Virus record (IMG/VR): IMGVR_UViG_3300025151_008080
Location: 1 to 64,000 of that record
DNA from: a virus
Reading direction: 5' to 3' (one strand)
DNA length: 64,000 bases
Part shown: positions 1 to 64,000 of the stretch, one piece after another
Layout of the letters: every line of letters starts with the position of its first letter
Numbering within the stretch: the first letter of the stretch is position 1
Translations under genes and position numbers: made by a program
Notes under the pieces: generated by a model
Told to the model about the DNA's origin: nothing
Database searches by the model: none
Seen by the model: the letters and a program-made list of their open reading frames with translations, nothing else

Positions 1-1
1 T

Positions 2-208
2 ATCTATAATATTAGAAGCTTAGATACATCTAATCCTGTTGTGGCTGGGTTGTTGGGATATACCTATAATGGAGACTTTGGTCTAGATCATAAACCATCG
101 CAGCTGTTAGCAGACTTAATTGGTGCTCAACCAGATGAAGATGCAATAGAGCGTATCTTTTACAATACAAGTCAATTCAAGCGGATTATTAAAAGAAAGT
201 ATTGGTAA
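2..208 (+). CDS. C-terminal fragment of a gene cut by the window edge; possible DpdA-type guanine transglycosylase
   Basis: An open frame runs from base 2 to a TAA at 206-208, giving the last 68 residues of a longer protein. It starts with IRSLDTSNPVVAGLLG and ends in a basic tail (KRIIKRKYW). The Arg-Ser-Leu-Asp-Thr-Ser-x-Pro element and a later KPSQLLADLI resemble C-terminal parts of TGT-like phage proteins as I remember them; this is not a firm family match. The context supports it: the stop codon shares its A with the ATG of a formyltransferase, and queF, an Nmad1 gene and a kinase follow. If correct, the enzyme would exchange guanine in DNA for a 7-deazaguanine base. The catalytic part lies outside the window, so the call is inference. 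Confidence 0.4.
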   Translation: MYNIRSLDTSNPVVAGLLGYTYNGDFGLDHKPSQLLADLIGAQPDEDAIERIFYNTSQFKRIIKRKYW

Positions 209-783
209 TGAAGTGGGTTGCGTTCTTTAGTCAAACTGGTTCAGAGATAGTAAATATCTCTAAAAAACTTAATAGATGGCCTGATCTTGTTGTTACGAAT
301 AAACAAGAAAGTGAATCAACTAATATAAATCTAGTGTACCACTATAAAGACGGTGGTATCGTTACCCTACCTAAGTGGCCAGATATTACGGACTACTTTA
401 GGGCTGCTGACGCTCTTAACTATTCTATCTTAAGAGAAGAGTGGAGAGAGAATGTATTTGTTACTCTACACGGTTATCTAAGAATATTACCTGCAGGGTT
501 TACTAAAGCGTCAAATATTTATAATGGCCATCCTGGAGCTATTGAGCAATATCCTGAATTAAAAGGATTCAACCCTCAAAAGAAAGCATGGGATGGTAAA
601 TACGAGAAGGTAGGATGTGTTATCCATGAGGTAACACCAGAGCTCGATGATGGTCCTGTTGTATCTTCAGTGTTAATTGATAACAATTTTAACACATATG
701 AAGAGCTTGAGAGTGCGCTACATGACGAATCAACAAAACTGTGGATAGATTTTCTAACCTTGAATCTAAAAAACAAGAAATAA
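208..783 (+). CDS. PurN-like formyltransferase, candidate dPreQ1 formyltransferase (DpdN-like)
   Basis: This 191-residue protein has the formyltransferase N-terminal fold of glycinamide ribonucleotide transformylase. It shows the conserved Asn-Gly-His-Pro (N106, H108) and the later ELDDGP with D147; these match the PurN catalytic trio Asn106, His108, Asp144 in order and spacing. The N-terminus (FFSQTGSE) resembles the PurN phosphate loop. The ATG at 208 is chosen over the TTG at 202 because it gives a TAATG overlap with the upstream gene. The neighbours are base-modification genes, not purine biosynthesis genes. A phage dPreQ1 formyltransferase (DpdN) has been described for 7-deazaguanine DNA, so formylation of an aminomethyl-deazaguanine is likelier than a role in IMP synthesis. 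Family is confident; substrate is inferred. Confidence 0.75.
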   Translation: MKWVAFFSQTGSEIVNISKKLNRWPDLVVTNKQESESTNINLVYHYKDGGIVTLPKWPDITDYFRAADALNYSILREEWRENVFVTLHGYLRILPAGFTKASNIYNGHPGAIEQYPELKGFNPQKKAWDGKYEKVGCVIHEVTPELDDGPVVSSVLIDNNFNTYEELESALHDESTKLWIDFLTLNLKNKK

Positions 784-792
784 ATTTTTAAA

Positions 793-1146
793 ATGAAAAC
801 GTACGAAGAAATTAAAACAGAAGTAGAATCAGAATACCCTCAAACATGTGAGATGCTAAAAGAGCTTCTTGAGGAAGAGTATAAGTTGTTTATTAGAAAG
901 CAATACGATTATGGTCCTACAAATATTACTGTCGGTCAAGATATGAACAAACCAGATGGGCGGCAAGTTGCTAAGGCTGGTTTAGTTTTCCGTGTAAATG
1001 ATAAATTGCAGCGACTCGTAAACTTAATTGTCAAGAAAAGAGGTCTCGTAGAAGCAGCAAATGAGCCTATCGTTGATGCCTGGTCCGATACTAGTTTGTA
1101 TTGCAAAATTGCACAGCTAGTCGATAATGGTGTCTGGGGTAAATAA
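793..1146 (+). CDS. Nmad1 / DUF1599-type nucleotide-modification-associated protein
   Basis: A 117-residue protein with the pattern of nucleotide modification associated domain 1: KQYDYGPTNI, then GLVFRVNDKLQRLVNL, then EPIVDAWSDTSLYCKIAQL at the C-terminus. The charged residues in these blocks (Arg, Asp-Lys, Asp-x-x-x-Asp) look like a small helical active site. The family was named because its genes cluster with DNA-base modification genes in phages; no reaction is established that I know of. Here it sits 9 bases after the formyltransferase and 1 base before a P-loop kinase, in the same operon as queF, which fits a role in making or handling a modified nucleotide. Confidence 0.7.
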   Translation: MKTYEEIKTEVESEYPQTCEMLKELLEEEYKLFIRKQYDYGPTNITVGQDMNKPDGRQVAKAGLVFRVNDKLQRLVNLIVKKRGLVEAANEPIVDAWSDTSLYCKIAQLVDNGVWGK

Positions 1147-1147
1147 T

Positions 1148-1702
1148 ATGCTTATTTCATTTACAGGCGCGCAGAGTAGTGGTAAGACTACTCTGTTGCG
1201 TTATTTTTTAGAAGAACACGCTTGGGGTAGTGTAGATGAGGTAACTAGACGTATTCGCCGAGATGGTTTAAGTATTAATGATGGGGAAGCTGATTATAAT
1301 GATACACAATTAGCAATTTTTGCTGATCATATACAAAATATTTTTACGTATAGTGGTAAGCAAATGAATAACGTCTTAGATAGATGTATTGTAGATGGTT
1401 ACATATATACAAGATATTTTAGACAACAAGGTAAAGTAAATGAATTTGTAGATAAAATGTTTACATATGCTCTTAAAAGGTATATAGATAGGTATGATTA
1501 TATCTTTTATACTAATCCATATGATGTACCATTGATTAATGATGGAGAGAGATCAATGAGTAAGAGCTTTAGAAATGAAATTATTAGATTATACGAACAA
1601 CATATATTAGGTAAGTATCCTAATATTTTTATACTTGAAGGTAGTGTAGAAAATCGATATAATCAAATGAACGAAATATTACAGGATGACAAAATTAGAT
1701 AA
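1148..1702 (+). CDS. P-loop kinase/ATPase of the AAA_28 (NadR-like) type
   Basis: The 184-residue protein opens with MLISFTGAQSSGKTTLL, a Walker A motif at residues 6-14, followed by a DRC-x-x-D motif typical of small deoxynucleoside or NadR-like kinases. The ATG at 1148 is preferred over an upstream in-frame start at 1127 because the latter would overlap the Nmad1 gene and add seven residues before the P-loop. The gene lies between Nmad1 and queF and overlaps queF by 17 bases. A related kinase at 35247-35993 sits next to queE. The substrate is unknown; a nucleoside or base-modification intermediate is a reasonable guess from context. Confidence 0.65.
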   Translation: MLISFTGAQSSGKTTLLRYFLEEHAWGSVDEVTRRIRRDGLSINDGEADYNDTQLAIFADHIQNIFTYSGKQMNNVLDRCIVDGYIYTRYFRQQGKVNEFVDKMFTYALKRYIDRYDYIFYTNPYDVPLINDGERSMSKSFRNEIIRLYEQHILGKYPNIFILEGSVENRYNQMNEILQDDKIR

Positions 1703-2600
1703 CTCAAAAATAAGTAAGCACTTAGGTCAGGTTAGTCAATACAAATCTGAGTATGACGCTGGTCTATTAGTACGTGAACCTCGATCTAACAATCGAAGGC
1801 ATTTAAAAATTAAAGCATCTGACTTACCGTTTGTAGGTTGTGATGTTTGGAACGGGTATGAAGTATCTGCGTTAGCTAATAACGGAGTACCAGTATGTGG
1901 GGTAGCGAAAGTAGTTTATCCTAGCGATAGTAAATATATCGTTGAATCAAAGTCTATGAAGCTATATTGGAATAGTTTTAATATGACTAGACTCGGAGAT
2001 ACCTTTTCACAGGTTATTAAAAATCTTGAAAATACTGCTTCAGAAGACTTAAGTAGTTATCTTCAAACAGATGTAAGAGTAAGCGTCTTCCCATGTAAGA
2101 CAGATGTGAGTGGTGTTGCATACCCTTATGCTGAAGATCAATGGATTCGCTTAGAGAATAGTCGGAGCATTGATTCTGAGTGTTATTATATAAATGTCTA
2201 TAGCGAAGATCCTTCTCTTTTAGAAACAAAGGTCCCAGGAGTAAACGATGGTTATATGAAGGTAATGTCATCCTTGCTCAAAAGTAATTGTCGTGTTACT
2301 TCTCAACCTGACTGGGGTGATGTTTTTATTAAGCTAAGAGGTAAATATCATCCTGATGAGAGTGAGTTGCTTAAGTATATTGTGTCATTCAGAGATGAAT
2401 GTCACTTTCATGAAGAGATTTGTGAAACTATATTTACTCGACTTAATACAATATATGAGCCTGATGAGCTATCAGTAGCGTGTTTGTATGCAAGACGAGG
2501 TGGTTGGGATATTAATCCAATCAGAGCAACTCATGAACATCTAATTGAAGAGTTCTTATGGGAAGAAGAAATACCTTGGGTTAAGACTCTAAGGCAATAG
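1686..2600 (+). CDS. queF: NADPH-dependent 7-cyano-7-deazaguanine (preQ0) reductase QueF, long form
   Basis: The 304-residue protein is a full-length, two-domain (E. coli type) QueF that reduces preQ0 to preQ1 with NADPH. Visible landmarks are the ESKS NADPH-site motif (residues 87-90), the NSFN block, the catalytic Cys202 with Asp209 in NCRVTSQPD, the FHEE at 241-244, and ARRGGWDINPIR near the C-terminus. All key residues seem intact. It ends the rightward operon that starts with the cut-off gene, and a strong bidirectional hairpin follows. The other preQ genes (queE, queD, folE2 at 36-38.5 kb; queC at 51.7 kb) are elsewhere in the window. Because preQ1 rather than preQ0 is the product, the DNA base is expected to be preQ1-derived. 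Confidence 0.93.
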   Translation: MTKLDNSKISKHLGQVSQYKSEYDAGLLVREPRSNNRRHLKIKASDLPFVGCDVWNGYEVSALANNGVPVCGVAKVVYPSDSKYIVESKSMKLYWNSFNMTRLGDTFSQVIKNLENTASEDLSSYLQTDVRVSVFPCKTDVSGVAYPYAEDQWIRLENSRSIDSECYYINVYSEDPSLLETKVPGVNDGYMKVMSSLLKSNCRVTSQPDWGDVFIKLRGKYHPDESELLKYIVSFRDECHFHEEICETIFTRLNTIYEPDELSVACLYARRGGWDINPIRATHEHLIEEFLWEEEIPWVKTLRQ

Positions 2601-2608
2601 TAGACAAA

Positions 2609-2636
2609 AAAAGGCGGCCCTTACGGACCGCCTTTT
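2609..2636. terminator. Bidirectional intrinsic terminator between queF and the capsid gene
   Basis: AAAAGGCGG (2609-2617) pairs perfectly with CCGCCTTTT (2628-2636). After one C-A mismatch a further CC/GG pair closes a TTAC loop. A-rich and T-rich flanks on either side make it work on both strands. It lies between the convergent queF (+) and major capsid (-) genes, just after a doubled stop (TAGTAG) of queF. Confidence 0.88.
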
Positions 2637-2656
2637 GCTTTTATAATCAATTAAGA

Positions 2657-4201
2657 TTAGATATATACACCTTGATCGAAGGCATTAGCAGCACCAAGAC
2701 CCTTGACGAACACGACGTGGTAGTAGTTAGATGCACCAAATAAGTGATCAACAACACCATAACGTGTTAACATACCTACCTTCGGATAGAAGGAGTTAGG
2801 ATCAATAGAACGCTGTACCATAACCGGGATATAAGGACAGTAGATAATACCAGTATCATAATACTCAGGACCCTTATAACCAAGTAAAGCGTACTCAACT
2901 TGATTAGTACCGGTAGCGTTATTGGTAGTTGTTAAGTTGTACTGAGCTTCAGTACGAGTATCGCGATAGACGTTAAAACGACCACCAACGTTACCGACCT
3001 TACCAACACCAACTGGTTGTGTGTTAACGTTACCGTCAACTGTCATCCAAGAAAACTCAGGGAGCATTTCGAGAATAGCGCAAACCTTAGGAGTAGCAAC
3101 AATGAAGTTAGCAGCCCCACGTCTATTACGAACAGCGATTCTGTTTGCTTCAATGATTAATCTCTGATAGAAATCACGGTTTCTTTCAGCCATCCATCGA
3201 GCGTCTGCAGACTGTGGTTGGTATACAGAGAACCCTGTACCTTCACCAGCAACAATGCTAGCCTGAATCATACGAATGATCATTTCACGGTCGATTTCAG
3301 CCTGGATTTCATAAGACATAGCATTGGTTAACTCAGCGTCAACATCAATACCATTCATATTCTTAAGATCCTGCTCAAGTTCAACAGACCAACGAGCGCC
3401 TAATCTACGAGTACCAGCTTCAACAGCTGTCTTTTCGAAGCTAAGCTCAATTGTTGGTGCATTGTCACCGGCTTTATCAAGTTCGAAAGCTGATAAAGTA
3501 GCAGCAAAACCCTTGTCACCTTCTGCCATACCACCAGATAACCAGTGATTCGCTGCGAAGTTTTCACCTTCACCAGCATCACCGAGACCACCAGTCAAAC
3601 CATCAACATCAGTTGTTTGACCAGTAAAACCAGATCCTACGTAGTTATGACCCAACTCACCGCTCTTCTGACCACCAGTCTTGGCATTACCGCTAGAGGT
3701 AGCGACACCTTCTTGTGTACCAACAGCTGGTGCGACACCGGCGTTAGATTGCTCAAGAGTTTCACCTTTGAGATTTTTGTCGTTGTACTTGTAACGTAGA
3801 GCAAATGCTAATCCAACAGGACCAGACATCGGCTGAACACCAACGATCTCATTAGTGATTAACTCAGGGAATGTACGACGAATCATCGGTATAAGAATCT
3901 TCGGCAAACGAGCATCACCGGCTGCGTACGTGTCAGTACTTCCATAACCAGCTTGTCCTTGAGCATTCTGAGCTAAGTTGCTTCCAGAATATGAACTAAA
4001 TGCGCCACCGTCACCGCCGGCGGTATTAGCTTCCTTTAAACACCACTCTTCTTGGTTCTCAAGGAGAATGGCGGTGTTAAGACGCGTAGAAGCGTCCGAA
4101 ATAGCGTTAACTTTGTCAGAGGTATAGTCCAAAACAGGACTCCACTTCTCCAACAACTGCTCCGCTTTATTTGTATCAATATAATTTTGACCTTTATTCA
4201 T
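2657..4201 (-). CDS. 23: Major capsid protein (T4 gp23-like)
   Basis: The 514-residue protein matches gp23-type capsid proteins: an N-terminal pro-region with acidic coiled character, then the conserved block ending in GVQPMSGPVG (from about residue 120), and a C-terminal half with ELEQDLKNMNGIDVDAEL and DPNSFYPKVGMLTRYG. A prohead-protease site of the (L/I)-x-E type is visible at L55-K56-E57, close to the T4 maturation site, so the mature chain may start at A58. It follows scaffold, protease and portal genes, the T4 order. It is visibly richer in G and C than the glycan island. Residues 89-103 (TDTYAAGDARLPKIL) recur in the ADP-ribosyltransferase-like protein at 40538-41152. Confidence 0.95.
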   Translation of the reverse strand: MNKGQNYIDTNKAEQLLEKWSPVLDYTSDKVNAISDASTRLNTAILLENQEEWCLKEANTAGGDGGAFSSYSGSNLAQNAQGQAGYGSTDTYAAGDARLPKILIPMIRRTFPELITNEIVGVQPMSGPVGLAFALRYKYNDKNLKGETLEQSNAGVAPAVGTQEGVATSSGNAKTGGQKSGELGHNYVGSGFTGQTTDVDGLTGGLGDAGEGENFAANHWLSGGMAEGDKGFAATLSAFELDKAGDNAPTIELSFEKTAVEAGTRRLGARWSVELEQDLKNMNGIDVDAELTNAMSYEIQAEIDREMIIRMIQASIVAGEGTGFSVYQPQSADARWMAERNRDFYQRLIIEANRIAVRNRRGAANFIVATPKVCAILEMLPEFSWMTVDGNVNTQPVGVGKVGNVGGRFNVYRDTRTEAQYNLTTTNNATGTNQVEYALLGYKGPEYYDTGIIYCPYIPVMVQRSIDPNSFYPKVGMLTRYGVVDHLFGASNYYHVVFVKGLGAANAFDQGVYI

Positions 4202-4281
4202 AATTTATTATTGTTTCCTTTCATTTTTTCCGTTGCATTGGAGAATCAGGTAACAAATACCTCAACAGTTGTAAAGATTAC

Positions 4282-5166
4282 TTAGAGACGCATGTTAGCA
4301 AGCTCTTGAGCATATCCATGTACGTGAGATTTAGGTTGCTCAGATTTCTCTTCAACAACTTTAACCTCTGCATCCTTGGTCTTACGCTCCTTCACTGCTT
4401 CTTCCTTAAGAATCTCAAGAGATTCTTGAGCCTTCTTATCGAACATTGTCACTGTGTAATCAAAATTTTCTTCGATAAACGCGAGATCTTTATCTTTGAA
4501 TGTCTTTCTTACGAAATTACATTTCTTTTCATCAAGACCGTTTAGTTTCTTCTCTAAGAATAAGTCCTTCTTAATTGTATCTAACTCATCTTTAATAGAT
4601 TTGTTTTCACCTGTAAGATCAGAGATAGCTTTCTTAGATTCTTCAATGGTCTGCTTACCATCAACAACAGCTTCTCTAATAGACTCATTAGCAAGTACCA
4701 TATCAACAGATAAGCTCTTGCGTATATCTTTCAGTAAGTCATAAGCGCGACGGTTTTGAGTAGCTTCCTCAATCGCTTGTGTAGGAATAGCCTCGTCAAT
4801 ATATGAGTCAAGATAGTTTGAGACAGACTCTACTAATGTATCTTTGAGTGTAGTAGCTTCTTCGTTGAGTGCTGTTTGATATTTACGAATTACGTTCTGT
4901 AATTTACGTGTACGATCTTTATCAACCGCTTCAACGACCTTCTCTAATTTGGCGCAATGATCTTTGTCGATTGCTTCAATTAGTGTCTCTAACTTTTTCG
5001 AGTACTCTTCGTCCTGGGCCGTAAGAGCAGCTTCAGTCGCGATTTGCGCGCGCTCGTCAGCTTTCTTCTCGACAGCTTCGTTAAAAACTGTTTCTATAGA
5101 CTTAAGACTTTCTTCATTAAGAACGTCTTTACCTACTTCCTGTAATAAATCAGTTATCTTGCTCAT
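4282..5166 (-). CDS. 22: Prohead core scaffolding protein (T4 gp22-like)
   Basis: A 294-residue, highly charged, almost wholly helical protein with long Lys/Glu coiled-coil stretches, as expected of the internal scaffold around which the prohead shell forms. Its place between the prohead protease and the capsid gene is the T4 position of gene 22. The C-terminus (SHVHGYAQELANMRL) is the part that resembles T4-like gp22 tails. After assembly it is expected to be degraded by gp21. The reading frame is tightly packed: two bases separate its ATG from the stop of a 48-codon core-protein gene upstream. Confidence 0.88.
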   Translation of the reverse strand: MSKITDLLQEVGKDVLNEESLKSIETVFNEAVEKKADERAQIATEAALTAQDEEYSKKLETLIEAIDKDHCAKLEKVVEAVDKDRTRKLQNVIRKYQTALNEEATTLKDTLVESVSNYLDSYIDEAIPTQAIEEATQNRRAYDLLKDIRKSLSVDMVLANESIREAVVDGKQTIEESKKAISDLTGENKSIKDELDTIKKDLFLEKKLNGLDEKKCNFVRKTFKDKDLAFIEENFDYTVTMFDKKAQESLEILKEEAVKERKTKDAEVKVVEEKSEQPKSHVHGYAQELANMRL

Positions 5167-5168
5167 GA

Positions 5169-5315
5169 CTAAAATAAATTCTTTTTGGTTGTTTTAGCGA
5201 TCTTGTCTTTAATTTTCGCTTCGACTACTGCTTTAAGAATCTTATCAGCAGCAGCATAATTCTTATCAGCTAAATTGCTAATAAAAGACTTAATATGTGA
5301 CTTTTGGTCCATCAT
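5169..5315 (-). CDS. Small prohead core protein (gp67-like position)
   Basis: A 48-residue frame starting MMDQKSHIKSFISNL and ending in a Lys-rich tail (KDKIAKTTKKNLF). It occupies the gap between the prohead protease and scaffold genes, where T4-like phages carry a very short prohead core gene. Its start is marked by an ATAAATAATT motif directly before ATGATG. It has no membrane segment or Cys. The assignment rests on position, size and charge, so gp67-like is an inference; that it is a real gene is likely because the frame fills the gap exactly. Confidence 0.65.
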   Translation of the reverse strand: MMDQKSHIKSFISNLADKNYAAADKILKAVVEAKIKDKIAKTTKKNLF

Positions 5316-5325
5316 AATTATTTAT
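5316..5325 (-). promoter_or_regulatory. Late-promoter-like ATAAATAATT motif before the small core gene
   Basis: On the minus strand GATAAATAATT abuts the ATG at 5315. It is one substitution from the T4 late promoter TATAAATA. It leaves no room for a leader, so a transcript begun here would be leaderless. Confidence 0.5.
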
Positions 5326-5343
5326 CGTTTCCGTACGTGTTTT

Positions 5344-6000
5344 TTATATCTTTTGGATAAAGGCAATGATTTTTTCTGTAAGGTAATCATTGACGTCTTT
5401 CTTAGGTAGGTTGTTTAAACTATACTCAAAACCATCATATAGCTCTTCGAACTCCCCTTTCTTATTTAAAATCCATTGTTTTGACTCAAGTATACCGTTA
5501 ACAAATGCATCTGAATACGAAGGATCAGCAACACAATCAATAGCAATTAACTTTACATTTGATACTTTACCTACGTCTCCTTCTTGTTGTATTTCGCCTA
5601 ATGCTCTTGTTGACATACCAACACTGCAACCATCTTTAATTAAACTCTTTACGATTTGACCGCATGGTGTACTCAAGACCTTACTCTTACCAACAAAAAT
5701 ATTACCCTCTTGTTTCAACTCTGTTAAAATGTGGCAAGCCCGTTCCAGGTCTACCTCAGCAGCAGTAGGGTGATTTAACTCTCCCATAGCTCGTTTCGTG
5801 TTGATCATTTCATCAGTATAACGATTTACTTCTCGTTCCATATCAGAACGCTCATAAATACGCTTGTTCTTATTTACATCGTCTGTCTTTATCATCGGAC
5901 CAACGATATGAAGAGTAGGTTCCGATTTATTATTCTTTTCTTCTAAGACATAATCAAACTCAGATGGATCAGATTTTTCTACAAGTAACTTGAATGACAT
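5344..6000 (-). CDS. 21: Prohead core protein protease (T4 gp21-like)
   Basis: The 218-residue protein is a serine protease of the T4 prohead type, which cleaves capsid, scaffold and internal proteins after (L/I)-x-E during head maturation. It carries GELNHP with the candidate catalytic His77 and VGMSTRALG with the candidate nucleophile Ser130. The N-terminal GPMIKTDDVNKNKRIYE block, where the substrate-binding region begins, is also typical. It precedes the core, scaffold and capsid genes as in T4. Confidence 0.92.
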   Translation of the reverse strand: MSFKLLVEKSDPSEFDYVLEEKNNKSEPTLHIVGPMIKTDDVNKNKRIYERSDMEREVNRYTDEMINTKRAMGELNHPTAAEVDLERACHILTELKQEGNIFVGKSKVLSTPCGQIVKSLIKDGCSVGMSTRALGEIQQEGDVGKVSNVKLIAIDCVADPSYSDAFVNGILESKQWILNKKGEFEELYDGFEYSLNNLPKKDVNDYLTEKIIAFIQKI

Positions 6001-6009
6001 AGCGTTATA

Positions 6010-6019
6010 AATTATTTAT
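6010..6019 (-). promoter_or_regulatory. Late-promoter-like ATAAATAATT motif before the protease gene
   Basis: AATAAATAATT lies nine bases upstream of the ATG at 6000 on the minus strand, in the short gap after the gp4-like gene. Confidence 0.5.
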
Positions 6020-6024
6020 TGTCT

Positions 6025-6489
6025 CTACTTAGCTTTTCCCTGAAAAAGCTCTCTTTCTGTTAAGATTAAGAACTTATAACCATGATCTTCCGACCATTTT
6101 TTTGCAGCTTTCCATTTAGCTTGATTAACTTGATAAGTAGCTTGTTCATGCAAAAACGTACTTTGTTTCTTTCTTCCGCGCATTACTGGTCGTTGAGTTT
6201 GGCTAAATGGTTTAATCTCAACGAGGTACTTTACCTTCTTACCTCGTTGGTTTAATACTAAACTATTATCAACAAAATATCTATGGGATTTAGTATCTAC
6301 TGGGCTTATATACGGTACTATTATACCCTCACTTGTCCATTCTAGGACATTAGAGTTGTAGTCACACCATCTAAAGAAGTATAACTCCCACGAACTTCTA
6401 TACTGTGGGTATTTTTTGCCTTTGAATTTATTATAATATATCGGGCGATATATTCCTTTTTTAAATTCTCCTTTTTTCTGTAGGTTCAT
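6025..6489 (-). CDS. 4: Head completion protein (T4 gp4-like)
   Basis: The 154-residue protein matches the gp4/gp50 head-completion family: YRSSWELYFFRWCD followed by VLEWTSEGIIVPY, SPVDTKSHRYFVDN and a later YLVEIKPF. The family has an endonuclease-like fold (Glu/Asp/ExK pattern: E in SSWE, D in YFVDN, EIK) and is needed to finish filled T4 heads. Its stop-start junction shares one base with the gene upstream (position 6489). In T4 gene 4 is in another cluster, so its place between neck and protease genes is a rearrangement. Confidence 0.8.
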   Translation of the reverse strand: MNLQKKGEFKKGIYRPIYYNKFKGKKYPQYRSSWELYFFRWCDYNSNVLEWTSEGIIVPYISPVDTKSHRYFVDNSLVLNQRGKKVKYLVEIKPFSQTQRPVMRGRKKQSTFLHEQATYQVNQAKWKAAKKWSEDHGYKFLILTERELFQGKAK

Positions 6490-7841
6490 TATCCAACGAA
6501 AAACATAGGAGGTGCAGCATCACCAAAACCAGGACTAGCGCCAGTTGTGAGCATTGTTTCTAACTTCTCTTTTTCGGTTAAACCTTCTTGTAGTATACCA
6601 GTGTCAAGAGAACCACCACCTAATGAAAATTGTCCACCACCAAACTTACTACGAACTCTACCAATACTAATTTTACTTAACGCTAATGCATATTGATAAA
6701 CCCATGGCTCCTTAATCATGTCTCTTATTGTTTTTTCTACATAACAACTCACTACACCATAAAACCGCTCACCTGTTTTTGGTTCTGGTATTAATAGCAT
6801 ATGTTGAGTACGTTCATCAAACTTAAAATAACGTTTAGTAGATAGCATTTTTTCACGAGTTTCAAGCCACTGCTTTAAGATATACCAACTAATTAAATCA
6901 AAACCATAATTACCTAAAGCATAACTAAAATAAGTTTGTTGCGCTAAAGTTTGCTCAATAGTAAAGAGGGTATTTAAACTATTACTACTAGATTCTTCAT
7001 GGCTGTATACATCAATAACCTTACGTTTTTGTCTTGTTAAATCATCGAAGTAACCTATACGAGGTTTTTGTGTAGTAATGAGAGAGGTTGTTGTTGTGTC
7101 TGTTGATATTGCATTTCTGTTCGCGTTAACAGAACCTGCTTTAGTAGTATCGCTAGCTAATACAATACCTACTTTAACCTCATTAGTATAAGACCCGTCG
7201 ATTTGATCTGTTGTATTAGCTGGTATAGCGCTAATTTCAAATATTTCAGAAGAGGTTGTAAATACTTGACCGAACTCAGTCTCTTGTACATCAGCGGACT
7301 CTACAGTTGTATCACCAGATGTCGCTACTACAAGTGCTTTTGAAACCATAACATTTGTATCATCTAATACTACAGTAACAGTATACTCTGACGGATCAAC
7401 ATTTATATCTCCTACATTAAATTCAAACAATGGAATAAAAGTACTGTTACTATTTGCTTCGAAATTTTTTGCTGTAGTAGTTGCAACGTTTGTATTAGTA
7501 GATCTGGTTACCTCAATTGTAGATTCATACGTAGCGGTAAGTTCTGGCGTGAGAGTCATTAACTCTGAAATATCTAGACCTTTACCTCTCGTATACTTAT
7601 CGCTATCAAAAACTAAATGCTCTTCAGTATAGCCAGCATACTTACTAAACATTTCTACAGCGAGAGCAATGTTAGTAAAGATCTGATTACCATGAAGTTC
7701 TAAGTTAATAACAGGGTAACCTAAAGCATATGTAATTCTATCCGCTAAAAGCTCGTAATTACTTACAGTATTAGCTAGATATGTAGAAAATAGATGACTA
7801 CCTGCGCTTAAATAATCTGATGACCATGTATCTGTTGCCAC
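6489..7841 (-). CDS. Virion structural protein, probable neck protein (gp13-like)
   Basis: A 450-residue protein that starts with GTG (7839-7841). The first 120 residues contain an ordered helical part (YALGYPVINLELHGNQIF); residues 120-270 are Thr/Val/Asn-rich and beta-like; the C-terminal 200 residues carry a conserved region (YILKQWLETREKM, FDERTQHMLLIPEP, EPWVYQYALALSKI) that I associate with neck proteins of marine T4-like phages. The neighbours, portal upstream and head completion downstream, agree. The mid-section Thr-rich insertion makes it longer than T4 gp13 (about 309 residues). A structural role is confident; gp13 equivalence is tentative. Confidence 0.55.
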   Translation of the reverse strand: MATDTWSSDYLSAGSHLFSTYLANTVSNYELLADRITYALGYPVINLELHGNQIFTNIALAVEMFSKYAGYTEEHLVFDSDKYTRGKGLDISELMTLTPELTATYESTIEVTRSTNTNVATTTAKNFEANSNSTFIPLFEFNVGDINVDPSEYTVTVVLDDTNVMVSKALVVATSGDTTVESADVQETEFGQVFTTSSEIFEISAIPANTTDQIDGSYTNEVKVGIVLASDTTKAGSVNANRNAISTDTTTTSLITTQKPRIGYFDDLTRQKRKVIDVYSHEESSSNSLNTLFTIEQTLAQQTYFSYALGNYGFDLISWYILKQWLETREKMLSTKRYFKFDERTQHMLLIPEPKTGERFYGVVSCYVEKTIRDMIKEPWVYQYALALSKISIGRVRSKFGGGQFSLGGGSLDTGILQEGLTEKEKLETMLTTGASPGFGDAAPPMFFVG

Positions 7842-7843
7842 AT

Positions 7844-7853
7844 AATTATTTAT
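7844..7853 (-). promoter_or_regulatory. Late-promoter-like ATAAATAATT motif before the neck gene
   Basis: CATAAATAATTAT is followed at once by the GTG start at 7841 and overlaps the stop codon of the portal gene. The same arrangement with GTG recurs at 35245-35254. Confidence 0.5.
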
Positions 7854-9616
7854 GTTGGAAGCGCTGAAGTTTCCCCTCCCGGGGTAGGAGTTGGTTCTGG
7901 TATATCACTATCCGGTACATCATCGCCACCTGTAGGACCCATATCTGGCGGTACATCTCCTGCAGGAGCACCGGGTGCGGTCCCAGCATCAGCACCAGGC
8001 GCACCACCACCAGCGGCCCAATCTGCACCACCACCTCGTATTTGTTCTATTTCATGCTGTAAAGCAGCGTCCTTACGAAGCCATTCTCTATTAGCCTTAA
8101 TTTGCTCATCCGTCCAACCTAAGTACTCTTTCTGACTATATTGCTTGGATATAGATTCATTTTGAGTCATCGTATTGAAGTTATTAGCCTTCAAGTCTAA
8201 TATTTGTTGTTTGCGTAGCTCGAAATAATTACGTGGAGGAGTAAACATTAAGTCAAACGAATTTTCTCTTAATTCAAACTGTCTCCAAAGTTTTTTGAGC
8301 TTTAAATGAGTAATAAACGCTTCTTTTATACCAGAGGCAAATTGAGACTGTAATCTAACTACAAAGTTTGCAAACTTTAATTCTTCTCTTAAAACGTTTG
8401 CGTCGGCGCTATATTGAGACGTTTCGGACTCTACCCTATTAGTAGGTACCTTAAGAGCTTTATAAAGTTTTTTAACAAAATAATTTAAGTCTTGGAGCTC
8501 ACCTAAGTTTTGACCACCGGGTAATGTTGTTACTTCTGTACCGGTACTGCCTTCCCTCTTAGGAAACCAATAAGCATCAAGTATTGATTGAGGGTTAAAT
8601 GAATTAACTCTGTTATCACCATCAAGACTAAATGATTTCTTACTCCAGTAATTTTGCATTAACTTTCGTATATAACCTTCTGCTTTTGGAGGGCTCATTT
8701 GGCCAACATCAACGTTGAATACTAAGCGTTCTGGAGCTCTAACTAGTCTATATATAATAATAGAATCTTCTATAAGAGATAATTGTCTATAAGCTCTTCT
8801 AGCATTTTCAATAAAAGGAATTCTAAATGTTCTATTTTCATTCCATGTACCAGAATTAACATATGTTACCTGATTTTTTTCTAACGGAATAAAGTCTTTA
8901 TCTTGTAAACCAGAATAATTTTGTTCATCAGCATCTTTATGATGTTTAGCCTTTCTTAACAAATAGGCTTTAATATGCATATTTTGAAAATTGTCATATA
9001 CAGGGTCAATCGCCTGGGTAGGGACGTTTATAACACCTAGTATACCTTCTTCAATATGCTTATCATGTATAATATTTTCAAAGTAAAGCTCACCATCAAC
9101 TAATAAAGATCTTATATACTCCCAAGCTCTTTCTTTAAAATCAAATAAGTTAATAAATTTATAAAATTCATCTCTCATTTGTTTTGATATTAGTGGGTCG
9201 AATTCTTTATCATTTCTAAGCTTTAGATCAATCATTCTTCCGTGATCGTCTTCATTTAAAAACTCATCACAAATTTCATCTAACGCATCAGCTACCTCGG
9301 CGAATTGAGCCATTACTCTATAATCTCTTAGACGGCGATATTTGTCTACATCTAAGGTAGCATACATTAATTCGTTATATGCTCTATCTGCTAAAAAGGA
9401 ACCTACTGGTTGAGAAGACTCAGGTACTTTCGGAGCTATAATAGAATGCTGAGCTAGTAACTCTTTGCGAACCGACCCTGCTTTATAAAAGCTTTTAAAT
9501 TTTGGGTTATCTTGTGTAACATCATCAATAATAGATGCAGGAGATCTATACGGAAGATTACTCGAAATAAACTTCTGTAAACCTCTACCAAATGTACCTT
9601 TTTTTCCGTCGTCCAT
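7850..9616 (-). CDS. 20: Portal vertex protein (T4 gp20-like)
   Basis: The 588-residue protein is the dodecameric portal through which DNA enters the head. Diagnostic parts are ELMYATLDVDKYRRLRDYR near residue 85, the DALDEICDEFLNED block, LLVDGELYFENII, and RAPERLVFNVDVGQMSPPKAEGY. About 70 C-terminal residues form a Gly/Pro/Ala/Asp-rich flexible tail. It ends inside the promoter-like motif of the downstream neck gene. One base separates its start from the gene before it. Confidence 0.95.
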   Translation of the reverse strand: MDDGKKGTFGRGLQKFISSNLPYRSPASIIDDVTQDNPKFKSFYKAGSVRKELLAQHSIIAPKVPESSQPVGSFLADRAYNELMYATLDVDKYRRLRDYRVMAQFAEVADALDEICDEFLNEDDHGRMIDLKLRNDKEFDPLISKQMRDEFYKFINLFDFKERAWEYIRSLLVDGELYFENIIHDKHIEEGILGVINVPTQAIDPVYDNFQNMHIKAYLLRKAKHHKDADEQNYSGLQDKDFIPLEKNQVTYVNSGTWNENRTFRIPFIENARRAYRQLSLIEDSIIIYRLVRAPERLVFNVDVGQMSPPKAEGYIRKLMQNYWSKKSFSLDGDNRVNSFNPQSILDAYWFPKREGSTGTEVTTLPGGQNLGELQDLNYFVKKLYKALKVPTNRVESETSQYSADANVLREELKFANFVVRLQSQFASGIKEAFITHLKLKKLWRQFELRENSFDLMFTPPRNYFELRKQQILDLKANNFNTMTQNESISKQYSQKEYLGWTDEQIKANREWLRKDAALQHEIEQIRGGGADWAAGGGAPGADAGTAPGAPAGDVPPDMGPTGGDDVPDSDIPEPTPTPGGETSALPT

Positions 9617-9617
9617 A

Positions 9618-10079
9618 TTAGTTAACTGTAATTGTTGTATTTATATCTTTCTTCAAACTACCATATCCCGCAGCATTCATTAACAATATGTCTAAATTAC
9701 CAGTCGCACTTAGTGTCGGGAAAGTGATTGTTATACTATTGTAATTATTTATTGTAAAACCGCCAGTTAAAAGGCCTGATAATTCTGGAGATAAGGTAGC
9801 ACCGTCACATAAAGATGATATAGATGTAAAACCAGATACTGGATAGTTAACAAAATCCCCATCACTCACAAAAAGTAACTCATCGTTTTCTGCACTTAAC
9901 ATCACAGCTTCAACAGTATCAAAACTATAACCATTAAATGTTCTTGATGCTGAAAAGCCACATGTAAGAGTGGTATATGTATTTCCTTCTGTAAAATGCG
10001 GTACAGCAGATAATGATCTAGTATCTACTTGTGCAGTAACACTAGTGAGTGCGCTTGTATAATTAATAAACTTACTCAT
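9618..10079 (-). CDS. Hypothetical virion-associated beta-rich protein
   Basis: A 153-residue protein rich in Thr, Ser, Asn and Gly with alternating hydrophobic strands and no charged helices, as in Ig-like or IPT-like virion decoration domains (for example SITITFPTLSATGNLDILLMN). I do not recognise a family. It overlaps the gp15-like gene by eight bases and directly precedes the portal gene, so co-expression with head and neck proteins is likely. A cytoplasmic enzyme is unlikely from composition. Confidence 0.55.
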   Translation of the reverse strand: MSKFINYTSALTSVTAQVDTRSLSAVPHFTEGNTYTTLTCGFSASRTFNGYSFDTVEAVMLSAENDELLFVSDGDFVNYPVSGFTSISSLCDGATLSPELSGLLTGGFTINNYNSITITFPTLSATGNLDILLMNAAGYGSLKKDINTTITVN

Positions 10080-10755
10080 AGTTAAATGTATTTACAGGTA
10101 TGTATTGTTGATCAATAACGAAAATATTCTTAGCATTATCAATATTGTTCTTCTTGAACAACCAACCTTTCATTGTAAAGTCCGTACTTGCTTCAATTCT
10201 GGCCGGTTGAGTTCCAGAAACATTGACTGGATAGTCTAAACTTATATTACCAGACCACTCTACCTCAGTTCTTATCTCTAAATCACTAGCCATATTCTGA
10301 CTAGATGGGACCTTCCAACTTATTATAATATATGGATTGTTATACGGAACGAAATTACTTAAAATTTGATCCATATCTGTTTGGAATTTAGTTAATATAG
10401 ACATATTGATACCTATATTAACAGGTATTGGGGTTGGTAAATAGTCAGAAGTTAAAGCACCTTGATCCTGTTCGCTTGCTTTACTATAATAAAAACCAGG
10501 TATTTTATTAAAAACTCTCTCAGAGTCTCTCGTAACACTAGTATAGTGAACTGCAATAACAGGTAATTTGAGAGATGCTGCTTTATTAACCACATCATTT
10601 AACGCTCTCTCTTTCGGCCCATAATAAAAACCTACCTTGAGCTGATCGACCACAGTTTTACTTTTGTTATATCTGTTTATAACAATACTATTAAAGGCAG
10701 TAATAAACTGCCTTACCATATCTTTTAGCTCAAAACCGTAATATTGGTTTTTCAT
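10072..10755 (-). CDS. 15: Tail sheath stabiliser / tail completion protein (gp15-like)
   Basis: A 227-residue protein whose layout matches T4 gp15: an N-terminal YYGFELKDMVRQFITAFNSIVINRYN block, a VGFYYGPKERAL strand, the central PVNIGINMSILTKFQTDMDQIL helix pair, FVPYNNPYIIISW, and FTMKGWLF near the end. In T4 gp15 caps the tail and joins it to the neck. Its place upstream of the portal gene in the structural block supports the assignment. The match is by pattern, not alignment. Confidence 0.65.
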   Translation of the reverse strand: MKNQYYGFELKDMVRQFITAFNSIVINRYNKSKTVVDQLKVGFYYGPKERALNDVVNKAASLKLPVIAVHYTSVTRDSERVFNKIPGFYYSKASEQDQGALTSDYLPTPIPVNIGINMSILTKFQTDMDQILSNFVPYNNPYIIISWKVPSSQNMASDLEIRTEVEWSGNISLDYPVNVSGTQPARIEASTDFTMKGWLFKKNNIDNAKNIFVIDQQYIPVNTFNYE

Positions 10756-10767
10756 TGTAAATATTTA

Positions 10768-12402
10768 TTAAACAAACCTATCTATAAAATATTTCGGAAG
10801 GGAATTAATGTTTCTTTTTAAAATACCTGTAAGAGTAAAACCATCAAGTATATATGTACGGCTATAGTCATTTTTATCTCTAGTACATCTACCGCATTGC
10901 TGTATTAATGATGTTAACATCTTTTTATCATACCAACCTTTTACAGTCTTATTCATGGCTGCAACTCTAATATCTTTCAAGTTCAACCATGGCTGCTTTA
11001 CTACAATACAAAACCGTGCTAAGTCTCCTTTAAGATCAACTCCAAAGTTCATAGATGGACTAGCTAATACAGTTGGTTTGTCACTTGCGAGATGCTTTGC
11101 TATTATATCAGCATTTTCATTTTGACCTTGTATACGATAAAGTAGTCGCCCTTTACCAAGAGCATCTTGTAGCATTCTTGTTATCTCATCAGACTGAGTA
11201 TGTATTAATCCTTTTTCGTCTTTATGCTTTTCTAATAGAAGTTTAATTTCGTTAACAACCTTTGGGAAGACGTTAACTAGGTTGCCATTATTAAGCCTAA
11301 AACCACCAACATAAATCGGAGACTTAGTTGAATCAAAATCAGAAGGGAGATCAACAAATGTATACTCATCATCCGGAATTCCTAACCCTCTCATAAAAGC
11401 CTTATAGTCAACAAACGTAGCAGACATAAGCACAACCTTATTTGCATATTTGAATAAATGTTTTGCAAGATTGTCTACCTTCTTAGGTATGAGTTTTATG
11501 TATCGTTTATTCTTAACTCGAACATCCTCATACAGATATTCTGAATCATACCAGGTGTTGAGTATTCTACTAATATGTCCCTTAAGATCAGAAACAAACT
11601 TATATTCTTTTTTGTAACTGTCGCTTACAGTAGTATGCTTATCTAAAATGCGCATCAATTCATTAGATCTAAACTCTAACTTCTCATTTAAAGTTTCTAG
11701 ATTATTATGAAAACGCTTACGATCAAAACTATACCGCAATTGGAAGCCATATTTTTCTAATCTACCCATTTCAATACTACAACTAAAACGATTAACTATA
11801 ACGTTTTCTAACTCTGATGCTTCGTCACATATAATAACATCTCTGTTTTTAAGATGATCTGGTTTATGAAAGAAGCTTGCATAGTTTTCAATACTTACCT
11901 TTGCGCTTATAGCTTTATTACGAGATTCATAGTAATCACATCTATTACAGTCCCAGCATTCTCGTTTGAGTTTAGAACTAAACAAACAAGGAGCTACATC
12001 TGCAGTACTCCTCTCATCTATATTACAGAGATAGCTTCCCTTACCTTTTAAAGTTTGTATGTCAGAAAAGTCTCTAGTATATTGATCTTGTAATTGCTTA
12101 GTTGTAGTGAGTATCGAAGTACCGAATCTCTTAGAAGAAAAATCATCAGCATACTCATAAACAAGTTTATTGTTATCCCATGTAGATTGATATGCAGTAT
12201 AATCGTTAACTATACGCTCTAACCTTTTAGGGAGCTTGCTTGTACTGTTAGCAATAGTCTTTGCTAACATACTCTTACCTACCCCAGTAGGCCCTTGCAC
12301 TACAACAAACCGATACTTCTTGAGAGCCTTATCAATTCGTGATATAGCTTTTTCTTGTAATGAGGTAGGTACAAAGTTTTTAGGAAAATGTTTTAACTCC
12401 AT
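10768..12402 (-). CDS. DinG/XPD-like Fe-S superfamily 2 helicase
   Basis: The 544-residue protein has a Walker A motif GPTGVGKS (37-44), five cysteines at 126, 139, 149, 152 and 155 that fit an XPD/DinG-type 4Fe-4S domain between the first helicase motifs, a DEAS motif II (193-196), VVLMSAT (motif III) and QQCGRCTRD (motif VI). This family unwinds DNA 5' to 3' and removes R-loops or forks blocked by protein. It is unlike T4 Dda or gp41 and separate from the UvsW and gp41 homologues also present here. It begins the run of small replication-linked genes between the structural genes and the glycan island. Function in the phage is not known. Confidence 0.8.
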   Translation of the reverse strand: MELKHFPKNFVPTSLQEKAISRIDKALKKYRFVVVQGPTGVGKSMLAKTIANSTSKLPKRLERIVNDYTAYQSTWDNNKLVYEYADDFSSKRFGTSILTTTKQLQDQYTRDFSDIQTLKGKGSYLCNIDERSTADVAPCLFSSKLKRECWDCNRCDYYESRNKAISAKVSIENYASFFHKPDHLKNRDVIICDEASELENVIVNRFSCSIEMGRLEKYGFQLRYSFDRKRFHNNLETLNEKLEFRSNELMRILDKHTTVSDSYKKEYKFVSDLKGHISRILNTWYDSEYLYEDVRVKNKRYIKLIPKKVDNLAKHLFKYANKVVLMSATFVDYKAFMRGLGIPDDEYTFVDLPSDFDSTKSPIYVGGFRLNNGNLVNVFPKVVNEIKLLLEKHKDEKGLIHTQSDEITRMLQDALGKGRLLYRIQGQNENADIIAKHLASDKPTVLASPSMNFGVDLKGDLARFCIVVKQPWLNLKDIRVAAMNKTVKGWYDKKMLTSLIQQCGRCTRDKNDYSRTYILDGFTLTGILKRNINSLPKYFIDRFV

Positions 12403-12411
12403 TAAGGTATA

Positions 12412-12738
12412 TTATATCTTTTCTATAGAGACCATCAAGTCGTAATATTTATTTTTCTTGTTAGTGATCATTCTATTTGTTCTTACCTGTTGTATTACAT
12501 CATTGCGATGAATATGATCAAGTCTATAATCAAAGTATATAATATTTTTTCTAGTTAAAACATTGAAGGGATATAGAATATCAACCTTCTTTGTACTTTC
12601 GAAAATAAGCTTTATATTAAAATCTTTAATTTCGTACAGTAGAATTCTACCTACACCTAATACTCTTTTTTTAGACGTAATTTTTACATTAGTAAGCAAT
12701 ATGGATTTTAATGTATTTTCTACTGTCTCGTAATTCAT
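12412..12738 (-). CDS. Hypothetical protein
   Basis: A 108-residue basic protein (many Lys, Arg, Ile) with predicted mixed alpha/beta content and no Cys. I recognise no family. It overlaps the gene upstream by four bases (ATGA-type junction) and lies ten bases before the Fe-S helicase, so it is probably co-transcribed with it. Confidence 0.5.
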   Translation of the reverse strand: MNYETVENTLKSILLTNVKITSKKRVLGVGRILLYEIKDFNIKLIFESTKKVDILYPFNVLTRKNIIYFDYRLDHIHRNDVIQQVRTNRMITNKKNKYYDLMVSIEKI

Positions 12739-13112
12739 GTATTCATAAAGTTAATTTTTTCTTGTACGGACATAGGTGATATTTTTTCTTGCAAATATAC
12801 CCAAAATGTTTCATCAGCATCAAGGGTACTAATTAAATCAACAGAGTCTACATTTATTGTTCTATAACCGTGCATTAATATATCCCAAACAACAACTAAA
12901 TTTTTCTGATTAGGGTTATATTTAGGAGCTGACGTAGGTGGCTTGTAATTCAATATAGTCCTACCTTCTACTGAATTTAATAATTGAGAATTATTTGTGC
13001 ATAACATTCTTCTCGTAGCAGGCATCCCAGGTTTTGGATTCCTTCTAGAAAATTTGACTTCGCATACATTATTTAAAAGTATGCCCTTAAGTTGTCCTAA
13101 ACTTACACGCAT
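12735..13112 (-). CDS. Small phage protein resembling DUF2693
   Basis: A 125-residue protein with an N-terminal EVKFSRRNPKPGMPATRRMLCT element and a VVVWDILMHGYRTINVDSV strand pair; these recall the DUF2693 family of T4-like phages, which looks like a small beta-barrel. No function is established that I know of. It is sandwiched between the GroES-like gene (one base away) and the 108-residue gene (overlap of four bases). Confidence 0.45.
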   Translation of the reverse strand: MRVSLGQLKGILLNNVCEVKFSRRNPKPGMPATRRMLCTNNSQLLNSVEGRTILNYKPPTSAPKYNPNQKNLVVVWDILMHGYRTINVDSVDLISTLDADETFWVYLQEKISPMSVQEKINFMNT

Positions 13113-13113
13113 T

Positions 13114-13572
13114 TTAATCTAATTGATCACAAACTCCAAAGAATCTTTCCTCATTTAAAAACAAACAATCTTTTAATGGGTCGTCAAATCCTGCAACTGT
13201 AATATTACTTACTTTAACTCCCTTGTCGTCTGGAAAACAAACCACATCACCAACCTTTACTGACTTACAATTAGGTCCTGCTAAGATAACACGAGCTAGT
13301 CGCCATGTTCGCTGAACTTGCGCTAATGGAATTAGAATCCCATTACGATTAATAGCTGTACCATCGTCAGATAGATCGACAAACTGAGCTAAAACAAAAT
13401 CATCCATAACCTTACTCAGTTTGTAACCATTAAGACTAAAATCGTCCCCTTTATAATTTTCTAAATCAATCAAACTCCTTTTTGCAGAGTGATCAAACGC
13501 GTCGCGTTGACTTTCAGTCAACCCTAAAGTATCTAACTTAGCGTCGTATTGTTTTTGTTGCTTACTATCCAT
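13114..13572 (-). CDS. GroES-like co-chaperonin (T4 gp31-type function)
   Basis: The 152-residue protein has a GroES fold signature: a strand with DDFVLAQFVD, an insert corresponding to the mobile loop (TAINRNGILIP), then ARVILAGPNCKSVKVGDVVCFPDDKG and a terminal LFLNEERFFGVCD. An N-terminal extension of about 45 helical residues precedes the barrel. Phage co-chaperonins replace host GroES on GroEL so that the capsid protein can fold, which fits a phage with a gp23-type capsid. It overlaps the clamp-loader gene by eight bases. Confidence 0.75.
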   Translation of the reverse strand: MDSKQQKQYDAKLDTLGLTESQRDAFDHSAKRSLIDLENYKGDDFSLNGYKLSKVMDDFVLAQFVDLSDDGTAINRNGILIPLAQVQRTWRLARVILAGPNCKSVKVGDVVCFPDDKGVKVSNITVAGFDDPLKDCLFLNEERFFGVCDQLD

Positions 13573-13954
13573 ATTTCTTTATATTTACTTTGAATTTTTC
13601 AGAATACAATTCTACTTCTCTTTTTGAGAGTTCAAGATTTTTTGCTACCAGCTCGATTGCATTGTTTTTCTCTGTGTTTTCTTTTTTGTTCTTTTTTACA
13701 TACCTAATAAACCGTCTTTTTGTTTTAGGTATAAGGTTGAACATAAAGTTGTAATGGTCATGCGCAGAAAACACATGACCATACATGTTTACTGAGTTGT
13801 TTATTAACGGTACAAATGATTTACTAGCAAATGTAAGATATCTATTAGTTATAAACGCAGAATATAGCTTATCATCTGAAACATTGATGTCTATTCTATC
13901 ACGATCAAACGCAATATTGTTTACAAAGTCAAAAAAGCTATTTACTGGTTTCAT
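13565..13954 (-). CDS. 62: Clamp loader small subunit (T4 gp62-like)
   Basis: The 129-residue protein has the small-subunit pattern seen in marine T4-like phages: FFDFVNNIAFDRD, FITNRYLTF, VNMYGHVFSAHDHYNFMF, then PKTKRRFIRYVKK and a short helical C-terminus. It would join four gp44 ATPase subunits to load the gp45 clamp. gp45 is at 58187-58921 on the other strand and no gp44 is visible in the window, so the T4 45-44-62 cluster is broken up here. Confidence 0.78.
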   Translation of the reverse strand: MKPVNSFFDFVNNIAFDRDRIDINVSDDKLYSAFITNRYLTFASKSFVPLINNSVNMYGHVFSAHDHYNFMFNLIPKTKRRFIRYVKKNKKENTEKNNAIELVAKNLELSKREVELYSEKFKVNIKKYG

Positions 13955-14029
13955 AATAGAGACAGTCTTAAACCCTTATAGTAATTTTTGCAAATTTTTC
14001 GAAAAAAATTTTTCTCCTAGTACTAGACC

Positions 14030-14617
14030 TCAAAGAGTCAGTTTTGTAGTTGCGATAAACGCGTCATCCACCATGGAATAGTAGATATCTACCATGATTT
14101 TCATGAATTCTTCCACCTGATTATCGGTTAAATTAGTGGAAAACGCGAATGAAGGGGCTTTATTACCAGCAATCACGTTAATTGCAGTGTGACCTAGTGC
14201 GACATTGTTGCGAGAGTAGGTAATACTAACGCTACATTTACCTTTAGGTTGAATAATTCCGTGTTGCTCAAATTCTTTATGTACAATTAGATCATCTCCA
14301 TCAACTTCAATAGGGGCATTCAAATATTTCGTTGAAAGTATGTTTGCCATTTGCGTGTTAAATAATCTTTGAAAGAAAACAGCACCGAGAGGATCAAGAT
14401 TAGGAAGCTCCCAGCAAAAATTGATAGCGTCATCAGAATAAATAAAATCATTATTAAAAAGGTCTTCATTGTCAATCATTCCTTCTGTTTCTACTTTCAT
14501 CGGCGCGCGAAACGCAATAATATTTCCGATAGGTAGAGTCTTTTTGCGAAAGTATTTATAAGCGAACCGCTGGTGAATAATATTACCATCATAAACATCG
14601 ATATCATTTAAGATCAT
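14030..14617 (-). CDS. DUF366-like protein of unknown function
   Basis: The 195-residue protein resembles DUF366, a family known mainly from archaea: an N-terminal YDGNIIHQRFAYKYF, an IIAFRAPMKVETEGMIDNEDL block, SDDAINFCWELPN and a VFFQRLFNTQMANIL helix. I know no proven function. It is transcribed from its own sigma70-like promoter, with the TATTAT box six bases before the ATG, so it is probably early and leaderless. It borders the glycan island. The family call is by motif memory and moderately sure. Confidence 0.5.
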   Translation of the reverse strand: MILNDIDVYDGNIIHQRFAYKYFRKKTLPIGNIIAFRAPMKVETEGMIDNEDLFNNDFIYSDDAINFCWELPNLDPLGAVFFQRLFNTQMANILSTKYLNAPIEVDGDDLIVHKEFEQHGIIQPKGKCSVSITYSRNNVALGHTAINVIAGNKAPSFAFSTNLTDNQVEEFMKIMVDIYYSMVDDAFIATTKLTL

Positions 14618-14623
14618 GACACT

Positions 14624-14651
14624 ATAATAGGGTATCTAGAAAAAAAATCAA
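14624..14651 (-). promoter_or_regulatory. Early sigma70-like promoter of the DUF366-like gene
   Basis: Minus strand: TTGATT (14646-14651), 16-base spacer, TATTAT (14624-14629), then six bases to the ATG at 14617. The predicted transcript begins at or next to the start codon. Confidence 0.65.
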
Positions 14652-15328
14652 TAGGTAAATGTTTTATTTTCAAAATGAAGAATTTTGCCAGAAAAGGTAT
14701 AACCTTTAGAGTGGTTTGGGTTAAAGCAATATCTTTGATCTAATTGTTTTGTTTTTTTGTTAAGTATAAATTTATTGAAATGAGATTCGTCATGCCATCT
14801 AGCTATAATATTTTTATTTAAATCTGTTTTGATATTATTGTCTATCTCTGCAGCCATATTTAAAAATATTTTAGACGTACTACCAAAAAAACAACCCTGA
14901 CAATATTTACCTTTTAGTTCCGACGTATACTCTACATATGCAGTAGAATCTTTATTATTAAATTCATATGGGCCTATCTCTTCTTTAGAATAATGATAAT
15001 GAGACGTGGTAACAATTTCGTCGTTGGCTGGTAAGATTTCATCTTCAAGATAATCTACTACCTCCATATCACTATCTATATAAAAAACATAATCATAAGA
15101 TGAAATTATATTTGATACAGTATTAAAATAATTAAAACGCAACAATGTGGTTAAAGGCCATGGAAGGTGAATAATTGGTTTACAAATATCAACAGCTGTG
15201 TTAAATTGATCAGAAAACAAAAGTATATTAGTTGATACAGATGTAGTGTATTTTTTAATACTTTTAATTAATGTGGATATATATCTATTGTGTTTGTTAG
15301 TAGATATTATTAAAAATAAAATTTTCAT
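14648..15328 (-). CDS. Glycosyltransferase family 6 (ABO/alpha-1,3-Gal type)
   Basis: The 226-residue protein has GT6 hallmarks: an N-terminal strand MKILFLIIST, the DSD metal motif at 85-87 (YIDSDMEV), CQGCFFGSTSKIF, and the diagnostic WHDESHFNKF at 178-187. GT6 enzymes transfer Gal or GalNAc in alpha-1,3 linkage from UDP-sugars with retention. There is no membrane anchor, so it is the soluble catalytic domain. A second GT6 lies at 16753-17457, and two GT8-like genes sit between them. The acceptor is unknown. Confidence 0.85.
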   Translation of the reverse strand: MKILFLIISTNKHNRYISTLIKSIKKYTTSVSTNILLFSDQFNTAVDICKPIIHLPWPLTTLLRFNYFNTVSNIISSYDYVFYIDSDMEVVDYLEDEILPANDEIVTTSHYHYSKEEIGPYEFNNKDSTAYVEYTSELKGKYCQGCFFGSTSKIFLNMAAEIDNNIKTDLNKNIIARWHDESHFNKFILNKKTKQLDQRYCFNPNHSKGYTFSGKILHFENKTFTY

Positions 15329-15345
15329 TTAAATTTTTGCTAATT

Positions 15346-16074
15346 TTAATATTTCCACTTTGTATATTTATTTATTTCGGTTTTATATTTCTCATAATGC
15401 AACCCGGTGAAGTGATATAGATACCCGCGCATATGTTCACTAGCAATATCGGGATCTATATAGTTCCATTTTTTATTAATAAAGGTCAACCTATTTTTTA
15501 AAAAATACATAAAAGCTAAATTAAGTAACGCCTGCTCTACTTGATGTATATTTTTATATTTACCGTTTATATTATTCAAAGCAGCTGTAATTTTTTTAAA
15601 AACATACATATGATAGATAGGGGAAAATAAAAACATACCAGCGTTAAAAAAGTTATCTTTGTAAGATTGTTTATCAAATTTTATTCCTAAAGCATGTGCA
15701 CATACGTCCAGCCACGGTAAACATAGTTGGGTGTTTTTAAATTCTTCTTTTTGGTCTTTTGTTAAAAATGATTGCTGCATATCCTTAACAACATATATAT
15801 TTTTTTTATTACTAAAAATATCGAAAGGATTAGGTGTTGTACTATTTATAATAATATCTGTATCAATGTATAGGCATTGCTTATAACTAGAAACTAAACT
15901 AGGTAAAAATAGTTTAGTGAACATATTATGAAAGCCAGCTGGTTGTATGGGTTGTTTAAAAACGATATACTCACAACCCCATCTTTCACACGCGGCGTTA
16001 ACACTATCATAAGCATTTTGACTATGAGTATAACCTTCACTAGGTATAAAAAAAGATATAACGACATTATTCAT
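15346..16074 (-). CDS. GT8-like glycosyltransferase
   Basis: A 242-residue GT-A enzyme with DTD in LYIDTDIII (about residue 75), FFNAGMFLFS, EQALLN and a C-terminal YLYHFTG, the pattern of GT8 enzymes (retaining galactosyl or glucosyltransferases). The N-terminus contains AACERWGCEYIVF, shared with the neighbouring 229-residue gene, so the two are tandem paralogues. It overlaps that gene by eight bases. Confidence 0.75.
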   Translation of the reverse strand: MNNVVISFFIPSEGYTHSQNAYDSVNAACERWGCEYIVFKQPIQPAGFHNMFTKLFLPSLVSSYKQCLYIDTDIIINSTTPNPFDIFSNKKNIYVVKDMQQSFLTKDQKEEFKNTQLCLPWLDVCAHALGIKFDKQSYKDNFFNAGMFLFSPIYHMYVFKKITAALNNINGKYKNIHQVEQALLNLAFMYFLKNRLTFINKKWNYIDPDIASEHMRGYLYHFTGLHYEKYKTEINKYTKWKY

Positions 16075-16756
16075 TCCATTTAAAACTCTTTAAAGCTGTT
16101 TTTAAGATTTTAGGATCACCACCAGTAAAATGATATATTGAATCATTAATAGGTTTAGTAAGATCTGGGTTAATGACATTCCATTTTCTAGTTATATATG
16201 TTATTAATAATTCTTTTTGTATAATATAATTTAAGAGAGCTTGTTCTTTATGAGATGAACCATTAATACTATATTTCTTAATAAGAGAAGAATATTTTTC
16301 AAACATAGCACTTATACTTTTATCAAATAAAATAAAACCACTATTGAAAAAATTCAAAACAAAATTATCTGGTAAGTTTAAACCATCGTTAATAAATTCC
16401 TCTTTGTATCTTGTTAGATAATCTTTTATATACGCGTGAAGCTTAGCTGTCTCTTTATAACCAAGGACATATAATTCATAATGACTATCTCTTACAGTAA
16501 CAAACGGTTGTTTAAATTTAAACGGAGAATCACATTTAGAACTAATTAACATATCTGAATCAATAAGTAAAGCACGTTCATAATCCGAGTTTCGTAAAAT
16601 ATTAAACTTATTCCAACTCGGGAAAGAGTTGGGAAATTTATTTTCATCAACAATTACATACTCACAACCCCATCGTTCACATGCATGTAAATGACTGCTT
16701 TTTGCATTTTCGCACAACACATTATTAATGTTTAAAGTAATTAAAGCAGTCTTCAT
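16067..16756 (-). CDS. GT8-like glycosyltransferase, paralogue of the preceding gene
   Basis: The 229-residue protein has LIDSDMLISS as its DxD motif, FFNSGFILFDKS, KEQALLNYI, and SIYHFTGGDP near the end. HACERWGCEYVIV near the N-terminus matches the paralogue at 15346-16074. It overlaps the GT6 gene upstream by four bases. Donor and acceptor are unknown; retaining chemistry is expected for GT8. Confidence 0.75.
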   Translation of the reverse strand: MKTALITLNINNVLCENAKSSHLHACERWGCEYVIVDENKFPNSFPSWNKFNILRNSDYERALLIDSDMLISSKCDSPFKFKQPFVTVRDSHYELYVLGYKETAKLHAYIKDYLTRYKEEFINDGLNLPDNFVLNFFNSGFILFDKSISAMFEKYSSLIKKYSINGSSHKEQALLNYIIQKELLITYITRKWNVINPDLTKPINDSIYHFTGGDPKILKTALKSFKWNE

Positions 16757-17457
16757 TGTTCGTTTAGATTAGGTTTTAAAATAGATATTATTTTTGTATT
16801 CGGTAGTAACTCTCCCATAGCTTCTGGTCGTGCATATATTCTTGGTATGGTTTTTAAAGACATGTCTTGTATATATCTATTAAGATGAGACTCGTCATGC
16901 CAAATAGCAACAATATCATTACTTAAATCTATATCTATATTTTTCTCTATTGTTTCTGACATGTTAAAAAAGTTCTCGTATAAACCTCCATATAGACACG
17001 CTTGATGGTATGGTACTTTATATATGTCTTCAACAAATGCTGTTGATTTAGAATTAGTTTCATAGGGGTATAATTTTATTTCTTTACCTTCATGAAGCCA
17101 ACCACAATGAGTAACACAACAAATCGGTTTCTCTTTTGTTGGTAATAAATCTTCCGAGCTGGTTACATAACCTATACATTTTAGATCCGCGTCGACCCAA
17201 AATATTATATCACAATTAAAATATTCTTTTGTTAAATTAATAGCTTTATTTTTGTAGAGAGTGGAATATGGCCATTCATAAAAAGGAAAGTATATATTAT
17301 TAGAAATCGTTTGATGGGTAAATGTTTTATCATCAGTAAGAATTATAAATTGTTTTTCATATTGAGGTAGAAAATATTTCGCAAAAGAATCTAACATACT
17401 CGGTAGGAAGTCAACATAACTACCAGTACCCATTGTAACAATACCTATTTTACTCAT
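16753..17457 (-). CDS. Glycosyltransferase family 6, second copy
   Basis: A 234-residue GT6 enzyme with DAD at 89-91 (FWVDADLKC), YHQACLYGGLYENFFNM, and AIWHDESHLNRY at 184-195. The WHDESHLN core is nearly identical to vertebrate ABO transferases. It differs clearly from the other GT6 in this island, so the pair may have different specificity rather than being a recent duplication. The ATG is one half of a CATATG whose other half is the start of the rightward gene at 17458. Confidence 0.85.
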   Translation of the reverse strand: MSKIGIVTMGTGSYVDFLPSMLDSFAKYFLPQYEKQFIILTDDKTFTHQTISNNIYFPFYEWPYSTLYKNKAINLTKEYFNCDIIFWVDADLKCIGYVTSSEDLLPTKEKPICCVTHCGWLHEGKEIKLYPYETNSKSTAFVEDIYKVPYHQACLYGGLYENFFNMSETIEKNIDIDLSNDIVAIWHDESHLNRYIQDMSLKTIPRIYARPEAMGELLPNTKIISILKPNLNEQ

Positions 17458-18633
17458 ATGATATGTGATTATTTACAAGGGAAAATAAAAAAGCACGTAA
17501 TGCTTAAGTCCTCTAAATGTATAAACCGATACAACTGGACGTTTTGGGGAGATAAGGCCCTTGTAAGAGTAGAACCAAAAAATCTATACAGTAAAATAGT
17601 ACAATATAAGTTTAATATAGATAAACTTACTCTCACTAACCCAAAAACTATACTACAAGATAAAACATTTAGCTATGAAGACCCGAGATTGATATCTTAT
17701 AATGATTTTACATATGTAAAATACAATGTGAAAAAACAAGAGTGTTATTTTATGAAAAATAACCAGCAAATGACCAAAGGACATGCTTGGGAGAAAAACT
17801 GGCAGTTTATAACAGATAAAAAATATATTTATAAAATAAAACCGCTAGTTATTAAAGACAACACTAGTCGAGTTAAGTTTCGTTATACTATGCCTCATTG
17901 GTTAGAAGGTTTTTTTAAAGACAAACAAGATGCAAATGAAGTTCAGGTAAACACAAATGCAAAAGCATTTGGTAAGACGTACTTATATAGATTAAGTAGT
18001 AATGTTTTTAGTATAAACAACAGAAATTTTATATTTTTTCATACTGCTGCTGGAGACTTAGGTCATTATGATTATTATCAAGGTGTAATAGAGCTTGATT
18101 ATGATTTTTTACCATTAACATACTCTATTGAACCATTTTTTAACCCACCACCATTAGATAACCCATATAAATTTAAAAAGAATGAAAATAAATGCGTATA
18201 TGTTACTAGTGTTCGAATTATAAATGATAAAACATATATATGTGCAGGTATAAATGATTGTGAGTGTGCTTTATTTACTTTAGATAATAATACATTTGTT
18301 GATTGGTATGATAAATACAAAGATTTCGTAAAAGAAGAACAAACATCAAAAAATAGCTATATTACCACTATAAAAACAGAGTATGAAACAGAGTATATAA
18401 CAGAGACTCTAGATTCAGTTACGTCTATTAATACATCTACAGAGCAGCAAATAACTAACGTGCAGCAAAACACTCAAATAAAAGAAAATAATATAACTAA
18501 TATCGATAATATACAACAAGTAAGTAATTTAGAAAAACCTACTAAAATAAAAGAAAGTAATATATCTAATATTGATTATATAAGACCGGAAAACTTAGTA
18601 AGATACACACAAATAAAAAAGCCTAAGTATTGA
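17458..18633 (+). CDS. GH130/beta-propeller-like sugar enzyme with repetitive tail
   Basis: The 391-residue protein has elements of five-bladed propeller glycoside phosphorylases or hydrolases such as GH130: SYEDPRLIS near residue 75, EKNWQFI near residue 115, and YSIEPFF. Residues from about 300 onward are a Thr/Asn/Ile-rich, low-complexity tail with a duplicated 14-residue unit (KIKESNISNIDYI type). The ATG at 17458 abuts the divergent GT6 start; an internal Met at codon 15 (17500) could be the true start. It runs 11 bases into the convergent GT4 gene. The enzyme class is tentative. Confidence 0.5.
   Translation: MICDYLQGKIKKHVMLKSSKCINRYNWTFWGDKALVRVEPKNLYSKIVQYKFNIDKLTLTNPKTILQDKTFSYEDPRLISYNDFTYVKYNVKKQECYFMKNNQQMTKGHAWEKNWQFITDKKYIYKIKPLVIKDNTSRVKFRYTMPHWLEGFFKDKQDANEVQVNTNAKAFGKTYLYRLSSNVFSINNRNFIFFHTAAGDLGHYDYYQGVIELDYDFLPLTYSIEPFFNPPPLDNPYKFKKNENKCVYVTSVRIINDKTYICAGINDCECALFTLDNNTFVDWYDKYKDFVKEEQTSKNSYITTIKTEYETEYITETLDSVTSINTSTEQQITNVQQNTQIKENNITNIDNIQQVSNLEKPTKIKESNISNIDYIRPENLVRYTQIKKPKY
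18472..18582 (+). repeat. Two 42-base direct repeats in the tail of the propeller-like gene
   Basis: Unit 1 is 18472-18513 and unit 2 is 18541-18582; they are near-identical (for example CAAATAAAAGAAAATAATAT versus AAAATAAAAGAAAGTAATAT), with a 27-base spacer, and a shorter third partial copy follows near 18606. The copies are in frame and encode a repeated Ile/Asn-rich segment. Confidence 0.75.
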
Positions 18634-19591
18634 GAATTTCTTCTGTTAATTTTTTACTATTTTTTCTATTTACGTTTTTTACAAAATCTCGTACATCATT
18701 AGAATTAATAGTATTTTTAAAGTGCTCCCACTCTTGAGTTTTTTCTAATAACTCACCTTCATCAACAACCCAACCAAACTGGTGTATTAGGTGTTTAGGT
18801 CTTTGGAAAAAAGGGTATGTAGAATACTTATTGTTATCAGATGTGGTAAATGTAGAGTTAATAAATACAACTAATTCTGGGTCTAACCACTCTGTATACA
18901 TAGGGCAATTGGAAACATAAGCTATTGCACCAGTAGATAAACCTTCATATAAAAAATGACCCCACCCTTCATAATAACTCACACATAAATGAAATCTATT
19001 TGAATTTAATTGCTTTGTTACTTCTTCTTTTGGTAAAAAATCAGCAATAAAGTTAATGTTGTCTTTTAGTGGGGTTTTATTATAATGATTTAAACTTTCG
19101 ACAATTGTCAGAGGTAGAGTATTCTTATTAAAGGTATTTATTACTCGTTCGGTACCTTTTTGATAGCTTTTACCTACAAGATGAAAGAAGGTATCAGTTT
19201 TATCTATTTTTGAATCATATTTATCATATGAAACAAAACCACAGTTAACGATATTACGATTATGCGCGGCAAGTAGTTGTTTTGCGAACTCAGATTTAAC
19301 GATGATTTTATCAAATAGATATAACTGATGTACTTCTAAACCTATCCATTCTTCGTTAGCTATAAATACATTTTTTTTATTTCTATCTAAATACTGACCA
19401 TAGAAATTTTGTATAAAAATACCAACGTCATATTCATTGTATGGATTATACTCAGAGTCATTTCCTATATTATGCTCAAAGTATACTATATCTATATCAT
19501 AAAAAGGTTCTAATAGATCATATAGTAAATTTACATCAGCTATAAGACCGACCCCTGTATTAGATGTATAAATACAAGCAGTCTTTTTCAC
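18623..19591 (-). CDS. GT4-type (GT-B) glycosyltransferase
   Basis: The 322-residue protein shows a C-terminal nucleotide-sugar half typical of GT-B enzymes: FHLVGKSYQKGTERVI, then FHLCVSYYEGWGHFLYEGLSTG with the E-x7-E type motif, and YVSNCPMYTEWL. The N-terminal half carries EEWIGLEVHQLYLFD. It is an island gene on the minus strand, ten bases after a small hypothetical gene. No donor can be assigned. Confidence 0.75.
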   Translation of the reverse strand: MKKTACIYTSNTGVGLIADVNLLYDLLEPFYDIDIVYFEHNIGNDSEYNPYNEYDVGIFIQNFYGQYLDRNKKNVFIANEEWIGLEVHQLYLFDKIIVKSEFAKQLLAAHNRNIVNCGFVSYDKYDSKIDKTDTFFHLVGKSYQKGTERVINTFNKNTLPLTIVESLNHYNKTPLKDNINFIADFLPKEEVTKQLNSNRFHLCVSYYEGWGHFLYEGLSTGAIAYVSNCPMYTEWLDPELVVFINSTFTTSDNNKYSTYPFFQRPKHLIHQFGWVVDEGELLEKTQEWEHFKNTINSNDVRDFVKNVNRKNSKKLTEEILNT

Positions 19592-19601
19592 AAGTTAAAG
19601 C

Positions 19602-20003
19602 TTATCGCAATAGGTTCTCTTTATACCCTAGCATTTGCCATTGCTCGGTATCAGCTTCCCAATAAACAACAATACCGATTGGGAGCTCAGCGGTATCTAC
19701 AAACTCATCATCTACAATACCCTTTTTAAATTTAGCGGTTTCAACTAGAAAAACCTTTTCTTTAAAATATACAGCTCTAGTTTTTCTTTTATATTTGGTT
19801 TCATAAGCTTCTTTATCAGTAGACTTAGTCCAGTCCCATGTAAGTGGGTTCCAAAAAATAGTAAGGTTTTCTTTTACTTTAGCTTGTAGAGTTTTTGTAC
19901 CTAAAAATGTAATTTCTTCTACATCTTTTTCTCCGGGGTTATATTGCACTCCGTTAAAAAAGATCTCTGATATAGTATATGTTTCTTCTTGTACTTTCGG
20001 CAT
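19602..20003 (-). CDS. Hypothetical protein
   Basis: A 133-residue protein starting MPKVQEETYTISEIFFNG. This ATG (20001-20003) is preferred to an upstream in-frame start at 20042 because the latter would overlap the divergent radical SAM gene and an 18-base palindrome. The sequence is beta-rich with several Trp (FWNPLTWDW, VVYWEADTEQW). No family was recognised. It is divergent from the radical SAM gene. Confidence 0.5.
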   Translation of the reverse strand: MPKVQEETYTISEIFFNGVQYNPGEKDVEEITFLGTKTLQAKVKENLTIFWNPLTWDWTKSTDKEAYETKYKRKTRAVYFKEKVFLVETAKFKKGIVDDEFVDTAELPIGIVVYWEADTEQWQMLGYKENLLR

Positions 20004-20006
20004 AGT

Positions 20007-20024
20007 CGTATAATTAATTATACG
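20007..20024. promoter_or_regulatory. Perfect 18-base palindrome between divergent genes
   Basis: CGTATAATTAATTATACG is its own reverse complement and fills the whole gap between the ATG at 20003 (minus) and the GTG at 20024 (plus). It contains TATAAT on both strands. It could be a shared operator or paired minus-10 boxes; no good minus-35 was found. Confidence 0.45.
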
Positions 20025-21076
20025 TGAAAAAAGATCTTTCAACTAAATTCTGCGACCATCCATGGACATTTTTAGAGATACAAGAAAAAGGTCTATATAA
20101 TTGTTGTCCACGATGGGTAAACCATAACAAAATAGGAGAATTAAATCCTACTATTGATTTCATGGAAGAGTGGAACAGTAAGAAAAGTAGAGAATTCCGA
20201 CAATCTATTTTAGATGGATCATTTAGTTTATGTAATCATGAAGAATGTCCTAAAATTCAAAACGGTACATTACCAGATAAAAAAGATATACTTGCAGGCA
20301 GATATGGTGATGAGTTAAAGTTTATTGTTGAGTTTGGAATGGATGTCGCTCAACCACCAAACACAATAAATTTATGTTATGATAAATCTTGTAATTTAAG
20401 ATGTCCAACATGCAGGAAAAATCTTATTCAATACACTGAAAAAAACGAACCTCAAAAATACAAAAATACTATGATGATAAATAAGCGCTTACTGCGTATG
20501 ATTCATAGTAAACCACATAAAGTGCATTTAAATATTACTGGTTCTGGAGATCCGTTTGGTTCTCCATCGTTTTTTGAATTAATGAAAAAGGTAGAACCGG
20601 CAAAAAACCCACAAGTATCATTTACACTACAAACTAACGGAGTGTTATTTGATGAGAGCAGGTGGGAGAAACTTAAAAATATACATAAACAGGATATACA
20701 CGCTATCATAAGCTTAGATGCTGGTATAAAAGAGCACTACGATTTAGTGAGAGTAGGTGGAGATTGGGACAAACTAATGAAAAATCTTCACTTTATAGCT
20801 AAATTAGATCTCAAGTCAGTAAGATTAGATATGGTCGTTCAGAGAAATAATTATAAAAGTATTCCTGAGTTTATTCAAATAGCTCAAGCTCATAATTTTG
20901 ACTCATATACATCGAGAGTATATAACTGGGGTACCTTTACTCAACAAGAGTATAATACTCACAACATATTTGATCAAAATCACCCAGAACATCAAAACTT
21001 TTTAAAGATTTTAAACCAAGATTACCACTATCATAAACACGACTGGGGTAACTTAACAGACTTTATTACAGACTAA
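20024..21076 (+). CDS. Radical SAM protein with N-terminal SPASM/twitch-type cluster
   Basis: The 350-residue protein starts with GTG. Residues 10-75 hold a SPASM/twitch-like pattern (C10-x2-PW, C27-C28, WNS, C70, C75) placed before the radical SAM core CNLRCPTC with Cys 123, 127 and 130. The SAM-binding strand follows (NITGSGDPF). Such twitch-first proteins are known in marine phage and bacterial islands. The substrate is not known; its place at the head of a rightward block of transferases and methyltransferases suggests modification of a sugar or peptide acceptor. Confidence 0.8.
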   Translation: MKKDLSTKFCDHPWTFLEIQEKGLYNCCPRWVNHNKIGELNPTIDFMEEWNSKKSREFRQSILDGSFSLCNHEECPKIQNGTLPDKKDILAGRYGDELKFIVEFGMDVAQPPNTINLCYDKSCNLRCPTCRKNLIQYTEKNEPQKYKNTMMINKRLLRMIHSKPHKVHLNITGSGDPFGSPSFFELMKKVEPAKNPQVSFTLQTNGVLFDESRWEKLKNIHKQDIHAIISLDAGIKEHYDLVRVGGDWDKLMKNLHFIAKLDLKSVRLDMVVQRNNYKSIPEFIQIAQAHNFDSYTSRVYNWGTFTQQEYNTHNIFDQNHPEHQNFLKILNQDYHYHKHDWGNLTDFITD

Positions 21077-22147
21077 ATGAAAATAGCAGTACTATTATAC
21101 GGGCAGCCAAGATTTTGGGACTTAAGCTACGAAAGTATTATACAAGAAACAACATTTGAAGGATGTACCACAGATTACTACTTTCACTTCTGGGATAAAA
21201 TAGGGTATAACGGCTCAGATTCAGAAAACATATTAACAGATGAAATAAAAGAAAAAATTGTTAGTGTATATAAACCTAAAAAATACGAGTTTACTGACTA
21301 TGAACCACTTGTAGCAGACACTGAAAAGGTATACAAACATGTAGATATAGCGAGAAAAGAAATTGAAAATTTAAATCTTCAAAAGACTATTTTTGAGACA
21401 TGTGAGCCAGGTCATTTATCGTATTATACTGGTCAGTTTACGTCTCTTGAGAGAGTAGCAAATTTAGTAGAAGAAGAATATGATTATATATTTCGAATTC
21501 GTACGGACTTAATCTTCGCAACTCCTGATTTATATGATACAAAAAGAGATTATTTTTATGATAAAAGGTATTTTTATGATAAAATGTTAAATGGTCAAAA
21601 AGGTGTGTTTTGTAAATACGGAGATCTACAAATATGGGAAGGAGCAGAAGATAAATCCGGTAATAATACTGATCACCAACCGAAATCTAGAAAAACATAC
21701 GAGAGTATTACATATCTGAATAATAATTTTTACGGTAAACGTCGTAACTTAGGTATAAGTGATAGATACAAATCAGATACACAATATTTACATATAAAAG
21801 ACTGGTGTATGCTAGGTAGCGCAACAGAAATGCTTAAGTGTATGAAGAGTTATATACAAACAATCATAGATATGGTGTATAAAAGTCAGCAATTGCTTAT
21901 TAAAAATAATATTGATGTTAATTGGTCTGCAGGAGAGCTTGTCTGTGGAGAATCTCTAGTAAAGGAAAAAGTAAATGCAATAGAGTTAGGTTATCAATAT
22001 TATCACAATATGATTATACCTAATAGATTTTTAAAAATAGCTAATAAACATACTAAACAATGTATACTTGATAGACCTCATGTAAGAGTTTTAGCAGACT
22101 CGGGTATATCTATGAAAAAGCAATATAAAAAGATTATAGATAGATGA
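21077..22147 (+). CDS. Putative glycosyltransferase of a GQPRF-type family, copy 1
   Basis: A 356-residue protein starting MKIAVLLYGQPRFWDLS, with YYFHFWDKIG, YYTGQFTSLERV and IFRIRTDLIF (the R-x-R-x-D-L strand), and KDWCMLGSATEM. The same layout recurs at 23854 and 25582, and in a diverged form at 26604. The DL after the strand could be a divergent DxD site. I know this family only as putative transferases of phage and giant-virus islands; donor and acceptor are not known. It starts right after the stop of the radical SAM gene. Confidence 0.55.
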   Translation: MKIAVLLYGQPRFWDLSYESIIQETTFEGCTTDYYFHFWDKIGYNGSDSENILTDEIKEKIVSVYKPKKYEFTDYEPLVADTEKVYKHVDIARKEIENLNLQKTIFETCEPGHLSYYTGQFTSLERVANLVEEEYDYIFRIRTDLIFATPDLYDTKRDYFYDKRYFYDKMLNGQKGVFCKYGDLQIWEGAEDKSGNNTDHQPKSRKTYESITYLNNNFYGKRRNLGISDRYKSDTQYLHIKDWCMLGSATEMLKCMKSYIQTIIDMVYKSQQLLIKNNIDVNWSAGELVCGESLVKEKVNAIELGYQYYHNMIIPNRFLKIANKHTKQCILDRPHVRVLADSGISMKKQYKKIIDR

Positions 22148-22698
22148 GTAAAGAGATACGAGATATAATATACGCGACTTGTATATCTATAAAAAGCATA
22201 TGTTTGGAGGTAGGAGTACATAGAGGTATAAATGCAGAAAAAATTGCTAAACATAACCCTCAAAAACTATACTTAATAGATTGTTGGGACTGTCAAAGAA
22301 CTAATTTAGAAGAAAAAAATATTATAATTCATTCTCACGCGGGGGCAAATAATGAAAAACAAACCAACTGGTATAATGAAGTAAAAGAAAAATTTCAAAA
22401 TAATACAAATGTAGAAATAATAAAAGAATATTCTCATGTCGCGTGTGAGAGTTTTGAGAATAACTTTTTTGATTTTATATATATCGACGGTTTACATGAT
22501 TATAGCTCTGTGCTACAAGACCTCAACATGTGGAAAAATAAACTCAAAACCACAGGGATAATACTTTGTGATGATTATACCGAAAACTCTAAAAGAGGGT
22601 ACGGTGTAATACCAGCAATAGAATCTTTCTTAAAAAATAATACAAAGTTTACCGGACAGCTACTCGGGCAGCAGCTTTTTTTATTAAAACAACAATGA
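22144..22698 (+). CDS. Class I SAM-dependent methyltransferase
   Basis: A 184-residue Rossmann methyltransferase: LEVGVHRGINAEKI (motif I), LYLIDCWD (acidic motif II), FFDFIYIDGLHDYSSVLQDL and GIILCDDYTE. The FIYIDG-H-Y-x-x-V-x-x-DL pattern is the Methyltransf_24 type, often O-methyltransferases of sugars. It overlaps the preceding gene by four bases (ATGA). A paralogue follows at 23357. Confidence 0.8.
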   Translation: MSKEIRDIIYATCISIKSICLEVGVHRGINAEKIAKHNPQKLYLIDCWDCQRTNLEEKNIIIHSHAGANNEKQTNWYNEVKEKFQNNTNVEIIKEYSHVACESFENNFFDFIYIDGLHDYSSVLQDLNMWKNKLKTTGIILCDDYTENSKRGYGVIPAIESFLKNNTKFTGQLLGQQLFLLKQQ

Positions 22699-23375
22699 TA
22701 GATATAATTTATAGTTATTATAATCAGTACAATACACTATCAACACAAGTACAGCTTTTAAATTCATACTCTAAAGAAACAAAAAACACAGTAAATCTTA
22801 TATATGTTGATGATAACAGTACTCAGACTGCTAAGCAATATTTAGAAAAACTAAAATTAACATATTCTCTATACTATATTACTGAGAATGTAGGTTGGAA
22901 TAACGGTGGAGCAAAAAATTTAGGTATATACAACTCAAAAAGTGACTGGAAAGTTGTGTTAGATATAGATATGTTTTTAACGGATAATCTCTTGCAAGAG
23001 ATTTTTTTGTATCCAAAGAGGGAAAATTGTATATACAAGTTTCTTACAAATAAAATAGAAAGTACTAACCCTATAATACATAAAACATACCCCGGAGCGC
23101 TAATGATACATAAAAACGCAGTAGAAAAAATTGGTTATTTTGATGAAGATTTTTGCGGAAACTACGGGTGCGAGGATAAAGCATATTTTGCGAAAGCTAG
23201 ACACTACAATTTTAAAACTGTAAAGTTGAGAACAGAAAATAAGCTTATATTTTTAGACGGTTTACCACGAAAAAAATCTCCTGAACCTATAAACGTGAAA
23301 TTATTCGATAGTAAAAATAAAAATAAAGAGTGGTCGACAGACATCTTACGATTCAAATGGAAGAAAATAATATAA
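22695..23375 (+). CDS. GT2-family glycosyltransferase
   Basis: The 226-residue GT-A protein has the N-terminal fold of GT2: IIYSYYNQYNTL, YVDDNSTQTAKQYL, ENVGWNNGGAKNLGI and the DxD-type VVLDIDMFLT, then FDEDFCGNYGCEDKAYF with a probable catalytic acidic residue. An inverting galactosyl- or rhamnosyltransferase is possible. It overlaps the genes on both sides (4 and 19 bases). Confidence 0.78.
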   Translation: MIDIIYSYYNQYNTLSTQVQLLNSYSKETKNTVNLIYVDDNSTQTAKQYLEKLKLTYSLYYITENVGWNNGGAKNLGIYNSKSDWKVVLDIDMFLTDNLLQEIFLYPKRENCIYKFLTNKIESTNPIIHKTYPGALMIHKNAVEKIGYFDEDFCGNYGCEDKAYFAKARHYNFKTVKLRTENKLIFLDGLPRKKSPEPINVKLFDSKNKNKEWSTDILRFKWKKII

Positions 23376-23857
23376 TATATAGAGAAGATATACCAAGAGC
23401 TATAACTAATACTAACCCTATAGGGATTGAATTAGGAGTCGCAGGAGGCCGTTTTAGTGTAAAGCTAAATAATAAACACTCTTTCAAAAAGTTTTATTGT
23501 GTAGATAAGTGGAATGATAAACATAATATAAAAGAGTATTATGATGCACTTCATCGTTTGAATAAAGATAATATATATGTATTAAGAATGTCTTTTGAAG
23601 AGGCTCATACATTATTCGAAGATAACTTTTTTGATTTTATATATATTGACGGTTATGCTCATACAGGGCAAGATTCAGGAGTAACAATTAATAGCTGGTA
23701 TAATAAACTTAAAAAGGGCGGAGTTTACGCGGGACATGATTATAATATAGAAGAATGGCCGAAAAATGTAGAACATATAAATAATTTTTTAACACAAATC
23801 GATAAAAAACCAAACCTCACAACAGAAGCCTGGGCTTCGTGGTGGATAAAGAAATGA
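23357..23857 (+). CDS. Class I SAM-dependent methyltransferase, paralogue
   Basis: A 166-residue methyltransferase with IGIELGVAGGRFSVKL (motif I), FYCVDKWND, NFFDFIYIDGYAHTGQD and GGVYAGHDYN. The ATG at 23357 is chosen over one at 23330 because the extra nine residues carry no family similarity and would enlarge the overlap with the GT2 gene. It is a paralogue of the gene at 22144-22698 with the same FFDFIYIDG core, pointing to a duplicated transferase plus methyltransferase cassette. Confidence 0.78.
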   Translation: MEENNIIYREDIPRAITNTNPIGIELGVAGGRFSVKLNNKHSFKKFYCVDKWNDKHNIKEYYDALHRLNKDNIYVLRMSFEEAHTLFEDNFFDFIYIDGYAHTGQDSGVTINSWYNKLKKGGVYAGHDYNIEEWPKNVEHINNFLTQIDKKPNLTTEAWASWWIKK

Positions 23858-24894
23858 GACTAGCAGTACTTATATACGGACAACCTAGGTTTTTTGAAAA
23901 AACCGCTGATATAATAAAAAAAGAATTTGAAATACCTGGTTGGCAAACAGATTTTTTTATACATAATTGGGAAAACGTCGGGCATACCCCAGCATGTGAC
24001 GAGAATAATGATTACGACGAAAAATGTAACCAGGTAATTATACAAGAAAAACTAAATCCTATTACATATAATATAGAGAGTTATGATATAATATACGATT
24101 ATGCGAAAAAATATATTGAATGTATTAAGCAATTAACAAATAGAAAAGTACCGTACGGGAATAACTATAATTTAGAGCGATACTTCTTCGGTCAACATAT
24201 AAGCACACAAAGGTGTTATGAGTCTATTAAGTTATATGAAGATATAAATAATTTTCAATATGATATAATTATAAAAGCAAGAACAGATATAATTTATACC
24301 CCAAGTTATTGCTACAACACCGAAGAAGAGTACGTAGATCATAAGAAAGCAAACTATAGTGTATTAATTAATGACAGACCGGTGTGTCACGCGAATGGTA
24401 TTAGATATAATACGTTTAATAACACAGAAAATAAATGGGAAGCGAATCCGCTGAAATATTTCTATGAAAACAAGATGTCGCCAATGAATTTACCAACAAA
24501 TAAATGGTATAATGAAGTAGAATATAAATGGGGATATTGGGATCGGCTTTTAATAAATGATTGGTCTTTAGTATGTAATAGATTAGCAGCAGAGGTTTAT
24601 TATAATAAGTGGTTTGATAATTTATTTTTGACTCTTGGTAAAGATTTACTACATAATAATTTGAAAACTAGATGGTTATCAAGATCAGAACACACTCTTC
24701 AAGGCGAGTTAACAATAAACAATAAAGTAGAGTGTAAGTGGATGGGTCGTAGAAGAGATAAAAAAATTATCTCTGCAGAAAAAATTAAAGAGGATGTAAC
24801 AACATCTGATAAAATATTACTTTATCGAAATGATTGCATAAAAACATTACATAATAAAATACGGGAAATGTTTCCTGATAAAATAATAAGATGA
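23854..24894 (+). CDS. Putative glycosyltransferase of the GQPRF-type family, copy 2
   Basis: A 346-residue protein beginning MRLAVLIYGQPRFFEK; FFIHNWENVG, FFGQHISTQRCYESI and IIIKARTDIIYT match copies 1 and 3 in order. LLINDWSLVCNR is the counterpart of the KDWCMLGS block. The ATG at 23854 overlaps the methyltransferase stop as ATGA. Function as in copy 1; not proven. Confidence 0.55.
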   Translation: MRLAVLIYGQPRFFEKTADIIKKEFEIPGWQTDFFIHNWENVGHTPACDENNDYDEKCNQVIIQEKLNPITYNIESYDIIYDYAKKYIECIKQLTNRKVPYGNNYNLERYFFGQHISTQRCYESIKLYEDINNFQYDIIIKARTDIIYTPSYCYNTEEEYVDHKKANYSVLINDRPVCHANGIRYNTFNNTENKWEANPLKYFYENKMSPMNLPTNKWYNEVEYKWGYWDRLLINDWSLVCNRLAAEVYYNKWFDNLFLTLGKDLLHNNLKTRWLSRSEHTLQGELTINNKVECKWMGRRRDKKIISAEKIKEDVTTSDKILLYRNDCIKTLHNKIREMFPDKIIR

Positions 24895-25619
24895 GAGAAG
24901 TATTAAAAAGATCATTTGAAAAAATTTATTGTATAAATTTAAACGATAGAGTAGATAAGTGGGAGAAATGTCGTGCAATTTTCAAAAAACATAACATTGA
25001 AGATTTAGTACAGCGGTGGGAAGCAACAGAACCTAAAAATAAAAACAAAAAAGGGGATTGTGTTTACGCATGCGCGCACAGTCATGTTAGTATTATTACC
25101 CATGCATATGAAAATAATATAAAAAATATATTAATATTAGAAGATGATGTAGAATTTGTAGATGATTACAACGGTATATCAGCAGAACATATATTAAACG
25201 CTGGAATGTCTCAGATAAAGGAAAAAAACATATCATGGGATTTATTCTTTTTAGGGTATAGTTTTAAATTACGAGAGTTTTGTAATTATAGTCAATTAAC
25301 CCCTAATGTATTTCAAAGTACGAACCAATTACAAACTCATTGTTACGCAGTTAATTCTAATATATACAAAAAAATAATAAATGATAATGTCCCTGGTAAA
25401 GCTGCTATGGATGAATACTATGGTATATACCTTTCTCATAAAGTAAACGCATTAAATTTGTTTCCACTAATTACTTACCAAAGAAATGATATTTTATGCG
25501 ATATAGGTAACAACGTCCGTAAAGATAGAATTAAATTATACAACAGAGAAATACAGTTTTGGGAGAAAAAATTATATGGGTATGAAAAAGATTGCAGTAT
25601 TAATACACGGTCAGCCTAG
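24891..25619 (+). CDS. GT25-family glycosyltransferase
   Basis: The 242-residue protein matches GT25 (LPS beta-1,4-galactosyltransferase LgtB / LpsA type): FEKIYCINLNDRVDKWEKC at the N-terminus, CAHSHVSIITHAYEN, and ILILEDDVEFVDDY with the acidic motif. The C-terminal part carries THCYAVNSNIYKKI. GT25 enzymes build lipooligosaccharide in Proteobacteria, so this gene was probably taken from a Gram-negative donor. It overlaps the preceding gene by four bases and the next by 38. Confidence 0.85.
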   Translation: MREVLKRSFEKIYCINLNDRVDKWEKCRAIFKKHNIEDLVQRWEATEPKNKNKKGDCVYACAHSHVSIITHAYENNIKNILILEDDVEFVDDYNGISAEHILNAGMSQIKEKNISWDLFFLGYSFKLREFCNYSQLTPNVFQSTNQLQTHCYAVNSNIYKKIINDNVPGKAAMDEYYGIYLSHKVNALNLFPLITYQRNDILCDIGNNVRKDRIKLYNREIQFWEKKLYGYEKDCSINTRSA

Positions 25620-26601
25620 ATTTTTAAATTATACCTGGAAATTTATAAAAGAAGAGTATACCGTACCTAACTATGAAACTTACTATTTTGGTCACTTGTG
25701 GGAAAAAGTAGGTTTCGTACCCGATGACTGTCGTAATACTAATTATATACAGCATAATATAGATAAACAAATATTAAACAATTTAAATGATGTATCAATT
25801 ACTAATTATGATATTTTAGATGCAACAACAAAAGAGTTTCATCCTAAAATAAGCAGATATTTACATAATAAAGTAAAAAGTTTTGAGAATAGACTAGATG
25901 TAGTAAAAAAATTAAGGTATAGATACGGACAACATGTGAGTAAACAATTATGTTATGATGTTTGTTGCAATTTCGAAAAAAATAACGATATAACTTTTGA
26001 TATAATAGTTGTAATAAAAACCGATTTTGTCTATAAAAGAAAAAACTGTTATAAAAAACCTGAAAATTACGAACTTGAAAAAATAGAACTATATGATGAC
26101 GTAGAATGTAACTCTAATATTGTTAAAAATGTTACACTATGTTATGAAGAATGGCAATCATATACAAAAATGACAAATAAATACAATGTAACATCCTCAA
26201 CTGAACTACCTGAGCATACTATTTACAATAGATTATTAATGAACGACCATTGGTTAATGGGTAGTAGAGATGCAATGAGTATATATTGTACTAAATGGTT
26301 TGAAACTCATGAATTATTACTGCAAGAACTAAAAGATCAAAACTTTGACCAGAATTATGTAAATATAATTCCTAAAAAATACGGATGCCCCTTTATGATG
26401 CAAGGGGAAATAGGTTTAAAAAACAATATTACACTAAAACGAACCAACAAACGATTTAAACGAGTAGTGTTGCTTAATAACTGTAAAGAAAAATTCTTAC
26501 CTAATGGTAAAAACGGTAGAGAAGTAATACATAATCAACTTAGAGATATACAAACAGAGCAATTGTATATAGAGAATAGATTACAAGAAATATTTTCTTA
26601 G
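25582..26601 (+). CDS. Putative glycosyltransferase of the GQPRF-type family, copy 3
   Basis: A 339-residue protein beginning MKKIAVLIHGQPRFLNYT with YYFGHLWEKVG, YGQHVSKQLCYDV, IIVVIKTDFVYKR and LLMNDHWLMGSRDAM. An alternative ATG two codons earlier (25576) exists; the one used here lines up with the other copies. It overlaps the GT25 gene by 38 bases. It ends the rightward block and converges on the gene at 26604. Confidence 0.55.
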   Translation: MKKIAVLIHGQPRFLNYTWKFIKEEYTVPNYETYYFGHLWEKVGFVPDDCRNTNYIQHNIDKQILNNLNDVSITNYDILDATTKEFHPKISRYLHNKVKSFENRLDVVKKLRYRYGQHVSKQLCYDVCCNFEKNNDITFDIIVVIKTDFVYKRKNCYKKPENYELEKIELYDDVECNSNIVKNVTLCYEEWQSYTKMTNKYNVTSSTELPEHTIYNRLLMNDHWLMGSRDAMSIYCTKWFETHELLLQELKDQNFDQNYVNIIPKKYGCPFMMQGEIGLKNNITLKRTNKRFKRVVLLNNCKEKFLPNGKNGREVIHNQLRDIQTEQLYIENRLQEIFS

Positions 26602-26603
26602 CT

Positions 26604-27317
26604 CTATCTAAAGCTAAATTTGAGCGGTATATTACCATGTACTCGGACATTGCGAGAAATCATATGTTCGTAAATAATTGAATGCTCACTACCATCTAAT
26701 TTAGGTACTTTATCTAAACAAAGAGGGAATAAGTCAAACACAATATCAAACACATAAGGCCTAGCCAACATAACACACCAATCAGTATGAGTGTTACCTC
26801 GCTCGTCTGATCTAATCCATGGAACAAACAAAATATTTGTACAGTTTCTTTTATTGTGAGTATCATATTTAGATAATTTTGTTAAAACGTAATCTATATT
26901 AGATATAAAATCTTTTAAAACTATATCACACCGAGATCTAATAACAAAATCATACACCCGGTTAGTCTTTTTACGCAAAAGGTGAGACTCTCGCATACTA
27001 TAAAATTGAGATAAGCATGTATAATTAGTTGTTTTAATTTTATTAACAAAATCTGCTGAAAGTGCATCACGAAATTTAATGTGCTTTTTAGCGAAAAAAT
27101 TAATTACAGGATCTAATACTTGTTGACTGTCAATAATATAATCAACCGGTTTGTATAAATTAATATACTCTTCTGCTAACGAGGACTCCCATGTGTGTAT
27201 ATAGGTATCAATATTAATACCTTTAGAACGCCACTTATCTAATGTTTTTAGGGTATCAATGCCGTCTTTATAACTATCAGCTAGGCCAGATATACATAAA
27301 GCGATGTTGTTATTCAT
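26604..27317 (-). CDS. Diverged member of the GQPRF-type transferase family
   Basis: A 237-residue protein with IALCISGLADSYKDG, IDTYIHTWESSLAEEY, LYKPVDYIID, LSQFYSMRESHLL and YDFVIRSRCDIVLKD. The order (N-terminal strand, HTW, KP, YS, R-x-R-x-D-x-x-L) is that of the three rightward copies, but shorter and without GQPRF. Probably a glycosyltransferase. It shares a short leftward block with the 248-residue unknown upstream (one base apart). Confidence 0.5.
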   Translation of the reverse strand: MNNNIALCISGLADSYKDGIDTLKTLDKWRSKGINIDTYIHTWESSLAEEYINLYKPVDYIIDSQQVLDPVINFFAKKHIKFRDALSADFVNKIKTTNYTCLSQFYSMRESHLLRKKTNRVYDFVIRSRCDIVLKDFISNIDYVLTKLSKYDTHNKRNCTNILFVPWIRSDERGNTHTDWCVMLARPYVFDIVFDLFPLCLDKVPKLDGSEHSIIYEHMISRNVRVHGNIPLKFSFR

Positions 27318-27318
27318 T

Positions 27319-28065
27319 TTATATTAAAGAATTATATATTTTTTTAAAACTATCTACCAATGGGTGTGCATTATTTACGTAGTGTAAATTTTTAATATAA
27401 TTTGTAGTAAAATCTTTAAAGTTATATACATTTAAAGACTTTTTATTATGAATCATATTATATAAACCAGATAAACTAGTTAAATGATAAAATTGAGTAG
27501 TAATAACTTGCTCAGTAAAATGAACCGGAATAGAGTTATTCTCAATAAGCGTATCATAAAACGTATGATCTTTTTCCCATATTTTTTTCTCTCTAAAGTC
27601 AAAATCGTTATTAGTGTTATTAATGAATGTATGATTAGATTGAATAGATCTTAATTTGTTGTTTTTATAAAAGCTAGATCTAGTTTTTGATTTACTCCCT
27701 CTTCTCATATTAATACAATCTATATGAGAATAAAAAAAGACATTTAAACCGGGGTTGGTAATAGGTATTTTATATACAATATCATCATCATCTTGTTGAT
27801 ACAAAAGAACTTTTTTATTTTTAGAAAAAAAATCTTTACACTGAGTATCGTCTAGTAAAACAACATCAAACATCTCTGTCAAATAACTAATTACAACATT
27901 TCTTATTTTTTGTCTGAAGGTAAAATAATTTATCTTTAGGTTTTTATTCCATATATCTAATATCGTATAAAAAACATCTTCCTTTTGAGAGCTAGTAAAA
28001 AAGAAAGGTGGTTTAGTTTTGAGCCAGTAATTTTCTTCCCCTCTTATATGACACACTGTTACCAT
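27319..28065 (-). CDS. Hypothetical island protein
   Basis: A 248-residue, AT-rich gene product with VVLLDDTQCKDFF and an acidic run (YQQDDDDIVYKIPIT) that might bind a metal-sugar complex, followed by a basic Ser/Arg/Asn stretch. Some Rhamno_transf-like transferases have a similar acidic run, but I see no firm family match. Being embedded between methyltransferase and transferase genes, a sugar role is plausible only by context. Confidence 0.4.
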   Translation of the reverse strand: MVTVCHIRGEENYWLKTKPPFFFTSSQKEDVFYTILDIWNKNLKINYFTFRQKIRNVVISYLTEMFDVVLLDDTQCKDFFSKNKKVLLYQQDDDDIVYKIPITNPGLNVFFYSHIDCINMRRGSKSKTRSSFYKNNKLRSIQSNHTFINNTNNDFDFREKKIWEKDHTFYDTLIENNSIPVHFTEQVITTQFYHLTSLSGLYNMIHNKKSLNVYNFKDFTTNYIKNLHYVNNAHPLVDSFKKIYNSLI

Positions 28066-28598
28066 TATTTTTTAATACCCCAAAAATATAAGTCTGTTAT
28101 GTGTTCGTTTACAGAAAACGCATAACTATTAAAACTGTTATCAACATTAATAACATTTCTCACATCGTTTTCAGTTAGATTTTTATAATAGTTAGCCCAC
28201 TCGTTAGTAAGTAGCGGAGCATTCTCAGGAGTATTGTTAATTGTACCATGTTCATGACGGTTTGTTGATGCGCAAGTAAATAAAAACAACCCACCAGGTT
28301 TTAATAAAAAATTTACAATATGTTTTAAGCTTTCTTGATAAAACATATCATGCTCAAAGCACTCTGTACTTATAACAACATCAAATTTTTTATCTGGATT
28401 ATATTTGTGAGTAGGAGACACAACATCTACGTTTTTTCCAACACCAACATCAATACCAATGTATGTACATCTTTTGAATAGGTATCTGTTGGTACCATTT
28501 ACATCTAAAGACCCACAATCTAAGACGGTTTTTTCTACAAAAAAAGTAGGATGTTGTTCCCTTACTAATTTACAAAAATTTTTTTGTTCACGATGCAT
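28065..28598 (-). CDS. Class I SAM-dependent methyltransferase (Methyltransf_11 type)
   Basis: The 177-residue protein has VLDCGSLDVNGTNRYLF (motif I variant), YIGIDVGVGKNVDVV (motif II), FDVVISTECFEHD (motif IV) and HIVNFLLKPGGLFLFTCA (motif V/VI). The TECFEHD signature is typical of small-molecule or sugar methyltransferases. It overlaps the GT32 gene upstream by 11 bases. Confidence 0.82.
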   Translation of the reverse strand: MHREQKNFCKLVREQHPTFFVEKTVLDCGSLDVNGTNRYLFKRCTYIGIDVGVGKNVDVVSPTHKYNPDKKFDVVISTECFEHDMFYQESLKHIVNFLLKPGGLFLFTCASTNRHEHGTINNTPENAPLLTNEWANYYKNLTENDVRNVINVDNSFNSYAFSVNEHITDLYFWGIKK

Positions 28599-29391
28599 AA
28601 AGTTTATGTAATTTTAACATTATTTTACCGAATAATGTATGACTATTGTTATTTATCCAATCCCAGTTTTTTATTTTTTTATATAAATGATGAGAGGTAG
28701 TAGACCAATAATGTAACGTTATGAGCTTTTCAGGTATATTATAATTGTCAATAAAAATTTTATTAACTTCAGTCCAGTGAGGGGTAAAAAAGTATTCAGG
28801 AGATAAAATCTTAATACGACCATTATTTTTAAATTTTTCATCAGCAATTTTTTTAGGTAAAAAAATTGAAGCCTCAGCCCAACCTTTAGGCTTGAACCAT
28901 TTTTCGTAAAGTTTTAACCACTCTGTAAAAAAATCGCTACCTGGTTCAGTGAGTAATACGGCATTACATATACCTTTATAATTTTCTTTATCTACAATAC
29001 CTTTTTTACAAGCATACTCTAATCCTAGAACAGTCTTATATTGTAATAATTCTTTATACGGCCTGATGGATATAGTATCTATATCCATATATATTCCACC
29101 TACTTTATAAAGTATGTCCATTCTTAATTTATCTGCTCGATGGGTTGTCTTTTCTATAGTGTGTCGGCCAATATGAGTAGGTAAATCTACCTTAACAAAT
29201 TCTACTACAGATATTTCTTTTAATTTATCCCACCAAATACCGTAAGGTTGATAATAATAGTAAATATAAATTTTTTCAGGATTATTTACTAAATAAGAAG
29301 AAAATATAGAAAGATAATAAGGGAATATAAATTCTTTCTTACTATTACTTTCTTCCATGCCATATATAAAATGTATTATATTAGGTATCAT
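28588..29391 (-). CDS. GT32-family glycosyltransferase
   Basis: The 267-residue protein carries the GT32 DXD sugar-binding region: RADKLRMDILYKVGGIYMDIDT (DID around residues 99-101), followed by ISIRPYKELL. IPNIIHFIYG at the N-terminus is the usual opening strand. Members add mannose, galactose or glucose in capsule and O-antigen synthesis. It overlaps the CMP-sugar synthetase-like gene by four bases. Confidence 0.85.
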   Translation of the reverse strand: MIPNIIHFIYGMEESNSKKEFIFPYYLSIFSSYLVNNPEKIYIYYYYQPYGIWWDKLKEISVVEFVKVDLPTHIGRHTIEKTTHRADKLRMDILYKVGGIYMDIDTISIRPYKELLQYKTVLGLEYACKKGIVDKENYKGICNAVLLTEPGSDFFTEWLKLYEKWFKPKGWAEASIFLPKKIADEKFKNNGRIKILSPEYFFTPHWTEVNKIFIDNYNIPEKLITLHYWSTTSHHLYKKIKNWDWINNNSHTLFGKIMLKLHKLYAS

Positions 29392-30032
29392 ACATATTGG
29401 CTTGCTACATTAAAATCTTCTTGCGTATCTAAATCAATACACTCTTTTCTGTCCCTTATAATATAAAAGTATGGATTAGCACCTACCCTACATCTATACC
29501 GCTCGTAGGCTCGTTTAGATATACCATATAAACCTGTTGTCTCTTTTATAACCGGTGTCGCATCTTGCGATCTCGGTAAAATATTAGGCTGATAATTAAC
29601 TGGTTGATCTTTATGCCAAAACCAACCATATTCTTCCGTAGCGGTAAGTATAGAATCATGCTTTGAACTATGAGTTAACTTATCTACACAGTCTCTAATA
29701 GTCTCAGGTTTTAAAAACGGAGCTGTAGCATATAATTGAAAATAAAAATCATAAGAATCTATAAAATCTATATCATAATGAAAAACATCATTACCATTAG
29801 CCGTATCTAGTGTGAGTTCCGGTTTTCGATCAATCCATTTTATTTTATTTTGAAAACAATATCCTTTTATATCTTCACTATCAGTATCTACGTATATATT
29901 ATCAAAGCACTCTGCTTGGATACAATGATCTATAATATATTTATAAAGAGGTTTATCCCCTAAAAGTTTAAAGTTTTTATCTTTAACTCTTGTAGAATTA
30001 CTTTTAATAGGTATAGTAGCGGCTATTTTCAT
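29388..30032 (-). CDS. Cytidylyltransferase, CMP-sialic-acid synthetase-like
   Basis: A 214-residue nucleotidyltransferase: KIAATIPIKSNSTRVKDKNF (CTP-binding loop with R-x-K-x-K), NIYVDTDSEDI, LYATAPFLKPETI, and a late ECIDLDTQEDF. This is the NeuA/KdsB/legionaminate-type fold that makes CMP-activated ulosonic acids. The ATG at 30032 is preferred to one at 30056 because the fold begins at MKIAATIPIK. If active it would activate a sialic-acid-like sugar for one of the island transferases, but no NeuB/NeuC homologue is visible, so the sugar would have to come from the host or from outside this window. Confidence 0.8.
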   Translation of the reverse strand: MKIAATIPIKSNSTRVKDKNFKLLGDKPLYKYIIDHCIQAECFDNIYVDTDSEDIKGYCFQNKIKWIDRKPELTLDTANGNDVFHYDIDFIDSYDFYFQLYATAPFLKPETIRDCVDKLTHSSKHDSILTATEEYGWFWHKDQPVNYQPNILPRSQDATPVIKETTGLYGISKRAYERYRCRVGANPYFYIIRDRKECIDLDTQEDFNVASQYV

Positions 30033-30086
30033 TTTAATTTTTGTATAATAAAGCAATTACCTTATTTGTAGTCATCTGCGAATAAC

Positions 30087-30683
30087 TTATACAATACCGT
30101 TGAAAGGTATTGTCTCATCATTAAAATAAACAATAAGAAAGTCGTCATACCTATGAGTGTTATCAGCAACATTTAAACGGTTTCTTGAATCTATATATAT
30201 TAGATCTCTGTCGTGAGCTAGTAACTTATAAAGGGTCTCGACAGATTCAATATCTTCTATAAAAAACATACCACCAGGTGTTAGTCTATGTTTAAATTTT
30301 TTAATAAAATTTAACTGATCAGCATATGTATGAGAACCATCTTCAATGATAATATCAAACTTTATATCTTTAATCGGACTATCATCTATAGTGTTAATAT
30401 CAAAATTATGTATGTTTACTCTTTCTGTAAACTCTTTATTATTAATTTTTTCTTGTAGTTTAGGTCTAATATCAATATCTACACCATAAATGTTAGTCTC
30501 TTTATTTTGAAAAAAATTATCCCATAATACCATGGAATTACCGTCATATAAACCAATCTCTAAAAAATTAAGCTTTTTATCTTGATAAGAATTAAAAAAT
30601 TTATCGTATATATTAAGAAAATAATGGGTATACGCTTTATCTGTATTATATTTACAGTTATTATAACAATCTATTAATTTCAT
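30087..30683 (-). CDS. Macrocin/cephalosporin-hydroxylase-like methyltransferase
   Basis: A 198-residue protein with LNFLEIGLYDGNSMVLW, IYGVDIDIRP, FDIIIEDGSHTYADQLNFIKKF and GGMFFIEDIE. EDGSHTYADQ is the pattern of CmcI/macrocin O-methyltransferase-like enzymes, which use Mg2+ and SAM to methylate sugar hydroxyls. It overlaps the GT2/GT92-like gene upstream by 23 bases. Confidence 0.75.
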   Translation of the reverse strand: MKLIDCYNNCKYNTDKAYTHYFLNIYDKFFNSYQDKKLNFLEIGLYDGNSMVLWDNFFQNKETNIYGVDIDIRPKLQEKINNKEFTERVNIHNFDINTIDDSPIKDIKFDIIIEDGSHTYADQLNFIKKFKHRLTPGGMFFIEDIESVETLYKLLAHDRDLIYIDSRNRLNVADNTHRYDDFLIVYFNDETIPFNGIV

Positions 30684-31413
30684 GAGTTAAATCTTCTATA
30701 TAAGGTAAGTAATTTTTATGTTTTTGTCCGAGTTCACTGTTATTGAAGTGATGTTGGAACCCTAAATTTAGTTTTTTATCTCTTTTTGAAACTTTATTAC
30801 TTATTTGAGTTTTTCTTTTTAGTAATGTCTCATTAAAAGGAGAATAACCGTACCATAAAATAGCGGCTTTATCAACCGTCTCTTGATTCCAGTAATGACG
30901 CCCTGTAGGGTAAGTAACATTAATTTGATGCATACTTCTTGGAGATCTATTAATGTAAATTTGATCTGGTTTATTTACATCTACATTAATAATTCCATGA
31001 GATCTTTGTTCGTATATTGGCTTGTTTATAGATATATCTTTACCGATATTTTCTTCTATATCTATCATTGGTATAGATTTAACAAAAAACTGCTCTGAAT
31101 GTTGGTCGCATAATGTATCAATATCTCCAATTAAAAACTCTGTTACATTAAGACACATTTTCCACCCAGGTATTCGTCTTTCGAACGATTCTACTTCTCT
31201 ATCTAACCGTTCTGCGTCAAATTCTGGTTCTTTTGTATCTATGATTAACCATTGCTTTTCATCTGGACAATATTCTCTAATAATATCTACAGAATTATCT
31301 GTAGAGTTATAATTTATAAAAACCCCTCTGTCAAATATCTCAAGATGATGTTTAACAAAAAAAGGCAATAAATATTCTTCATTATAAAAATGACATAGTA
31401 GAGTTTTATTCAT
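30661..31413 (-). CDS. GT2/GT92-like glycosyltransferase
   Basis: The 250-residue protein begins KTLLCHFYNEEYLLPFFVKHH and continues FINYNSTDNSVDII, FLIGDIDTLC; these are the family 2 substructures seen in the Glyco_tranf_2_4 / GT92 group. GDID is the candidate metal motif. The C-terminus (RSHGIINVDVNK) carries residues of the acceptor side. Shares one base with the radical SAM gene downstream. Confidence 0.65.
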   Translation of the reverse strand: MNKTLLCHFYNEEYLLPFFVKHHLEIFDRGVFINYNSTDNSVDIIREYCPDEKQWLIIDTKEPEFDAERLDREVESFERRIPGWKMCLNVTEFLIGDIDTLCDQHSEQFFVKSIPMIDIEENIGKDISINKPIYEQRSHGIINVDVNKPDQIYINRSPRSMHQINVTYPTGRHYWNQETVDKAAILWYGYSPFNETLLKRKTQISNKVSKRDKKLNLGFQHHFNNSELGQKHKNYLPYIEDLTHEINRLL

Positions 31414-32282
31414 TAATTTAAAAATTCTTCAGGTGTTAAATCTATTTTACATGTTTTACATATACCGGTTTTTGGGGAAATATCTTTAAGAGAATTTCTC
31501 CAAAGATCGTATTTTTTACTAGCATATATATCCCATAAAAAATCATCGTTAACATTACCAGTTTTACCATTGGAGTGCTCTTTAACGTCAGATCTCGTAT
31601 TACAACAAACCATCACACTACCGTTGTAATCTATATACATATTATTGAATGGTTGTTTGCAGGGTTTTGTTCTAATATAATTATTATTGTCTTTAATAAC
31701 TTCTTCCGTACGTCCTGTACCTTCTAAACTAAAATTCCTAGCGCGAAGATGAACTTTTATTCCGGGTATTTCAATTTTATATTCTATACGTTGATTATCA
31801 ATATCGCTAATAACGCTGTATGGTACGTTTAATTGTTCCATTTTATTAATCATTTTTTCTTTCATTTTTTTATGATTATATTTTTCGTTATTACTTAAAT
31901 ATTGTTGGATAAAAAGCTCATTCAACCCACTGTCTCTTAGTTCTTCTATATAATTAGAATCTTTTATATAATCTCCGTTAGTGTTAGTTCGTAATTTGCA
32001 GTCTGGTAATTTTTGTCTAGCTTCTTGCAATCTGGATAAAATAACATCTTTATGAGAGAGCGGTTCATTATACCTACTGTAGGTTATTTCTTGGTCGTAT
32101 TTTATTTCTTTAAGTTGATTAATAATACTGAAATACATTTCATCTGACATAAATGTAATATCATTAATTCTATCTATATAAGAATTTGGACAAAACCAAC
32201 ACTTTCTATTACAAAAAGAAAAAACTTCTATTTCTATTAGTTTTAATTGTTGTTTAAACCAATTTTTTATATTTGAGTTCAT
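31413..32282 (-). CDS. Radical SAM protein with C-terminal SPASM domain
   Basis: The 289-residue protein has the core cluster motif CNRKCWFC (Cys 24, 28, 31), a strand YSRYNEPLSH, and a C-terminal SPASM-like part with PCKQPFNNMYIDYNGSVMVCC and CKTCK. It shares the SPASM type of cofactor binding with the 20024 gene, but in the usual order. Substrate unknown; radical SAM-SPASM enzymes in such islands usually act on sugars or small peptides. It overlaps the methyltransferase upstream by four bases. Confidence 0.8.
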   Translation of the reverse strand: MNSNIKNWFKQQLKLIEIEVFSFCNRKCWFCPNSYIDRINDITFMSDEMYFSIINQLKEIKYDQEITYSRYNEPLSHKDVILSRLQEARQKLPDCKLRTNTNGDYIKDSNYIEELRDSGLNELFIQQYLSNNEKYNHKKMKEKMINKMEQLNVPYSVISDIDNQRIEYKIEIPGIKVHLRARNFSLEGTGRTEEVIKDNNNYIRTKPCKQPFNNMYIDYNGSVMVCCNTRSDVKEHSNGKTGNVNDDFLWDIYASKKYDLWRNSLKDISPKTGICKTCKIDLTPEEFLN

Positions 32283-32863
32283 GCTTTTCTTTTTATAATT
32301 AACAAACCATTGTTATTTTTAAATTCTTTTTCTAAAACCCAATCTTTATTTTCTAAAAATTCTAATATAGCCGGCATGAGACCGGTTTTTTTATTTTGCG
32401 TATTTATTTTTTTACTTGAAATGGGATCGTAATACTGATCTGTATAACCGAAAACTACAGTGTCGTGAAAAATTATATACTTATTAACCTTATTAGAATG
32501 TCTCGCTAGTTCCTGGGTAAGTTGATCGTATGTATGATATGTATCGATAAACAATAAATCTGTTTGCTCAATATCAACCACTAATGTATCTGCTTGAGTG
32601 AACTTATATTCGATATTATTTTCAGCGGCAAGTTTATACACTGTGTCAAGATCTCCACCATAATGAGTTGGTGGCATAATATCATAAGAATGTAAACGTT
32701 TAGGTTTACCAGCTAAAAAACCATATGATGAAACAATAGCTCTAACTCCAAACTCTGTAACAGTACTACACTTTTCAGTGTATTCTTTTAGTGTAGGTAA
32801 ATGTTCGTTAATATCTGAAGAGATATTGCATAATGAATTATATTTATTTAAAATTTCTTTCAT
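32279..32863 (-). CDS. Class I methyltransferase-like protein
   Basis: A 194-residue protein with VTEFGVRAIVSSYGFL (motif I variant), LHSYDIMPP (motif II), DLLFIDTYHTYDQLTQEL and KYIIFHDTVVFG. The FIDTYHTYDQL-FHDT layout matches SAM methyltransferases of the Methyltransf_24 group, though the glycine loop is reduced. The C-terminal half (LMPAILEFLENKDWVLEKEF) is family-like. Overlaps both neighbouring genes by four bases. Confidence 0.7.
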   Translation of the reverse strand: MKEILNKYNSLCNISSDINEHLPTLKEYTEKCSTVTEFGVRAIVSSYGFLAGKPKRLHSYDIMPPTHYGGDLDTVYKLAAENNIEYKFTQADTLVVDIEQTDLLFIDTYHTYDQLTQELARHSNKVNKYIIFHDTVVFGYTDQYYDPISSKKINTQNKKTGLMPAILEFLENKDWVLEKEFKNNNGLLIIKRKA

Positions 32864-33600
32864 ATTTTATAGTGATCACATAGAGCTGCTCTAATCTTAT
32901 TACAATCTTCAATATCAAACGAAGATGTCAATTTATTTCTACTAACACTTTCATAATGATAACATTCTGCTTTACCGACAAATTTGTGCTTCAAATTATG
33001 TTTGGTACATTTTATACAAAAATCTACATCTTCAAAGCATTTCTTATAAGATATATCTAAACCACCCATATCTAAATATATGGATTTCTTAATCAAAACA
33101 AATGCAAAAGTATTACCTACATTATATTCAGTAGGTAGTTGTTTATTTTTTTGTCTTAAATGTTTGTGAGTTACCTCAGCAGAATTATTATGAATATGGT
33201 GTATATGTCCTCCATGTTGGATAGTATTATCGGAATATAATAACTTACAACCTATAGTACCAATATTACTAGCTGTCTCCTTCCACATTATAGATACTGC
33301 ATCGTTAATTAATTCAATATCATCATTACAAAATAATATAAACTTCTCTTTAACTCTATTGTTGATTATCCAATTGTGGTTTCTAGCAAAATTATAATTT
33401 TTAAATTTAATTAGTTCGACTTTAAAAAGAAAAGTAGAAAGATATTTTTCTAACAAATTAAGCTGATTACTATTTGAACCTGTATCTCCTACATAAAACT
33501 TTAAATTACTATATGTATTTTTTTCTTTAAAAGAGTTTAAACACCTTTCAATATAATCAAAATTATTTTTTGTAAGAATTATAACTCCTATTGATTCCAT
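32860..33600 (-). CDS. GT2-family (rhamnosyltransferase-type) glycosyltransferase
   Basis: The 246-residue protein has IGVIILTKNNFDYIERCLNSF, YVGDTGSNSNQLNLL, FILFCNDDIELIND (NDD motif), GGHIHHIHN, then GGLDISYKKCFEDVDFCIKC with the catalytic ED-x-D. This is the classic GT2 rhamnosyl or galactosyl type and may use a dTDP-sugar made by the rmlB/rmlD-like genes at 59.5-61.4 kb. It overlaps thyX by 13 bases and marks the left boundary of that gene. Confidence 0.85.
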   Translation of the reverse strand: MESIGVIILTKNNFDYIERCLNSFKEKNTYSNLKFYVGDTGSNSNQLNLLEKYLSTFLFKVELIKFKNYNFARNHNWIINNRVKEKFILFCNDDIELINDAVSIMWKETASNIGTIGCKLLYSDNTIQHGGHIHHIHNNSAEVTHKHLRQKNKQLPTEYNVGNTFAFVLIKKSIYLDMGGLDISYKKCFEDVDFCIKCTKHNLKHKFVGKAECYHYESVSRNKLTSSFDIEDCNKIRAALCDHYKI

Positions 33601-34229
33601 TTTAATGCCTTTGCAGTTTCTGGAAAATTATTTACTAATATTTCTTTACACTTCAAGGCAATATCTCGGTGTTCTTTTTGAGTGTCTTGTTGTGATCTAA
33701 GATCTATATAATGAATCCACGAACGAACATTACCTTTCATATATAATGTGGAAGAAGTCGCGAGTGGTAATACCATTCTAGCTTGTTCTTTTGCGACTCC
33801 TTGAGTAATAAGTTTATTATATGTTTGTACTGCGGTATCAATTGCATGTCGTGTTACATTATTAATAACCGGGTCGGTTATTACATCTTCACTTGACTGT
33901 CTGTTTTTTTCAGCTTGTTTACGTAACTCTATTTTTTCGATTTCAGTCGCAACACTATATCTTTGACTAAACTCTTGAAAAGAGAACGAGCGATGTCTTA
34001 ATATTTGCGCTGCTATTGCTCGTGATGTTTTTATTTCTACGCACATATCAACCATCTCAAACGGGGACCAGTGTTTATGCTTAATTAAGTAAGCTAGTAA
34101 ACGAGGAGATGATTCATGATTCATTTGATTTGATGGGTTTGAAACACGAGCACAGTAAGCAATTAACTCTTCTGGTTTGCCCGAAGAAAAAATTCTAGCG
34201 TCAGTAATAGAAACAAGGTTAACTTCCAT
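33588..34229 (-). CDS. thyX: Flavin-dependent thymidylate synthase ThyX
   Basis: The 213-residue enzyme has the ThyX motif RHR-x7-S at residues 78-88 (RHRSFSFQEFS) and the C-terminal RSWIHYIDLR. It makes dTMP from dUMP with FAD, NADPH and methylene-tetrahydrofolate. The length is typical. It is driven by its own promoter with TATAAT six bases before the ATG. It provides dTMP for phage DNA. Confidence 0.95.
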   Translation of the reverse strand: MEVNLVSITDARIFSSGKPEELIAYCARVSNPSNQMNHESSPRLLAYLIKHKHWSPFEMVDMCVEIKTSRAIAAQILRHRSFSFQEFSQRYSVATEIEKIELRKQAEKNRQSSEDVITDPVINNVTRHAIDTAVQTYNKLITQGVAKEQARMVLPLATSSTLYMKGNVRSWIHYIDLRSQQDTQKEHRDIALKCKEILVNNFPETAKALKWNQ

Positions 34230-34235
34230 ACTAAA

Positions 34236-34262
34236 ATTATATGTAAATTACATGAAATGCAA
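34236..34262 (-). promoter_or_regulatory. Early sigma70-like promoter of thyX
   Basis: Minus strand: TTGCAT (34257-34262), 15-base spacer, TATAAT (34236-34241), six bases to the ATG at 34229. The minus-35 is weaker than in the other cases. Confidence 0.55.
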
Positions 34263-34276
34263 ATAAATATTTACGT

Positions 34277-35068
34277 ATGGCAAGAAAAGGACGTCCCCCT
34301 GGGGCAAATCATACGGGTAAAAAGGTCGCAAGACCTAAAAAGGCAAAAACTAGTGAAACAGATACTGAAATTACGGAATGTATAAGAAAAAATACATTTT
34401 TAAATTTTAATATAAAACAACAATATAAACTATCCGAAGTCCACGACCATTTTTTAAGTACTAGTTTTAAAGATGAGTGTAAAATGTGTTTAATTGATGG
34501 TCCTGCGGGATCTGCAAAAACATATCTATCTGTATATGTTGCATTACAATTACTCAGAACACAAAAAATAGAAGAAATAATATATATTCGAAGTGTAGTG
34601 GAGTCAGCATCAAAAAGTATGGGCTCTTTACCCGGAGAAATCGAAGAGAAGTTTATGCCATGGAGTCTACCACTGCTAGAAAAACTTAATGAATTACTTG
34701 ATCAGCCTACCGTAAACAACTTAATGGCAGATAACTATATCAAGTGTATACCTGTCAATTATACTAGAGGATTGACGTTTAGAAACGCTTGTGTTATAAT
34801 AGATGAATCTCAAAACCTAACAAAAGAGGAGTTAACGACAATATTAACAAGATTTGGTGATAATTCTAAATATTTCGTTGTAGGAGATACACAGCAAAGC
34901 GATATTGGTAATAAATCAGGCTTTAATATTATTTTCGATGCATTTAATACCTCAGAATCTAATAAAAAAGGAATGTATAACTTTAAGTTTACAGAATTAG
35001 ATATCGTTAGATCAGAAATCTTGAAGTATATTGTAAAGGTATTAGCAAAATTAAAGGTGAAAAGCTAG
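34277..35068 (+). CDS. phoH: PhoH-family ATPase
   Basis: The 263-residue protein has a Walker A LIDGPAGSAKT (72-82), VESASKSMGSLPGEIEEKF, VIIDESQNL (Walker B) and FVVGDTQQSDIGNKSGF, all PhoH signatures. A basic N-terminus (ARKGRPPGANHTGKK) resembles a minor-groove AT-hook. phoH is common in marine phages; its function is unsettled, a nucleic-acid-dependent ATPase role being likely. An AATAAATATTTAC motif precedes the ATG and recurs before the gp15-like gene. It runs 18 bases into the convergent small gene. Confidence 0.9.
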   Translation: MARKGRPPGANHTGKKVARPKKAKTSETDTEITECIRKNTFLNFNIKQQYKLSEVHDHFLSTSFKDECKMCLIDGPAGSAKTYLSVYVALQLLRTQKIEEIIYIRSVVESASKSMGSLPGEIEEKFMPWSLPLLEKLNELLDQPTVNNLMADNYIKCIPVNYTRGLTFRNACVIIDESQNLTKEELTTILTRFGDNSKYFVVGDTQQSDIGNKSGFNIIFDAFNTSESNKKGMYNFKFTELDIVRSEILKYIVKVLAKLKVKS

Positions 35069-35242
35069 AGCTTTCTTCATTCTCTCTAATAATGTACGTT
35101 TGTTCTGACCAGACTCTACTAAACGTGTGTATTCTGCTTTAAAAGCCTCTAAAAATTCTGGTGAAAACTCTAATTTTCTCGGATAAAAAGACCTCACCTG
35201 TCTCAACATGTATTTTTCACAAAGCTTATCGTATTTTTTCAC
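35051..35242 (-). CDS. Small hypothetical helical protein
   Basis: A 63-residue protein read from a GTG start (35240-35242), MKKYDKLCEKYMLRQV onward, strongly basic and helical. The ATAAATAATT motif sits just before the start as in other late-type genes, which supports it as real. It overlaps phoH by 18 bases and is four bases from the kinase gene upstream. No family was recognised. Confidence 0.5.
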   Translation of the reverse strand: MKKYDKLCEKYMLRQVRSFYPRKLEFSPEFLEAFKAEYTRLVESGQNKRTLLERMKKALAFHL

Positions 35243-35244
35243 AT

Positions 35245-35254
35245 AATTATTTAT
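35245..35254 (-). promoter_or_regulatory. Late-promoter-like ATAAATAATT motif before the 63-codon gene
   Basis: AATAAATAATTAT followed by GTG, the same arrangement as at 7844-7853. It overlaps the end of the kinase gene. Confidence 0.45.
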
Positions 35255-35993
35255 TCTTCTCGAAAGAATCCTCGATCTGTTTGTTCATTTCTTTTTTAAC
35301 GTAAGAATGTTCCTCGGGATCTACGTCTTTCCATACCCCTTCAAGCTTTTTAATATCTTCCATTAGTTCTGGATCAATAATATTACCAGGCTCATGAGCA
35401 TCTCCTTCCGCATCTATATAGAGCTTAAGGATTTCAATTCGCTCTCTTCTATTACCAAATACTTCTATAATAGCTGGTTTATCGTCGTGTACAAAAAGAG
35501 TTGTTTTAGGGTTGTTTTGATAATCTCTGTGTACTGCTTTAAACAGATAGTCTATCTCTTCAATAATTTTTGTATCTCTTACACCATCTTCTTCTACCTC
35601 TACTGGAGCTGATTGGGTGATGGGGGTAAAAAAGATAATATCTAAATTACGAAAACTCTCTCGTACGAGAGGAATACATTTTTGTATAAACCCGTCATCA
35701 ATATCTGTATCAGATTGCTCAGATGCCCACAAACTATAAACCAAGTTATCTAAAGGGCATCTATCAAAGATCACATTCTCACCTCGCCTATACTTACTAA
35801 GCTCCTCAATTTGAAAATTAAGAATATCCCATTGAGTTTTTTTATTAGTTTTTGATGAGTGTTCGAGATTATTATCCGTAATAATGTCTCTATAGGTTTT
35901 CTGCGGAGTCTTATAGCCAGGCCATTGTTCTAAAAAATCCTTAATTAAAGTACTCTTACCTTGACAAGCTGTACCGCTGATTGCAATCCTCAT
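35247..35993 (-). CDS. P-loop kinase/ATPase of the AAA_28 type, second copy
   Basis: The 248-residue protein starts MRIAISGTACQGKSTLI (Walker A residues 7-15) and has VIFDRCPLDNLVYSLW, the DRC-x-x-D motif shared with the kinase at 1148-1702. A C-terminal acidic and helical extension of about 100 residues (DPELMEDIKKLEG) is absent from the shorter kinase. It sits 16 bases from queE. The substrate is unknown; location next to preQ genes in both copies suggests a link to the modified base or to nucleotide salvage. Confidence 0.65.
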   Translation of the reverse strand: MRIAISGTACQGKSTLIKDFLEQWPGYKTPQKTYRDIITDNNLEHSSKTNKKTQWDILNFQIEELSKYRRGENVIFDRCPLDNLVYSLWASEQSDTDIDDGFIQKCIPLVRESFRNLDIIFFTPITQSAPVEVEEDGVRDTKIIEEIDYLFKAVHRDYQNNPKTTLFVHDDKPAIIEVFGNRRERIEILKLYIDAEGDAHEPGNIIDPELMEDIKKLEGVWKDVDPEEHSYVKKEMNKQIEDSFEKNK

Positions 35994-36009
35994 GTTACTA
36001 TTTATTGCG

Positions 36010-36753
36010 TTAAACCTTTAAAGCCATATCCCATACTAATAAATGTAGTCTTGGACTAAAATTAAAGTAATGTTTTTTAGCTAACTCAGCTACCATAGGA
36101 GCTACTTTAATATGCTCCTCTCTACTACCGCAACAAGGCATTAACCAAACTCTCCCCGGTGGTATATCAAACGGGTCAATATATTTCTCAATAACCTCAT
36201 CTAAGTCTGACTCCTTACCTATAACAAACTTAAAGCCAGAATTGTGAGTTGCGTGCCATTCTAGTACATTAGGTTTATATCTTCTATCTTCAGGGTCACC
36301 ATTATTACTAAGCTTCGGAGAAGTAGTAAATGTAGCACCATACCGCAACCACTCTTTATCGGGCATAATAGTAGCGTTAGTTTCAAAATCTATTCTCGGT
36401 ACACTACCCCACTCTACATCCATATAATAGATAAAATCAAGCAATGACCTTTGCTGTACAAGAGGCTCTCCACCTGTAATTTTAAGTATAGCTCCATTAC
36501 GTAGATGTTCTGAATATTTTTCTTCTTCTAATAATTTAAGAAGATTTTCATACGTAAATTTATTCTTAATACTCCATGACACATAACTATCACATCCATG
36601 AGGAGAAGCATCAGAAGCAAATCCTTTACATGTAAGATTACACATCGATAGTCGCATAAATACAGACGGGTAACCGACGTATTCACCTTCACCCTCTACT
36701 GTGTAGAAGACTTTATCATCTGATAAAAATATTGTTTTGTCTTTTTCTTCCAT
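36010..36753 (-). CDS. queE: 7-carboxy-7-deazaguanine synthase QueE (variant Cys spacing)
   Basis: The 247-residue radical SAM enzyme converts carboxytetrahydropterin to 7-carboxy-7-deazaguanine. It has YTVEGEGEYVGYPSVFMRL, the GGEPL SAM-binding loop (ILKITGGEPLV), FETNAT and the short QueE-type fold. The cluster cysteines are Cys38, Cys42 and Cys54, i.e. C-x3-C-x11-C instead of C-x3-C-x2-C; other QueE groups also vary here. It is expressed with queD and a 54-codon gene in one leftward block led by the promoter at 37386-37413. It fills the middle of the preQ pathway, making the substrate of QueC. Confidence 0.88.
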   Translation of the reverse strand: MEEKDKTIFLSDDKVFYTVEGEGEYVGYPSVFMRLSMCNLTCKGFASDASPHGCDSYVSWSIKNKFTYENLLKLLEEEKYSEHLRNGAILKITGGEPLVQQRSLLDFIYYMDVEWGSVPRIDFETNATIMPDKEWLRYGATFTTSPKLSNNGDPEDRRYKPNVLEWHATHNSGFKFVIGKESDLDEVIEKYIDPFDIPPGRVWLMPCCGSREEHIKVAPMVAELAKKHYFNFSPRLHLLVWDMALKV

Positions 36754-36754
36754 A

Positions 36755-36919
36755 TTAGTTTCTATCCTCGTAATAAGTTATATCATTACCAAACGGTTTA
36801 GTCAAGTCCTTTTCTTTAGGATTTTCTTTTTTTTCTTTTTTACTAGACCAATCAATATTGTCCCAATTACTAATAACACTAGAATAATCCTCTTCGCGAC
36901 GTTTGCTACCTTTACTCAT
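36755..36919 (-). CDS. Small hypothetical protein between queE and queD
   Basis: A 54-residue frame, MSKGSKRREEDYSSVISNW onward, ending FGNDITYYEDRN. It is separated by a single base from both queE and queD, so it fills the gap exactly and is probably translated in that operon. Charged and lysine-rich; the SNWDNIDW segment recalls small phage proteins of unknown function. No enzyme role is suggested. Confidence 0.6.
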   Translation of the reverse strand: MSKGSKRREEDYSSVISNWDNIDWSSKKEKKENPKEKDLTKPFGNDITYYEDRN

Positions 36920-36920
36920 A

Positions 36921-37379
36921 TTAAAATTTGTTTATATCTACGTTATTGTTTTTATATATAGCAGAGTTTTTCTCGTGCTCAAATAACTCAACTTCCGAAC
37001 ACCAACATCTGTCGTTAGTTTGTAACTTTACATATTTATCTGCTTCTTCGCAGCAAAATTGTGCAAATTTTTCTATACCAACACCATCCATAACTCGCAA
37101 ATCCACAACTCCAATATCAGATAACTTTCTAAACTCTTCTAACGCCGGGTCCTTTCTAGATACAACTAATGTATGATCGAATTGTCTTTCTAGATCTTTT
37201 TTAAGATCTTTTAAACCACCGAAATCTACAACCCAATTATTCTCATCTAGCTTATAAGCTCCGAACTTAAACTTAGCAATTAAACGATAACCATGAATAA
37301 AGCGGCAATGAGACGTAGCTTCCGGTTGCCGAAAAGCACAGCTACCTAATTCGATAATCTTAGTACTATAAAAACTCAT
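36921..37379 (-). CDS. queD: 6-carboxytetrahydropterin synthase QueD-like
   Basis: The 152-residue protein of the PTPS family forms 6-carboxytetrahydropterin from dihydroneopterin triphosphate. It contains FRQPEATSHCRFIHGYRL (His24, Cys25, His29), VVDFGGLKDLK, FDHT (residues 67-70) and a C-terminal VELFEHE. The usual HGH zinc pair reads HGY (Tyr31), a variation I have seen in a phage-type group but cannot verify. The ATG at 37379 is chosen over an in-frame ATG at 37403 because the promoter's TATAAT ends six bases before it. Confidence 0.85.
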   Translation of the reverse strand: MSFYSTKIIELGSCAFRQPEATSHCRFIHGYRLIAKFKFGAYKLDENNWVVDFGGLKDLKKDLERQFDHTLVVSRKDPALEEFRKLSDIGVVDLRVMDGVGIEKFAQFCCEEADKYVKLQTNDRCWCSEVELFEHEKNSAIYKNNNVDINKF

Positions 37380-37385
37380 ACATCT

Positions 37386-37413
37386 ATTATAACACAATCT
37401 CAACTAAAATCAA
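37386..37413 (-). promoter_or_regulatory. Early sigma70-like promoter of queD-queE
   Basis: Minus strand: TTGATT (37408-37413), 16-base spacer, TATAAT (37386-37391), then six bases to the ATG at 37379. Nearly a mirror image of the folE2 promoter next to it. Confidence 0.75.
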
Positions 37414-37416
37414 TAG

Positions 37417-37444
37417 TTGAATTTAAAAAAATACCCTCTATAAT
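37417..37444 (+). promoter_or_regulatory. Early sigma70-like promoter of folE2
   Basis: Plus strand: TTGAAT (37417-37422), 16-base spacer, TATAAT (37439-37444), then six bases to the ATG at 37451. The start point would fall on or next to the ATG, giving a leaderless mRNA. Confidence 0.75.
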
Positions 37445-37450
37445 AACGAC

Positions 37451-38485
37451 ATGGACAGTAAATATGAATGGTTAGGAGAAGACGACGAACTAACCGGTGA
37501 AAAGGATGTTATTGCTAAAGAGATTATGGGTGATGAATATAGTAAAAGCTATTTCCCGCCTATACGAGTTTACGATAATAATGTAAATGCTAATAAGAAA
37601 TACATTGCGTCATTACCAGATCTGCAAAACGGGCCTTCGAGCTTAATTCAAGGCGCAGCTGTACCTATCCAGCAAGTAGGTATCCATAATTTTAAATTAC
37701 CTCTTACATATAAAAAGAGGTGTGGGGATACAATAGAACTAGAAACAAGCGTAACAGGTAGCGTTAGTTTAGAGGCACACAAAAAAGGTATTAACATGTC
37801 TCGTATTATGAGAAGTTTTTATGATCATAAAGAAGATGTCTTTAGTATTGGTAAGATTAAAGATGTTTTAGAGACATATAAAAATAATCTTAAGAGTTTT
37901 GATTCTCGTATCATGTTAAAAATATCATACCCTATTAAGCAAAAAAGCTTACGAAGCGGCTTAGAGGGATATCAATATTACGATGTAGTTTTTGAAGGAG
38001 ATTTAACTAAAGACGGAGAATTTAAAAAATATATTCATTTTGATTTTGTTTACTCATCAGCTTGTCCATGTAGTTTTGAGTTGAGTGAACATGCAGAGAA
38101 ATACCGCAACAGAGCAACCGTTCCGCACAGTCAGAGAAGTGTAGCTCGGGTAAGTGTTAAGTTTGATGAAATGCTGTGGGTTGAGGACTTACAGGAATTG
38201 TGCTTAGAAGCACTGCAAACTGAAACACAAGTAATGGTAAAGAGAGAAGACGAACAAGCATTCGCGGAAAAGAATGGAGCATACTTAAAGTTTGTAGAGG
38301 ATGCAGTAAGATTACTTTATGATAAACTTACAAATGAATCTAGAATTACAGATTTTAAAATTGTAGCATCTCACAACGAAAGCTTGCATAGTCACAACGC
38401 TGTATCTGTAATCGTCAAAGGGGTACCAGGCGGCTTTACCGCGGGAGTAGCGAGAGATGTTTTTGAGTCAACTGGCTTAAGGTAA
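37451..38485 (+). CDS. folE2: GTP cyclohydrolase IB (FolE2 type)
   Basis: The 344-residue protein is FolE2, which opens GTP to dihydroneopterin triphosphate, the first step to preQ0. Landmarks: [39 protein letters not shown] with metal-binding Cys, [12 protein letters not shown], and [12 protein letters not shown]. About 50 extra residues before SLPDLQ make it longer than many homologues; a later in-frame ATG at 37529 is an alternative. A possible reason to carry FolE2 is its tolerance of metals other than zinc. It is divergent from queD with the two promoters back to back. Confidence 0.9.
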
Positions 38486-39517
38486 AGATTCAAAAATATC
38501 TCTAATATCCTCAGGGGCGACATGATCTGGAATGTCGCCTTTTATTTTGTCGAAATCATCAAAATTATCTCTAATATTACTAGCACTATAAGGAGTACCA
38601 TCTGATTTAACTGTAACATCTACAGCTGACTCTTCAGGATTAACAATGTTTAACTCTAAACCTTGTTTTTGTACCCATGCTTCAACACCCATCCATCTCT
38701 TCCAATCGTTATCTTTTTTACTAGCGCCAAGTACTACCGTAGAACCTGGTTCTATATCTCGCAACGATTCATATGCAGTAGTAACAGGAGAAGGATAATC
38801 AGAGATTAATACATCAACGTTAGTTAAGTTAGATGTATATAGCTCAAATATTTGTTCAGAAACTTGAGGGGTAATAACTTTACCATCTTTAGTAGTGCGC
38901 ACACTCTTAGGAGAAGGAGCTGAAATAAGTACACGTACTTGTCCTGTTGGGTACATCTCGCTATATTTTTTAACCATCTCATAATGACCTTTATGAGGAG
39001 GTTTAAAGCTACCAGGAACTAATACTATAACTCTATTGTTTTTTTTTAAATCCTCGAGCATAGAGTTAGCTCTGTCTCTAAACGTAGATCCTTCGGATAG
39101 ACCTCTCTTGCTTAAGTAAGTAGTAATTGCCTTTTCTACTTCTTTTTCTTGACCAGCTTCTACTTCTTTAAAAAATAACTCTCTTTCATCAGTGGTAAGA
39201 GTAGCATCATCTATATCTGCATGTAAAGCAAGTCTCGCTAGATTTACTAAAAAACGCTCTCCTTCTGACTTTAGTGGTTGTACTTCTGTTTCAGGGGTTT
39301 CTTCCGCTTCTTTTGGCATTTGTTTCATTGCCTGTAGAGCCTTTTTCTTGTTAATCTGAGATTGCTTAGATATAGCTAAATCATTAGGATCCTTAGACCC
39401 TTTTTTAACACGATCAAGAGCAGCATCTATAGTACCTTGATTCTTCTTACGCTCTTTCTCTGCAGGAGTTAATTTAACCTTCATTAACTCCTCAATAATG
39501 TGTAGAAACTTGCTCAT
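38477..39517 (-). CDS. Nucleotidyltransferase (NMNAT/cytidylyltransferase-like)
   Basis: The 346-residue protein has a C-terminal HIGH-type nucleotidyltransferase domain from about residue 160: [31 protein letters not shown] and [15 protein letters not shown]. Residues 1-150 form a charged helical extension with no domain recognised. NMNAT-like enzymes occur in many marine T4-like phages; an NAD role is possible but not shown. A perfect TATAAATA lies just upstream, so expression is probably late. It overlaps folE2 by nine bases at the convergent ends. Confidence 0.65.
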
Positions 39518-39520
39518 TAT

Positions 39521-39531
39521 AATTATTTATA
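39521..39531 (-). promoter_or_regulatory. T4-like late promoter before the nucleotidyltransferase gene
   Basis: TATAAATAATT on the minus strand is a full match to the T4 late promoter TATAAATA. It lies three bases upstream of the ATG at 39517 and overlaps the end of the upstream gene. Confidence 0.6.
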
Positions 39532-40072
39532 GTAGAGAAAGTTTATTTCTTATATCTTCGAAGTAAGTTTTATCTAAAAAGGTGAGCTCATACTTTTTAC
39601 AGAAGTATATTAATTTATGAAAATGAAAATTAGAGTTTTGTAATTTTTTTAATTTACAACTTAATAGTATTGTAAGTTCGTCTTTTTTACCTTCACAAGA
39701 AAACTTTACAAATTCTTTCATTGGTTTATTACCTTTTATAAGTAAAACTGGAAATTTCTTAATAAAGGTTGAAAGATATTTATTATACTGTATATTGAGC
39801 TTATTAGTAACATCAAAATATATAACTGGTTTATACTTTTTGTTGTGATGTTTAAGTACTTCGCAGCTATAATATATAAAATAATGAAATATAAATTTCT
39901 TATGCTGAGTATTAGTTAAATTAATATCAGAATCAAACTCTGATATCTTTTTAACACTTTCATTATGGGTTGATAATATTACAGAGGAGAAATCTATTAA
40001 ATTATATATTGATCCAGGTATCTTATAATTTAAGTTCCGGGTCTGAATTAAGTTGTTTAATTCGTTCTGCAT
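39527..40072 (-). CDS. Hypothetical protein
   Basis: A 181-residue protein rich in Lys, Phe, Ile and Asn. It has a hydrophobic aromatic stretch (KFIFHYFIYYSCEVL) and no domain recognised. It overlaps the nuclease gene upstream by 50 bases, unusually long for this genome, so its true start may be internal. Confidence 0.5.
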   Translation of the reverse strand: MQNELNNLIQTRNLNYKIPGSIYNLIDFSSVILSTHNESVKKISEFDSDINLTNTQHKKFIFHYFIYYSCEVLKHHNKKYKPVIYFDVTNKLNIQYNKYLSTFIKKFPVLLIKGNKPMKEFVKFSCEGKKDELTILLSCKLKKLQNSNFHFHKLIYFCKKYELTFLDKTYFEDIRNKLSLL

Positions 40073-40526
40073 TTGATTCCCAAAAATTACTATAATCAGT
40101 TATAATATACTTATTACTATAAATCAAATGATTAGAAAATCGGAAATATTTAGCGAGTTTTTTATCAAAAACTATATAACTACCTTTGCGTGTTACTTTA
40201 ATTAATAAAAACCATAGGTTATTACTCTCTGCTTGTTCAATCCACTTATCTAAAGTCTTGTTTTTTCCAAATAACTGATGAAAATTAAACTCTTTATAGT
40301 TTTTGCACTCTAATTTATAGTTGGACATGCATGACGGTACGATTATATCTCCGTCCATCATCCGCTTTTGATCTTCAGTAAGAGAATCAACACGAAATAC
40401 ATTAGCCCCACCGGTATAAGCCCCTGAATTAGGAACACGCATAAAATTCTCATTAAAGACTTCACTTAATTGCTTAGCGACCTCTCTTTCCCAACTATTT
40501 CCTTTTTGTTTAGCAGCCGATGGCAT
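40023..40526 (-). CDS. PDDEXK-type endonuclease, Holliday-resolvase-like
   Basis: A 167-residue protein with KGNSWEREVAKQL, FMRVPNSGAYTGGAN, DGDIIVP and LECKNYKEF, which together form the E-D-E-x-K layout of Hjc-like or RecB-like nucleases (Glu14-Asp79-type pattern by eye). It may cleave branched DNA. It lies in a late-looking leftward block with the nucleotidyltransferase and the ADP-ribosyltransferase-like gene. Confidence 0.7.
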   Translation of the reverse strand: MPSAAKQKGNSWEREVAKQLSEVFNENFMRVPNSGAYTGGANVFRVDSLTEDQKRMMDGDIIVPSCMSNYKLECKNYKEFNFHQLFGKNKTLDKWIEQAESNNLWFLLIKVTRKGSYIVFDKKLAKYFRFSNHLIYSNKYIITDYSNFWESNAERIKQLNSDPELKL

Positions 40527-40537
40527 ACTAATATATA

Positions 40538-41152
40538 CTACTTAGCTAAATCTTGCAAGTTTATAGCTTGCTTTACTGCGTCTTCTGGAATTTGAGCTGT
40601 CCAATAATTACCTTCATCGGCTGGTTGTAACTCTGGTAGTTTATCTCTATCTAGTATTAATAAATAACCACGACCCTTTTCTTTATACTCAAAAAACGCA
40701 AACCTACCAGCTAGTTGTATGTCATCTGACACATACGACCCAGTTATACCTTTACGGGTGTTACCTACCCCTCTTGATACAACGAAACCAGCTTTTTTTA
40801 AGTTTTTATATTCTGCAGATGAAATCCCCCGGTATACTTCATCAGGCTTACTCTCTAATTTTGATATTTTGTGTACTATTTCTTTATGATCAGGTTTTTC
40901 TGGTGGAAAAAGCAAATAATCATATATAGTCTTGCTTTCATTTAGTTTTTTTTTCCGTTTCTTTTTTACTTTACCTTTACGCTTAATAGTTGCACCTAAA
41001 ACCTTGGGTAACCTAGCATCTCCTGGAGCATACGTATCTGATGTATTATAATCTCCTCCGCCTTGACCACCAGTTGGTGCCATTCCTGCAGTAGCAACGG
41101 TATTATCGGTTATATATTTTTTAACCAGCTGGTTAAATAGTTTCAAAGCCAT
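40538..41152 (-). CDS. ADP-ribosyltransferase-like protein with a capsid-like N-terminal segment
   Basis: A 204-residue protein. Residues 38-52 (TSDTYAPGDARLPKVL) repeat the capsid protein's TDTYAAGDARLPKIL; before it is a Gly/Ala/Asn-rich stretch (NTVATAGMAPTGGQGGG) like the capsid pro-region. A Lys-rich linker follows (about residues 57-70). The C-terminal 110 residues carry EVYRGISSAEY, GSYVSDD and AFFEYKEKGRGYLLILDRDKL, a pattern suggestive of mono-ADP-ribosyltransferases (Arg in YRG, Ser in YVS). T4 Alt is a capsid-packaged ADP-ribosyltransferase, so this may be an injected Alt-like protein. The ATG at 41152 is preferred to 41233 because the longer form overlaps the uvsY promoter. Enzyme call tentative. 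Confidence 0.5.
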   Translation of the reverse strand: MALKLFNQLVKKYITDNTVATAGMAPTGGQGGGDYNTSDTYAPGDARLPKVLGATIKRKGKVKKKRKKKLNESKTIYDYLLFPPEKPDHKEIVHKISKLESKPDEVYRGISSAEYKNLKKAGFVVSRGVGNTRKGITGSYVSDDIQLAGRFAFFEYKEKGRGYLLILDRDKLPELQPADEGNYWTAQIPEDAVKQAINLQDLAK

Positions 41153-41154
41153 AA

Positions 41155-41164
41155 AATTATTTAG
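41155..41164 (-). promoter_or_regulatory. Late-promoter-like motif before the ADP-ribosyltransferase-like gene
   Basis: CTAAATAATT on the minus strand, two bases upstream of the ATG at 41152. Its right end is next to the uvsY promoter on the opposite strand. Confidence 0.4.
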
Positions 41165-41191
41165 TTGATTTTCAGTATTTATATCTATAAT
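41165..41191 (+). promoter_or_regulatory. Early sigma70-like promoter of the uvsY operon
   Basis: TTGATT (41165-41170), 15-base spacer, TATAAT (41186-41191), six bases to the ATG at 41198. Confidence 0.65.
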
Positions 41192-41197
41192 AAATAT

Positions 41198-41602
41198 ATG
41201 GAAGTTAGTGATATTATAGAAAGATATCAGCAAGAAGCCGATATAGATACTAATTTAGATCGTTTATCTGTTACAGAAACACAAGAAAGATTAGTATCTA
41301 ACAAACATAAATGGGCTGCGCGTCTTACTAATCATAAGTATAATATCAATAAATACGTCACAGAGAAAGCTCTTCTTACTAATCAGTTGATTGAAGAATA
41401 TCAAAACAATCAACCAGTATCTGTGAGTAGAAATATAGCAGAAAAAGCTATTATTAATAATAAACAATTAGTATCTATAAATTTTAAAATTGAAAATGAA
41501 ATACTTATCGTAGATTTTTTAGATAAAATTTACAAAAATGTAAGCTTTGCGACGAATGATATTAAAAATTTAGCAGAACTAATACGACTAGAAACTCAAT
41601 GA
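41198..41602 (+). CDS. uvsY: Recombination mediator UvsY-like
   Basis: A 134-residue protein with the UvsY pattern: an N-terminal helix (DIIERYQQEADID), KWAARLTNHKYNINKYV, and a C-terminal LVDF-type strand and helix (KNLAELIRLETQ). UvsY loads UvsX on gp32-coated single-stranded DNA. The start at 41198 is fixed by the promoter; a longer frame to 41165 would begin inside the minus-35 box. It is followed by uvsW with an ATGA-type overlap, as in T4. Confidence 0.7.
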   Translation: MEVSDIIERYQQEADIDTNLDRLSVTETQERLVSNKHKWAARLTNHKYNINKYVTEKALLTNQLIEEYQNNQPVSVSRNIAEKAIINNKQLVSINFKIENEILIVDFLDKIYKNVSFATNDIKNLAELIRLETQ

Positions 41603-43041
41603 TTGATATAAAGTATCATTCTGATTCTTGCGCTACTATAGCTGGTCCTGAATTAGATATAATAAGAGAGCATTTAAGCGTAAAAAACGAAGCAGCTCAC
41701 TTTCAGAGAAGGATGGGCCGATTCGTACCTCAGCGTACTTATATTATTACTAATAAAGGTAAGATAGAAGTAGGGTTAATTGAAGAGTGTATAAAGTTTT
41801 GTTTAACAAAAGATATAAAATTCACAATTGATAAACAAGTAAAGCAGGTTTTATACCCGTCTCTCAAAAAAGAAAACATTAATGAATATAATCTTAACCT
41901 ACAATTTAGAGATTATCAACAAGAAATAATAAACAAATGTATTGATAGAGGTCGTGGTACAGTAGTACTAGCAACCGCAGGCGGTAAGACCCTAACCATG
42001 GCTGGTCTACTCGAATATTATTATAATAATTATAGTAAAAATTTTAAATGTTTAATAATAGTACCGGATCTAGGTCTTGTTAATCAAACAAAAAATGATT
42101 TTAAAGAATATAATGTTAGTTTTACTACCTCGAAGTGGACAGGTAAAGACGATTTAAATCTATCAACAAATGTCGTAGTATCTAATTTAGGTATACTTCA
42201 AAGCGCTAAACAAGATATATCTTGGATTGAACATATAGATTTACTTATTGTAGATGAGGTACATAAATTAAGACGAGGTAATAAAGTAAATAAAATACTA
42301 TGTAATGTAAAAACGAATAATAGATTCGGGTTTACTGGTACATTACCAGACAACGATTTAGATAAATGGAATATTTTTGGCAAAATAGGGCCACAATTAT
42401 ATGAAAAGATGGCTCATGAGCTGCGAGATCAAAAATATGTTACTCCTGCAAAGGTACATGTATTAGAATTAAACTACAATACACCTCAAAGCCAAATATA
42501 TACAGGTAATAATTCTAATGCTTTCTTTTTACAAGAAAGTCAATTTATTAGATCTAACGAATATAGAAATAAACTAATATCTACCTTGTGTAATAAGCTT
42601 GACAATAATGCTCTTATTCTAGTAGACTATATTGAACATGGAGAGAATTTATTAGCTACCTTAAAGCAGACATGTACAGATAAAAAGGTATATTTTATAC
42701 AAGGCTCTGTTGAGACCGACGAAAGAAAAACTATACAAAATTATATGGAGAAAGAAAAAAATATTATTGTCGTAGCAATATCAAAAATATTCTCCACAGG
42801 TATTAATATAAAAAATCTACATTATATAGTTTTTGCTGCTGGTGGTAAAGCTAAAATTAAAATCGTACAAAGTATTGGTAGAGGCTTACGGTTGCATATC
42901 GATAAGGAAGAGCTTATAATCTTTGATATTGCAGACAATCTGCGATACGGTCAACGACATGTTGAGCAGCGTCTTTTGTTATATGATAATGAAGATATAA
43001 AATATACTTTTAAAAAATATTATGAAACCAAACAAGCCTAA
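41599..43041 (+). CDS. uvsW: UvsW-like SF2 DNA helicase
   Basis: The 480-residue protein has a T4 UvsW-like N-terminal DNA-binding part (HFQRRMGRFVPQRTYI), LQFRDYQQEII, Walker A LATAGGKT, LIIVDEVHKLR (DEVH box), FGFTGTLP and QSIGRGLRL. UvsW remodels forks and R-loops and helps switch from origin to recombination-dependent replication. Overlaps gp55 by 20 bases. Confidence 0.9.
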   Translation: MIDIKYHSDSCATIAGPELDIIREHLSVKNEAAHFQRRMGRFVPQRTYIITNKGKIEVGLIEECIKFCLTKDIKFTIDKQVKQVLYPSLKKENINEYNLNLQFRDYQQEIINKCIDRGRGTVVLATAGGKTLTMAGLLEYYYNNYSKNFKCLIIVPDLGLVNQTKNDFKEYNVSFTTSKWTGKDDLNLSTNVVVSNLGILQSAKQDISWIEHIDLLIVDEVHKLRRGNKVNKILCNVKTNNRFGFTGTLPDNDLDKWNIFGKIGPQLYEKMAHELRDQKYVTPAKVHVLELNYNTPQSQIYTGNNSNAFFLQESQFIRSNEYRNKLISTLCNKLDNNALILVDYIEHGENLLATLKQTCTDKKVYFIQGSVETDERKTIQNYMEKEKNIIVVAISKIFSTGINIKNLHYIVFAAGGKAKIKIVQSIGRGLRLHIDKEELIIFDIADNLRYGQRHVEQRLLLYDNEDIKYTFKKYYETKQA

Positions 43042-43465
43042 AAAGCCTAATAAAAAGGCACATTATGTAAGCCCTAAAAGATTTTTACAACTATTAAAAG
43101 AATATTACGAGAGTGATGACTTTGTAGACGAATTAGCAGAGTCTACGTACAAAATTGCAGTTGGTTTAAGTTATTCTCCTAATTTTATTAACTATAGTTA
43201 TAAAGATGAAATGATTGGAGACGCGGTGGTAAAAATGATCGCAGCTGTAAAGAATAAAAAGTTCAATCTAGAATCTACATCAAACCCTTTCTCGTATTTT
43301 ACCACTATTGCCTATCACGCATTTATTAATAGAATTAAAAAAGAAAAGAAATATAGAGAGACTATTAATGATTATCAAGAGCAGGTTTATGGTGAACTTA
43401 TACAAGAAGAAAAGATGTATAAGAACGCCCCTGCGAAAGATTACGATAAAGAAATAACTTACTAA
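43022..43465 (+). CDS. 55: Late sigma factor (T4 gp55-like)
   Basis: The 147-residue protein matches gp55: YKIAVGLSYSPNF, DEMIGDAVVKMIAAVKNKKF, NPFSYFTTIAYHAFINRIKKEKK (region 2-like), and an acidic C-terminus. gp55 directs host RNA polymerase to TATAAATA promoters, in T4 with gp33 and the gp45 clamp. The clamp gene is in this window; gp33 is not visible. It shares one base with gp47. Confidence 0.88.
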   Translation: MKPNKPKKPNKKAHYVSPKRFLQLLKEYYESDDFVDELAESTYKIAVGLSYSPNFINYSYKDEMIGDAVVKMIAAVKNKKFNLESTSNPFSYFTTIAYHAFINRIKKEKKYRETINDYQEQVYGELIQEEKMYKNAPAKDYDKEITY

Positions 43466-44511
43466 TGGATTTGGAAAATAATAAAATAGGTTTCTTCACT
43501 GACCTGCATATAGGAGTACATCAAAACAATGAGAAATGGCTTGATGTAACATATAAATGGGCTACGTGGTTCACTGCAGAACTTAAAAAACAAAATATAA
43601 AAAAGATTATTTTCGGAGGAGACCTATTTCATTATAGAGATGAGATTAACGTAAAGACACTGCATTTTGCAGATAAAATTTTAGATCTATTTAATGAGTT
43701 TGATATGTATATGATTCCAGGTAATCATGATGCATATTATAAAGATAATTCTACTGTACACTCATTATCTATTTTAAATAATAGACCAAATATTACAGTT
43801 TTTGACACCCCAACAGTTTATACTTTAAACAATAAGAAGATTGGTTTTTGTCCGTGGGGGGTAACTGAAGATGATATACCAACAGAGTGTGATTTAATAG
43901 TAGGTCACTTCGAATTACAGCATTTTAACTTTAATAGTTTTAAAATGTGTGAACATGGAATGACATCAGAAGATGTACTTAAAAAATGTAATTTAATATT
44001 TTCTGGTCACTTTCATAAAAGACAACAACGCAAATATAATAATGGAGAAATCGTATATGCCGGCAACCCGTTTCAAATGGACTTTAATGACATTAATGAT
44101 AAAAAAGGTTATTATATATTAGATTTCTCCAAGGAAGATATAAAGTATGATTTTTATGAAAATACTGTATCCCCTGTGCATGTTAAGCTTAATATTTCTG
44201 AACTAGAGACACTTAAAGAGGTTGCGAAGAAGGTTGGCTGGTCAAATCTTGTCTTGAAAATTATTATAGATACGGACATTAAAACAAATACCTTAGATAA
44301 GATTATATCATCAATAAATTATGAAGGACCTTTCTCTCTCGTTACTGATTATTTGCATAAATTTAACATAGGGGACAACGTATCTATAACTAATGAATTC
44401 GGAGACTTGAATATCAAGCAATGTATAGTAGAATATATAGATTCACTAGATATTGAAGATAAAATACAAGTGACAAAAAAGACAATAAGCTTATACAACC
44501 AATTTGTATGA
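43465..44511 (+). CDS. 47: Recombination endonuclease subunit gp47 (Mre11-like)
   Basis: The 348-residue calcineurin-like phosphoesterase has FFTDLHIGVHQN (D-x-H), FGGDLFHYRDEI (G-G-D), MIPGNHDAYY (G-N-H-D), LIVGHFELQ and SGHFHKRQQ (G-H-x-H), all Mre11 motifs in order. With gp46 it resects DNA ends. It overlaps gp46 by four bases. Confidence 0.93.
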   Translation: MDLENNKIGFFTDLHIGVHQNNEKWLDVTYKWATWFTAELKKQNIKKIIFGGDLFHYRDEINVKTLHFADKILDLFNEFDMYMIPGNHDAYYKDNSTVHSLSILNNRPNITVFDTPTVYTLNNKKIGFCPWGVTEDDIPTECDLIVGHFELQHFNFNSFKMCEHGMTSEDVLKKCNLIFSGHFHKRQQRKYNNGEIVYAGNPFQMDFNDINDKKGYYILDFSKEDIKYDFYENTVSPVHVKLNISELETLKEVAKKVGWSNLVLKIIIDTDIKTNTLDKIISSINYEGPFSLVTDYLHKFNIGDNVSITNEFGDLNIKQCIVEYIDSLDIEDKIQVTKKTISLYNQFV

Positions 44512-46328
44512 AGTATATAAATTTCGACTCTATAACTATAAAGAATTTTTTATCTGTTGGTAAAGACCTTGTTAAATTAGATCTCAAGAGAGGTTTAAAT
44601 GTTATTACTGGCATCAATAAAGATAAAGAGGATAGAAGAAATGGTGTAGGAAAATCTACAATCGCTGACGCTATTCATTTTGCAATTTTCGGAGAAACTA
44701 TACGAGAATTATCTAAAGACTTTATTGTAAATTCAATAAACAAAAAAGATACATTTGTTGAATTATCTTTCTCGGTTAATGAAAATAACGATGTAAATAG
44801 ATATAAAATAATTCGCAAACTAAAACCCACAAAATGTTATTTATTCGTAAATGATGTAGATTTAACAGAGAGTACTATACCTAATACAAATAAAAAAATA
44901 AAAAGTATTCTCAATAGTTCCCCTGAAGTTTTTCAAAATTGTGTAATTATGTCGTTAAATACTACCCTGCCATTTATGGCACAGAAAAAGGTAGAAAAAC
45001 GAAAATTTATTGAAGGTATACTCAATTTAGAGATTTTTTCTAACATGTTACTCTCTGCGCGAGCTGAATATAATGATGTACAAAAGAAGTATGAAAGTAT
45101 TACAAAAGATTTTGATCATGCTAGTAGTATACACAAATTATTAACAGATCAAAGAGATAATATTATTAATACTGTTGCAGAGCAAAAAGACAAGATAGAA
45201 AAAAGAATTAAGATTATTGAAGGAGAAATTGAAGAAAATAATTCTAAAATTGAACCGATTAATAAAGAATTATTCTATAAAAGTAAAGATAAATTTACTC
45301 AAATTACTGAGAAATTAGCTGATATATCTACTCAGTTGTCTAATATAAAAACTAAAATAACTAGACACGAAACTGAAATAGAATTTCATAACAAAAAACT
45401 TCAAAGTATCGGTACAAAAGACGATACATGCCCTGTTTGTCTTCATAATATTACTACTAACGATAGGGATCATATAGAGAGAGAAAAGGACAAACTTAAA
45501 AAAGATATCAGCAATTGTACTAATGATATAGAGAGTTTACACGTACAGGTTGATAGTATCACTGATCTCAAAAAACAAAATATTAACGCTCAAAATAAAC
45601 TAAAAGAGTATATTAATAACGTAAAGGCTACTAACAATAATAATAAACTGGCAAAGAAGTATGTAGAGAATTTACTTAAAGATAAAGAGAAAAATGTAAA
45701 TGACTTACAGGAAGTTGAGAGTAGAGAGACTAGTGTTCAAATACAAGATCTTAATTTTAAAATAGAAAACAAATTAAAAGAGGTAAAGGAGCTTGAAGTA
45801 TCAACTGATAGTATTTATAAGGACTTAGAGATTCTAGAAGTAGTAAAATATATATTATCTGAAGAAGGGGTTAAGTCGTTTATTGTAAAGAAAATACTTG
45901 ATATTCTTAACAATCGCCTTCTTTTCTATCTACAAAAAATGGATGCAAATTGTGTTTGTAGATTTAATGAGTTCTTTGAAGAAGAGATAGTAAATGAAAA
46001 AGGAGAAAGTTGTTCATATTTTAATTTCTCTGGAGCAGAGAGAAAAAATATAGATTTAGCTATACTTTTCACCTTTATGGACATGAGAAGATTACAAGGA
46101 GATGTTGCGTACAATCTCGTAATGTTTGATGAACTGTTAGATAGTTCGTTAGACGAGAAGGGTGTTGAGTTAGTTCTTAATATACTCAAAGATAGGATAG
46201 AAAACTACAATGAAAGCATATATATTATTTCTCATAGAAAAGAATCTGTCAAAGCAGCCACCGGGGATGTGATCATGCTAGAAAAGAAAAACGGTATTAC
46301 GACGAGAGTGGATTTATTACAACAATAA
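44508..46328 (+). CDS. 46: Recombination endonuclease subunit gp46 (Rad50-like)
   Basis: The 606-residue SMC-type ATPase has Walker A RNGVGKSTIADAI near residue 45, a long coiled coil with the zinc-hook CPVC near residue 307, and a C-terminal FSGAERKNIDLAI signature and LVMFDELLDSSLD Walker B. It forms the nuclease complex with gp47. No other SMC-like gene is seen. Confidence 0.94.
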   Translation: MKYINFDSITIKNFLSVGKDLVKLDLKRGLNVITGINKDKEDRRNGVGKSTIADAIHFAIFGETIRELSKDFIVNSINKKDTFVELSFSVNENNDVNRYKIIRKLKPTKCYLFVNDVDLTESTIPNTNKKIKSILNSSPEVFQNCVIMSLNTTLPFMAQKKVEKRKFIEGILNLEIFSNMLLSARAEYNDVQKKYESITKDFDHASSIHKLLTDQRDNIINTVAEQKDKIEKRIKIIEGEIEENNSKIEPINKELFYKSKDKFTQITEKLADISTQLSNIKTKITRHETEIEFHNKKLQSIGTKDDTCPVCLHNITTNDRDHIEREKDKLKKDISNCTNDIESLHVQVDSITDLKKQNINAQNKLKEYINNVKATNNNNKLAKKYVENLLKDKEKNVNDLQEVESRETSVQIQDLNFKIENKLKEVKELEVSTDSIYKDLEILEVVKYILSEEGVKSFIVKKILDILNNRLLFYLQKMDANCVCRFNEFFEEEIVNEKGESCSYFNFSGAERKNIDLAILFTFMDMRRLQGDVAYNLVMFDELLDSSLDEKGVELVLNILKDRIENYNESIYIISHRKESVKAATGDVIMLEKKNGITTRVDLLQQ

Positions 46329-46343
46329 ACATAAATTTATATA

Positions 46344-47576
46344 ATGTTTACACCGTTTCAACACAGTACTCAAAGGCTTCCATTTACTACTCCGAGAGTG
46401 GCGAACCCTCTAATGCCAGGTGTACAAAACCTTACCCAGGTAAATAAACCTAAAAAAGATCCACACTCTGGTCCTGATCTTCCACGTGGTATTAATTTTT
46501 ATGCTGATTATTCCGGGTGTGGTCATTGGAGAATGATTTGGCCAGAATTACTTTTAAATAGCTATCAAAAACTCAACCTACAAGGTGGTACTGTGATGGT
46601 AGGTGATAAGAATTTTTATAGAGGTGTACGAACTATCCGTATACAACGACAAGCAACAGAACACCAATTAGCATATGTAAAGTGGTTAGTAGGTCTTAAG
46701 AAGGATTTTGATTTTAATATTGTATATGAGATTGATGATATAATTTTTAAAGAGGATATACCTCATTATAATAAATTTAGGTTTGCGTTTGAAGATCCTA
46801 ACATACGCAAGTATAGTATGGAAATCATGCAATTATGTGACGAAGTTACCGTTACGAATAAGTTCATGAAAGACTACTATACAGAAAAAACTGGTAATAA
46901 AAATATCACTATTATTCCTAATTTTATTCCAAAGTTCTGGATGGATAGATATTATGATATAAACAAAATAAAAGAAAATTTTCAGAAGTATAAAAATAAA
47001 CCAAGAGTTGTTTACTGTGGTAGTGGTGCACATTTTGATATAGATAATAATATCAAACAGAAAGATGACTTTTTCCATGTTAATGATGTAATAAGAAAAA
47101 CTGTAAATGAAATACAATGGGTTTTCGTAGGTGGTTTTCCTTTATCCTTAAGAGATTTAGTTAAATCTAAAAAAATAGAATTCCATGAATGGTCATCCTT
47201 AGTAGATTATCCGAACGCTATTAGTAGACTAAACCCTACTCTATTCTACGCTCCTCTTGAAGATAATAATTTTAATAAAGCAAAGAGTGATTTAAAATTT
47301 ATTGAAGCCTGTGCATTAGGTATACCAAGTATATGTCAGGATTTATGTACGTATCAGTCTGCATTTCATAAATTTAAAACAGGAGATGAATTAATTGATA
47401 AGATAAAAACATTAACTGGAGATCACAAGAAGTATGCTAAGGAAGTAAAGCAAGCTAGAAATTATATGAATAAAAGATGGATGGAAGACAATATTAATTA
47501 TTATACAGAGCTTTATTCATTCAGCTATGGAGACGAGAGAAGAAAAATGTTAAATCTCGAGAACGGTATTACTTGA
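46344..47576 (+). CDS. GT-B fold glycosyltransferase in the replication block
   Basis: The 410-residue protein has a C-terminal GT4-like half: NITIIPNFIPKFW, PRVVYCGSGAHFD, IQWVFVGGFPLSL, and KFIEACALGIPSICQDL with its acidic residue. The N-terminal 45 residues are Pro/Thr-rich. It sits between gp46 and DNA polymerase, away from the glycan island; T4 keeps a DNA glucosyltransferase near gene 47, so a DNA-directed role is possible but unproven. An unrelated virion or host-glycan role is equally possible. Confidence 0.65.
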   Translation: MFTPFQHSTQRLPFTTPRVANPLMPGVQNLTQVNKPKKDPHSGPDLPRGINFYADYSGCGHWRMIWPELLLNSYQKLNLQGGTVMVGDKNFYRGVRTIRIQRQATEHQLAYVKWLVGLKKDFDFNIVYEIDDIIFKEDIPHYNKFRFAFEDPNIRKYSMEIMQLCDEVTVTNKFMKDYYTEKTGNKNITIIPNFIPKFWMDRYYDINKIKENFQKYKNKPRVVYCGSGAHFDIDNNIKQKDDFFHVNDVIRKTVNEIQWVFVGGFPLSLRDLVKSKKIEFHEWSSLVDYPNAISRLNPTLFYAPLEDNNFNKAKSDLKFIEACALGIPSICQDLCTYQSAFHKFKTGDELIDKIKTLTGDHKKYAKEVKQARNYMNKRWMEDNINYYTELYSFSYGDERRKMLNLENGIT

Positions 47577-47601
47577 TTAAATTTGTTTTTGTGCATATAA
47601 T
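47573..47601 (+). promoter_or_regulatory. Early sigma70-like promoter of the DNA polymerase gene
   Basis: TTGATT (47573-47578), 17-base spacer, TATAAT (47596-47601), seven bases to the GTG at 47609. Confidence 0.7.
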
Positions 47602-47608
47602 TTAAAAA

Positions 47609-50266
47609 GTGTACAGAAACTTAGCATATATCCCTAATCAGCGCGTAATGCGATTATACACATGGGATGAAGATGGGGTTCGTATAGAGACAGATTGTCC
47701 ATATGAGCCTTATTTTTATCACGAAACTAATGCTTCTCGTTATGACGCTATATCTCTTTATGGTACTAAATTACGGAAAGTAATAAGTAGCAGTGAGCTA
47801 AATAGACGTAAACGCATCGAAGATCTTAATGATCATAAGATATATGAAAATATATCACCCTACCAACAATTCTTAGTCGATAGGTTTTGGGAGGTAAATG
47901 AGTCAAATGACTTTAGTAAACACCCTCTTAAGATTTGGTTTTTTGATATTGAGACATATTCCCCAGACGAGTTTCCTAAACCTGAAGAAGCTAGTCATAT
48001 GATCAACGTTATAACCATTTACGATTCTGTAGAAGAGTTATATTATACATGGGGAATAAACCCGTACGAAACAGATCAAAAAGACGTAATATATACTCAT
48101 TGTAAAAATGAAGCAGAACTATTACAGCGATTTTTAGATCACTATTGTAAGGATCGGCCTGATATTTTATCTGGTTGGAATAGTGAGATATTCGATATAC
48201 CTTATATTATTAATAGAGTAAGAAACGTGTTAGGAGAAGAAGCTACACGTTTGTTTTCTCCAGTTCACTCCGAGATTATGAAGCCTATTTATCAGCGCAT
48301 ATATAGAGGTAATTTCGGCATGCAAACTATTAAGTACGTAGTTGAAGGAGTGTCTATGCTTGATTACTTAGATGTATATAAAACATTTAGTATGGGCATG
48401 AGAGATAGTTATAAACTTGATAATATTGCGCATATAGAGCTTGGAGAAAATAAGGTTGATATTGGAGATACTAATCTAGCAGAACTATCTCTTAATGATT
48501 GGAAAACATTTGTAGACTACAATATTCATGATGTTAGATTGCTTGTCCGGTTAGAAGCAAAACTAATGTATATGGATTTAGCTAGAATGCTTTCGTATGT
48601 TGGTCTTACTCCTTTCAACGCTGCGTTAGGTACTATTAGTACAGTAAATGGTCGTGCTATAGTTGAAGCGAGAAAGCAAGACCCACCAAGAGTTATACCT
48701 ACTTTTATTAAGGGAGATGATCGTACAGAAAAGTATGAAGGGGCTTATGTGGGAGAACCGCAAAGAGGTTTTCAGAATAATATTATTTCTTTTGATGCAA
48801 ACTCTCTATACCCTAGTGTGATGATAACTCTTAATCTTAGTCCTGAGACAAAAGTTGGAAGTATTATAGGTACACAAGGAGATAAAGTTTATATCAAAAC
48901 TGTCAATAATAAAGACATAGAAATGTCTTATAAGGATTTTACTAAGTGGTGTGAGAAAAATGAAATCGCTGTAACAAGAGCAAAAAAATTATTCTCTCAA
49001 AAGAATAAAGGAATCTTTCCTAAAATTACTGATCACTTTTATGATATAAGAAAAGGTAAAAAGAAAGAATGGACGGAGGAGAGAGAAAGAAAAAGAGAAC
49101 TTACTGAAAAATTAAGTAAATTAACTGATGAAAAAGAGATAGAAGAGACTAATAAACTCATCAAAGCATCTCAATATAAAATTGATCAATTATGGATTTG
49201 GCAGTTTACGTTGAAGATTCTTATTAATCGTATTTACGGATATTTTGGTAATAAAATCTCACAAATGGGTGATGGAGATATAGCTAGATCTATCACACTA
49301 ACTGGTAGAGATGTAATCAAGCAGAGTAATATTATTCTCAAGCAATATATAAAAGAAAAAACCGGTCTTACTGAGAGTCAATTAAGCAAATCAGACCCAA
49401 TTATATATAACGATACAGATAGTTCATATTGTACTATAACACCTCTTTTAGATCATATGGGTATTACTTTACATGATAATAAAAAAGTGAATCCAGAGGT
49501 CTATGACTTAGTACAAGACATAGAAGATTACCTAAACAGACATATTGAAAAATGGGCTCGTGATACATTACTCACTAAAGACCCTAGGTTTGTATTTAAG
49601 AGAGAGTCTATTTGTGATAAAGGTATTTTTCTGCAAAAGAAACGATATGTACTTCATAAACTAGATGATGAAGGAGTCGCTTGTGATGCATTTAAATATA
49701 CTGGTGTAGAGGTAGTACGTACGACTATGCCTAACGCTATCAAACCATATGTTAAGAAAATAATTGAACATATGATTATGACTGGTGATAGAAAATCTAC
49801 AAATGATCTCTTCGAAGAGACATATGAGATATTTAAGTCTCTTCCTATCAGAGATATTGCGTTTGTAATGGGTATAAAGGAGTACGAAAAGTACAGTGTG
49901 TATACTGAGGGTTGGAAAGTTAAGAAAGGAACTCCAATCCACGTAAAGTCTTCTATTTATTATAACAAATTATTAGAACACTATAATATATCAGGTAAAC
50001 ATGAACTAATAGGATCTGGAGATAAAATTAGATATTTTTATACTGTTACCCCTAATAAGTTTGGTCTTACTTCTCTTGGATTCAAATACGATTTACCACC
50101 TGAATTTGAGGCAGACTTTAAAATAGACTATGAAAAGATGTTTGACAAAATTGTATATAGTGTAATAGATAGATTCTATGAGAACGTAGATTGGAAATCG
50201 TTTAAACCGGGTGAAGTTATGAATGTAGATTTATTTGATTTCTTTAAAGTAGAAGTTGCAAATTAA
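47609..50266 (+). CDS. 43: DNA polymerase (T4 gp43-like, family B)
   Basis: The 885-residue enzyme has the exonuclease motif WFFDIETYSPDEF near residue 112, DANSLYPSVM (motif A) near residue 395, KILINRIYGYFGNK (motif B), and YNDTDSSYC (motif C) near residue 600. It starts with GTG, supported by the promoter just before it. It copies the phage genome with gp45, gp62 and gp32. Whether it accepts modified dGTP is unknown; DpdA-type modification is made after replication. Confidence 0.96.
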   Translation: MYRNLAYIPNQRVMRLYTWDEDGVRIETDCPYEPYFYHETNASRYDAISLYGTKLRKVISSSELNRRKRIEDLNDHKIYENISPYQQFLVDRFWEVNESNDFSKHPLKIWFFDIETYSPDEFPKPEEASHMINVITIYDSVEELYYTWGINPYETDQKDVIYTHCKNEAELLQRFLDHYCKDRPDILSGWNSEIFDIPYIINRVRNVLGEEATRLFSPVHSEIMKPIYQRIYRGNFGMQTIKYVVEGVSMLDYLDVYKTFSMGMRDSYKLDNIAHIELGENKVDIGDTNLAELSLNDWKTFVDYNIHDVRLLVRLEAKLMYMDLARMLSYVGLTPFNAALGTISTVNGRAIVEARKQDPPRVIPTFIKGDDRTEKYEGAYVGEPQRGFQNNIISFDANSLYPSVMITLNLSPETKVGSIIGTQGDKVYIKTVNNKDIEMSYKDFTKWCEKNEIAVTRAKKLFSQKNKGIFPKITDHFYDIRKGKKKEWTEERERKRELTEKLSKLTDEKEIEETNKLIKASQYKIDQLWIWQFTLKILINRIYGYFGNKISQMGDGDIARSITLTGRDVIKQSNIILKQYIKEKTGLTESQLSKSDPIIYNDTDSSYCTITPLLDHMGITLHDNKKVNPEVYDLVQDIEDYLNRHIEKWARDTLLTKDPRFVFKRESICDKGIFLQKKRYVLHKLDDEGVACDAFKYTGVEVVRTTMPNAIKPYVKKIIEHMIMTGDRKSTNDLFEETYEIFKSLPIRDIAFVMGIKEYEKYSVYTEGWKVKKGTPIHVKSSIYYNKLLEHYNISGKHELIGSGDKIRYFYTVTPNKFGLTSLGFKYDLPPEFEADFKIDYEKMFDKIVYSVIDRFYENVDWKSFKPGEVMNVDLFDFFKVEVAN

Positions 50267-50283
50267 AAATTGTATACTACAAT
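50256..50283 (+). promoter_or_regulatory. Early sigma70-like promoter before the Sm-like gene
   Basis: TTGCAA (50256-50261), 16-base spacer, TACAAT (50278-50283), six bases to the ATG at 50290. It overlaps the end of the polymerase gene. Confidence 0.6.
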
Positions 50284-50289
50284 ACGTGT

Positions 50290-50649
50290 ATGGATATAAT
50301 TACGTATGTAGATAGTATAGGTAGAACTTGTTTTGGAGAGTTAGTTGAAGAGACTAGTGATTTTGTCAAAGTCAAGGCTCCTGCGATGATTATGGTTACT
50401 CCGAATGATCCGAGTAATATGAAAGTTGATGTGATGCCTTTGTTTTTTACTGAATTCTCTAATGGAGAATTACCTATTTTCAATTATAAAACTACACAGA
50501 TTGTAAAAGTCGATGTAGATATTTCAGATAAAATCTTAGTGCACTACGAGGCTAAGATTAATGTGAAACAGGAACCGAACCCTGAACCAGTACCAGAAAC
50601 CTTGGAAGAAGAAGTACCTGAAATTGCCTTGTTCGAAGAAAGTAAGTAA
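50290..50649 (+). CDS. Small conserved phage protein, Sm-like fold possible
   Basis: A 119-residue protein starting MDIITYVDSIGRTCFGEL. The N-terminal 85 residues look like a five-strand barrel of LSm type (VKVKAPAMIMV, IVKVDVDISDKILVHYEAK); the last 30 are a Pro/Glu acidic tail. T4-like marine phages keep a similar small gene between DNA polymerase and uvsX. Function unknown. Confidence 0.55.
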   Translation: MDIITYVDSIGRTCFGELVEETSDFVKVKAPAMIMVTPNDPSNMKVDVMPLFFTEFSNGELPIFNYKTTQIVKVDVDISDKILVHYEAKINVKQEPNPEPVPETLEEEVPEIALFEESK

Positions 50650-50650
50650 T

Positions 50651-51739
50651 ATGTCTAAACTCGCTGATAAAGTATTTGCTAAATTGCAAAAATTAAATCA
50701 AAACGCAACAACACTAGAAAATAATACTCTTAGTAATGTCACTGATTGGATTGATACTGGTTGTTTTGTATTAAATTCTATCCTTTCAGGTTCTATTTAT
50801 GGTGGTGTACCTAAAGGTAGAATTACAATTTTTGGTGGGGAATCCGGATGTGGGAAGACATTCATTCTCAATAAGATTTTAGCAAATGCTCAGCGAAAAG
50901 GCATGATACCTATTATTTTTGATACAGAGGTTGCTGTTGAAACAGAAGGTGCTAAAAACGTCGGTTTAGATACTAGTAATGTAAAGTATGTTCCAGTAGA
51001 TACTGTTGAGAGTTGTCGTAATCAAATGATGGCTTTTCTTGACGATGTCGAAAAAGAACCTGAGTTACATGGTAAGTTTATTATCTCTATCGATTCGTTA
51101 GGTAACCTTGCGTCGGAAAAAGAAATTAACGACGCGCATTCGAACAAAGGAGCCATGGATATGGGACTACGAGCTAAGCAATTAAAATCCATGATGCGTA
51201 TGATAACGTTTAAAGCTGCAGTAACTGGTACAACAGTTATATGTAGTAATCATACCTATGCTGATCCTGGAGCTTTACATCCAACGCTAGTAAAGCAACA
51301 AGCTGGTGGTTCTGGTCCTATATACATGGCTTCTATTCTTGTTCAAATGGCTGCAAAGAAAGAAAAGACAGACGCTTCAAACGAAAGCGATGAAGCGATT
51401 TCAGAGAGTAGAAATTATTCTGGTGTTACATTGAGAATGTTAACAGTAAAAAATAGATTTATACCTGCTTTCTTACAAGGAGAGGTGTACTTAAACTTTA
51501 AAACTGGTTTAGAGAAATATTCCGGTCTAAAAGATATCGCTGTAGCGCACGGTATTATACAACAAAACGGTTCTACGTATGCAATGGGAGAGCAAAAACT
51601 AGGTTATTACAAGAATTGGCGCAATAATGATGAAGTATGGAATAATATTCTTCCTAAGATAGAATCATCTATAAATGAAAAGTACCGGTATGGTAAGTCG
51701 TTAGACGAACCCACTATTTTAGAGCAAGATAATGAGTAA
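50651..51739 (+). CDS. uvsX: UvsX RecA-like recombinase
   Basis: The 362-residue protein has FGGESGCGKTFIL (Walker A), IIFDTEVAVE, FIISIDSLGNL (Walker B) and a GDNN-like DNA loop region with TTVICSNHTY. It starts at the ATG at 50651; an in-frame start at 50624 would overlap the small gene. UvsX drives strand exchange with UvsY and gp32, both present here. The last bases overlap queC. Confidence 0.93.
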   Translation: MSKLADKVFAKLQKLNQNATTLENNTLSNVTDWIDTGCFVLNSILSGSIYGGVPKGRITIFGGESGCGKTFILNKILANAQRKGMIPIIFDTEVAVETEGAKNVGLDTSNVKYVPVDTVESCRNQMMAFLDDVEKEPELHGKFIISIDSLGNLASEKEINDAHSNKGAMDMGLRAKQLKSMMRMITFKAAVTGTTVICSNHTYADPGALHPTLVKQQAGGSGPIYMASILVQMAAKKEKTDASNESDEAISESRNYSGVTLRMLTVKNRFIPAFLQGEVYLNFKTGLEKYSGLKDIAVAHGIIQQNGSTYAMGEQKLGYYKNWRNNDEVWNNILPKIESSINEKYRYGKSLDEPTILEQDNE

Positions 51740-52448
51740 AGCAGTAGTACCTATTTCAGGAGGGTTAGATAGTTCGGTAATCTTAAGTTTAGCCGCCGCG
51801 GCTCATGATGAGATTTATGCGCTAACGTATGATTATGGTCAAAAGCATACAAAAGAAATTATATATGCTGGCATACAAATTGATAATTATGATAATATCG
51901 AAGAGCATAAAGTTATTGATATAAGTTTCTTTAAAGATATTGCCCCAACATCCTCTCTAACTAACAATAAAATAAAAGTAGCACATGCTCGAGATGTACT
52001 AGGAGATGCGCAAACTGTAAATTATGTTCCGTTCCGTAATATGATGATGTTATCTATTGCATGTTCGTATGCAGAAGCAGTCGGAGCTGATACGGTATAT
52101 CATGGTTCTGCTCTTGTAGACAGTCAAGCAGGTTATTGGGATGGAAGTAAAGAATTCTTAGAACAAATTAACAACGTTACTAGCTTAAACAGAAAGAATA
52201 AAATACAAATAAAAGCCCCACTAATTAAACTATCTAAAAAAGAAATTATACAATTAGGTATAGATAATAACGTTCAGTTTGAAGATACCTGGACGTGTTA
52301 CGAAGGAGAAGAGAAAGCATGTGGTTACTGTACTGCTTGTAGCTCTCGCATACAAGGGTTTTTACAAAATAAACTTATTGATCCGGTTGAATACAAACGA
52401 GAAGATATTCCATGGGTGAGAATAGTTGATTTACATATGAAAGGTTAA
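51732..52448 (+). CDS. queC: 7-cyano-7-deazaguanine (preQ0) synthase QueC
   Basis: The 238-residue ATP pyrophosphatase has VPISGGLDSSVIL (residues 6-18), YDYGQKHTKE, VPFRNMMML, and a zinc site with Cys189, 197, 200 and 203 (CYEGEEKACGYCTAC). It converts carboxydeazaguanine to preQ0 with ATP and ammonia, giving the substrate of QueF. It overlaps uvsX by eight bases. A class II glutamine amidotransferase follows after 14 bases. Confidence 0.93.
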   Translation: MSKAVVPISGGLDSSVILSLAAAAHDEIYALTYDYGQKHTKEIIYAGIQIDNYDNIEEHKVIDISFFKDIAPTSSLTNNKIKVAHARDVLGDAQTVNYVPFRNMMMLSIACSYAEAVGADTVYHGSALVDSQAGYWDGSKEFLEQINNVTSLNRKNKIQIKAPLIKLSKKEIIQLGIDNNVQFEDTWTCYEGEEKACGYCTACSSRIQGFLQNKLIDPVEYKREDIPWVRIVDLHMKG

Positions 52449-52454
52449 TATAAT
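52426..52454 (+). promoter_or_regulatory. Early sigma70-like promoter before the amidotransferase gene
   Basis: TTGATT (52426-52431), 17-base spacer, TATAAT (52449-52454), eight bases to the ATG at 52463. The minus-35 box lies inside queC. Confidence 0.65.
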
Positions 52455-52462
52455 ATAAAATT

Positions 52463-53107
52463 ATGTGTGGAATATTTGGATCAAACGATATAGAAACATT
52501 TAGAAAACTATATACGAAAAACCTAGATAGGGGTAATTTTGTCAGATCAGTAACGATGTTATTTCCAGCGGGAGTAAAAAGTAATACAAACATTACTACG
52601 ACATATGAGGTAGACTTAGATAAAAAAATACCTGAAAGTAAATATTGTGTTTACTATTTAGGACATGTACAATCTCCGACCTCTTCAGTAAGAGAGTTCG
52701 ATGCAAAAACTTCTCACCCGTATGATTTAAATAGTCAATATCTAGCGCATAATGGTGTTTTAGAAAACGATAGAGAGCTAATCGATAAAATGAAACTAGA
52801 AAACTATAATGATGTAGATAGTAGTATTATTTTACCATTAATAGAAAAAGCTGGTTTCGTTGAAGGTATTGAAATGTTACAAGGAACGTTTGGATGTTGG
52901 TATTATAACGCCAGTGACGCAACGTTAAAGATTTTTCGCAGTGGTTCTACCTTATTTATAGACCATAAGCATAGTAGCTTTACATCAGCAAGTCAAACGG
53001 GATACAACTTAGTGAATGAAGGGGAGATCCTAGAATATAACTTCACTAGTAGAAAATTTTATAAATCAAATACTTTTAAATTAAATTCTGTTCCGTTCTT
53101 TCTATGA
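52463..53107 (+). CDS. Class II glutamine amidotransferase (Ntn hydrolase)
   Basis: The 214-residue protein starts MCGIFGSND, so the nucleophile Cys2 is exposed after Met removal, and has YLAHNGVLEN as the class II HNG-x3-N motif and FGCWYYN. It releases ammonia from glutamine for a partner. The nearest gene, 14 bases upstream, is queC. In archaea a class II amidotransferase fused to QueC-like protein (Gat-QueC) makes archaeosine, so a split form is a good hypothesis. It could also serve a sugar or amide synthesis pathway. It overlaps the following gene by four bases. Confidence 0.75.
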   Translation: MCGIFGSNDIETFRKLYTKNLDRGNFVRSVTMLFPAGVKSNTNITTTYEVDLDKKIPESKYCVYYLGHVQSPTSSVREFDAKTSHPYDLNSQYLAHNGVLENDRELIDKMKLENYNDVDSSIILPLIEKAGFVEGIEMLQGTFGCWYYNASDATLKIFRSGSTLFIDHKHSSFTSASQTGYNLVNEGEILEYNFTSRKFYKSNTFKLNSVPFFL

Positions 53108-53802
53108 AAACGCTTATTGCGACAGCTACTAAATATAATCAAAAACAATATGAGACTGTATCAAAGCTACATCAAAGCTTAAGACTGCACAGTAGTTATT
53201 ATGATTGTATACCTACGTATGAAAATAAAGATGGTTTATGCAAGGTTTACAATAGATATTTAGAACAATATTCAGATGATTACGAGTGTATAATATTCGT
53301 ACATGATGATGTATTTATTGACAGTGTTTCATTCGTTGATACAATCAAATTATTATTTGCAAATAATTATAGTGTTGTCGGTTTAGCTGGTGGTAGTAAT
53401 TTAAAAATAAAAAAACCATGTTTATGGCATTTACTAACTAACAAAAATACTCAATCAGGTATAGTTTCTCACTATTTAAGAGAGTTTAATTCTCCTGGCG
53501 CGTACGTGCCTACTATTTTCGGACAAACCCCTAAACCGGTTGTATTATTAGATGGTTTGTTTTTAGCGTTAAACACAAAAGATATTAAAAAACACAATAT
53601 AAAGTTCGACGAAAACATTGCAGGTTTTCATCACTATGATTTAAAATTTAGTATTGATTGCTATCTAAAAGGTTTAAAGTTAACTACTGCACCAATACAT
53701 GTTATCCACGAATCTCCTGGCTTGACTAATATGACAAAAGAGTATATAACATCTGAGGAATATTTGTACAAATTCTTAGAATCACATGGTAACAGAAAAT
53801 AA
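53104..53802 (+). CDS. Glycosyltransferase-like protein (Glyco_tranf_2_5 type)
   Basis: A 232-residue protein with CIIFVHDDVFIDSVSFVDT as a DxD-like acidic strand, VVGLAGGSN, and LLDGLFLALNTKDIKK then HHYDLKFSIDCYLKGLK. This recalls the StrF-type family 2 transferases found in marine phage genomes. It is located between the amidotransferase and the replicative helicase and overlaps both, so it is transcribed with DNA functions. Confidence 0.65.
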   Translation: MKTLIATATKYNQKQYETVSKLHQSLRLHSSYYDCIPTYENKDGLCKVYNRYLEQYSDDYECIIFVHDDVFIDSVSFVDTIKLLFANNYSVVGLAGGSNLKIKKPCLWHLLTNKNTQSGIVSHYLREFNSPGAYVPTIFGQTPKPVVLLDGLFLALNTKDIKKHNIKFDENIAGFHHYDLKFSIDCYLKGLKLTTAPIHVIHESPGLTNMTKEYITSEEYLYKFLESHGNRK

Positions 53803-55126
53803 AGATTATTTAGATTTAGATTTAAATTTACTTGAAAAAATTATATTCAAGAATTGTTTAGATAATGAGGTTTATTTATCTACAATTATTGATGCATTAC
53901 ACTTCAAGTTCTTTAAAGATAAAGATATACAACAAATTGTAAAACTAATACAAGCTTTATATAAAAAGAATAATTCAAGACCATCAAAAACTGAACTTGA
54001 GTTATACTTGAATAGTGATCAATTAAAGTCCCATTATGAAAAATGTAAAACATTAACTAATAATCTTGAAAGTGATTTAGATGAAGATCAGCTCTATAAG
54101 TATACCGAAAGATTTTTACAAGAGCAAGCAGTATATAGTACATTCTTAGACATTATTGATAGTAAGGAGCGCAATGTACAAAACATATATGATAAATTTA
54201 CTAAAGCATGCAATATATCGATTAATACAAATGTAGGTCATGATTATTTTTATGATTTAGAAGATCATATTACTAATTTGACTGTAAAAGAATCAAAAAT
54301 TAAATCCGGGTGGAATTGGTTGGATGAAAAATTTGGAGGTGGTTTTCAAGAAACTGGTAAGAGTTTGTATATATTCGCTGGACAGTCAAATGTAGGTAAA
54401 TCTATATTTCTTAGCAATGTAGCTACTAATGTAGTAAAGAGTGGAAGAAATGTTTTGATTATATCTCTTGAAATGTCAGAGATGATATACAATAAGAGAA
54501 TTACATCATGTTTAACTGGACTACCTATTAATCATCTGAAAGACCACGTTAGTACATTAAGAGAAAAAGTACAAACGTTTAAAGCCACAACCCCTAGTTC
54601 AAATCTAGTAGTAAAAGAGTTTCCACCTAACAGTATTACAGCGTCTCAAATAGAAGGTTATATTAAAAAACTTATAAATAAAAAGTTTAAACCTGATATT
54701 ATTGTTCTTGATTATTTAAATCTACTCGCAGGTACAGGTAATAACACATATGAAAAGATTAAACATATTGCTGAGGATGTAAGAGCTTTAACTTACAAGT
54801 TTGAATGCCCTATAGTAACTGCAACTCAATTAAATAGAACAGGTTATAATACTAATGACGCTCCAGAGCTAGATAGTATAGGAGAGAGTTATGGTTTAGG
54901 AGCTACAGCAGATGGTATTGTGAGTATATGGCGGACAGAGGAAGATGAAGAAGATAATGCGATCCATATCAAAGTAATCAAGAATAGAGATGGGGATAAT
55001 TTTAGTAGTACAAGATTAGCTATCGATTATAACACCCTTACTATTACTGAGAATACTGATTTGAATATCAATCAAGATATAAGTAATGCTGAAGATGATG
55101 CTGTCAATTCCGGGAGGGAGGTATAA
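53786..55126 (+). CDS. 41: Replicative DNA helicase (T4 gp41-like, DnaB family)
   Basis: The 446-residue protein has an N-terminal helical domain, then IFAGQSNVGKSIFLSN (Walker A, near residue 198), NVLIISLEMSE, IIVLDYLNLLAG (Walker B), and VTATQLNRTGY. It unwinds the fork ahead of gp43 and partners with gp61 primase. It overlaps the upstream gene by 17 bases. Its stop codon is embedded in a TATAAATA. Confidence 0.92.
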   Translation: MVTENKDYLDLDLNLLEKIIFKNCLDNEVYLSTIIDALHFKFFKDKDIQQIVKLIQALYKKNNSRPSKTELELYLNSDQLKSHYEKCKTLTNNLESDLDEDQLYKYTERFLQEQAVYSTFLDIIDSKERNVQNIYDKFTKACNISINTNVGHDYFYDLEDHITNLTVKESKIKSGWNWLDEKFGGGFQETGKSLYIFAGQSNVGKSIFLSNVATNVVKSGRNVLIISLEMSEMIYNKRITSCLTGLPINHLKDHVSTLREKVQTFKATTPSSNLVVKEFPPNSITASQIEGYIKKLINKKFKPDIIVLDYLNLLAGTGNNTYEKIKHIAEDVRALTYKFECPIVTATQLNRTGYNTNDAPELDSIGESYGLGATADGIVSIWRTEEDEEDNAIHIKVIKNRDGDNFSSTRLAIDYNTLTITENTDLNINQDISNAEDDAVNSGREV

Positions 55127-55129
55127 ATA
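55122..55129 (+). promoter_or_regulatory. T4-like late promoter TATAAATA before the DHH gene
   Basis: A perfect TATAAATA spans the stop codon of gp41 and leaves six bases before the ATG at 55136. GGGAGGGAGG precedes it, too far upstream to be an ordinary ribosome-binding site. Confidence 0.6.
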
Positions 55130-55135
55130 CTACAA

Positions 55136-56020
55136 ATGGCTAAAGATGAAATAATCTTTACCGACTTAGATTTAGACGGTTCATGTAGTTATTTAATACA
55201 TGTCTGGTTAACCGGTAAAAAACAAAAGGTTGTAACTCTCAAGGTAAGTGATCTCAGAGAAAAGTTTCTCCAGTGGTTAACTTCTAATAAAATAGAGAGC
55301 TATAAACGTGTATATTTTTATGACTTAGATACAACTGAAATAAAAGATCTAATTGATAAAGATAATGTATACATATTTGATCATCATAAAACTCATAATG
55401 CAGAATATAAAAACGCAACTGCAATAATAGAAAAGGATTGTCCTTCTTGTAGTAAGCTTTTATACAAACATTATAAAGATAAGATAAACCTTACTATGGA
55501 GCAAAAGCATTTAATTGCTTTAGTTAATGATTATGATTGCTATGAATTACAGTTTCCAGAAAGTAATAAACTTAATTTCTTATTCTGGTATAAGAACGGC
55601 AATAAGCTCCAAAATTTTATAGATGATTTTGAACATGGTTTTCACGGATTTACTACTGAACAGAATAAAATAATTAGCTTTCATTTTTACAAATATAAGA
55701 AAGTAGTAAAAGATCTAAATTTATTTGAAACAAATCTTAATATCGCTTCTAAAGAGTATAGATTTGTTAGTGCATTTGTAAGTGAATATGTAAACGATGT
55801 AGGCCAACATATTATAGATACAACAAACTGTGATGTATGTATAATGATTAATCTAAAGAACAATAGAGTGTATTTGCGAAAAAACAAAAATTGTGATTTA
55901 GATTTAGGTAAGTTTGCAAAGAAAGTATGTGATGGTGGAGGTCATGAATATGCAGCGGGTGGAAATTTAAATGATAACGTACTTGCGCTAAGTAAGCAAT
56001 TTGTACCAATTAATGGATAA
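55136..56020 (+). CDS. DHH/DHHA1-family phosphoesterase
   Basis: The 294-residue protein has TDLDLDGSCSY (motif I with D-x-D), FYDLDT (motif II), IFDHHKT (the DHH motif) and, at the C-terminus, GGGHEYAAGG (DHHA1). Family members are RecJ-like exonucleases or oligoribonucleases and pAp phosphatases. The first motif reads DLDLDG rather than the usual D-H-D. It follows the replicative helicase and may clean up short nucleic acids. Confidence 0.8.
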   Translation: MAKDEIIFTDLDLDGSCSYLIHVWLTGKKQKVVTLKVSDLREKFLQWLTSNKIESYKRVYFYDLDTTEIKDLIDKDNVYIFDHHKTHNAEYKNATAIIEKDCPSCSKLLYKHYKDKINLTMEQKHLIALVNDYDCYELQFPESNKLNFLFWYKNGNKLQNFIDDFEHGFHGFTTEQNKIISFHFYKYKKVVKDLNLFETNLNIASKEYRFVSAFVSEYVNDVGQHIIDTTNCDVCIMINLKNNRVYLRKNKNCDLDLGKFAKKVCDGGGHEYAAGGNLNDNVLALSKQFVPING

Positions 56021-56288
56021 TCCATACAGCACACTAGAACGTAAAGATAATATACACAAATTTTTAAGTTTGTGTAGCTTTATATCTATCTGCGAAAACA
56101 AAAAAGTAAACTTAGCTAATGTATTTTTATTAGTTCTAAAAGAAAAAAAATATAGAGAATTGTTCAAAGAGTCGCTAATATTAGAAAGTAATTTTGAAGT
56201 AGTGAAATTATTTTTACAGCACGATCCTTTTTTATATAAGAGTAAATATATAACAAAGTTTTTGAAGAAAAATTCTCTTAATATATGA
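56013..56288 (+). CDS. Hypothetical protein before the gp59-like gene
   Basis: A 91-residue, helical, Lys/Leu-rich protein (ERKDNIHKFLSLC, ESNFEVVKLFLQH). The ATG at 56013 is chosen over a TTG at 56001. It overlaps both neighbours by a few bases (8 and 4). It could be a small assembly or replication accessory protein; no family recognised. Confidence 0.5.
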   Translation: MDNPYSTLERKDNIHKFLSLCSFISICENKKVNLANVFLLVLKEKKYRELFKESLILESNFEVVKLFLQHDPFLYKSKYITKFLKKNSLNI

Positions 56289-56941
56289 ACGATAAGAATA
56301 CATTAACACCATACGAGAAAAACATTTATAATTTTTATTTGAGATCGACGAGGCAGGATAAAGGGTTTACTCCGCGTAAAAATTTTAACGAAATTACTCC
56401 AGAGCTTTTTAACCAAATTAAAACCATTTCTAAGGTAATAAAAAGCAAAAAACTTAACCCTCGGTTATTTTTCGACGCTCCATACAAGATATGGCTTGAG
56501 GAACATGTACGTTTTGAATTTTATAGCACCTTCAAGGCTGTCTCTACATATAAGAAATATGTTTCTTTTATTGAGTTGACTGAACCCGATCATGAACATA
56601 ACGCGTATTCTCTAAAAGAAGGGATGAAATTTATATACTCAAAATGCGTTGACAACAATTTAACTAACGTTTATGATTATCTCAATGTTCAGAGCGGTGT
56701 CTATCCTGATTTCTTATTAGATTTAAAAGATAGAAATATATCTATTTACTGTCTAATTGCGCTAAATGTAAAAGAGGAACATATTAATCTAGAGACGAAA
56801 GTAGTTGATTTCCTCTACAAAGACTTTTATAATATTTTAAACAGCTTGAGATCGAAGTATGTTTATTCGAAAAAAATCAAGCCGTTGAGTATAAAACTAA
56901 TAAAAACTATTGATAAAATATTAAAGAATAATGACAACTAG
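56285..56941 (+). CDS. Helicase-loader-like protein (gp59 candidate)
   Basis: A 218-residue, all-helical, basic protein of the same length as T4 gp59 (217). Placement directly before the gp32 gene is where marine T4-like phages keep gp59. FEFYSTFKAVSTYKKYV, VYDYLNVQSGVYPDFL and ISIYCLIALNVK fit the two-domain helical loader loosely. Sequence similarity to T4 gp59 is weak, so the call rests on size, position and partner genes. Confidence 0.45.
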   Translation: MNDKNTLTPYEKNIYNFYLRSTRQDKGFTPRKNFNEITPELFNQIKTISKVIKSKKLNPRLFFDAPYKIWLEEHVRFEFYSTFKAVSTYKKYVSFIELTEPDHEHNAYSLKEGMKFIYSKCVDNNLTNVYDYLNVQSGVYPDFLLDLKDRNISIYCLIALNVKEEHINLETKVVDFLYKDFYNILNSLRSKYVYSKKIKPLSIKLIKTIDKILKNNDN

Positions 56942-57779
56942 TATGTTTGAATCGATTAGAGGTGCGTTGAGTAAGTCAACGCAGGCTAGCAACAATAGTA
57001 CAAGTAATATTATGCGGTTAAGACCTGGTAATACTTATGTTGTACGACTTGTTCCGTATGTGAAAGATCCGAGTAAAACGTTCTTTCACTACTACTCACA
57101 CGGGTGGGTTAGTGAAGCGACTGGTCAATACCAGAGTGCAATTAGTCCACAAACTTGGGGTGATCGTGACCCTATCGCAGAAGCTAGGTTTCGTATTACT
57201 CGAACTGGCTCTGAAGATGAAAAAGAAAAAGCAAAAATGCTTAATCGGAAAGAGAACTGGCTAATCAATGTCTTTGTTGTAAAAGATAATGAGAATCCAG
57301 AAAACGAAGGTAAGGTAAAGATTCTTCGCTTCGGTCGTCAATTGCATAAGATTATTATGGAAGCGATTGAAGGAGAGGATGCGGAAGAGTTTGGTGAAAA
57401 GATTTTTGATCTAACTGACTCTGGCTGTAACCTTCGTATTAAGGTAGAAGAGCAAGGTGGTTTTCCTACTTATGTTAGCTCTAGGTTCGCGTCTTCGTCT
57501 GATATTGACGCAACTCCAGATAGTGTTTATTCAGAAGCGTTTGATTTGGAAAATGTATTTCCTGTCAAATCTTATGATGAACTAGAAGTAATGCTTAACG
57601 AGCATTATTATAATAAGCGAGAATCAGATACATCTACTGCAGTAGTATCTGAGACAGTAACAAGTACTACTACTCCTGATACTGATGACGATGACGATCT
57701 AGACTTCGATACAGTATCAACCCCTGCAGGTAAGGTTGACGAAGATAAAGTAAAAAATCTTCTCGACTCTTTAGATTAA
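56931..57779 (+). CDS. 32: Single-stranded DNA-binding protein (T4 gp32-like)
   Basis: The 282-residue protein has an OB-type core (IMRLRPGNTYVVRLVPYVKDPSKTFFHYYSH in segments) and an acidic tail with an Asp run near residue 250 and the end DKVKNLLDSLD, as gp32. The T4 zinc ligands (one His and three Cys) are absent: the whole protein has one Cys (DSGCN). An in-frame ATG four codons later (56943) could be the start. A strong terminator follows. Confidence 0.85.
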   Translation: MTTSMFESIRGALSKSTQASNNSTSNIMRLRPGNTYVVRLVPYVKDPSKTFFHYYSHGWVSEATGQYQSAISPQTWGDRDPIAEARFRITRTGSEDEKEKAKMLNRKENWLINVFVVKDNENPENEGKVKILRFGRQLHKIIMEAIEGEDAEEFGEKIFDLTDSGCNLRIKVEEQGGFPTYVSSRFASSSDIDATPDSVYSEAFDLENVFPVKSYDELEVMLNEHYYNKRESDTSTAVVSETVTSTTTPDTDDDDDLDFDTVSTPAGKVDEDKVKNLLDSLD

Positions 57780-57788
57780 TAAAAACAC

Positions 57789-57806
57789 GGGGAGGGAAAC
57801 CTCCCC
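57789..57806 (+). terminator. Intrinsic terminator after the gp32 gene
   Basis: GGGGAGG (57789-57795), loop GAAA, CCTCCCC (57800-57806), followed by TCTTTTCTTTATTTTT. A perfect 7-bp GC stem with a GNRA-like loop and T-rich tail. Confidence 0.88.
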
Positions 57807-57822
57807 TCTTTTCTTTATTTTT

Positions 57823-58209
57823 ATGGATGAAATAGATAATGAAACAAAAATGTTCTTGCATCAAATGAATGCAATGGCACATGGTTTAAATAAAGATATA
57901 GTACAAAAAAGCGCTACTATGCAAAATATTCCTTTGACTAAGGAAATTTATAGCGATCATAAACCAAGACCACAACAACAGCATATACCGCAGCAACCAG
58001 CTCCGCAAATTTCTCCTAACGTACAGCCACAAGTTAACGTACAGTCTCAGGATCTTACCCCTCTTATTAATAGGGTAACATCTTTAGAAAAACAAGTAAC
58101 TAAATTTGTTAATCTCATTGAACGTAATGTTGCAAAAAACGCAAAAGAAATTAACATACGTATTAAATTAAACGAGAAAACAAATAATGACACTAAAGAT
58201 ACAGAATAG
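57823..58209 (+). CDS. Hypothetical protein with Gln/Pro linker and coiled coil
   Basis: A 128-residue protein. Residues 1-40 contain helical METKMFLHQMNAM-like sequence; residues 48-75 are a Pro/Gln-rich linker (PRPQQQHIPQQPAPQ); residues 78-115 form a coiled coil (TPLINRVTSLEKQVTKFV). It lies just before the sliding clamp and overlaps it by 23 bases. Similar small genes occur next to the clamp in related phages, but a role is not known to me. Confidence 0.55.
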   Translation: MDEIDNETKMFLHQMNAMAHGLNKDIVQKSATMQNIPLTKEIYSDHKPRPQQQHIPQQPAPQISPNVQPQVNVQSQDLTPLINRVTSLEKQVTKFVNLIERNVAKNAKEINIRIKLNEKTNNDTKDTE

Positions 58210-58921
58210 GGATAGCTTTGTACGAAATTTTTTACATCCTATCAGTAGGATCGCTACTACTGTTAGTCTTAAGACTAATGATCAAGAATCTAAGATCTCT
58301 ACTGTAGTACATAATAGTTCTAATATTTTTCTTAACGCGACGTATAATGTACGAATACAAGACTTAGAAAATAATGTCCTTTGTTTACCGGATGTAAACA
58401 AACTTATTAAAATTTTTCAATGTATTGAACAAGAAGATATTTCTGTTACAGTAAATAAAAATTGTATTAATTATACCGACAAAAATTGTAGGTTTAAGTA
58501 TCATTTATTTGATGAGATTTTTAACAAAGGAGAATCATTTGATTTCAATAAAATACATCAAATAGAACCATGGACTAAAATTGAGCTTACTAAAGAGAAA
58601 AATAGTAGTATACTGAAAGCGTTACCTTTTGTAACTGAAACGAGTAAGTTATATTTACGACAAGAGGCAGACTCTATTTACGCAGAACTTACTGATAAAA
58701 AGATACAAAACGTAGATAGTTATACAATATTACTCACTGATGAATATACTGGAGGTAATATTACTGAAGAACTTATACTTGATATAGAGCTGTTTAGACT
58801 TATATCTACATTGAATTTCGATAAGTATAATCTATATATTAATAATGAGTTTAAAATGCTCAAGTTAGAATTTAACCTTGATAATTGTAATTTAATTTTT
58901 GTAAGTACAAGCTATAAGTAA
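58187..58921 (+). CDS. 45: Sliding clamp (T4 gp45-like)
   Basis: The 244-residue protein fits the trimeric clamp: a two-domain beta repeat with LKIQNRDSFVRNFLHPIS, FLNATYNVRIQDL, LCLPDVNKLIKIF and YTDKNCRFKYHLFDEIF; the C-terminal half repeats the strand order. It is a processivity factor for gp43 and the co-activator of late transcription with gp55. Match is by pattern. Confidence 0.78.
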   Translation: MTLKIQNRDSFVRNFLHPISRIATTVSLKTNDQESKISTVVHNSSNIFLNATYNVRIQDLENNVLCLPDVNKLIKIFQCIEQEDISVTVNKNCINYTDKNCRFKYHLFDEIFNKGESFDFNKIHQIEPWTKIELTKEKNSSILKALPFVTETSKLYLRQEADSIYAELTDKKIQNVDSYTILLTDEYTGGNITEELILDIELFRLISTLNFDKYNLYINNEFKMLKLEFNLDNCNLIFVSTSYK

Positions 58922-59211
58922 TGAAAAATAAAGTTACAACTTGCGGTTATTTTATTAAAAGACTTCGAGATAACGGGTATACAGTAAATAGAATTTTTGA
59001 TAACTATTGTCCCTCCGACCCGAGAAGGTGGACCATCATGGTCGATCCGGAAAACTGCGCTCTATTTATTACATGTTATATGAATAAAGACTGGTACGGT
59101 GATCTGATGTTTGAGTTTAATAACGGTCAGCAATTTAAAAACTTTCAGCTTAAAACAGACAGCATGGAAGTAATAATAACAAAACTAATAGAAAAAAACA
59201 TTAATCCTTAA
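58921..59211 (+). CDS. Hypothetical phage protein
   Basis: A 96-residue protein starting MKNKVTTCGYFIKRLRDNGY with DPRRWTIMVDP and FEFNNGQQFKNF. Small mixed alpha/beta protein; I recall similar short proteins next to the clamp in marine T4-like phages. It overlaps its neighbours by one base on either side. Confidence 0.55.
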   Translation: MKNKVTTCGYFIKRLRDNGYTVNRIFDNYCPSDPRRWTIMVDPENCALFITCYMNKDWYGDLMFEFNNGQQFKNFQLKTDSMEVIITKLIEKNINP

Positions 59212-59492
59212 TGCCACGTAAAACTAGTAAACCAAAAAACTTCGATAATCTACTCAAATCTAATATAAGTGCAGTAGAGTCTATATCAGGAAAAGACAGA
59301 AAAAATATATCTATTATTCATGATTATCTATCTGAATATCTTAAATCTTTTGTTTTACTTGGTTATGACACAACAGGAGAAAGTGTAGTTGTAATTGCTG
59401 GAAAAACAGCTCAAGATTATGACGCGATTGAAACATTATTGAAAAGAGTGAGTAATATTGACTTTTTTAAAGAAATACAGGAAGAAAAATGA
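59211..59492 (+). CDS. Hypothetical phage protein
   Basis: A 93-residue protein with a basic N-terminus (MPRKTSKPKNFDNLL) and a central YDTTGESVVVIAGKTAQDYDAIE. No family recognised. It overlaps the following epimerase-like gene by four bases. Confidence 0.5.
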   Translation: MPRKTSKPKNFDNLLKSNISAVESISGKDRKNISIIHDYLSEYLKSFVLLGYDTTGESVVVIAGKTAQDYDAIETLLKRVSNIDFFKEIQEEK

Positions 59493-60385
59493 ACAAAATT
59501 ATTGTTATTGGTAACGGTTATATAGGTAGTAAATTAGCTAAAGATTTAATCGAAGACAAAAACGAAGATATACTTCATCTATACAAGTATGATTATGATA
59601 ACCCTAAAGTATTAAACGATACTTTATTTAATACCTTACATTCTTATTTGAATAATAACAAAAAGAATTCCGAGGAACCAATATGGGTAGTTAATTGTGT
59701 AGGTTATACAGGTAAGCCAAACGTTGATGCTTGTGAAGAAGAAAAAGAAAAATGCTGGGCTTTGAATGTTACATTCCCTACATTATTAGCAAATGTTTGT
59801 TTGAAGCATAACGTAAAACTAATTAATGTCAGTTCTGGTTGTATTTACTCCGGTGATATGGTTTACGATGAAGAAGACTGGCCTGACTTTGGAGTTGATA
59901 GTCCTGATAGTAGTTGGTATAGTCGTACTAAGCATGCAGCAGAACTTAGTCTTAACGCTTTTCCTAACGTATATACCTTAAGAATACGAATGCCTATATG
60001 TGCTGACTTTAATTCAGGTAAAAACTATCTCACAAAGATCTTAAAGTATAATGATCTATTACAAGAAGTAAATTCTAAAACTGTAATACCTGATCTCTTA
60101 AAGGTAATATATAAGATAATTAACATGCAGGATATACCAACTGGAATTTACAATGTAGTAAATCCAGAACCTATAGATACAAAATCAGTTACTGAAATTT
60201 TAGATAAAAATGGTATGTGGAATCCGCATTGGAAATTTATTGACTATAACGATCTTAAAAAACATATTAAAGCTAATAGATCGAATTGTAAGCTTTCTAC
60301 TGAAAAATCTCGATTGTATAATATCGAATTACAGCCAGAAACTGCCTCTTTAGAAGCATTGTTTGAGAAACAAGATGAAGAATAA
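59489..60385 (+). CDS. RmlD-like NAD(P)-dependent sugar reductase
   Basis: The 298-residue short-chain-dehydrogenase-type protein has IIVIGNGYIGSKLAKDL (nucleotide loop), NCVGYTGKPNVDACE, INVSSGCIYSG and WYSRTKHAAEL with the catalytic Tyr-x3-Lys. The RmlD-like C-terminus follows. It probably reduces a dTDP-4-keto sugar made by the RmlB-like enzyme encoded next. It overlaps rmlB by 11 bases. A dTDP-rhamnose or related sugar would feed the GT2 enzymes of the island. Confidence 0.8.
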   Translation: MNKIIVIGNGYIGSKLAKDLIEDKNEDILHLYKYDYDNPKVLNDTLFNTLHSYLNNNKKNSEEPIWVVNCVGYTGKPNVDACEEEKEKCWALNVTFPTLLANVCLKHNVKLINVSSGCIYSGDMVYDEEDWPDFGVDSPDSSWYSRTKHAAELSLNAFPNVYTLRIRMPICADFNSGKNYLTKILKYNDLLQEVNSKTVIPDLLKVIYKIINMQDIPTGIYNVVNPEPIDTKSVTEILDKNGMWNPHWKFIDYNDLKKHIKANRSNCKLSTEKSRLYNIELQPETASLEALFEKQDEE

Positions 60386-61385
60386 AAATATTTTAATTAC
60401 CGGTGGTCTAGGTTTTATAGGTAGCCACTTCGCAGAGTATATACATGAAGTAGCTGATAATTGTACAGTAACAATTATTGATAAAAAAAGCTATTGTGTA
60501 TCTCGTGAAACAGAAGAATATATATGGAACCTATACAATTCAAAGAAGTCAAACGGTTTAAGTATACTTTATAAAGATATTAATTTAATTAATGATATAT
60601 CGACCTATGATTATATTGTAAATTTTGCAGCTGAATCTCATGTTGATAATAGCATTAATGATGGAGACCCGTTTATGACCTCAAATGTTAACGGGGTATA
60701 TAATTTACTATCAATGTTAAATGATAAACAAAGATTCGTGCAAATAGGTACGGATGAAGTTTACGGTTCGTTATCTTTTGAAGCTGAAAGTTCTATTGAG
60801 TCAGACACATTATACCCTAGTTCTGTATACTCTTCGACGAAAGCTGCTGCCGATCTAATAGCTTTATCTTTCCACAAAACTCATAAAAGAGATATCGTTA
60901 TTACAAGATGTACAAATAATTTCGGTCCTAGACAATATCATGAAAAATTAATACCAGTTGTAGTTAAAAAGGCGCTAGCTGATGAACCAATCCCAGTATA
61001 TGGAGATGGTCGAAACGTACGACAATGGATTTATGTAAAAGAACATTGCGAGAAAATTTATAATATAATGCTACACGGACAATCTGGAGAAATTTATAAT
61101 ATAGCTCCGCAATATGAATCCGAGATTGATAATCTCACTATTGTGAAAGAAATATTATCTGTACTTGAAAAACCGGAAAGTCTTATTTCTTTTGTAACAG
61201 ATAGAAAGGGCCATGATTTTAGATATTCTTTAAATGATAATAAATACACGACAAATCTCATGAAAGGTAAGCCTGTACAGTTAGAATTTGAAACAACTAA
61301 AAAAACATTTGCAGAAGATTTGAGAAACACTATAATGTGGTACAAACAAAATTATGACTGGTGGGGAAAAAAATCTTATAATTGA
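60375..61385 (+). CDS. dTDP-glucose 4,6-dehydratase-like (RmlB)
   Basis: The 336-residue protein has ILITGGLGFIGSHF (nucleotide loop), NFAAESHVDNS, IGTDEVYGS (Thr-Asp-Glu) and YSSTKAAADL with Tyr-x3-Lys, and RCTNNFGPRQ. All 4,6-dehydratase landmarks are present. No RmlA or RmlC homologue is seen in the window. The ATG at 60375 is chosen; TTG at 60363 is unlikely. It overlaps the exonuclease gene by 32 bases. Confidence 0.88.
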   Translation: MKNKNILITGGLGFIGSHFAEYIHEVADNCTVTIIDKKSYCVSRETEEYIWNLYNSKKSNGLSILYKDINLINDISTYDYIVNFAAESHVDNSINDGDPFMTSNVNGVYNLLSMLNDKQRFVQIGTDEVYGSLSFEAESSIESDTLYPSSVYSSTKAAADLIALSFHKTHKRDIVITRCTNNFGPRQYHEKLIPVVVKKALADEPIPVYGDGRNVRQWIYVKEHCEKIYNIMLHGQSGEIYNIAPQYESEIDNLTIVKEILSVLEKPESLISFVTDRKGHDFRYSLNDNKYTTNLMKGKPVQLEFETTKKTFAEDLRNTIMWYKQNYDWWGKKSYN

Positions 61386-62310
61386 CGGCAATAACTTGCT
61401 GTATCGTGTTTTTTGGACTAGTAATTTTAAAATAACTGAATCTGACTCTCCGGGTCAGATTTTTTTATTCTTAAGATCTTTAAAGTCTTATGTAGATAAA
61501 TATAAACCTAAAAACATTTACTGCGCATGGGATAAGAAGCTAGATTGGCCATGTACTAATTTTCGTCGAGAAGCAACTGCAGTTGAATATAAAGCAGGTC
61601 GGGATGATGAAAAGTTTAAAGATGTGTTTAAGCAATGTGATTATATAATTGAACTACTTACATACTTAGGGGTAAAAAATATATACCCTAAGCGAATGGA
61701 AGCAGATGATGTTATGGCATGGTTAGCTAAGACTCTACCTGGGGAAAATATTATTGTTACAACTGATAAAGATTTGTTGCAAACTATTAACGAAAATACT
61801 AAAGTATATAGTCCTATAAAAAAGAAAGAAGTATCGCTCAATAACTTTACAGATTTTACCGGGGTAGAAAAAGAATATTATATGTCTTATAGAGCAGTTA
61901 CTGGTGATAAGTCAGATAATATACCAGGTATTCCTCGATATGGTATAAAAAAGTTTCTTAAATTAGAACACAAAATTGGTACGTTCGGAGATGAAACCCA
62001 CGCAATATTACTCAGTGAAAGCATTACAGAGGAACAATTTGAAATATATAAGCGCAACTGGGAATTAATGAATCTACAAGTTGGTTATACATATTATGAT
62101 GATGAAATACCAGCATACGAAAACCAAGTAGAACAATTAAAAAAATTATCTGCTAATTTTACTAAATTTACAGAAGAAGCTAAAAAACTCGATATGTGGA
62201 ATATTGTAAGAAATATTACATCATGGAGAGAGTCTTTTAACAACAATAAAAATATACTAAATATTATTAACAAAGCGATTAAAAATGTCACACACACCCA
62301 ATCAACCTAG
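61354..62310 (+). CDS. rnh: 5'-3' exonuclease / RNase H (T4 rnh-like)
   Basis: The 318-residue FEN-type nuclease has NLIIDGNNLLYRVF (Asp), CAWDKKLDWP, RMEADDVMAWLAK (acidic cluster), VTTDKDLLQTI, and GDKSDNIPGIPRYG (helix-hairpin). T4 RNase H removes primers on the lagging strand; this is the expected role with gp32 and gp43. It overlaps the rmlB-like gene at the start and the small gene at the end (26 bases). Confidence 0.87.
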   Translation: MTGGEKNLIIDGNNLLYRVFWTSNFKITESDSPGQIFLFLRSLKSYVDKYKPKNIYCAWDKKLDWPCTNFRREATAVEYKAGRDDEKFKDVFKQCDYIIELLTYLGVKNIYPKRMEADDVMAWLAKTLPGENIIVTTDKDLLQTINENTKVYSPIKKKEVSLNNFTDFTGVEKEYYMSYRAVTGDKSDNIPGIPRYGIKKFLKLEHKIGTFGDETHAILLSESITEEQFEIYKRNWELMNLQVGYTYYDDEIPAYENQVEQLKKLSANFTKFTEEAKKLDMWNIVRNITSWRESFNNNKNILNIINKAIKNVTHTQST

Positions 62311-62467
62311 ACCAATCGTCGGACCTTCAGGACAAACAGTTCGACCAGTAATTAGAGAAATTCGAGTAGGAAATGAAATACGAACTGAAGCTCATTATAC
62401 AGATCCTGGTACCGGTCAATTTATAACTAAGATTCCTATTTCTACGCGTAAAGTAGATGATAAGTGA
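62285..62467 (+). CDS. Small hypothetical protein
   Basis: A 60-residue protein (MSHTPNQPRPIVGPSGQTVR onward), Pro/Arg-rich with a later YTDPGTGQFIT. It overlaps the exonuclease gene by 26 bases and the primase gene by 11. Small proteins of this type are common before primase in related phages, as far as I recall; function unknown. Confidence 0.5.
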   Translation: MSHTPNQPRPIVGPSGQTVRPVIREIRVGNEIRTEAHYTDPGTGQFITKIPISTRKVDDK

Positions 62468-63479
62468 AGTTATACCACAAGAATATATTGTACAAAAGTT
62501 CTTTCAATACGCTGGTTATCCTAAATACAAAAGGTTAACTGATGTATATGAAGGTGGTTGTCCTATATGCCGAGAGGGTAAATCTTGGGGTAAAAAACGT
62601 AGGTTATATTACGTAGTAAAAGAGAATTATATTTTTTGTCATAATTGTGGTTGGTCGGGTTCTCCAGTAAAATGGGTACAAGAAGTTACAGGTCAAAACT
62701 ATTTTGATATTGTACAAGAAAGTAAAAATATTGAAACGTTTAGCCTCCCTCCTTCTACAACAGAGCATAAAGTTGAAGAAAAAATAGAATCCCTCCCGGG
62801 AGATTGTATTAACTTATATGATAAAACACAAAGAGCTTTTTACAGTCATGAAGCTATGTTTAAACACGCGATTGATACGTGTGAAAGTAGAAGGCTGTTT
62901 ACTGCTGTAAATCGACCTAAAACTTTATGGTTTTGCAGAAACGATTTTGTACATAAAAATAGAATTATTATTCCGTTCTATAAAGATAATAATATTAATT
63001 TTTACCAGTCTCGTAAATTAGAACAAAACAAAAAAGATACTAAACCAAAATATCTCTCTAAAATAGGTGCGGATCGGACTATATTTAACTTTGATAATAT
63101 ACAACAAGAGTTAGAATACATATTTATTTTTGAAGGCCCTATAGATAGCTTTTTTGTAAAAAACGGGGTTGCTACAGGTGGTATAAGTAAAGGCAAATCT
63201 TGTTTTACAAAAGAACAAGAAAATCAACTCAAACAAAAACCCTTTCATAAACGCATATGGGTATTAGATAATCAATACTGTGACACGACTGCAAAAATAA
63301 AAACTAATCAATTATTATCTTTAGGAGAGCAGTGCTTTATATGGCCAGAAGATCTCAAACAATTTAAAGACTTTAACGATATATGTCAAAAAATAAACCG
63401 TGATCATATAGAACCACGGTTTATCATTAATAATAGTTATAACGAGCTTAAGGGAAAATTATTACTTACTAGAATATAA
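62457..63479 (+). CDS. 61: DNA primase (T4 gp61-like)
   Basis: The 340-residue protein has an N-terminal zinc finger with CPICREGKSWG and FCHNCGWSG (Cys pairs about 27 residues apart), a YYVVKENYIFC strand, and a TOPRIM-like IFIFEGPIDSFF. It makes RNA primers with gp41. It ends the long rightward block, abutting the convergent small gene (stop at 63479). Confidence 0.86.
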   Translation: MISEVIPQEYIVQKFFQYAGYPKYKRLTDVYEGGCPICREGKSWGKKRRLYYVVKENYIFCHNCGWSGSPVKWVQEVTGQNYFDIVQESKNIETFSLPPSTTEHKVEEKIESLPGDCINLYDKTQRAFYSHEAMFKHAIDTCESRRLFTAVNRPKTLWFCRNDFVHKNRIIIPFYKDNNINFYQSRKLEQNKKDTKPKYLSKIGADRTIFNFDNIQQELEYIFIFEGPIDSFFVKNGVATGGISKGKSCFTKEQENQLKQKPFHKRIWVLDNQYCDTTAKIKTNQLLSLGEQCFIWPEDLKQFKDFNDICQKINRDHIEPRFIINNSYNELKGKLLLTRI

Positions 63480-63806
63480 TTATTCCCCCCACCCTGCAGG
63501 TCTAGGGGTTTTTCTTCTTCCTAGTTTTCTCAAATGTAAATACCATAGCGTATCTGCTCGTTCATTTGTAGTCTTTGGTTTAGGAGCAGGTTTAGGAGCA
63601 GGTTTAGGAGCTGGGTCAACTTTGTCAGCTGCGAATTTAAAGGCTTCAATATCTTGCTGCGCTTGTTTTCTAGCAGCTTTAGCAGATTCAAAAATTTTAA
63701 ATTTTTCCTCTTTTTCTTCCCCTTCAGCTGCTTTCCAATCACTCTTCGCGTTCGCTTCAGTGACCTTTGCTTCATCTAGTTTATTAATAAGTTCGTCGAT
63801 AGTCAT
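63480..63806 (-). CDS. Hypothetical protein with (PAPK) repeats
   Basis: A 108-residue protein starting MTIDELINKLDEAKVTEA, a helical N-terminal domain, a three-fold Pro-Ala-Pro-Lys linker (residues 66-77) and a Trp/Arg-rich C-terminus (DTLWYLHLRKLGRRKTPRP). Its start is preceded by the late-type motif at 63811-63820. It is probably a structural or packaged protein; no family recognised. Confidence 0.55.
   Translation of the reverse strand: MTIDELINKLDEAKVTEANAKSDWKAAEGEEKEEKFKIFESAKAARKQAQQDIEAFKFAADKVDPAPKPAPKPAPKPKTTNERADTLWYLHLRKLGRRKTPRPAGWGE
63577..63612 (-). repeat. Triple 12-base tandem repeat in the (PAPK) linker
   Basis: GGTTTAGGAGCA occurs at 63577-63588 and 63589-63600, with a final copy GGTTTAGGAGCT at 63601-63612 (plus-strand sequence). 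It encodes the in-frame Pro/Ala/Lys repeat on the minus strand. Confidence 0.85.
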
Positions 63807-63810
63807 GATA

Positions 63811-63820
63811 AATTATTTAT
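63811..63820 (-). promoter_or_regulatory. Late-promoter-like ATAAATAATT motif
   Basis: CATAAATAATT on the minus strand, four bases from the ATG at 63806 and overlapping the stop codon of the next gene. Confidence 0.5.
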
Positions 63821-64000
63821 GTTTTTCTATATGTAGGTTTTTGAATATTTGATTCAAACTCGCAAGTCTTTCACAAACATCTAAAATTTCACTCTTTGTT
63901 GCATCAGATACATCATCAAATATAGTGCCTGTTTTGTTATCTGTGCGTAACACTCCTAATACACTTTCAGTACCGCCGTTAAGATAATTAATTACTTCAT
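63813..64000 (-). CDS. C-terminal fragment of a gene cut by the right edge
   Basis: An open frame on the minus strand enters at the right edge and ends at TAA (63813-63815), giving 61 residues with TGTIFDDVSDATKSEIL and a charged helical end (LHIEKHK). No family recognised. Length unknown. Confidence 0.5.
   Translation of the reverse strand, partial: EVINYLNGGTESVLGVLRTDNKTGTIFDDVSDATKSEILDVCERLASLNQIFKNLHIEKHK

Follow-up and report, generated by a model that had tools for sequence, protein, structure and literature searches.

A conserved queC–amidotransferase gene pair in a marine T4-like phage and its viral relatives

Genes at the locus

The window analyzed here is a 64,000-nucleotide stretch of the IMG/VR record IMGVR_UViG_3300025151_008080, a virus contig of 70,759 bp. 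T4-like replication genes, including those for UvsX and a DnaB helicase, surround the site of interest, and the source virus is a marine T4-like phage. At this site, queC (positions 51732–52448, plus strand) encodes a 7-cyano-7-deazaguanine synthase of 238 residues (PF06508, 2.8e-59; NCBIfam TIGR00364, over the cut-off). It is followed on the same strand by gat (52463–53107), encoding a stand-alone class II amidotransferase (Ntn hydrolase) of 214 residues that matches GATase_6 (7.7e-9, exceeding the gathering score) and phrog_12378 (2.4e-13). As the initial annotation had described, 14 nt separate the stop of queC at 52448 from the start of gat at 52463. The two are separate open reading frames in different frames and do not form one polypeptide. 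A glycosyltransferase gene (53104–53802) adjoins gat.

QueC keeps the SGGLDS, YGQKH (YGQKHTKE) and VPFRN motifs, and its zinc-binding cysteine (CxxC) segment reads CYEGEEKACGYCTAC in the alignment. At the substrate motif, YWDG is found where canonical QueC has YPDC. These motifs are used as defined in the available text of PMC13329287.

Gat carries Cys2, Arg23, His96-Asn97-Gly98 and Asp119, and Gln70 takes the place of the usual Arg. The His-Asn-Gly stretch reads HNGVLEN, so that both the Cys2 and the HNG-x3-N motifs previously assigned to this protein are present. The structure model, computed with 90 homologues as input (pLDDT 94.1), has the fold of a GAT-II glutaminase domain. A Foldseek search of the PDB with this model gave GFAT, PurF and GlmS as the best matches (E-values of about 1e-9 to 1e-8), and also returned the asparagine synthetase AsnB and EgtC. 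By its modeled fold and Cys2, Gat is a class II amidotransferase (GAT-II), with a predicted glutaminase activity.

Further genes of the 7-deazaguanine pathway are spread over the window. A folE2 gene (37451–38485, plus strand) encodes a type B GTP cyclohydrolase I (PF02649, 4.9e-72), and queD, of the 6-pyruvoyl tetrahydropterin synthase family, lies at 36921–37403 on the minus strand (PF01242, 2.4e-16). The weakest assignment is a queE-like radical SAM gene (36010–36753, minus strand; PF13353, 3.2e-5), whose matches occur in loci with other pathway genes. The presence of queF in this genome, as first proposed, is borne out: the gene at 1686–2600 (plus strand) encodes a bimodular 7-cyano-7-deazaguanine reductase of 304 residues (PF14489, 8.8e-14; phrog_5949, 3e-74). 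Its ESKSMKLY and SNC..PDWGD motifs, which we take to be the NADPH motif and the catalytic Cys and Asp, fit a QueF nitrile reductase and not QueF-L. We rejected the possibility that queF is a misread folE2, as the PF14489 match identifies a separate, real gene.

Upstream of queF, the plus strand encodes an AAA_28 NTPase/kinase-like protein (1127–1702; PF13521, 2.3e-14) and a formyltransferase-like protein (202–783; PF00551, 3.2e-9). The latter also matches profile A11 at 5.3e-76, a profile built from eight rows that include the window protein itself, and occupies the place in the operon that it has in related phages. We regard its product as a candidate dPreQ1 formyltransferase, for which we assume the name DpdN; Cui et al. 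reportedly described formyl-preQ1 in phage DNA in 2023 and named the formyltransferase DpdN.

The record begins within an open reading frame (2–208, plus strand) for the C-terminal 68 residues of a TGT/DpdA-like transglycosylase of the phrog_19058 family. This fragment matches positions 201–261 of profile A4 (6.5e-16) and phrog_19058 (8.8e-4). Queries of the record with Pfam TGT and DpdA2 gave no match to any DpdA; it took the recurrent operon together with a structure model to recognize the TGT-like protein. The model, of a 260-residue homologue from a related locus (L172) that also carries the AAA_28 family, has a TGT TIM-barrel fold (pLDDT 90.8) and matches TGT (PDB 2ash, 2.2e-7) and the preQ0 insertase DpdA (PDB 7ui4, 3.8e-6). 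Comparison of sequence profiles between phrog_19058 and DpdA1 or DpdA2 is weak (probability 2–5%). Given the structural matches to both TGT and DpdA, the phrog_19058 protein is very likely the base-exchanging enzyme.

Many Gat loci have the order FolE, 260-residue phrog_19058 protein, formyltransferase, AAA_28, QueF, QueC and Gat, and the start of the window shows the same run from the transglycosylase tail (2–208) through formyltransferase and AAA_28 to QueF. We compared 20 Gat-bearing records, mostly fragments: that of the window itself plus 19 further contigs selected by length. Eleven of the 20 encode the phrog_19058 transglycosylase-like protein; all 11 of these have QueF, and 10 of the 11 have the formyltransferase, which occurs in none of the other nine. 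QueF is found in 12 of the 20 records in total and DpdA2 in one. No formyltransferase match was found in five of the cultured phages that carry the pair (nt-1, KVP40, pf16, 2.275.O and 6E35.1a). The position of the formyltransferase beside queF suggests formyl-preQ1 as an end product.

A conserved two-gene module

The initial annotation had raised the question of whether the gene pair is conserved. A tblastn search of phage records with Gat revealed queC-gat in Vibrio phages, and gat lies directly 3' of queC in all eight cultured phages whose Gat surroundings were inspected (KVP40, nt-1, pf16, 1.081.O, F86, D491s, 2.275.O and 6E35.1a). Hosts of the pair thus include the Vibrio phages KVP40, nt-1 and 6E35.1a and the Pseudomonas phage pf16. 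The Gat of KVP40 has relatives in 51 phage records, among which the contexts inspected are those of the named cultured phages. Three overlapping scans of IMG/VR with Gat yielded 54, 338 and 299 relatives, from which the best 54, 80 and 80 loci were taken. We read 202 Gat loci, and the 200 with a usable Gat represent 155 distinct proteins among the matches listed.

Within this set of listed matches, queC is located within 2.5 kb of gat for 139 of the 155 distinct Gats; the other 16, many of them near a contig end, have no queC in view. One of the loci, L058, has Gat but no queC in its 7-kb contig. The linkage is reciprocal. When loci were fetched by KVP40-type QueC only, Gat was found downstream in 76 of 80, compared with a Gat profile match within the 3-kb flanks of 0 of 80 canonical phage QueC loci; the test and control sets represent different QueC lineages and the rows within each are related, so they are not independent events. 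Two of the remaining four KVP40-type loci stop at a contig end after queC, and the other two (L306 and L308) have no nearby Gat. The contig of L306 does contain a Gat, at locus L112. In the control set, a weak partial BLAST match to Gat in a long open reading frame (L380) was left uncounted.

The two genes overlap or lie no more than 30 nt apart in 135 of 178 measurable loci. In the rest they are further apart, often with inserted genes; heme oxygenase, bilin reductase and GuaC-like genes are seen between them, and queC and gat are still close. The linkage is kept in two genomic settings, DpdA2-QueF-QueC-Gat and UvsX-QueC-Gat-GT-DnaB. Recurring in hundreds of related viral stretches, queC-gat is a real, widely conserved two-gene module and not a coincidence. 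The gene patterns support Gat as a partner of QueC in a 7-deazaguanine DNA-modification pathway, and most likely the pair helps to build a modified guanine for phage DNA.

The gene after queC is annotated as hypothetical in KVP40, nt-1 and 6E35.1a. The available text of PMC8056088 names QueD, FolE, QueC, QueE, DpdA2 and QueF of KVP40, and the gene after queC is absent from it. Likewise, the accessible portions of the literature on nt-1 and 6E35.1a DNA make no mention of a stand-alone Gat, although Cui et al. 2023 or the review from 2024 may do so.

Signature residues and origin of the pair

Cys2 is present in all 53 rows of the Gat alignment, and Cys, Asn-Gly and Asp are kept in all 36 stand-alone rows of the tree alignment, across which Cys2, Arg23, His96-Asn97-Gly98 and Asp119 are invariant. 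We take Asp119 and His-Asn-Gly to provide glutamine binding and the oxyanion hole. The column of Gln70 is Gln in 35 of the 36 stand-alone Gats and Arg in all 17 fused, amidoligase-type and GlmS rows. In the wider set of listed matches, 154 of the 155 distinct Gats have Gln at this position, three of them read by eye; some retrieval patterns contained this Gln, and it is found in 121 of the 122 Gats that also match a Gln-free pattern. The sole Arg-form Gat is that of L058, and a search for further Gats of this type found L058 alone. In PurF, GlmS and other GAT-II enzymes, the Arg in question binds the α-carboxylate of glutamine. With Gln for Arg in 154 of 155 Gats, glutamine is possibly not the donor, and a different amide donor could be conceived.

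The partner shows a change of its own. The Pro of YPDC is replaced by Trp, His or Phe in all 24 partnered QueCs, and is kept in 22 of 25 canonical QueCs and in all five fused Gat-QueCs. According to the available text of PMC13329287, the Tyr of this motif is essential in E. coli QueC. Canonical QueCs, such as those of CAjan-type phages and E. coli, share SGGxDS, YxQxHxxE, VPxRN and the zinc site with the partnered proteins (with exceptions, e.g., L047), but keep YPDC and have no adjacent Gat.

The closest known counterpart in domain content is the fused Gat-QueC, known as archaeal archaeosine synthase and from phage 9g, which likewise combines a class II amidotransferase with the PP-loop ATPase fold of QueC and, in 9g, belongs to a phage 7-deazaguanine pathway. 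The window pair differs from it in being two genes, queC then gat, with Gln for Arg in Gat and YWD for YPD in QueC. Phylogenetic analysis places the stand-alone Gats together in a group that excludes the five fused Gat-QueCs (SH-aLRT 98), and likewise the partnered QueCs (SH-aLRT 98, and 97 in a second tree). A forced joint clade with the fused proteins is not rejected for Gat (p-AU 0.60) or QueC (p-AU 0.09); the topology therefore favors a separate origin without establishing it. A genome scan for archaeal Gat-QueC with the Gat profile returned 39 loci, 37 of which encode long GlmS-like proteins and two Gat-QueC from one MAG; for this reason the trees contain no archaeal Gat-QueC. A deep division between window-type and KVP40-type proteins recurs in the two trees, and the pair is therefore old and inherited together.

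Related GAT-II proteins (24–29% identity) also occur in phage amidoligase cassettes, as in PA11, Vp_R1 and T5S1. In the Gat tree, a possible sister grouping of these with the window Gat has a low support of 53.9. They differ from it in being longer, keeping Arg and lying beside COOH.NH2 ligase genes instead of queC, and we rejected the assignment of the window Gat to them on the grounds of this Arg and these neighbors. Two further amidoligase-type matches, PGN6866 and TacPo2, lie in surroundings without useful annotation.

Function and DNA product of the pair

The analysis establishes how the genes are ordered and conserved, what folds and residue patterns their products have, and which of them occur together. 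On this basis we favor, with a modest degree of confidence, the reading that QueC and Gat make up a two-subunit, glutamine-type QueC, feeding a route from preQ0 through QueF to DNA modification. The reciprocal linkage of the genes, its persistence in two settings, their close spacing, their co-inheritance and the GAT-II fold count for this reading, as do the dPreQ1 of 6E35.1a and the co-occurrence of the transglycosylase-like protein, QueF and the formyltransferase in Gat-bearing records. As an Ntn-hydrolase, glutaminase-like subunit, Gat would deliver ammonia to QueC within a physical complex, and QueC would convert CDG to ADG and ADG to preQ0 in two ATP-dependent steps. QueF would then reduce preQ0 to preQ1, the TGT-like protein whose tail lies at 2–208 would insert preQ1 into DNA in exchange for guanine, and the aminomethyl group of preQ1 would probably be capped by the formyltransferase. 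A comparable architecture is found in some archaea, whose GMP synthetase consists of a PP-loop ATPase and a separately encoded GATase (PMC13329287, available text). There, too, a stand-alone amidotransferase gene adjoins that of a PP-loop ATPase, but with a class I GATase (PF00117) and with XMP as substrate.

Several observations count against a two-subunit QueC: the Gln at the Arg site, canonical QueCs without Gat, the trace of dG+ in nt-1, the finding of QueF in no more than 12 of the 20 records (most of them fragments) and the occurrence of Gat without queC in L058. Nor does QueC generally require an ammonia subunit: canonical phage QueC works without Gat, as seen in the control loci and in CAjan and Rosebush, which reach about 30% dPreQ0 with plain QueC (PMC6884629, available text).

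Published DNA analyses of two phages with the pair bear on its product. In 6E35.1a, with the gene order dpdA2-queF-queC-gat, 15% of dG carries a modification whose mass is that of dPreQ1, according to the accessible part of PMC12028318. In nt-1, which has DpdA2-queC-gat and in which no QueF was found, the available text of PMC6884629 gives 232 dPreQ0, 72 dADG and 44 dG+ per 10^6 nt. Since 6E35.1a makes ordinary dPreQ1, the product of QueC-Gat can be plain preQ0; taken with the predominance of dPreQ0 in nt-1, the pair accordingly acts like a QueC that produces preQ0.

A reading that we hold to be improbable, yet deserving of serious attention, is that Gat uses a changed amide donor or chemistry, with Cys-type Ntn catalysis acting not on free glutamine but on another compound, such as a small amide or the amide or nitrile of a 7-deazaguanine, in a branch specific to the Y-W/H/F-D QueCs. 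The near-universal Gln in a column that is Arg in every comparison row, with all other catalytic residues kept, and the altered substrate motif of the partner QueC speak for this reading; the retention of Asp119 and His-Asn-Gly and the ordinary dPreQ1 of 6E35.1a count against it. Taken together, the Arg-to-Gln and QueC motif changes mean that the pair could be a new kind of nitrogen-transfer enzyme for 7-deazaguanines. The broader claim, of a large phage family whose QueC-partner Ntn enzyme no longer uses free glutamine and whose QueC motif changed in step, seems to us a shade less probable again. If true, a formyl-preQ1-type DNA modification would be fed by an enzyme that draws on another amide donor or acts chemically on the deazaguanine itself.

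The initial annotation had proposed a split version of the fused Gat-QueC that forms archaeosine, in which QueC and Gat would turn preQ0, free or in DNA, into G+ as the 9g fusion does. We consider this doubtful, even though Gat-QueC has the same two domains, common origin is not rejected by the tree tests and nt-1 contains dG+ with queC-gat and no QueF. The dG+ of nt-1 is a trace beside its dPreQ0 and is credited to ArcS by the authors, whereas in E. coli the 9g Gat-QueC with DpdA brings plasmid DNA to as much as 45,000 dG+ per 10^6 nt (both from the available text of PMC6884629). Moreover, the reported modification of 6E35.1a is dPreQ1, genomes with the pair often encode QueF, which in the window would consume preQ0, and the fused proteins keep the Arg of Gat and the YPD of QueC. 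As far as the available reports go, any activity of queC-gat toward dG+ is at most a side activity, and archaeosine is unlikely to be the main product. The partnership of Gat with QueC in 7-deazaguanine DNA modification therefore survives from the original interpretation, and its split Gat-QueC and archaeosine components find no support in the separate tree groups, the Gln for Arg or the measured bases.

That Gat instead serves the adjoining glycosyltransferase or another sugar pathway, with queC adjacent by chance, is highly improbable: a GT2_5 gene does lie directly 3' of gat in most window-type loci, and beside the Gat of L058 with no queC in view, but no glycosyltransferase is annotated beside the pair in any of the eight inspected cultured phages, and queC and gat remain close despite insertions between them. 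A sugar or asparagine-synthesis role away from queC, the alternative considered at the outset, was rejected because queC is the constant neighbor across different genomic settings.

For the window phage, a two-subunit QueC would supply preQ0 for a predicted end product that is a preQ1-type base, possibly formylated. This prediction of preQ1 or formyl-preQ1 is based on the operon of TGT-like protein, formyltransferase and QueF, together with the DpdN and formyl-preQ1 reportedly described by Cui et al. in 2023.

If Gat is a subunit of QueC, it would fill a gap in a widespread phage pathway of guanine modification and would provide, besides ArcS, a second candidate for the source of the trace dG+ in nt-1. 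Its two-residue signature, Gln in Gat and Trp, His or Phe in QueC, would be readily testable. Many viral contigs also tie the short TGT-like protein and the formyltransferase to this pathway.

Genes between queC and gat

Among window-type relatives, members of the deep group to which the window belongs in the Gat and QueC trees, many have a gene of the GMP reductase/IMPDH family that separates queC from gat. This gene is found at 5042-5998 in viral locus L029, 5045-5998 in L033, 4282-5307 in L051 and 4970-5995 in L057, as well as in further loci, and a PF00478 match was obtained for all three of the gap genes tested. It is absent from the window's own record. At two other loci, the gap between queC and gat is occupied by genes for a heme oxygenase and a ferredoxin-dependent bilin reductase (L047, 1779-3015, by Pfam; L048, 4759-5995), and the zinc-binding cysteines are missing from the queC of both.

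Unusual copies of gat and queC

The sole Gat with the usual glutamine-binding arginine of GAT-II enzymes is encoded at 728-1357 of L058, adjoining a Glyco_tranf_2_5 gene. No queC was seen in its 7-kb contig, and a search for close relatives of this Gat found none. Three frames are needed to cover gat at 1668-2310 of L043, a break that is either a frameshift or an assembly error. The QueC ORF of L429 (2941-4041) encodes 367 aa, about 130 aa above the usual length, suggesting an insertion within queC. The 306-kb contig G017, which carries locus L112, has four matches resembling the transglycosylase DpdA2, arranged as two tandem pairs, with Gat placed between one pair and queC.

Other genes in the window

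A Glyco_tranf_2_5 protein is encoded at 53104-53802, between gat and a DnaB-like helicase, a position that is kept in the window-type clade. The long cluster at 14648-33600 contains two SPASM radical SAM proteins, and many of its ORFs look like glycosyltransferases and methyltransferases.
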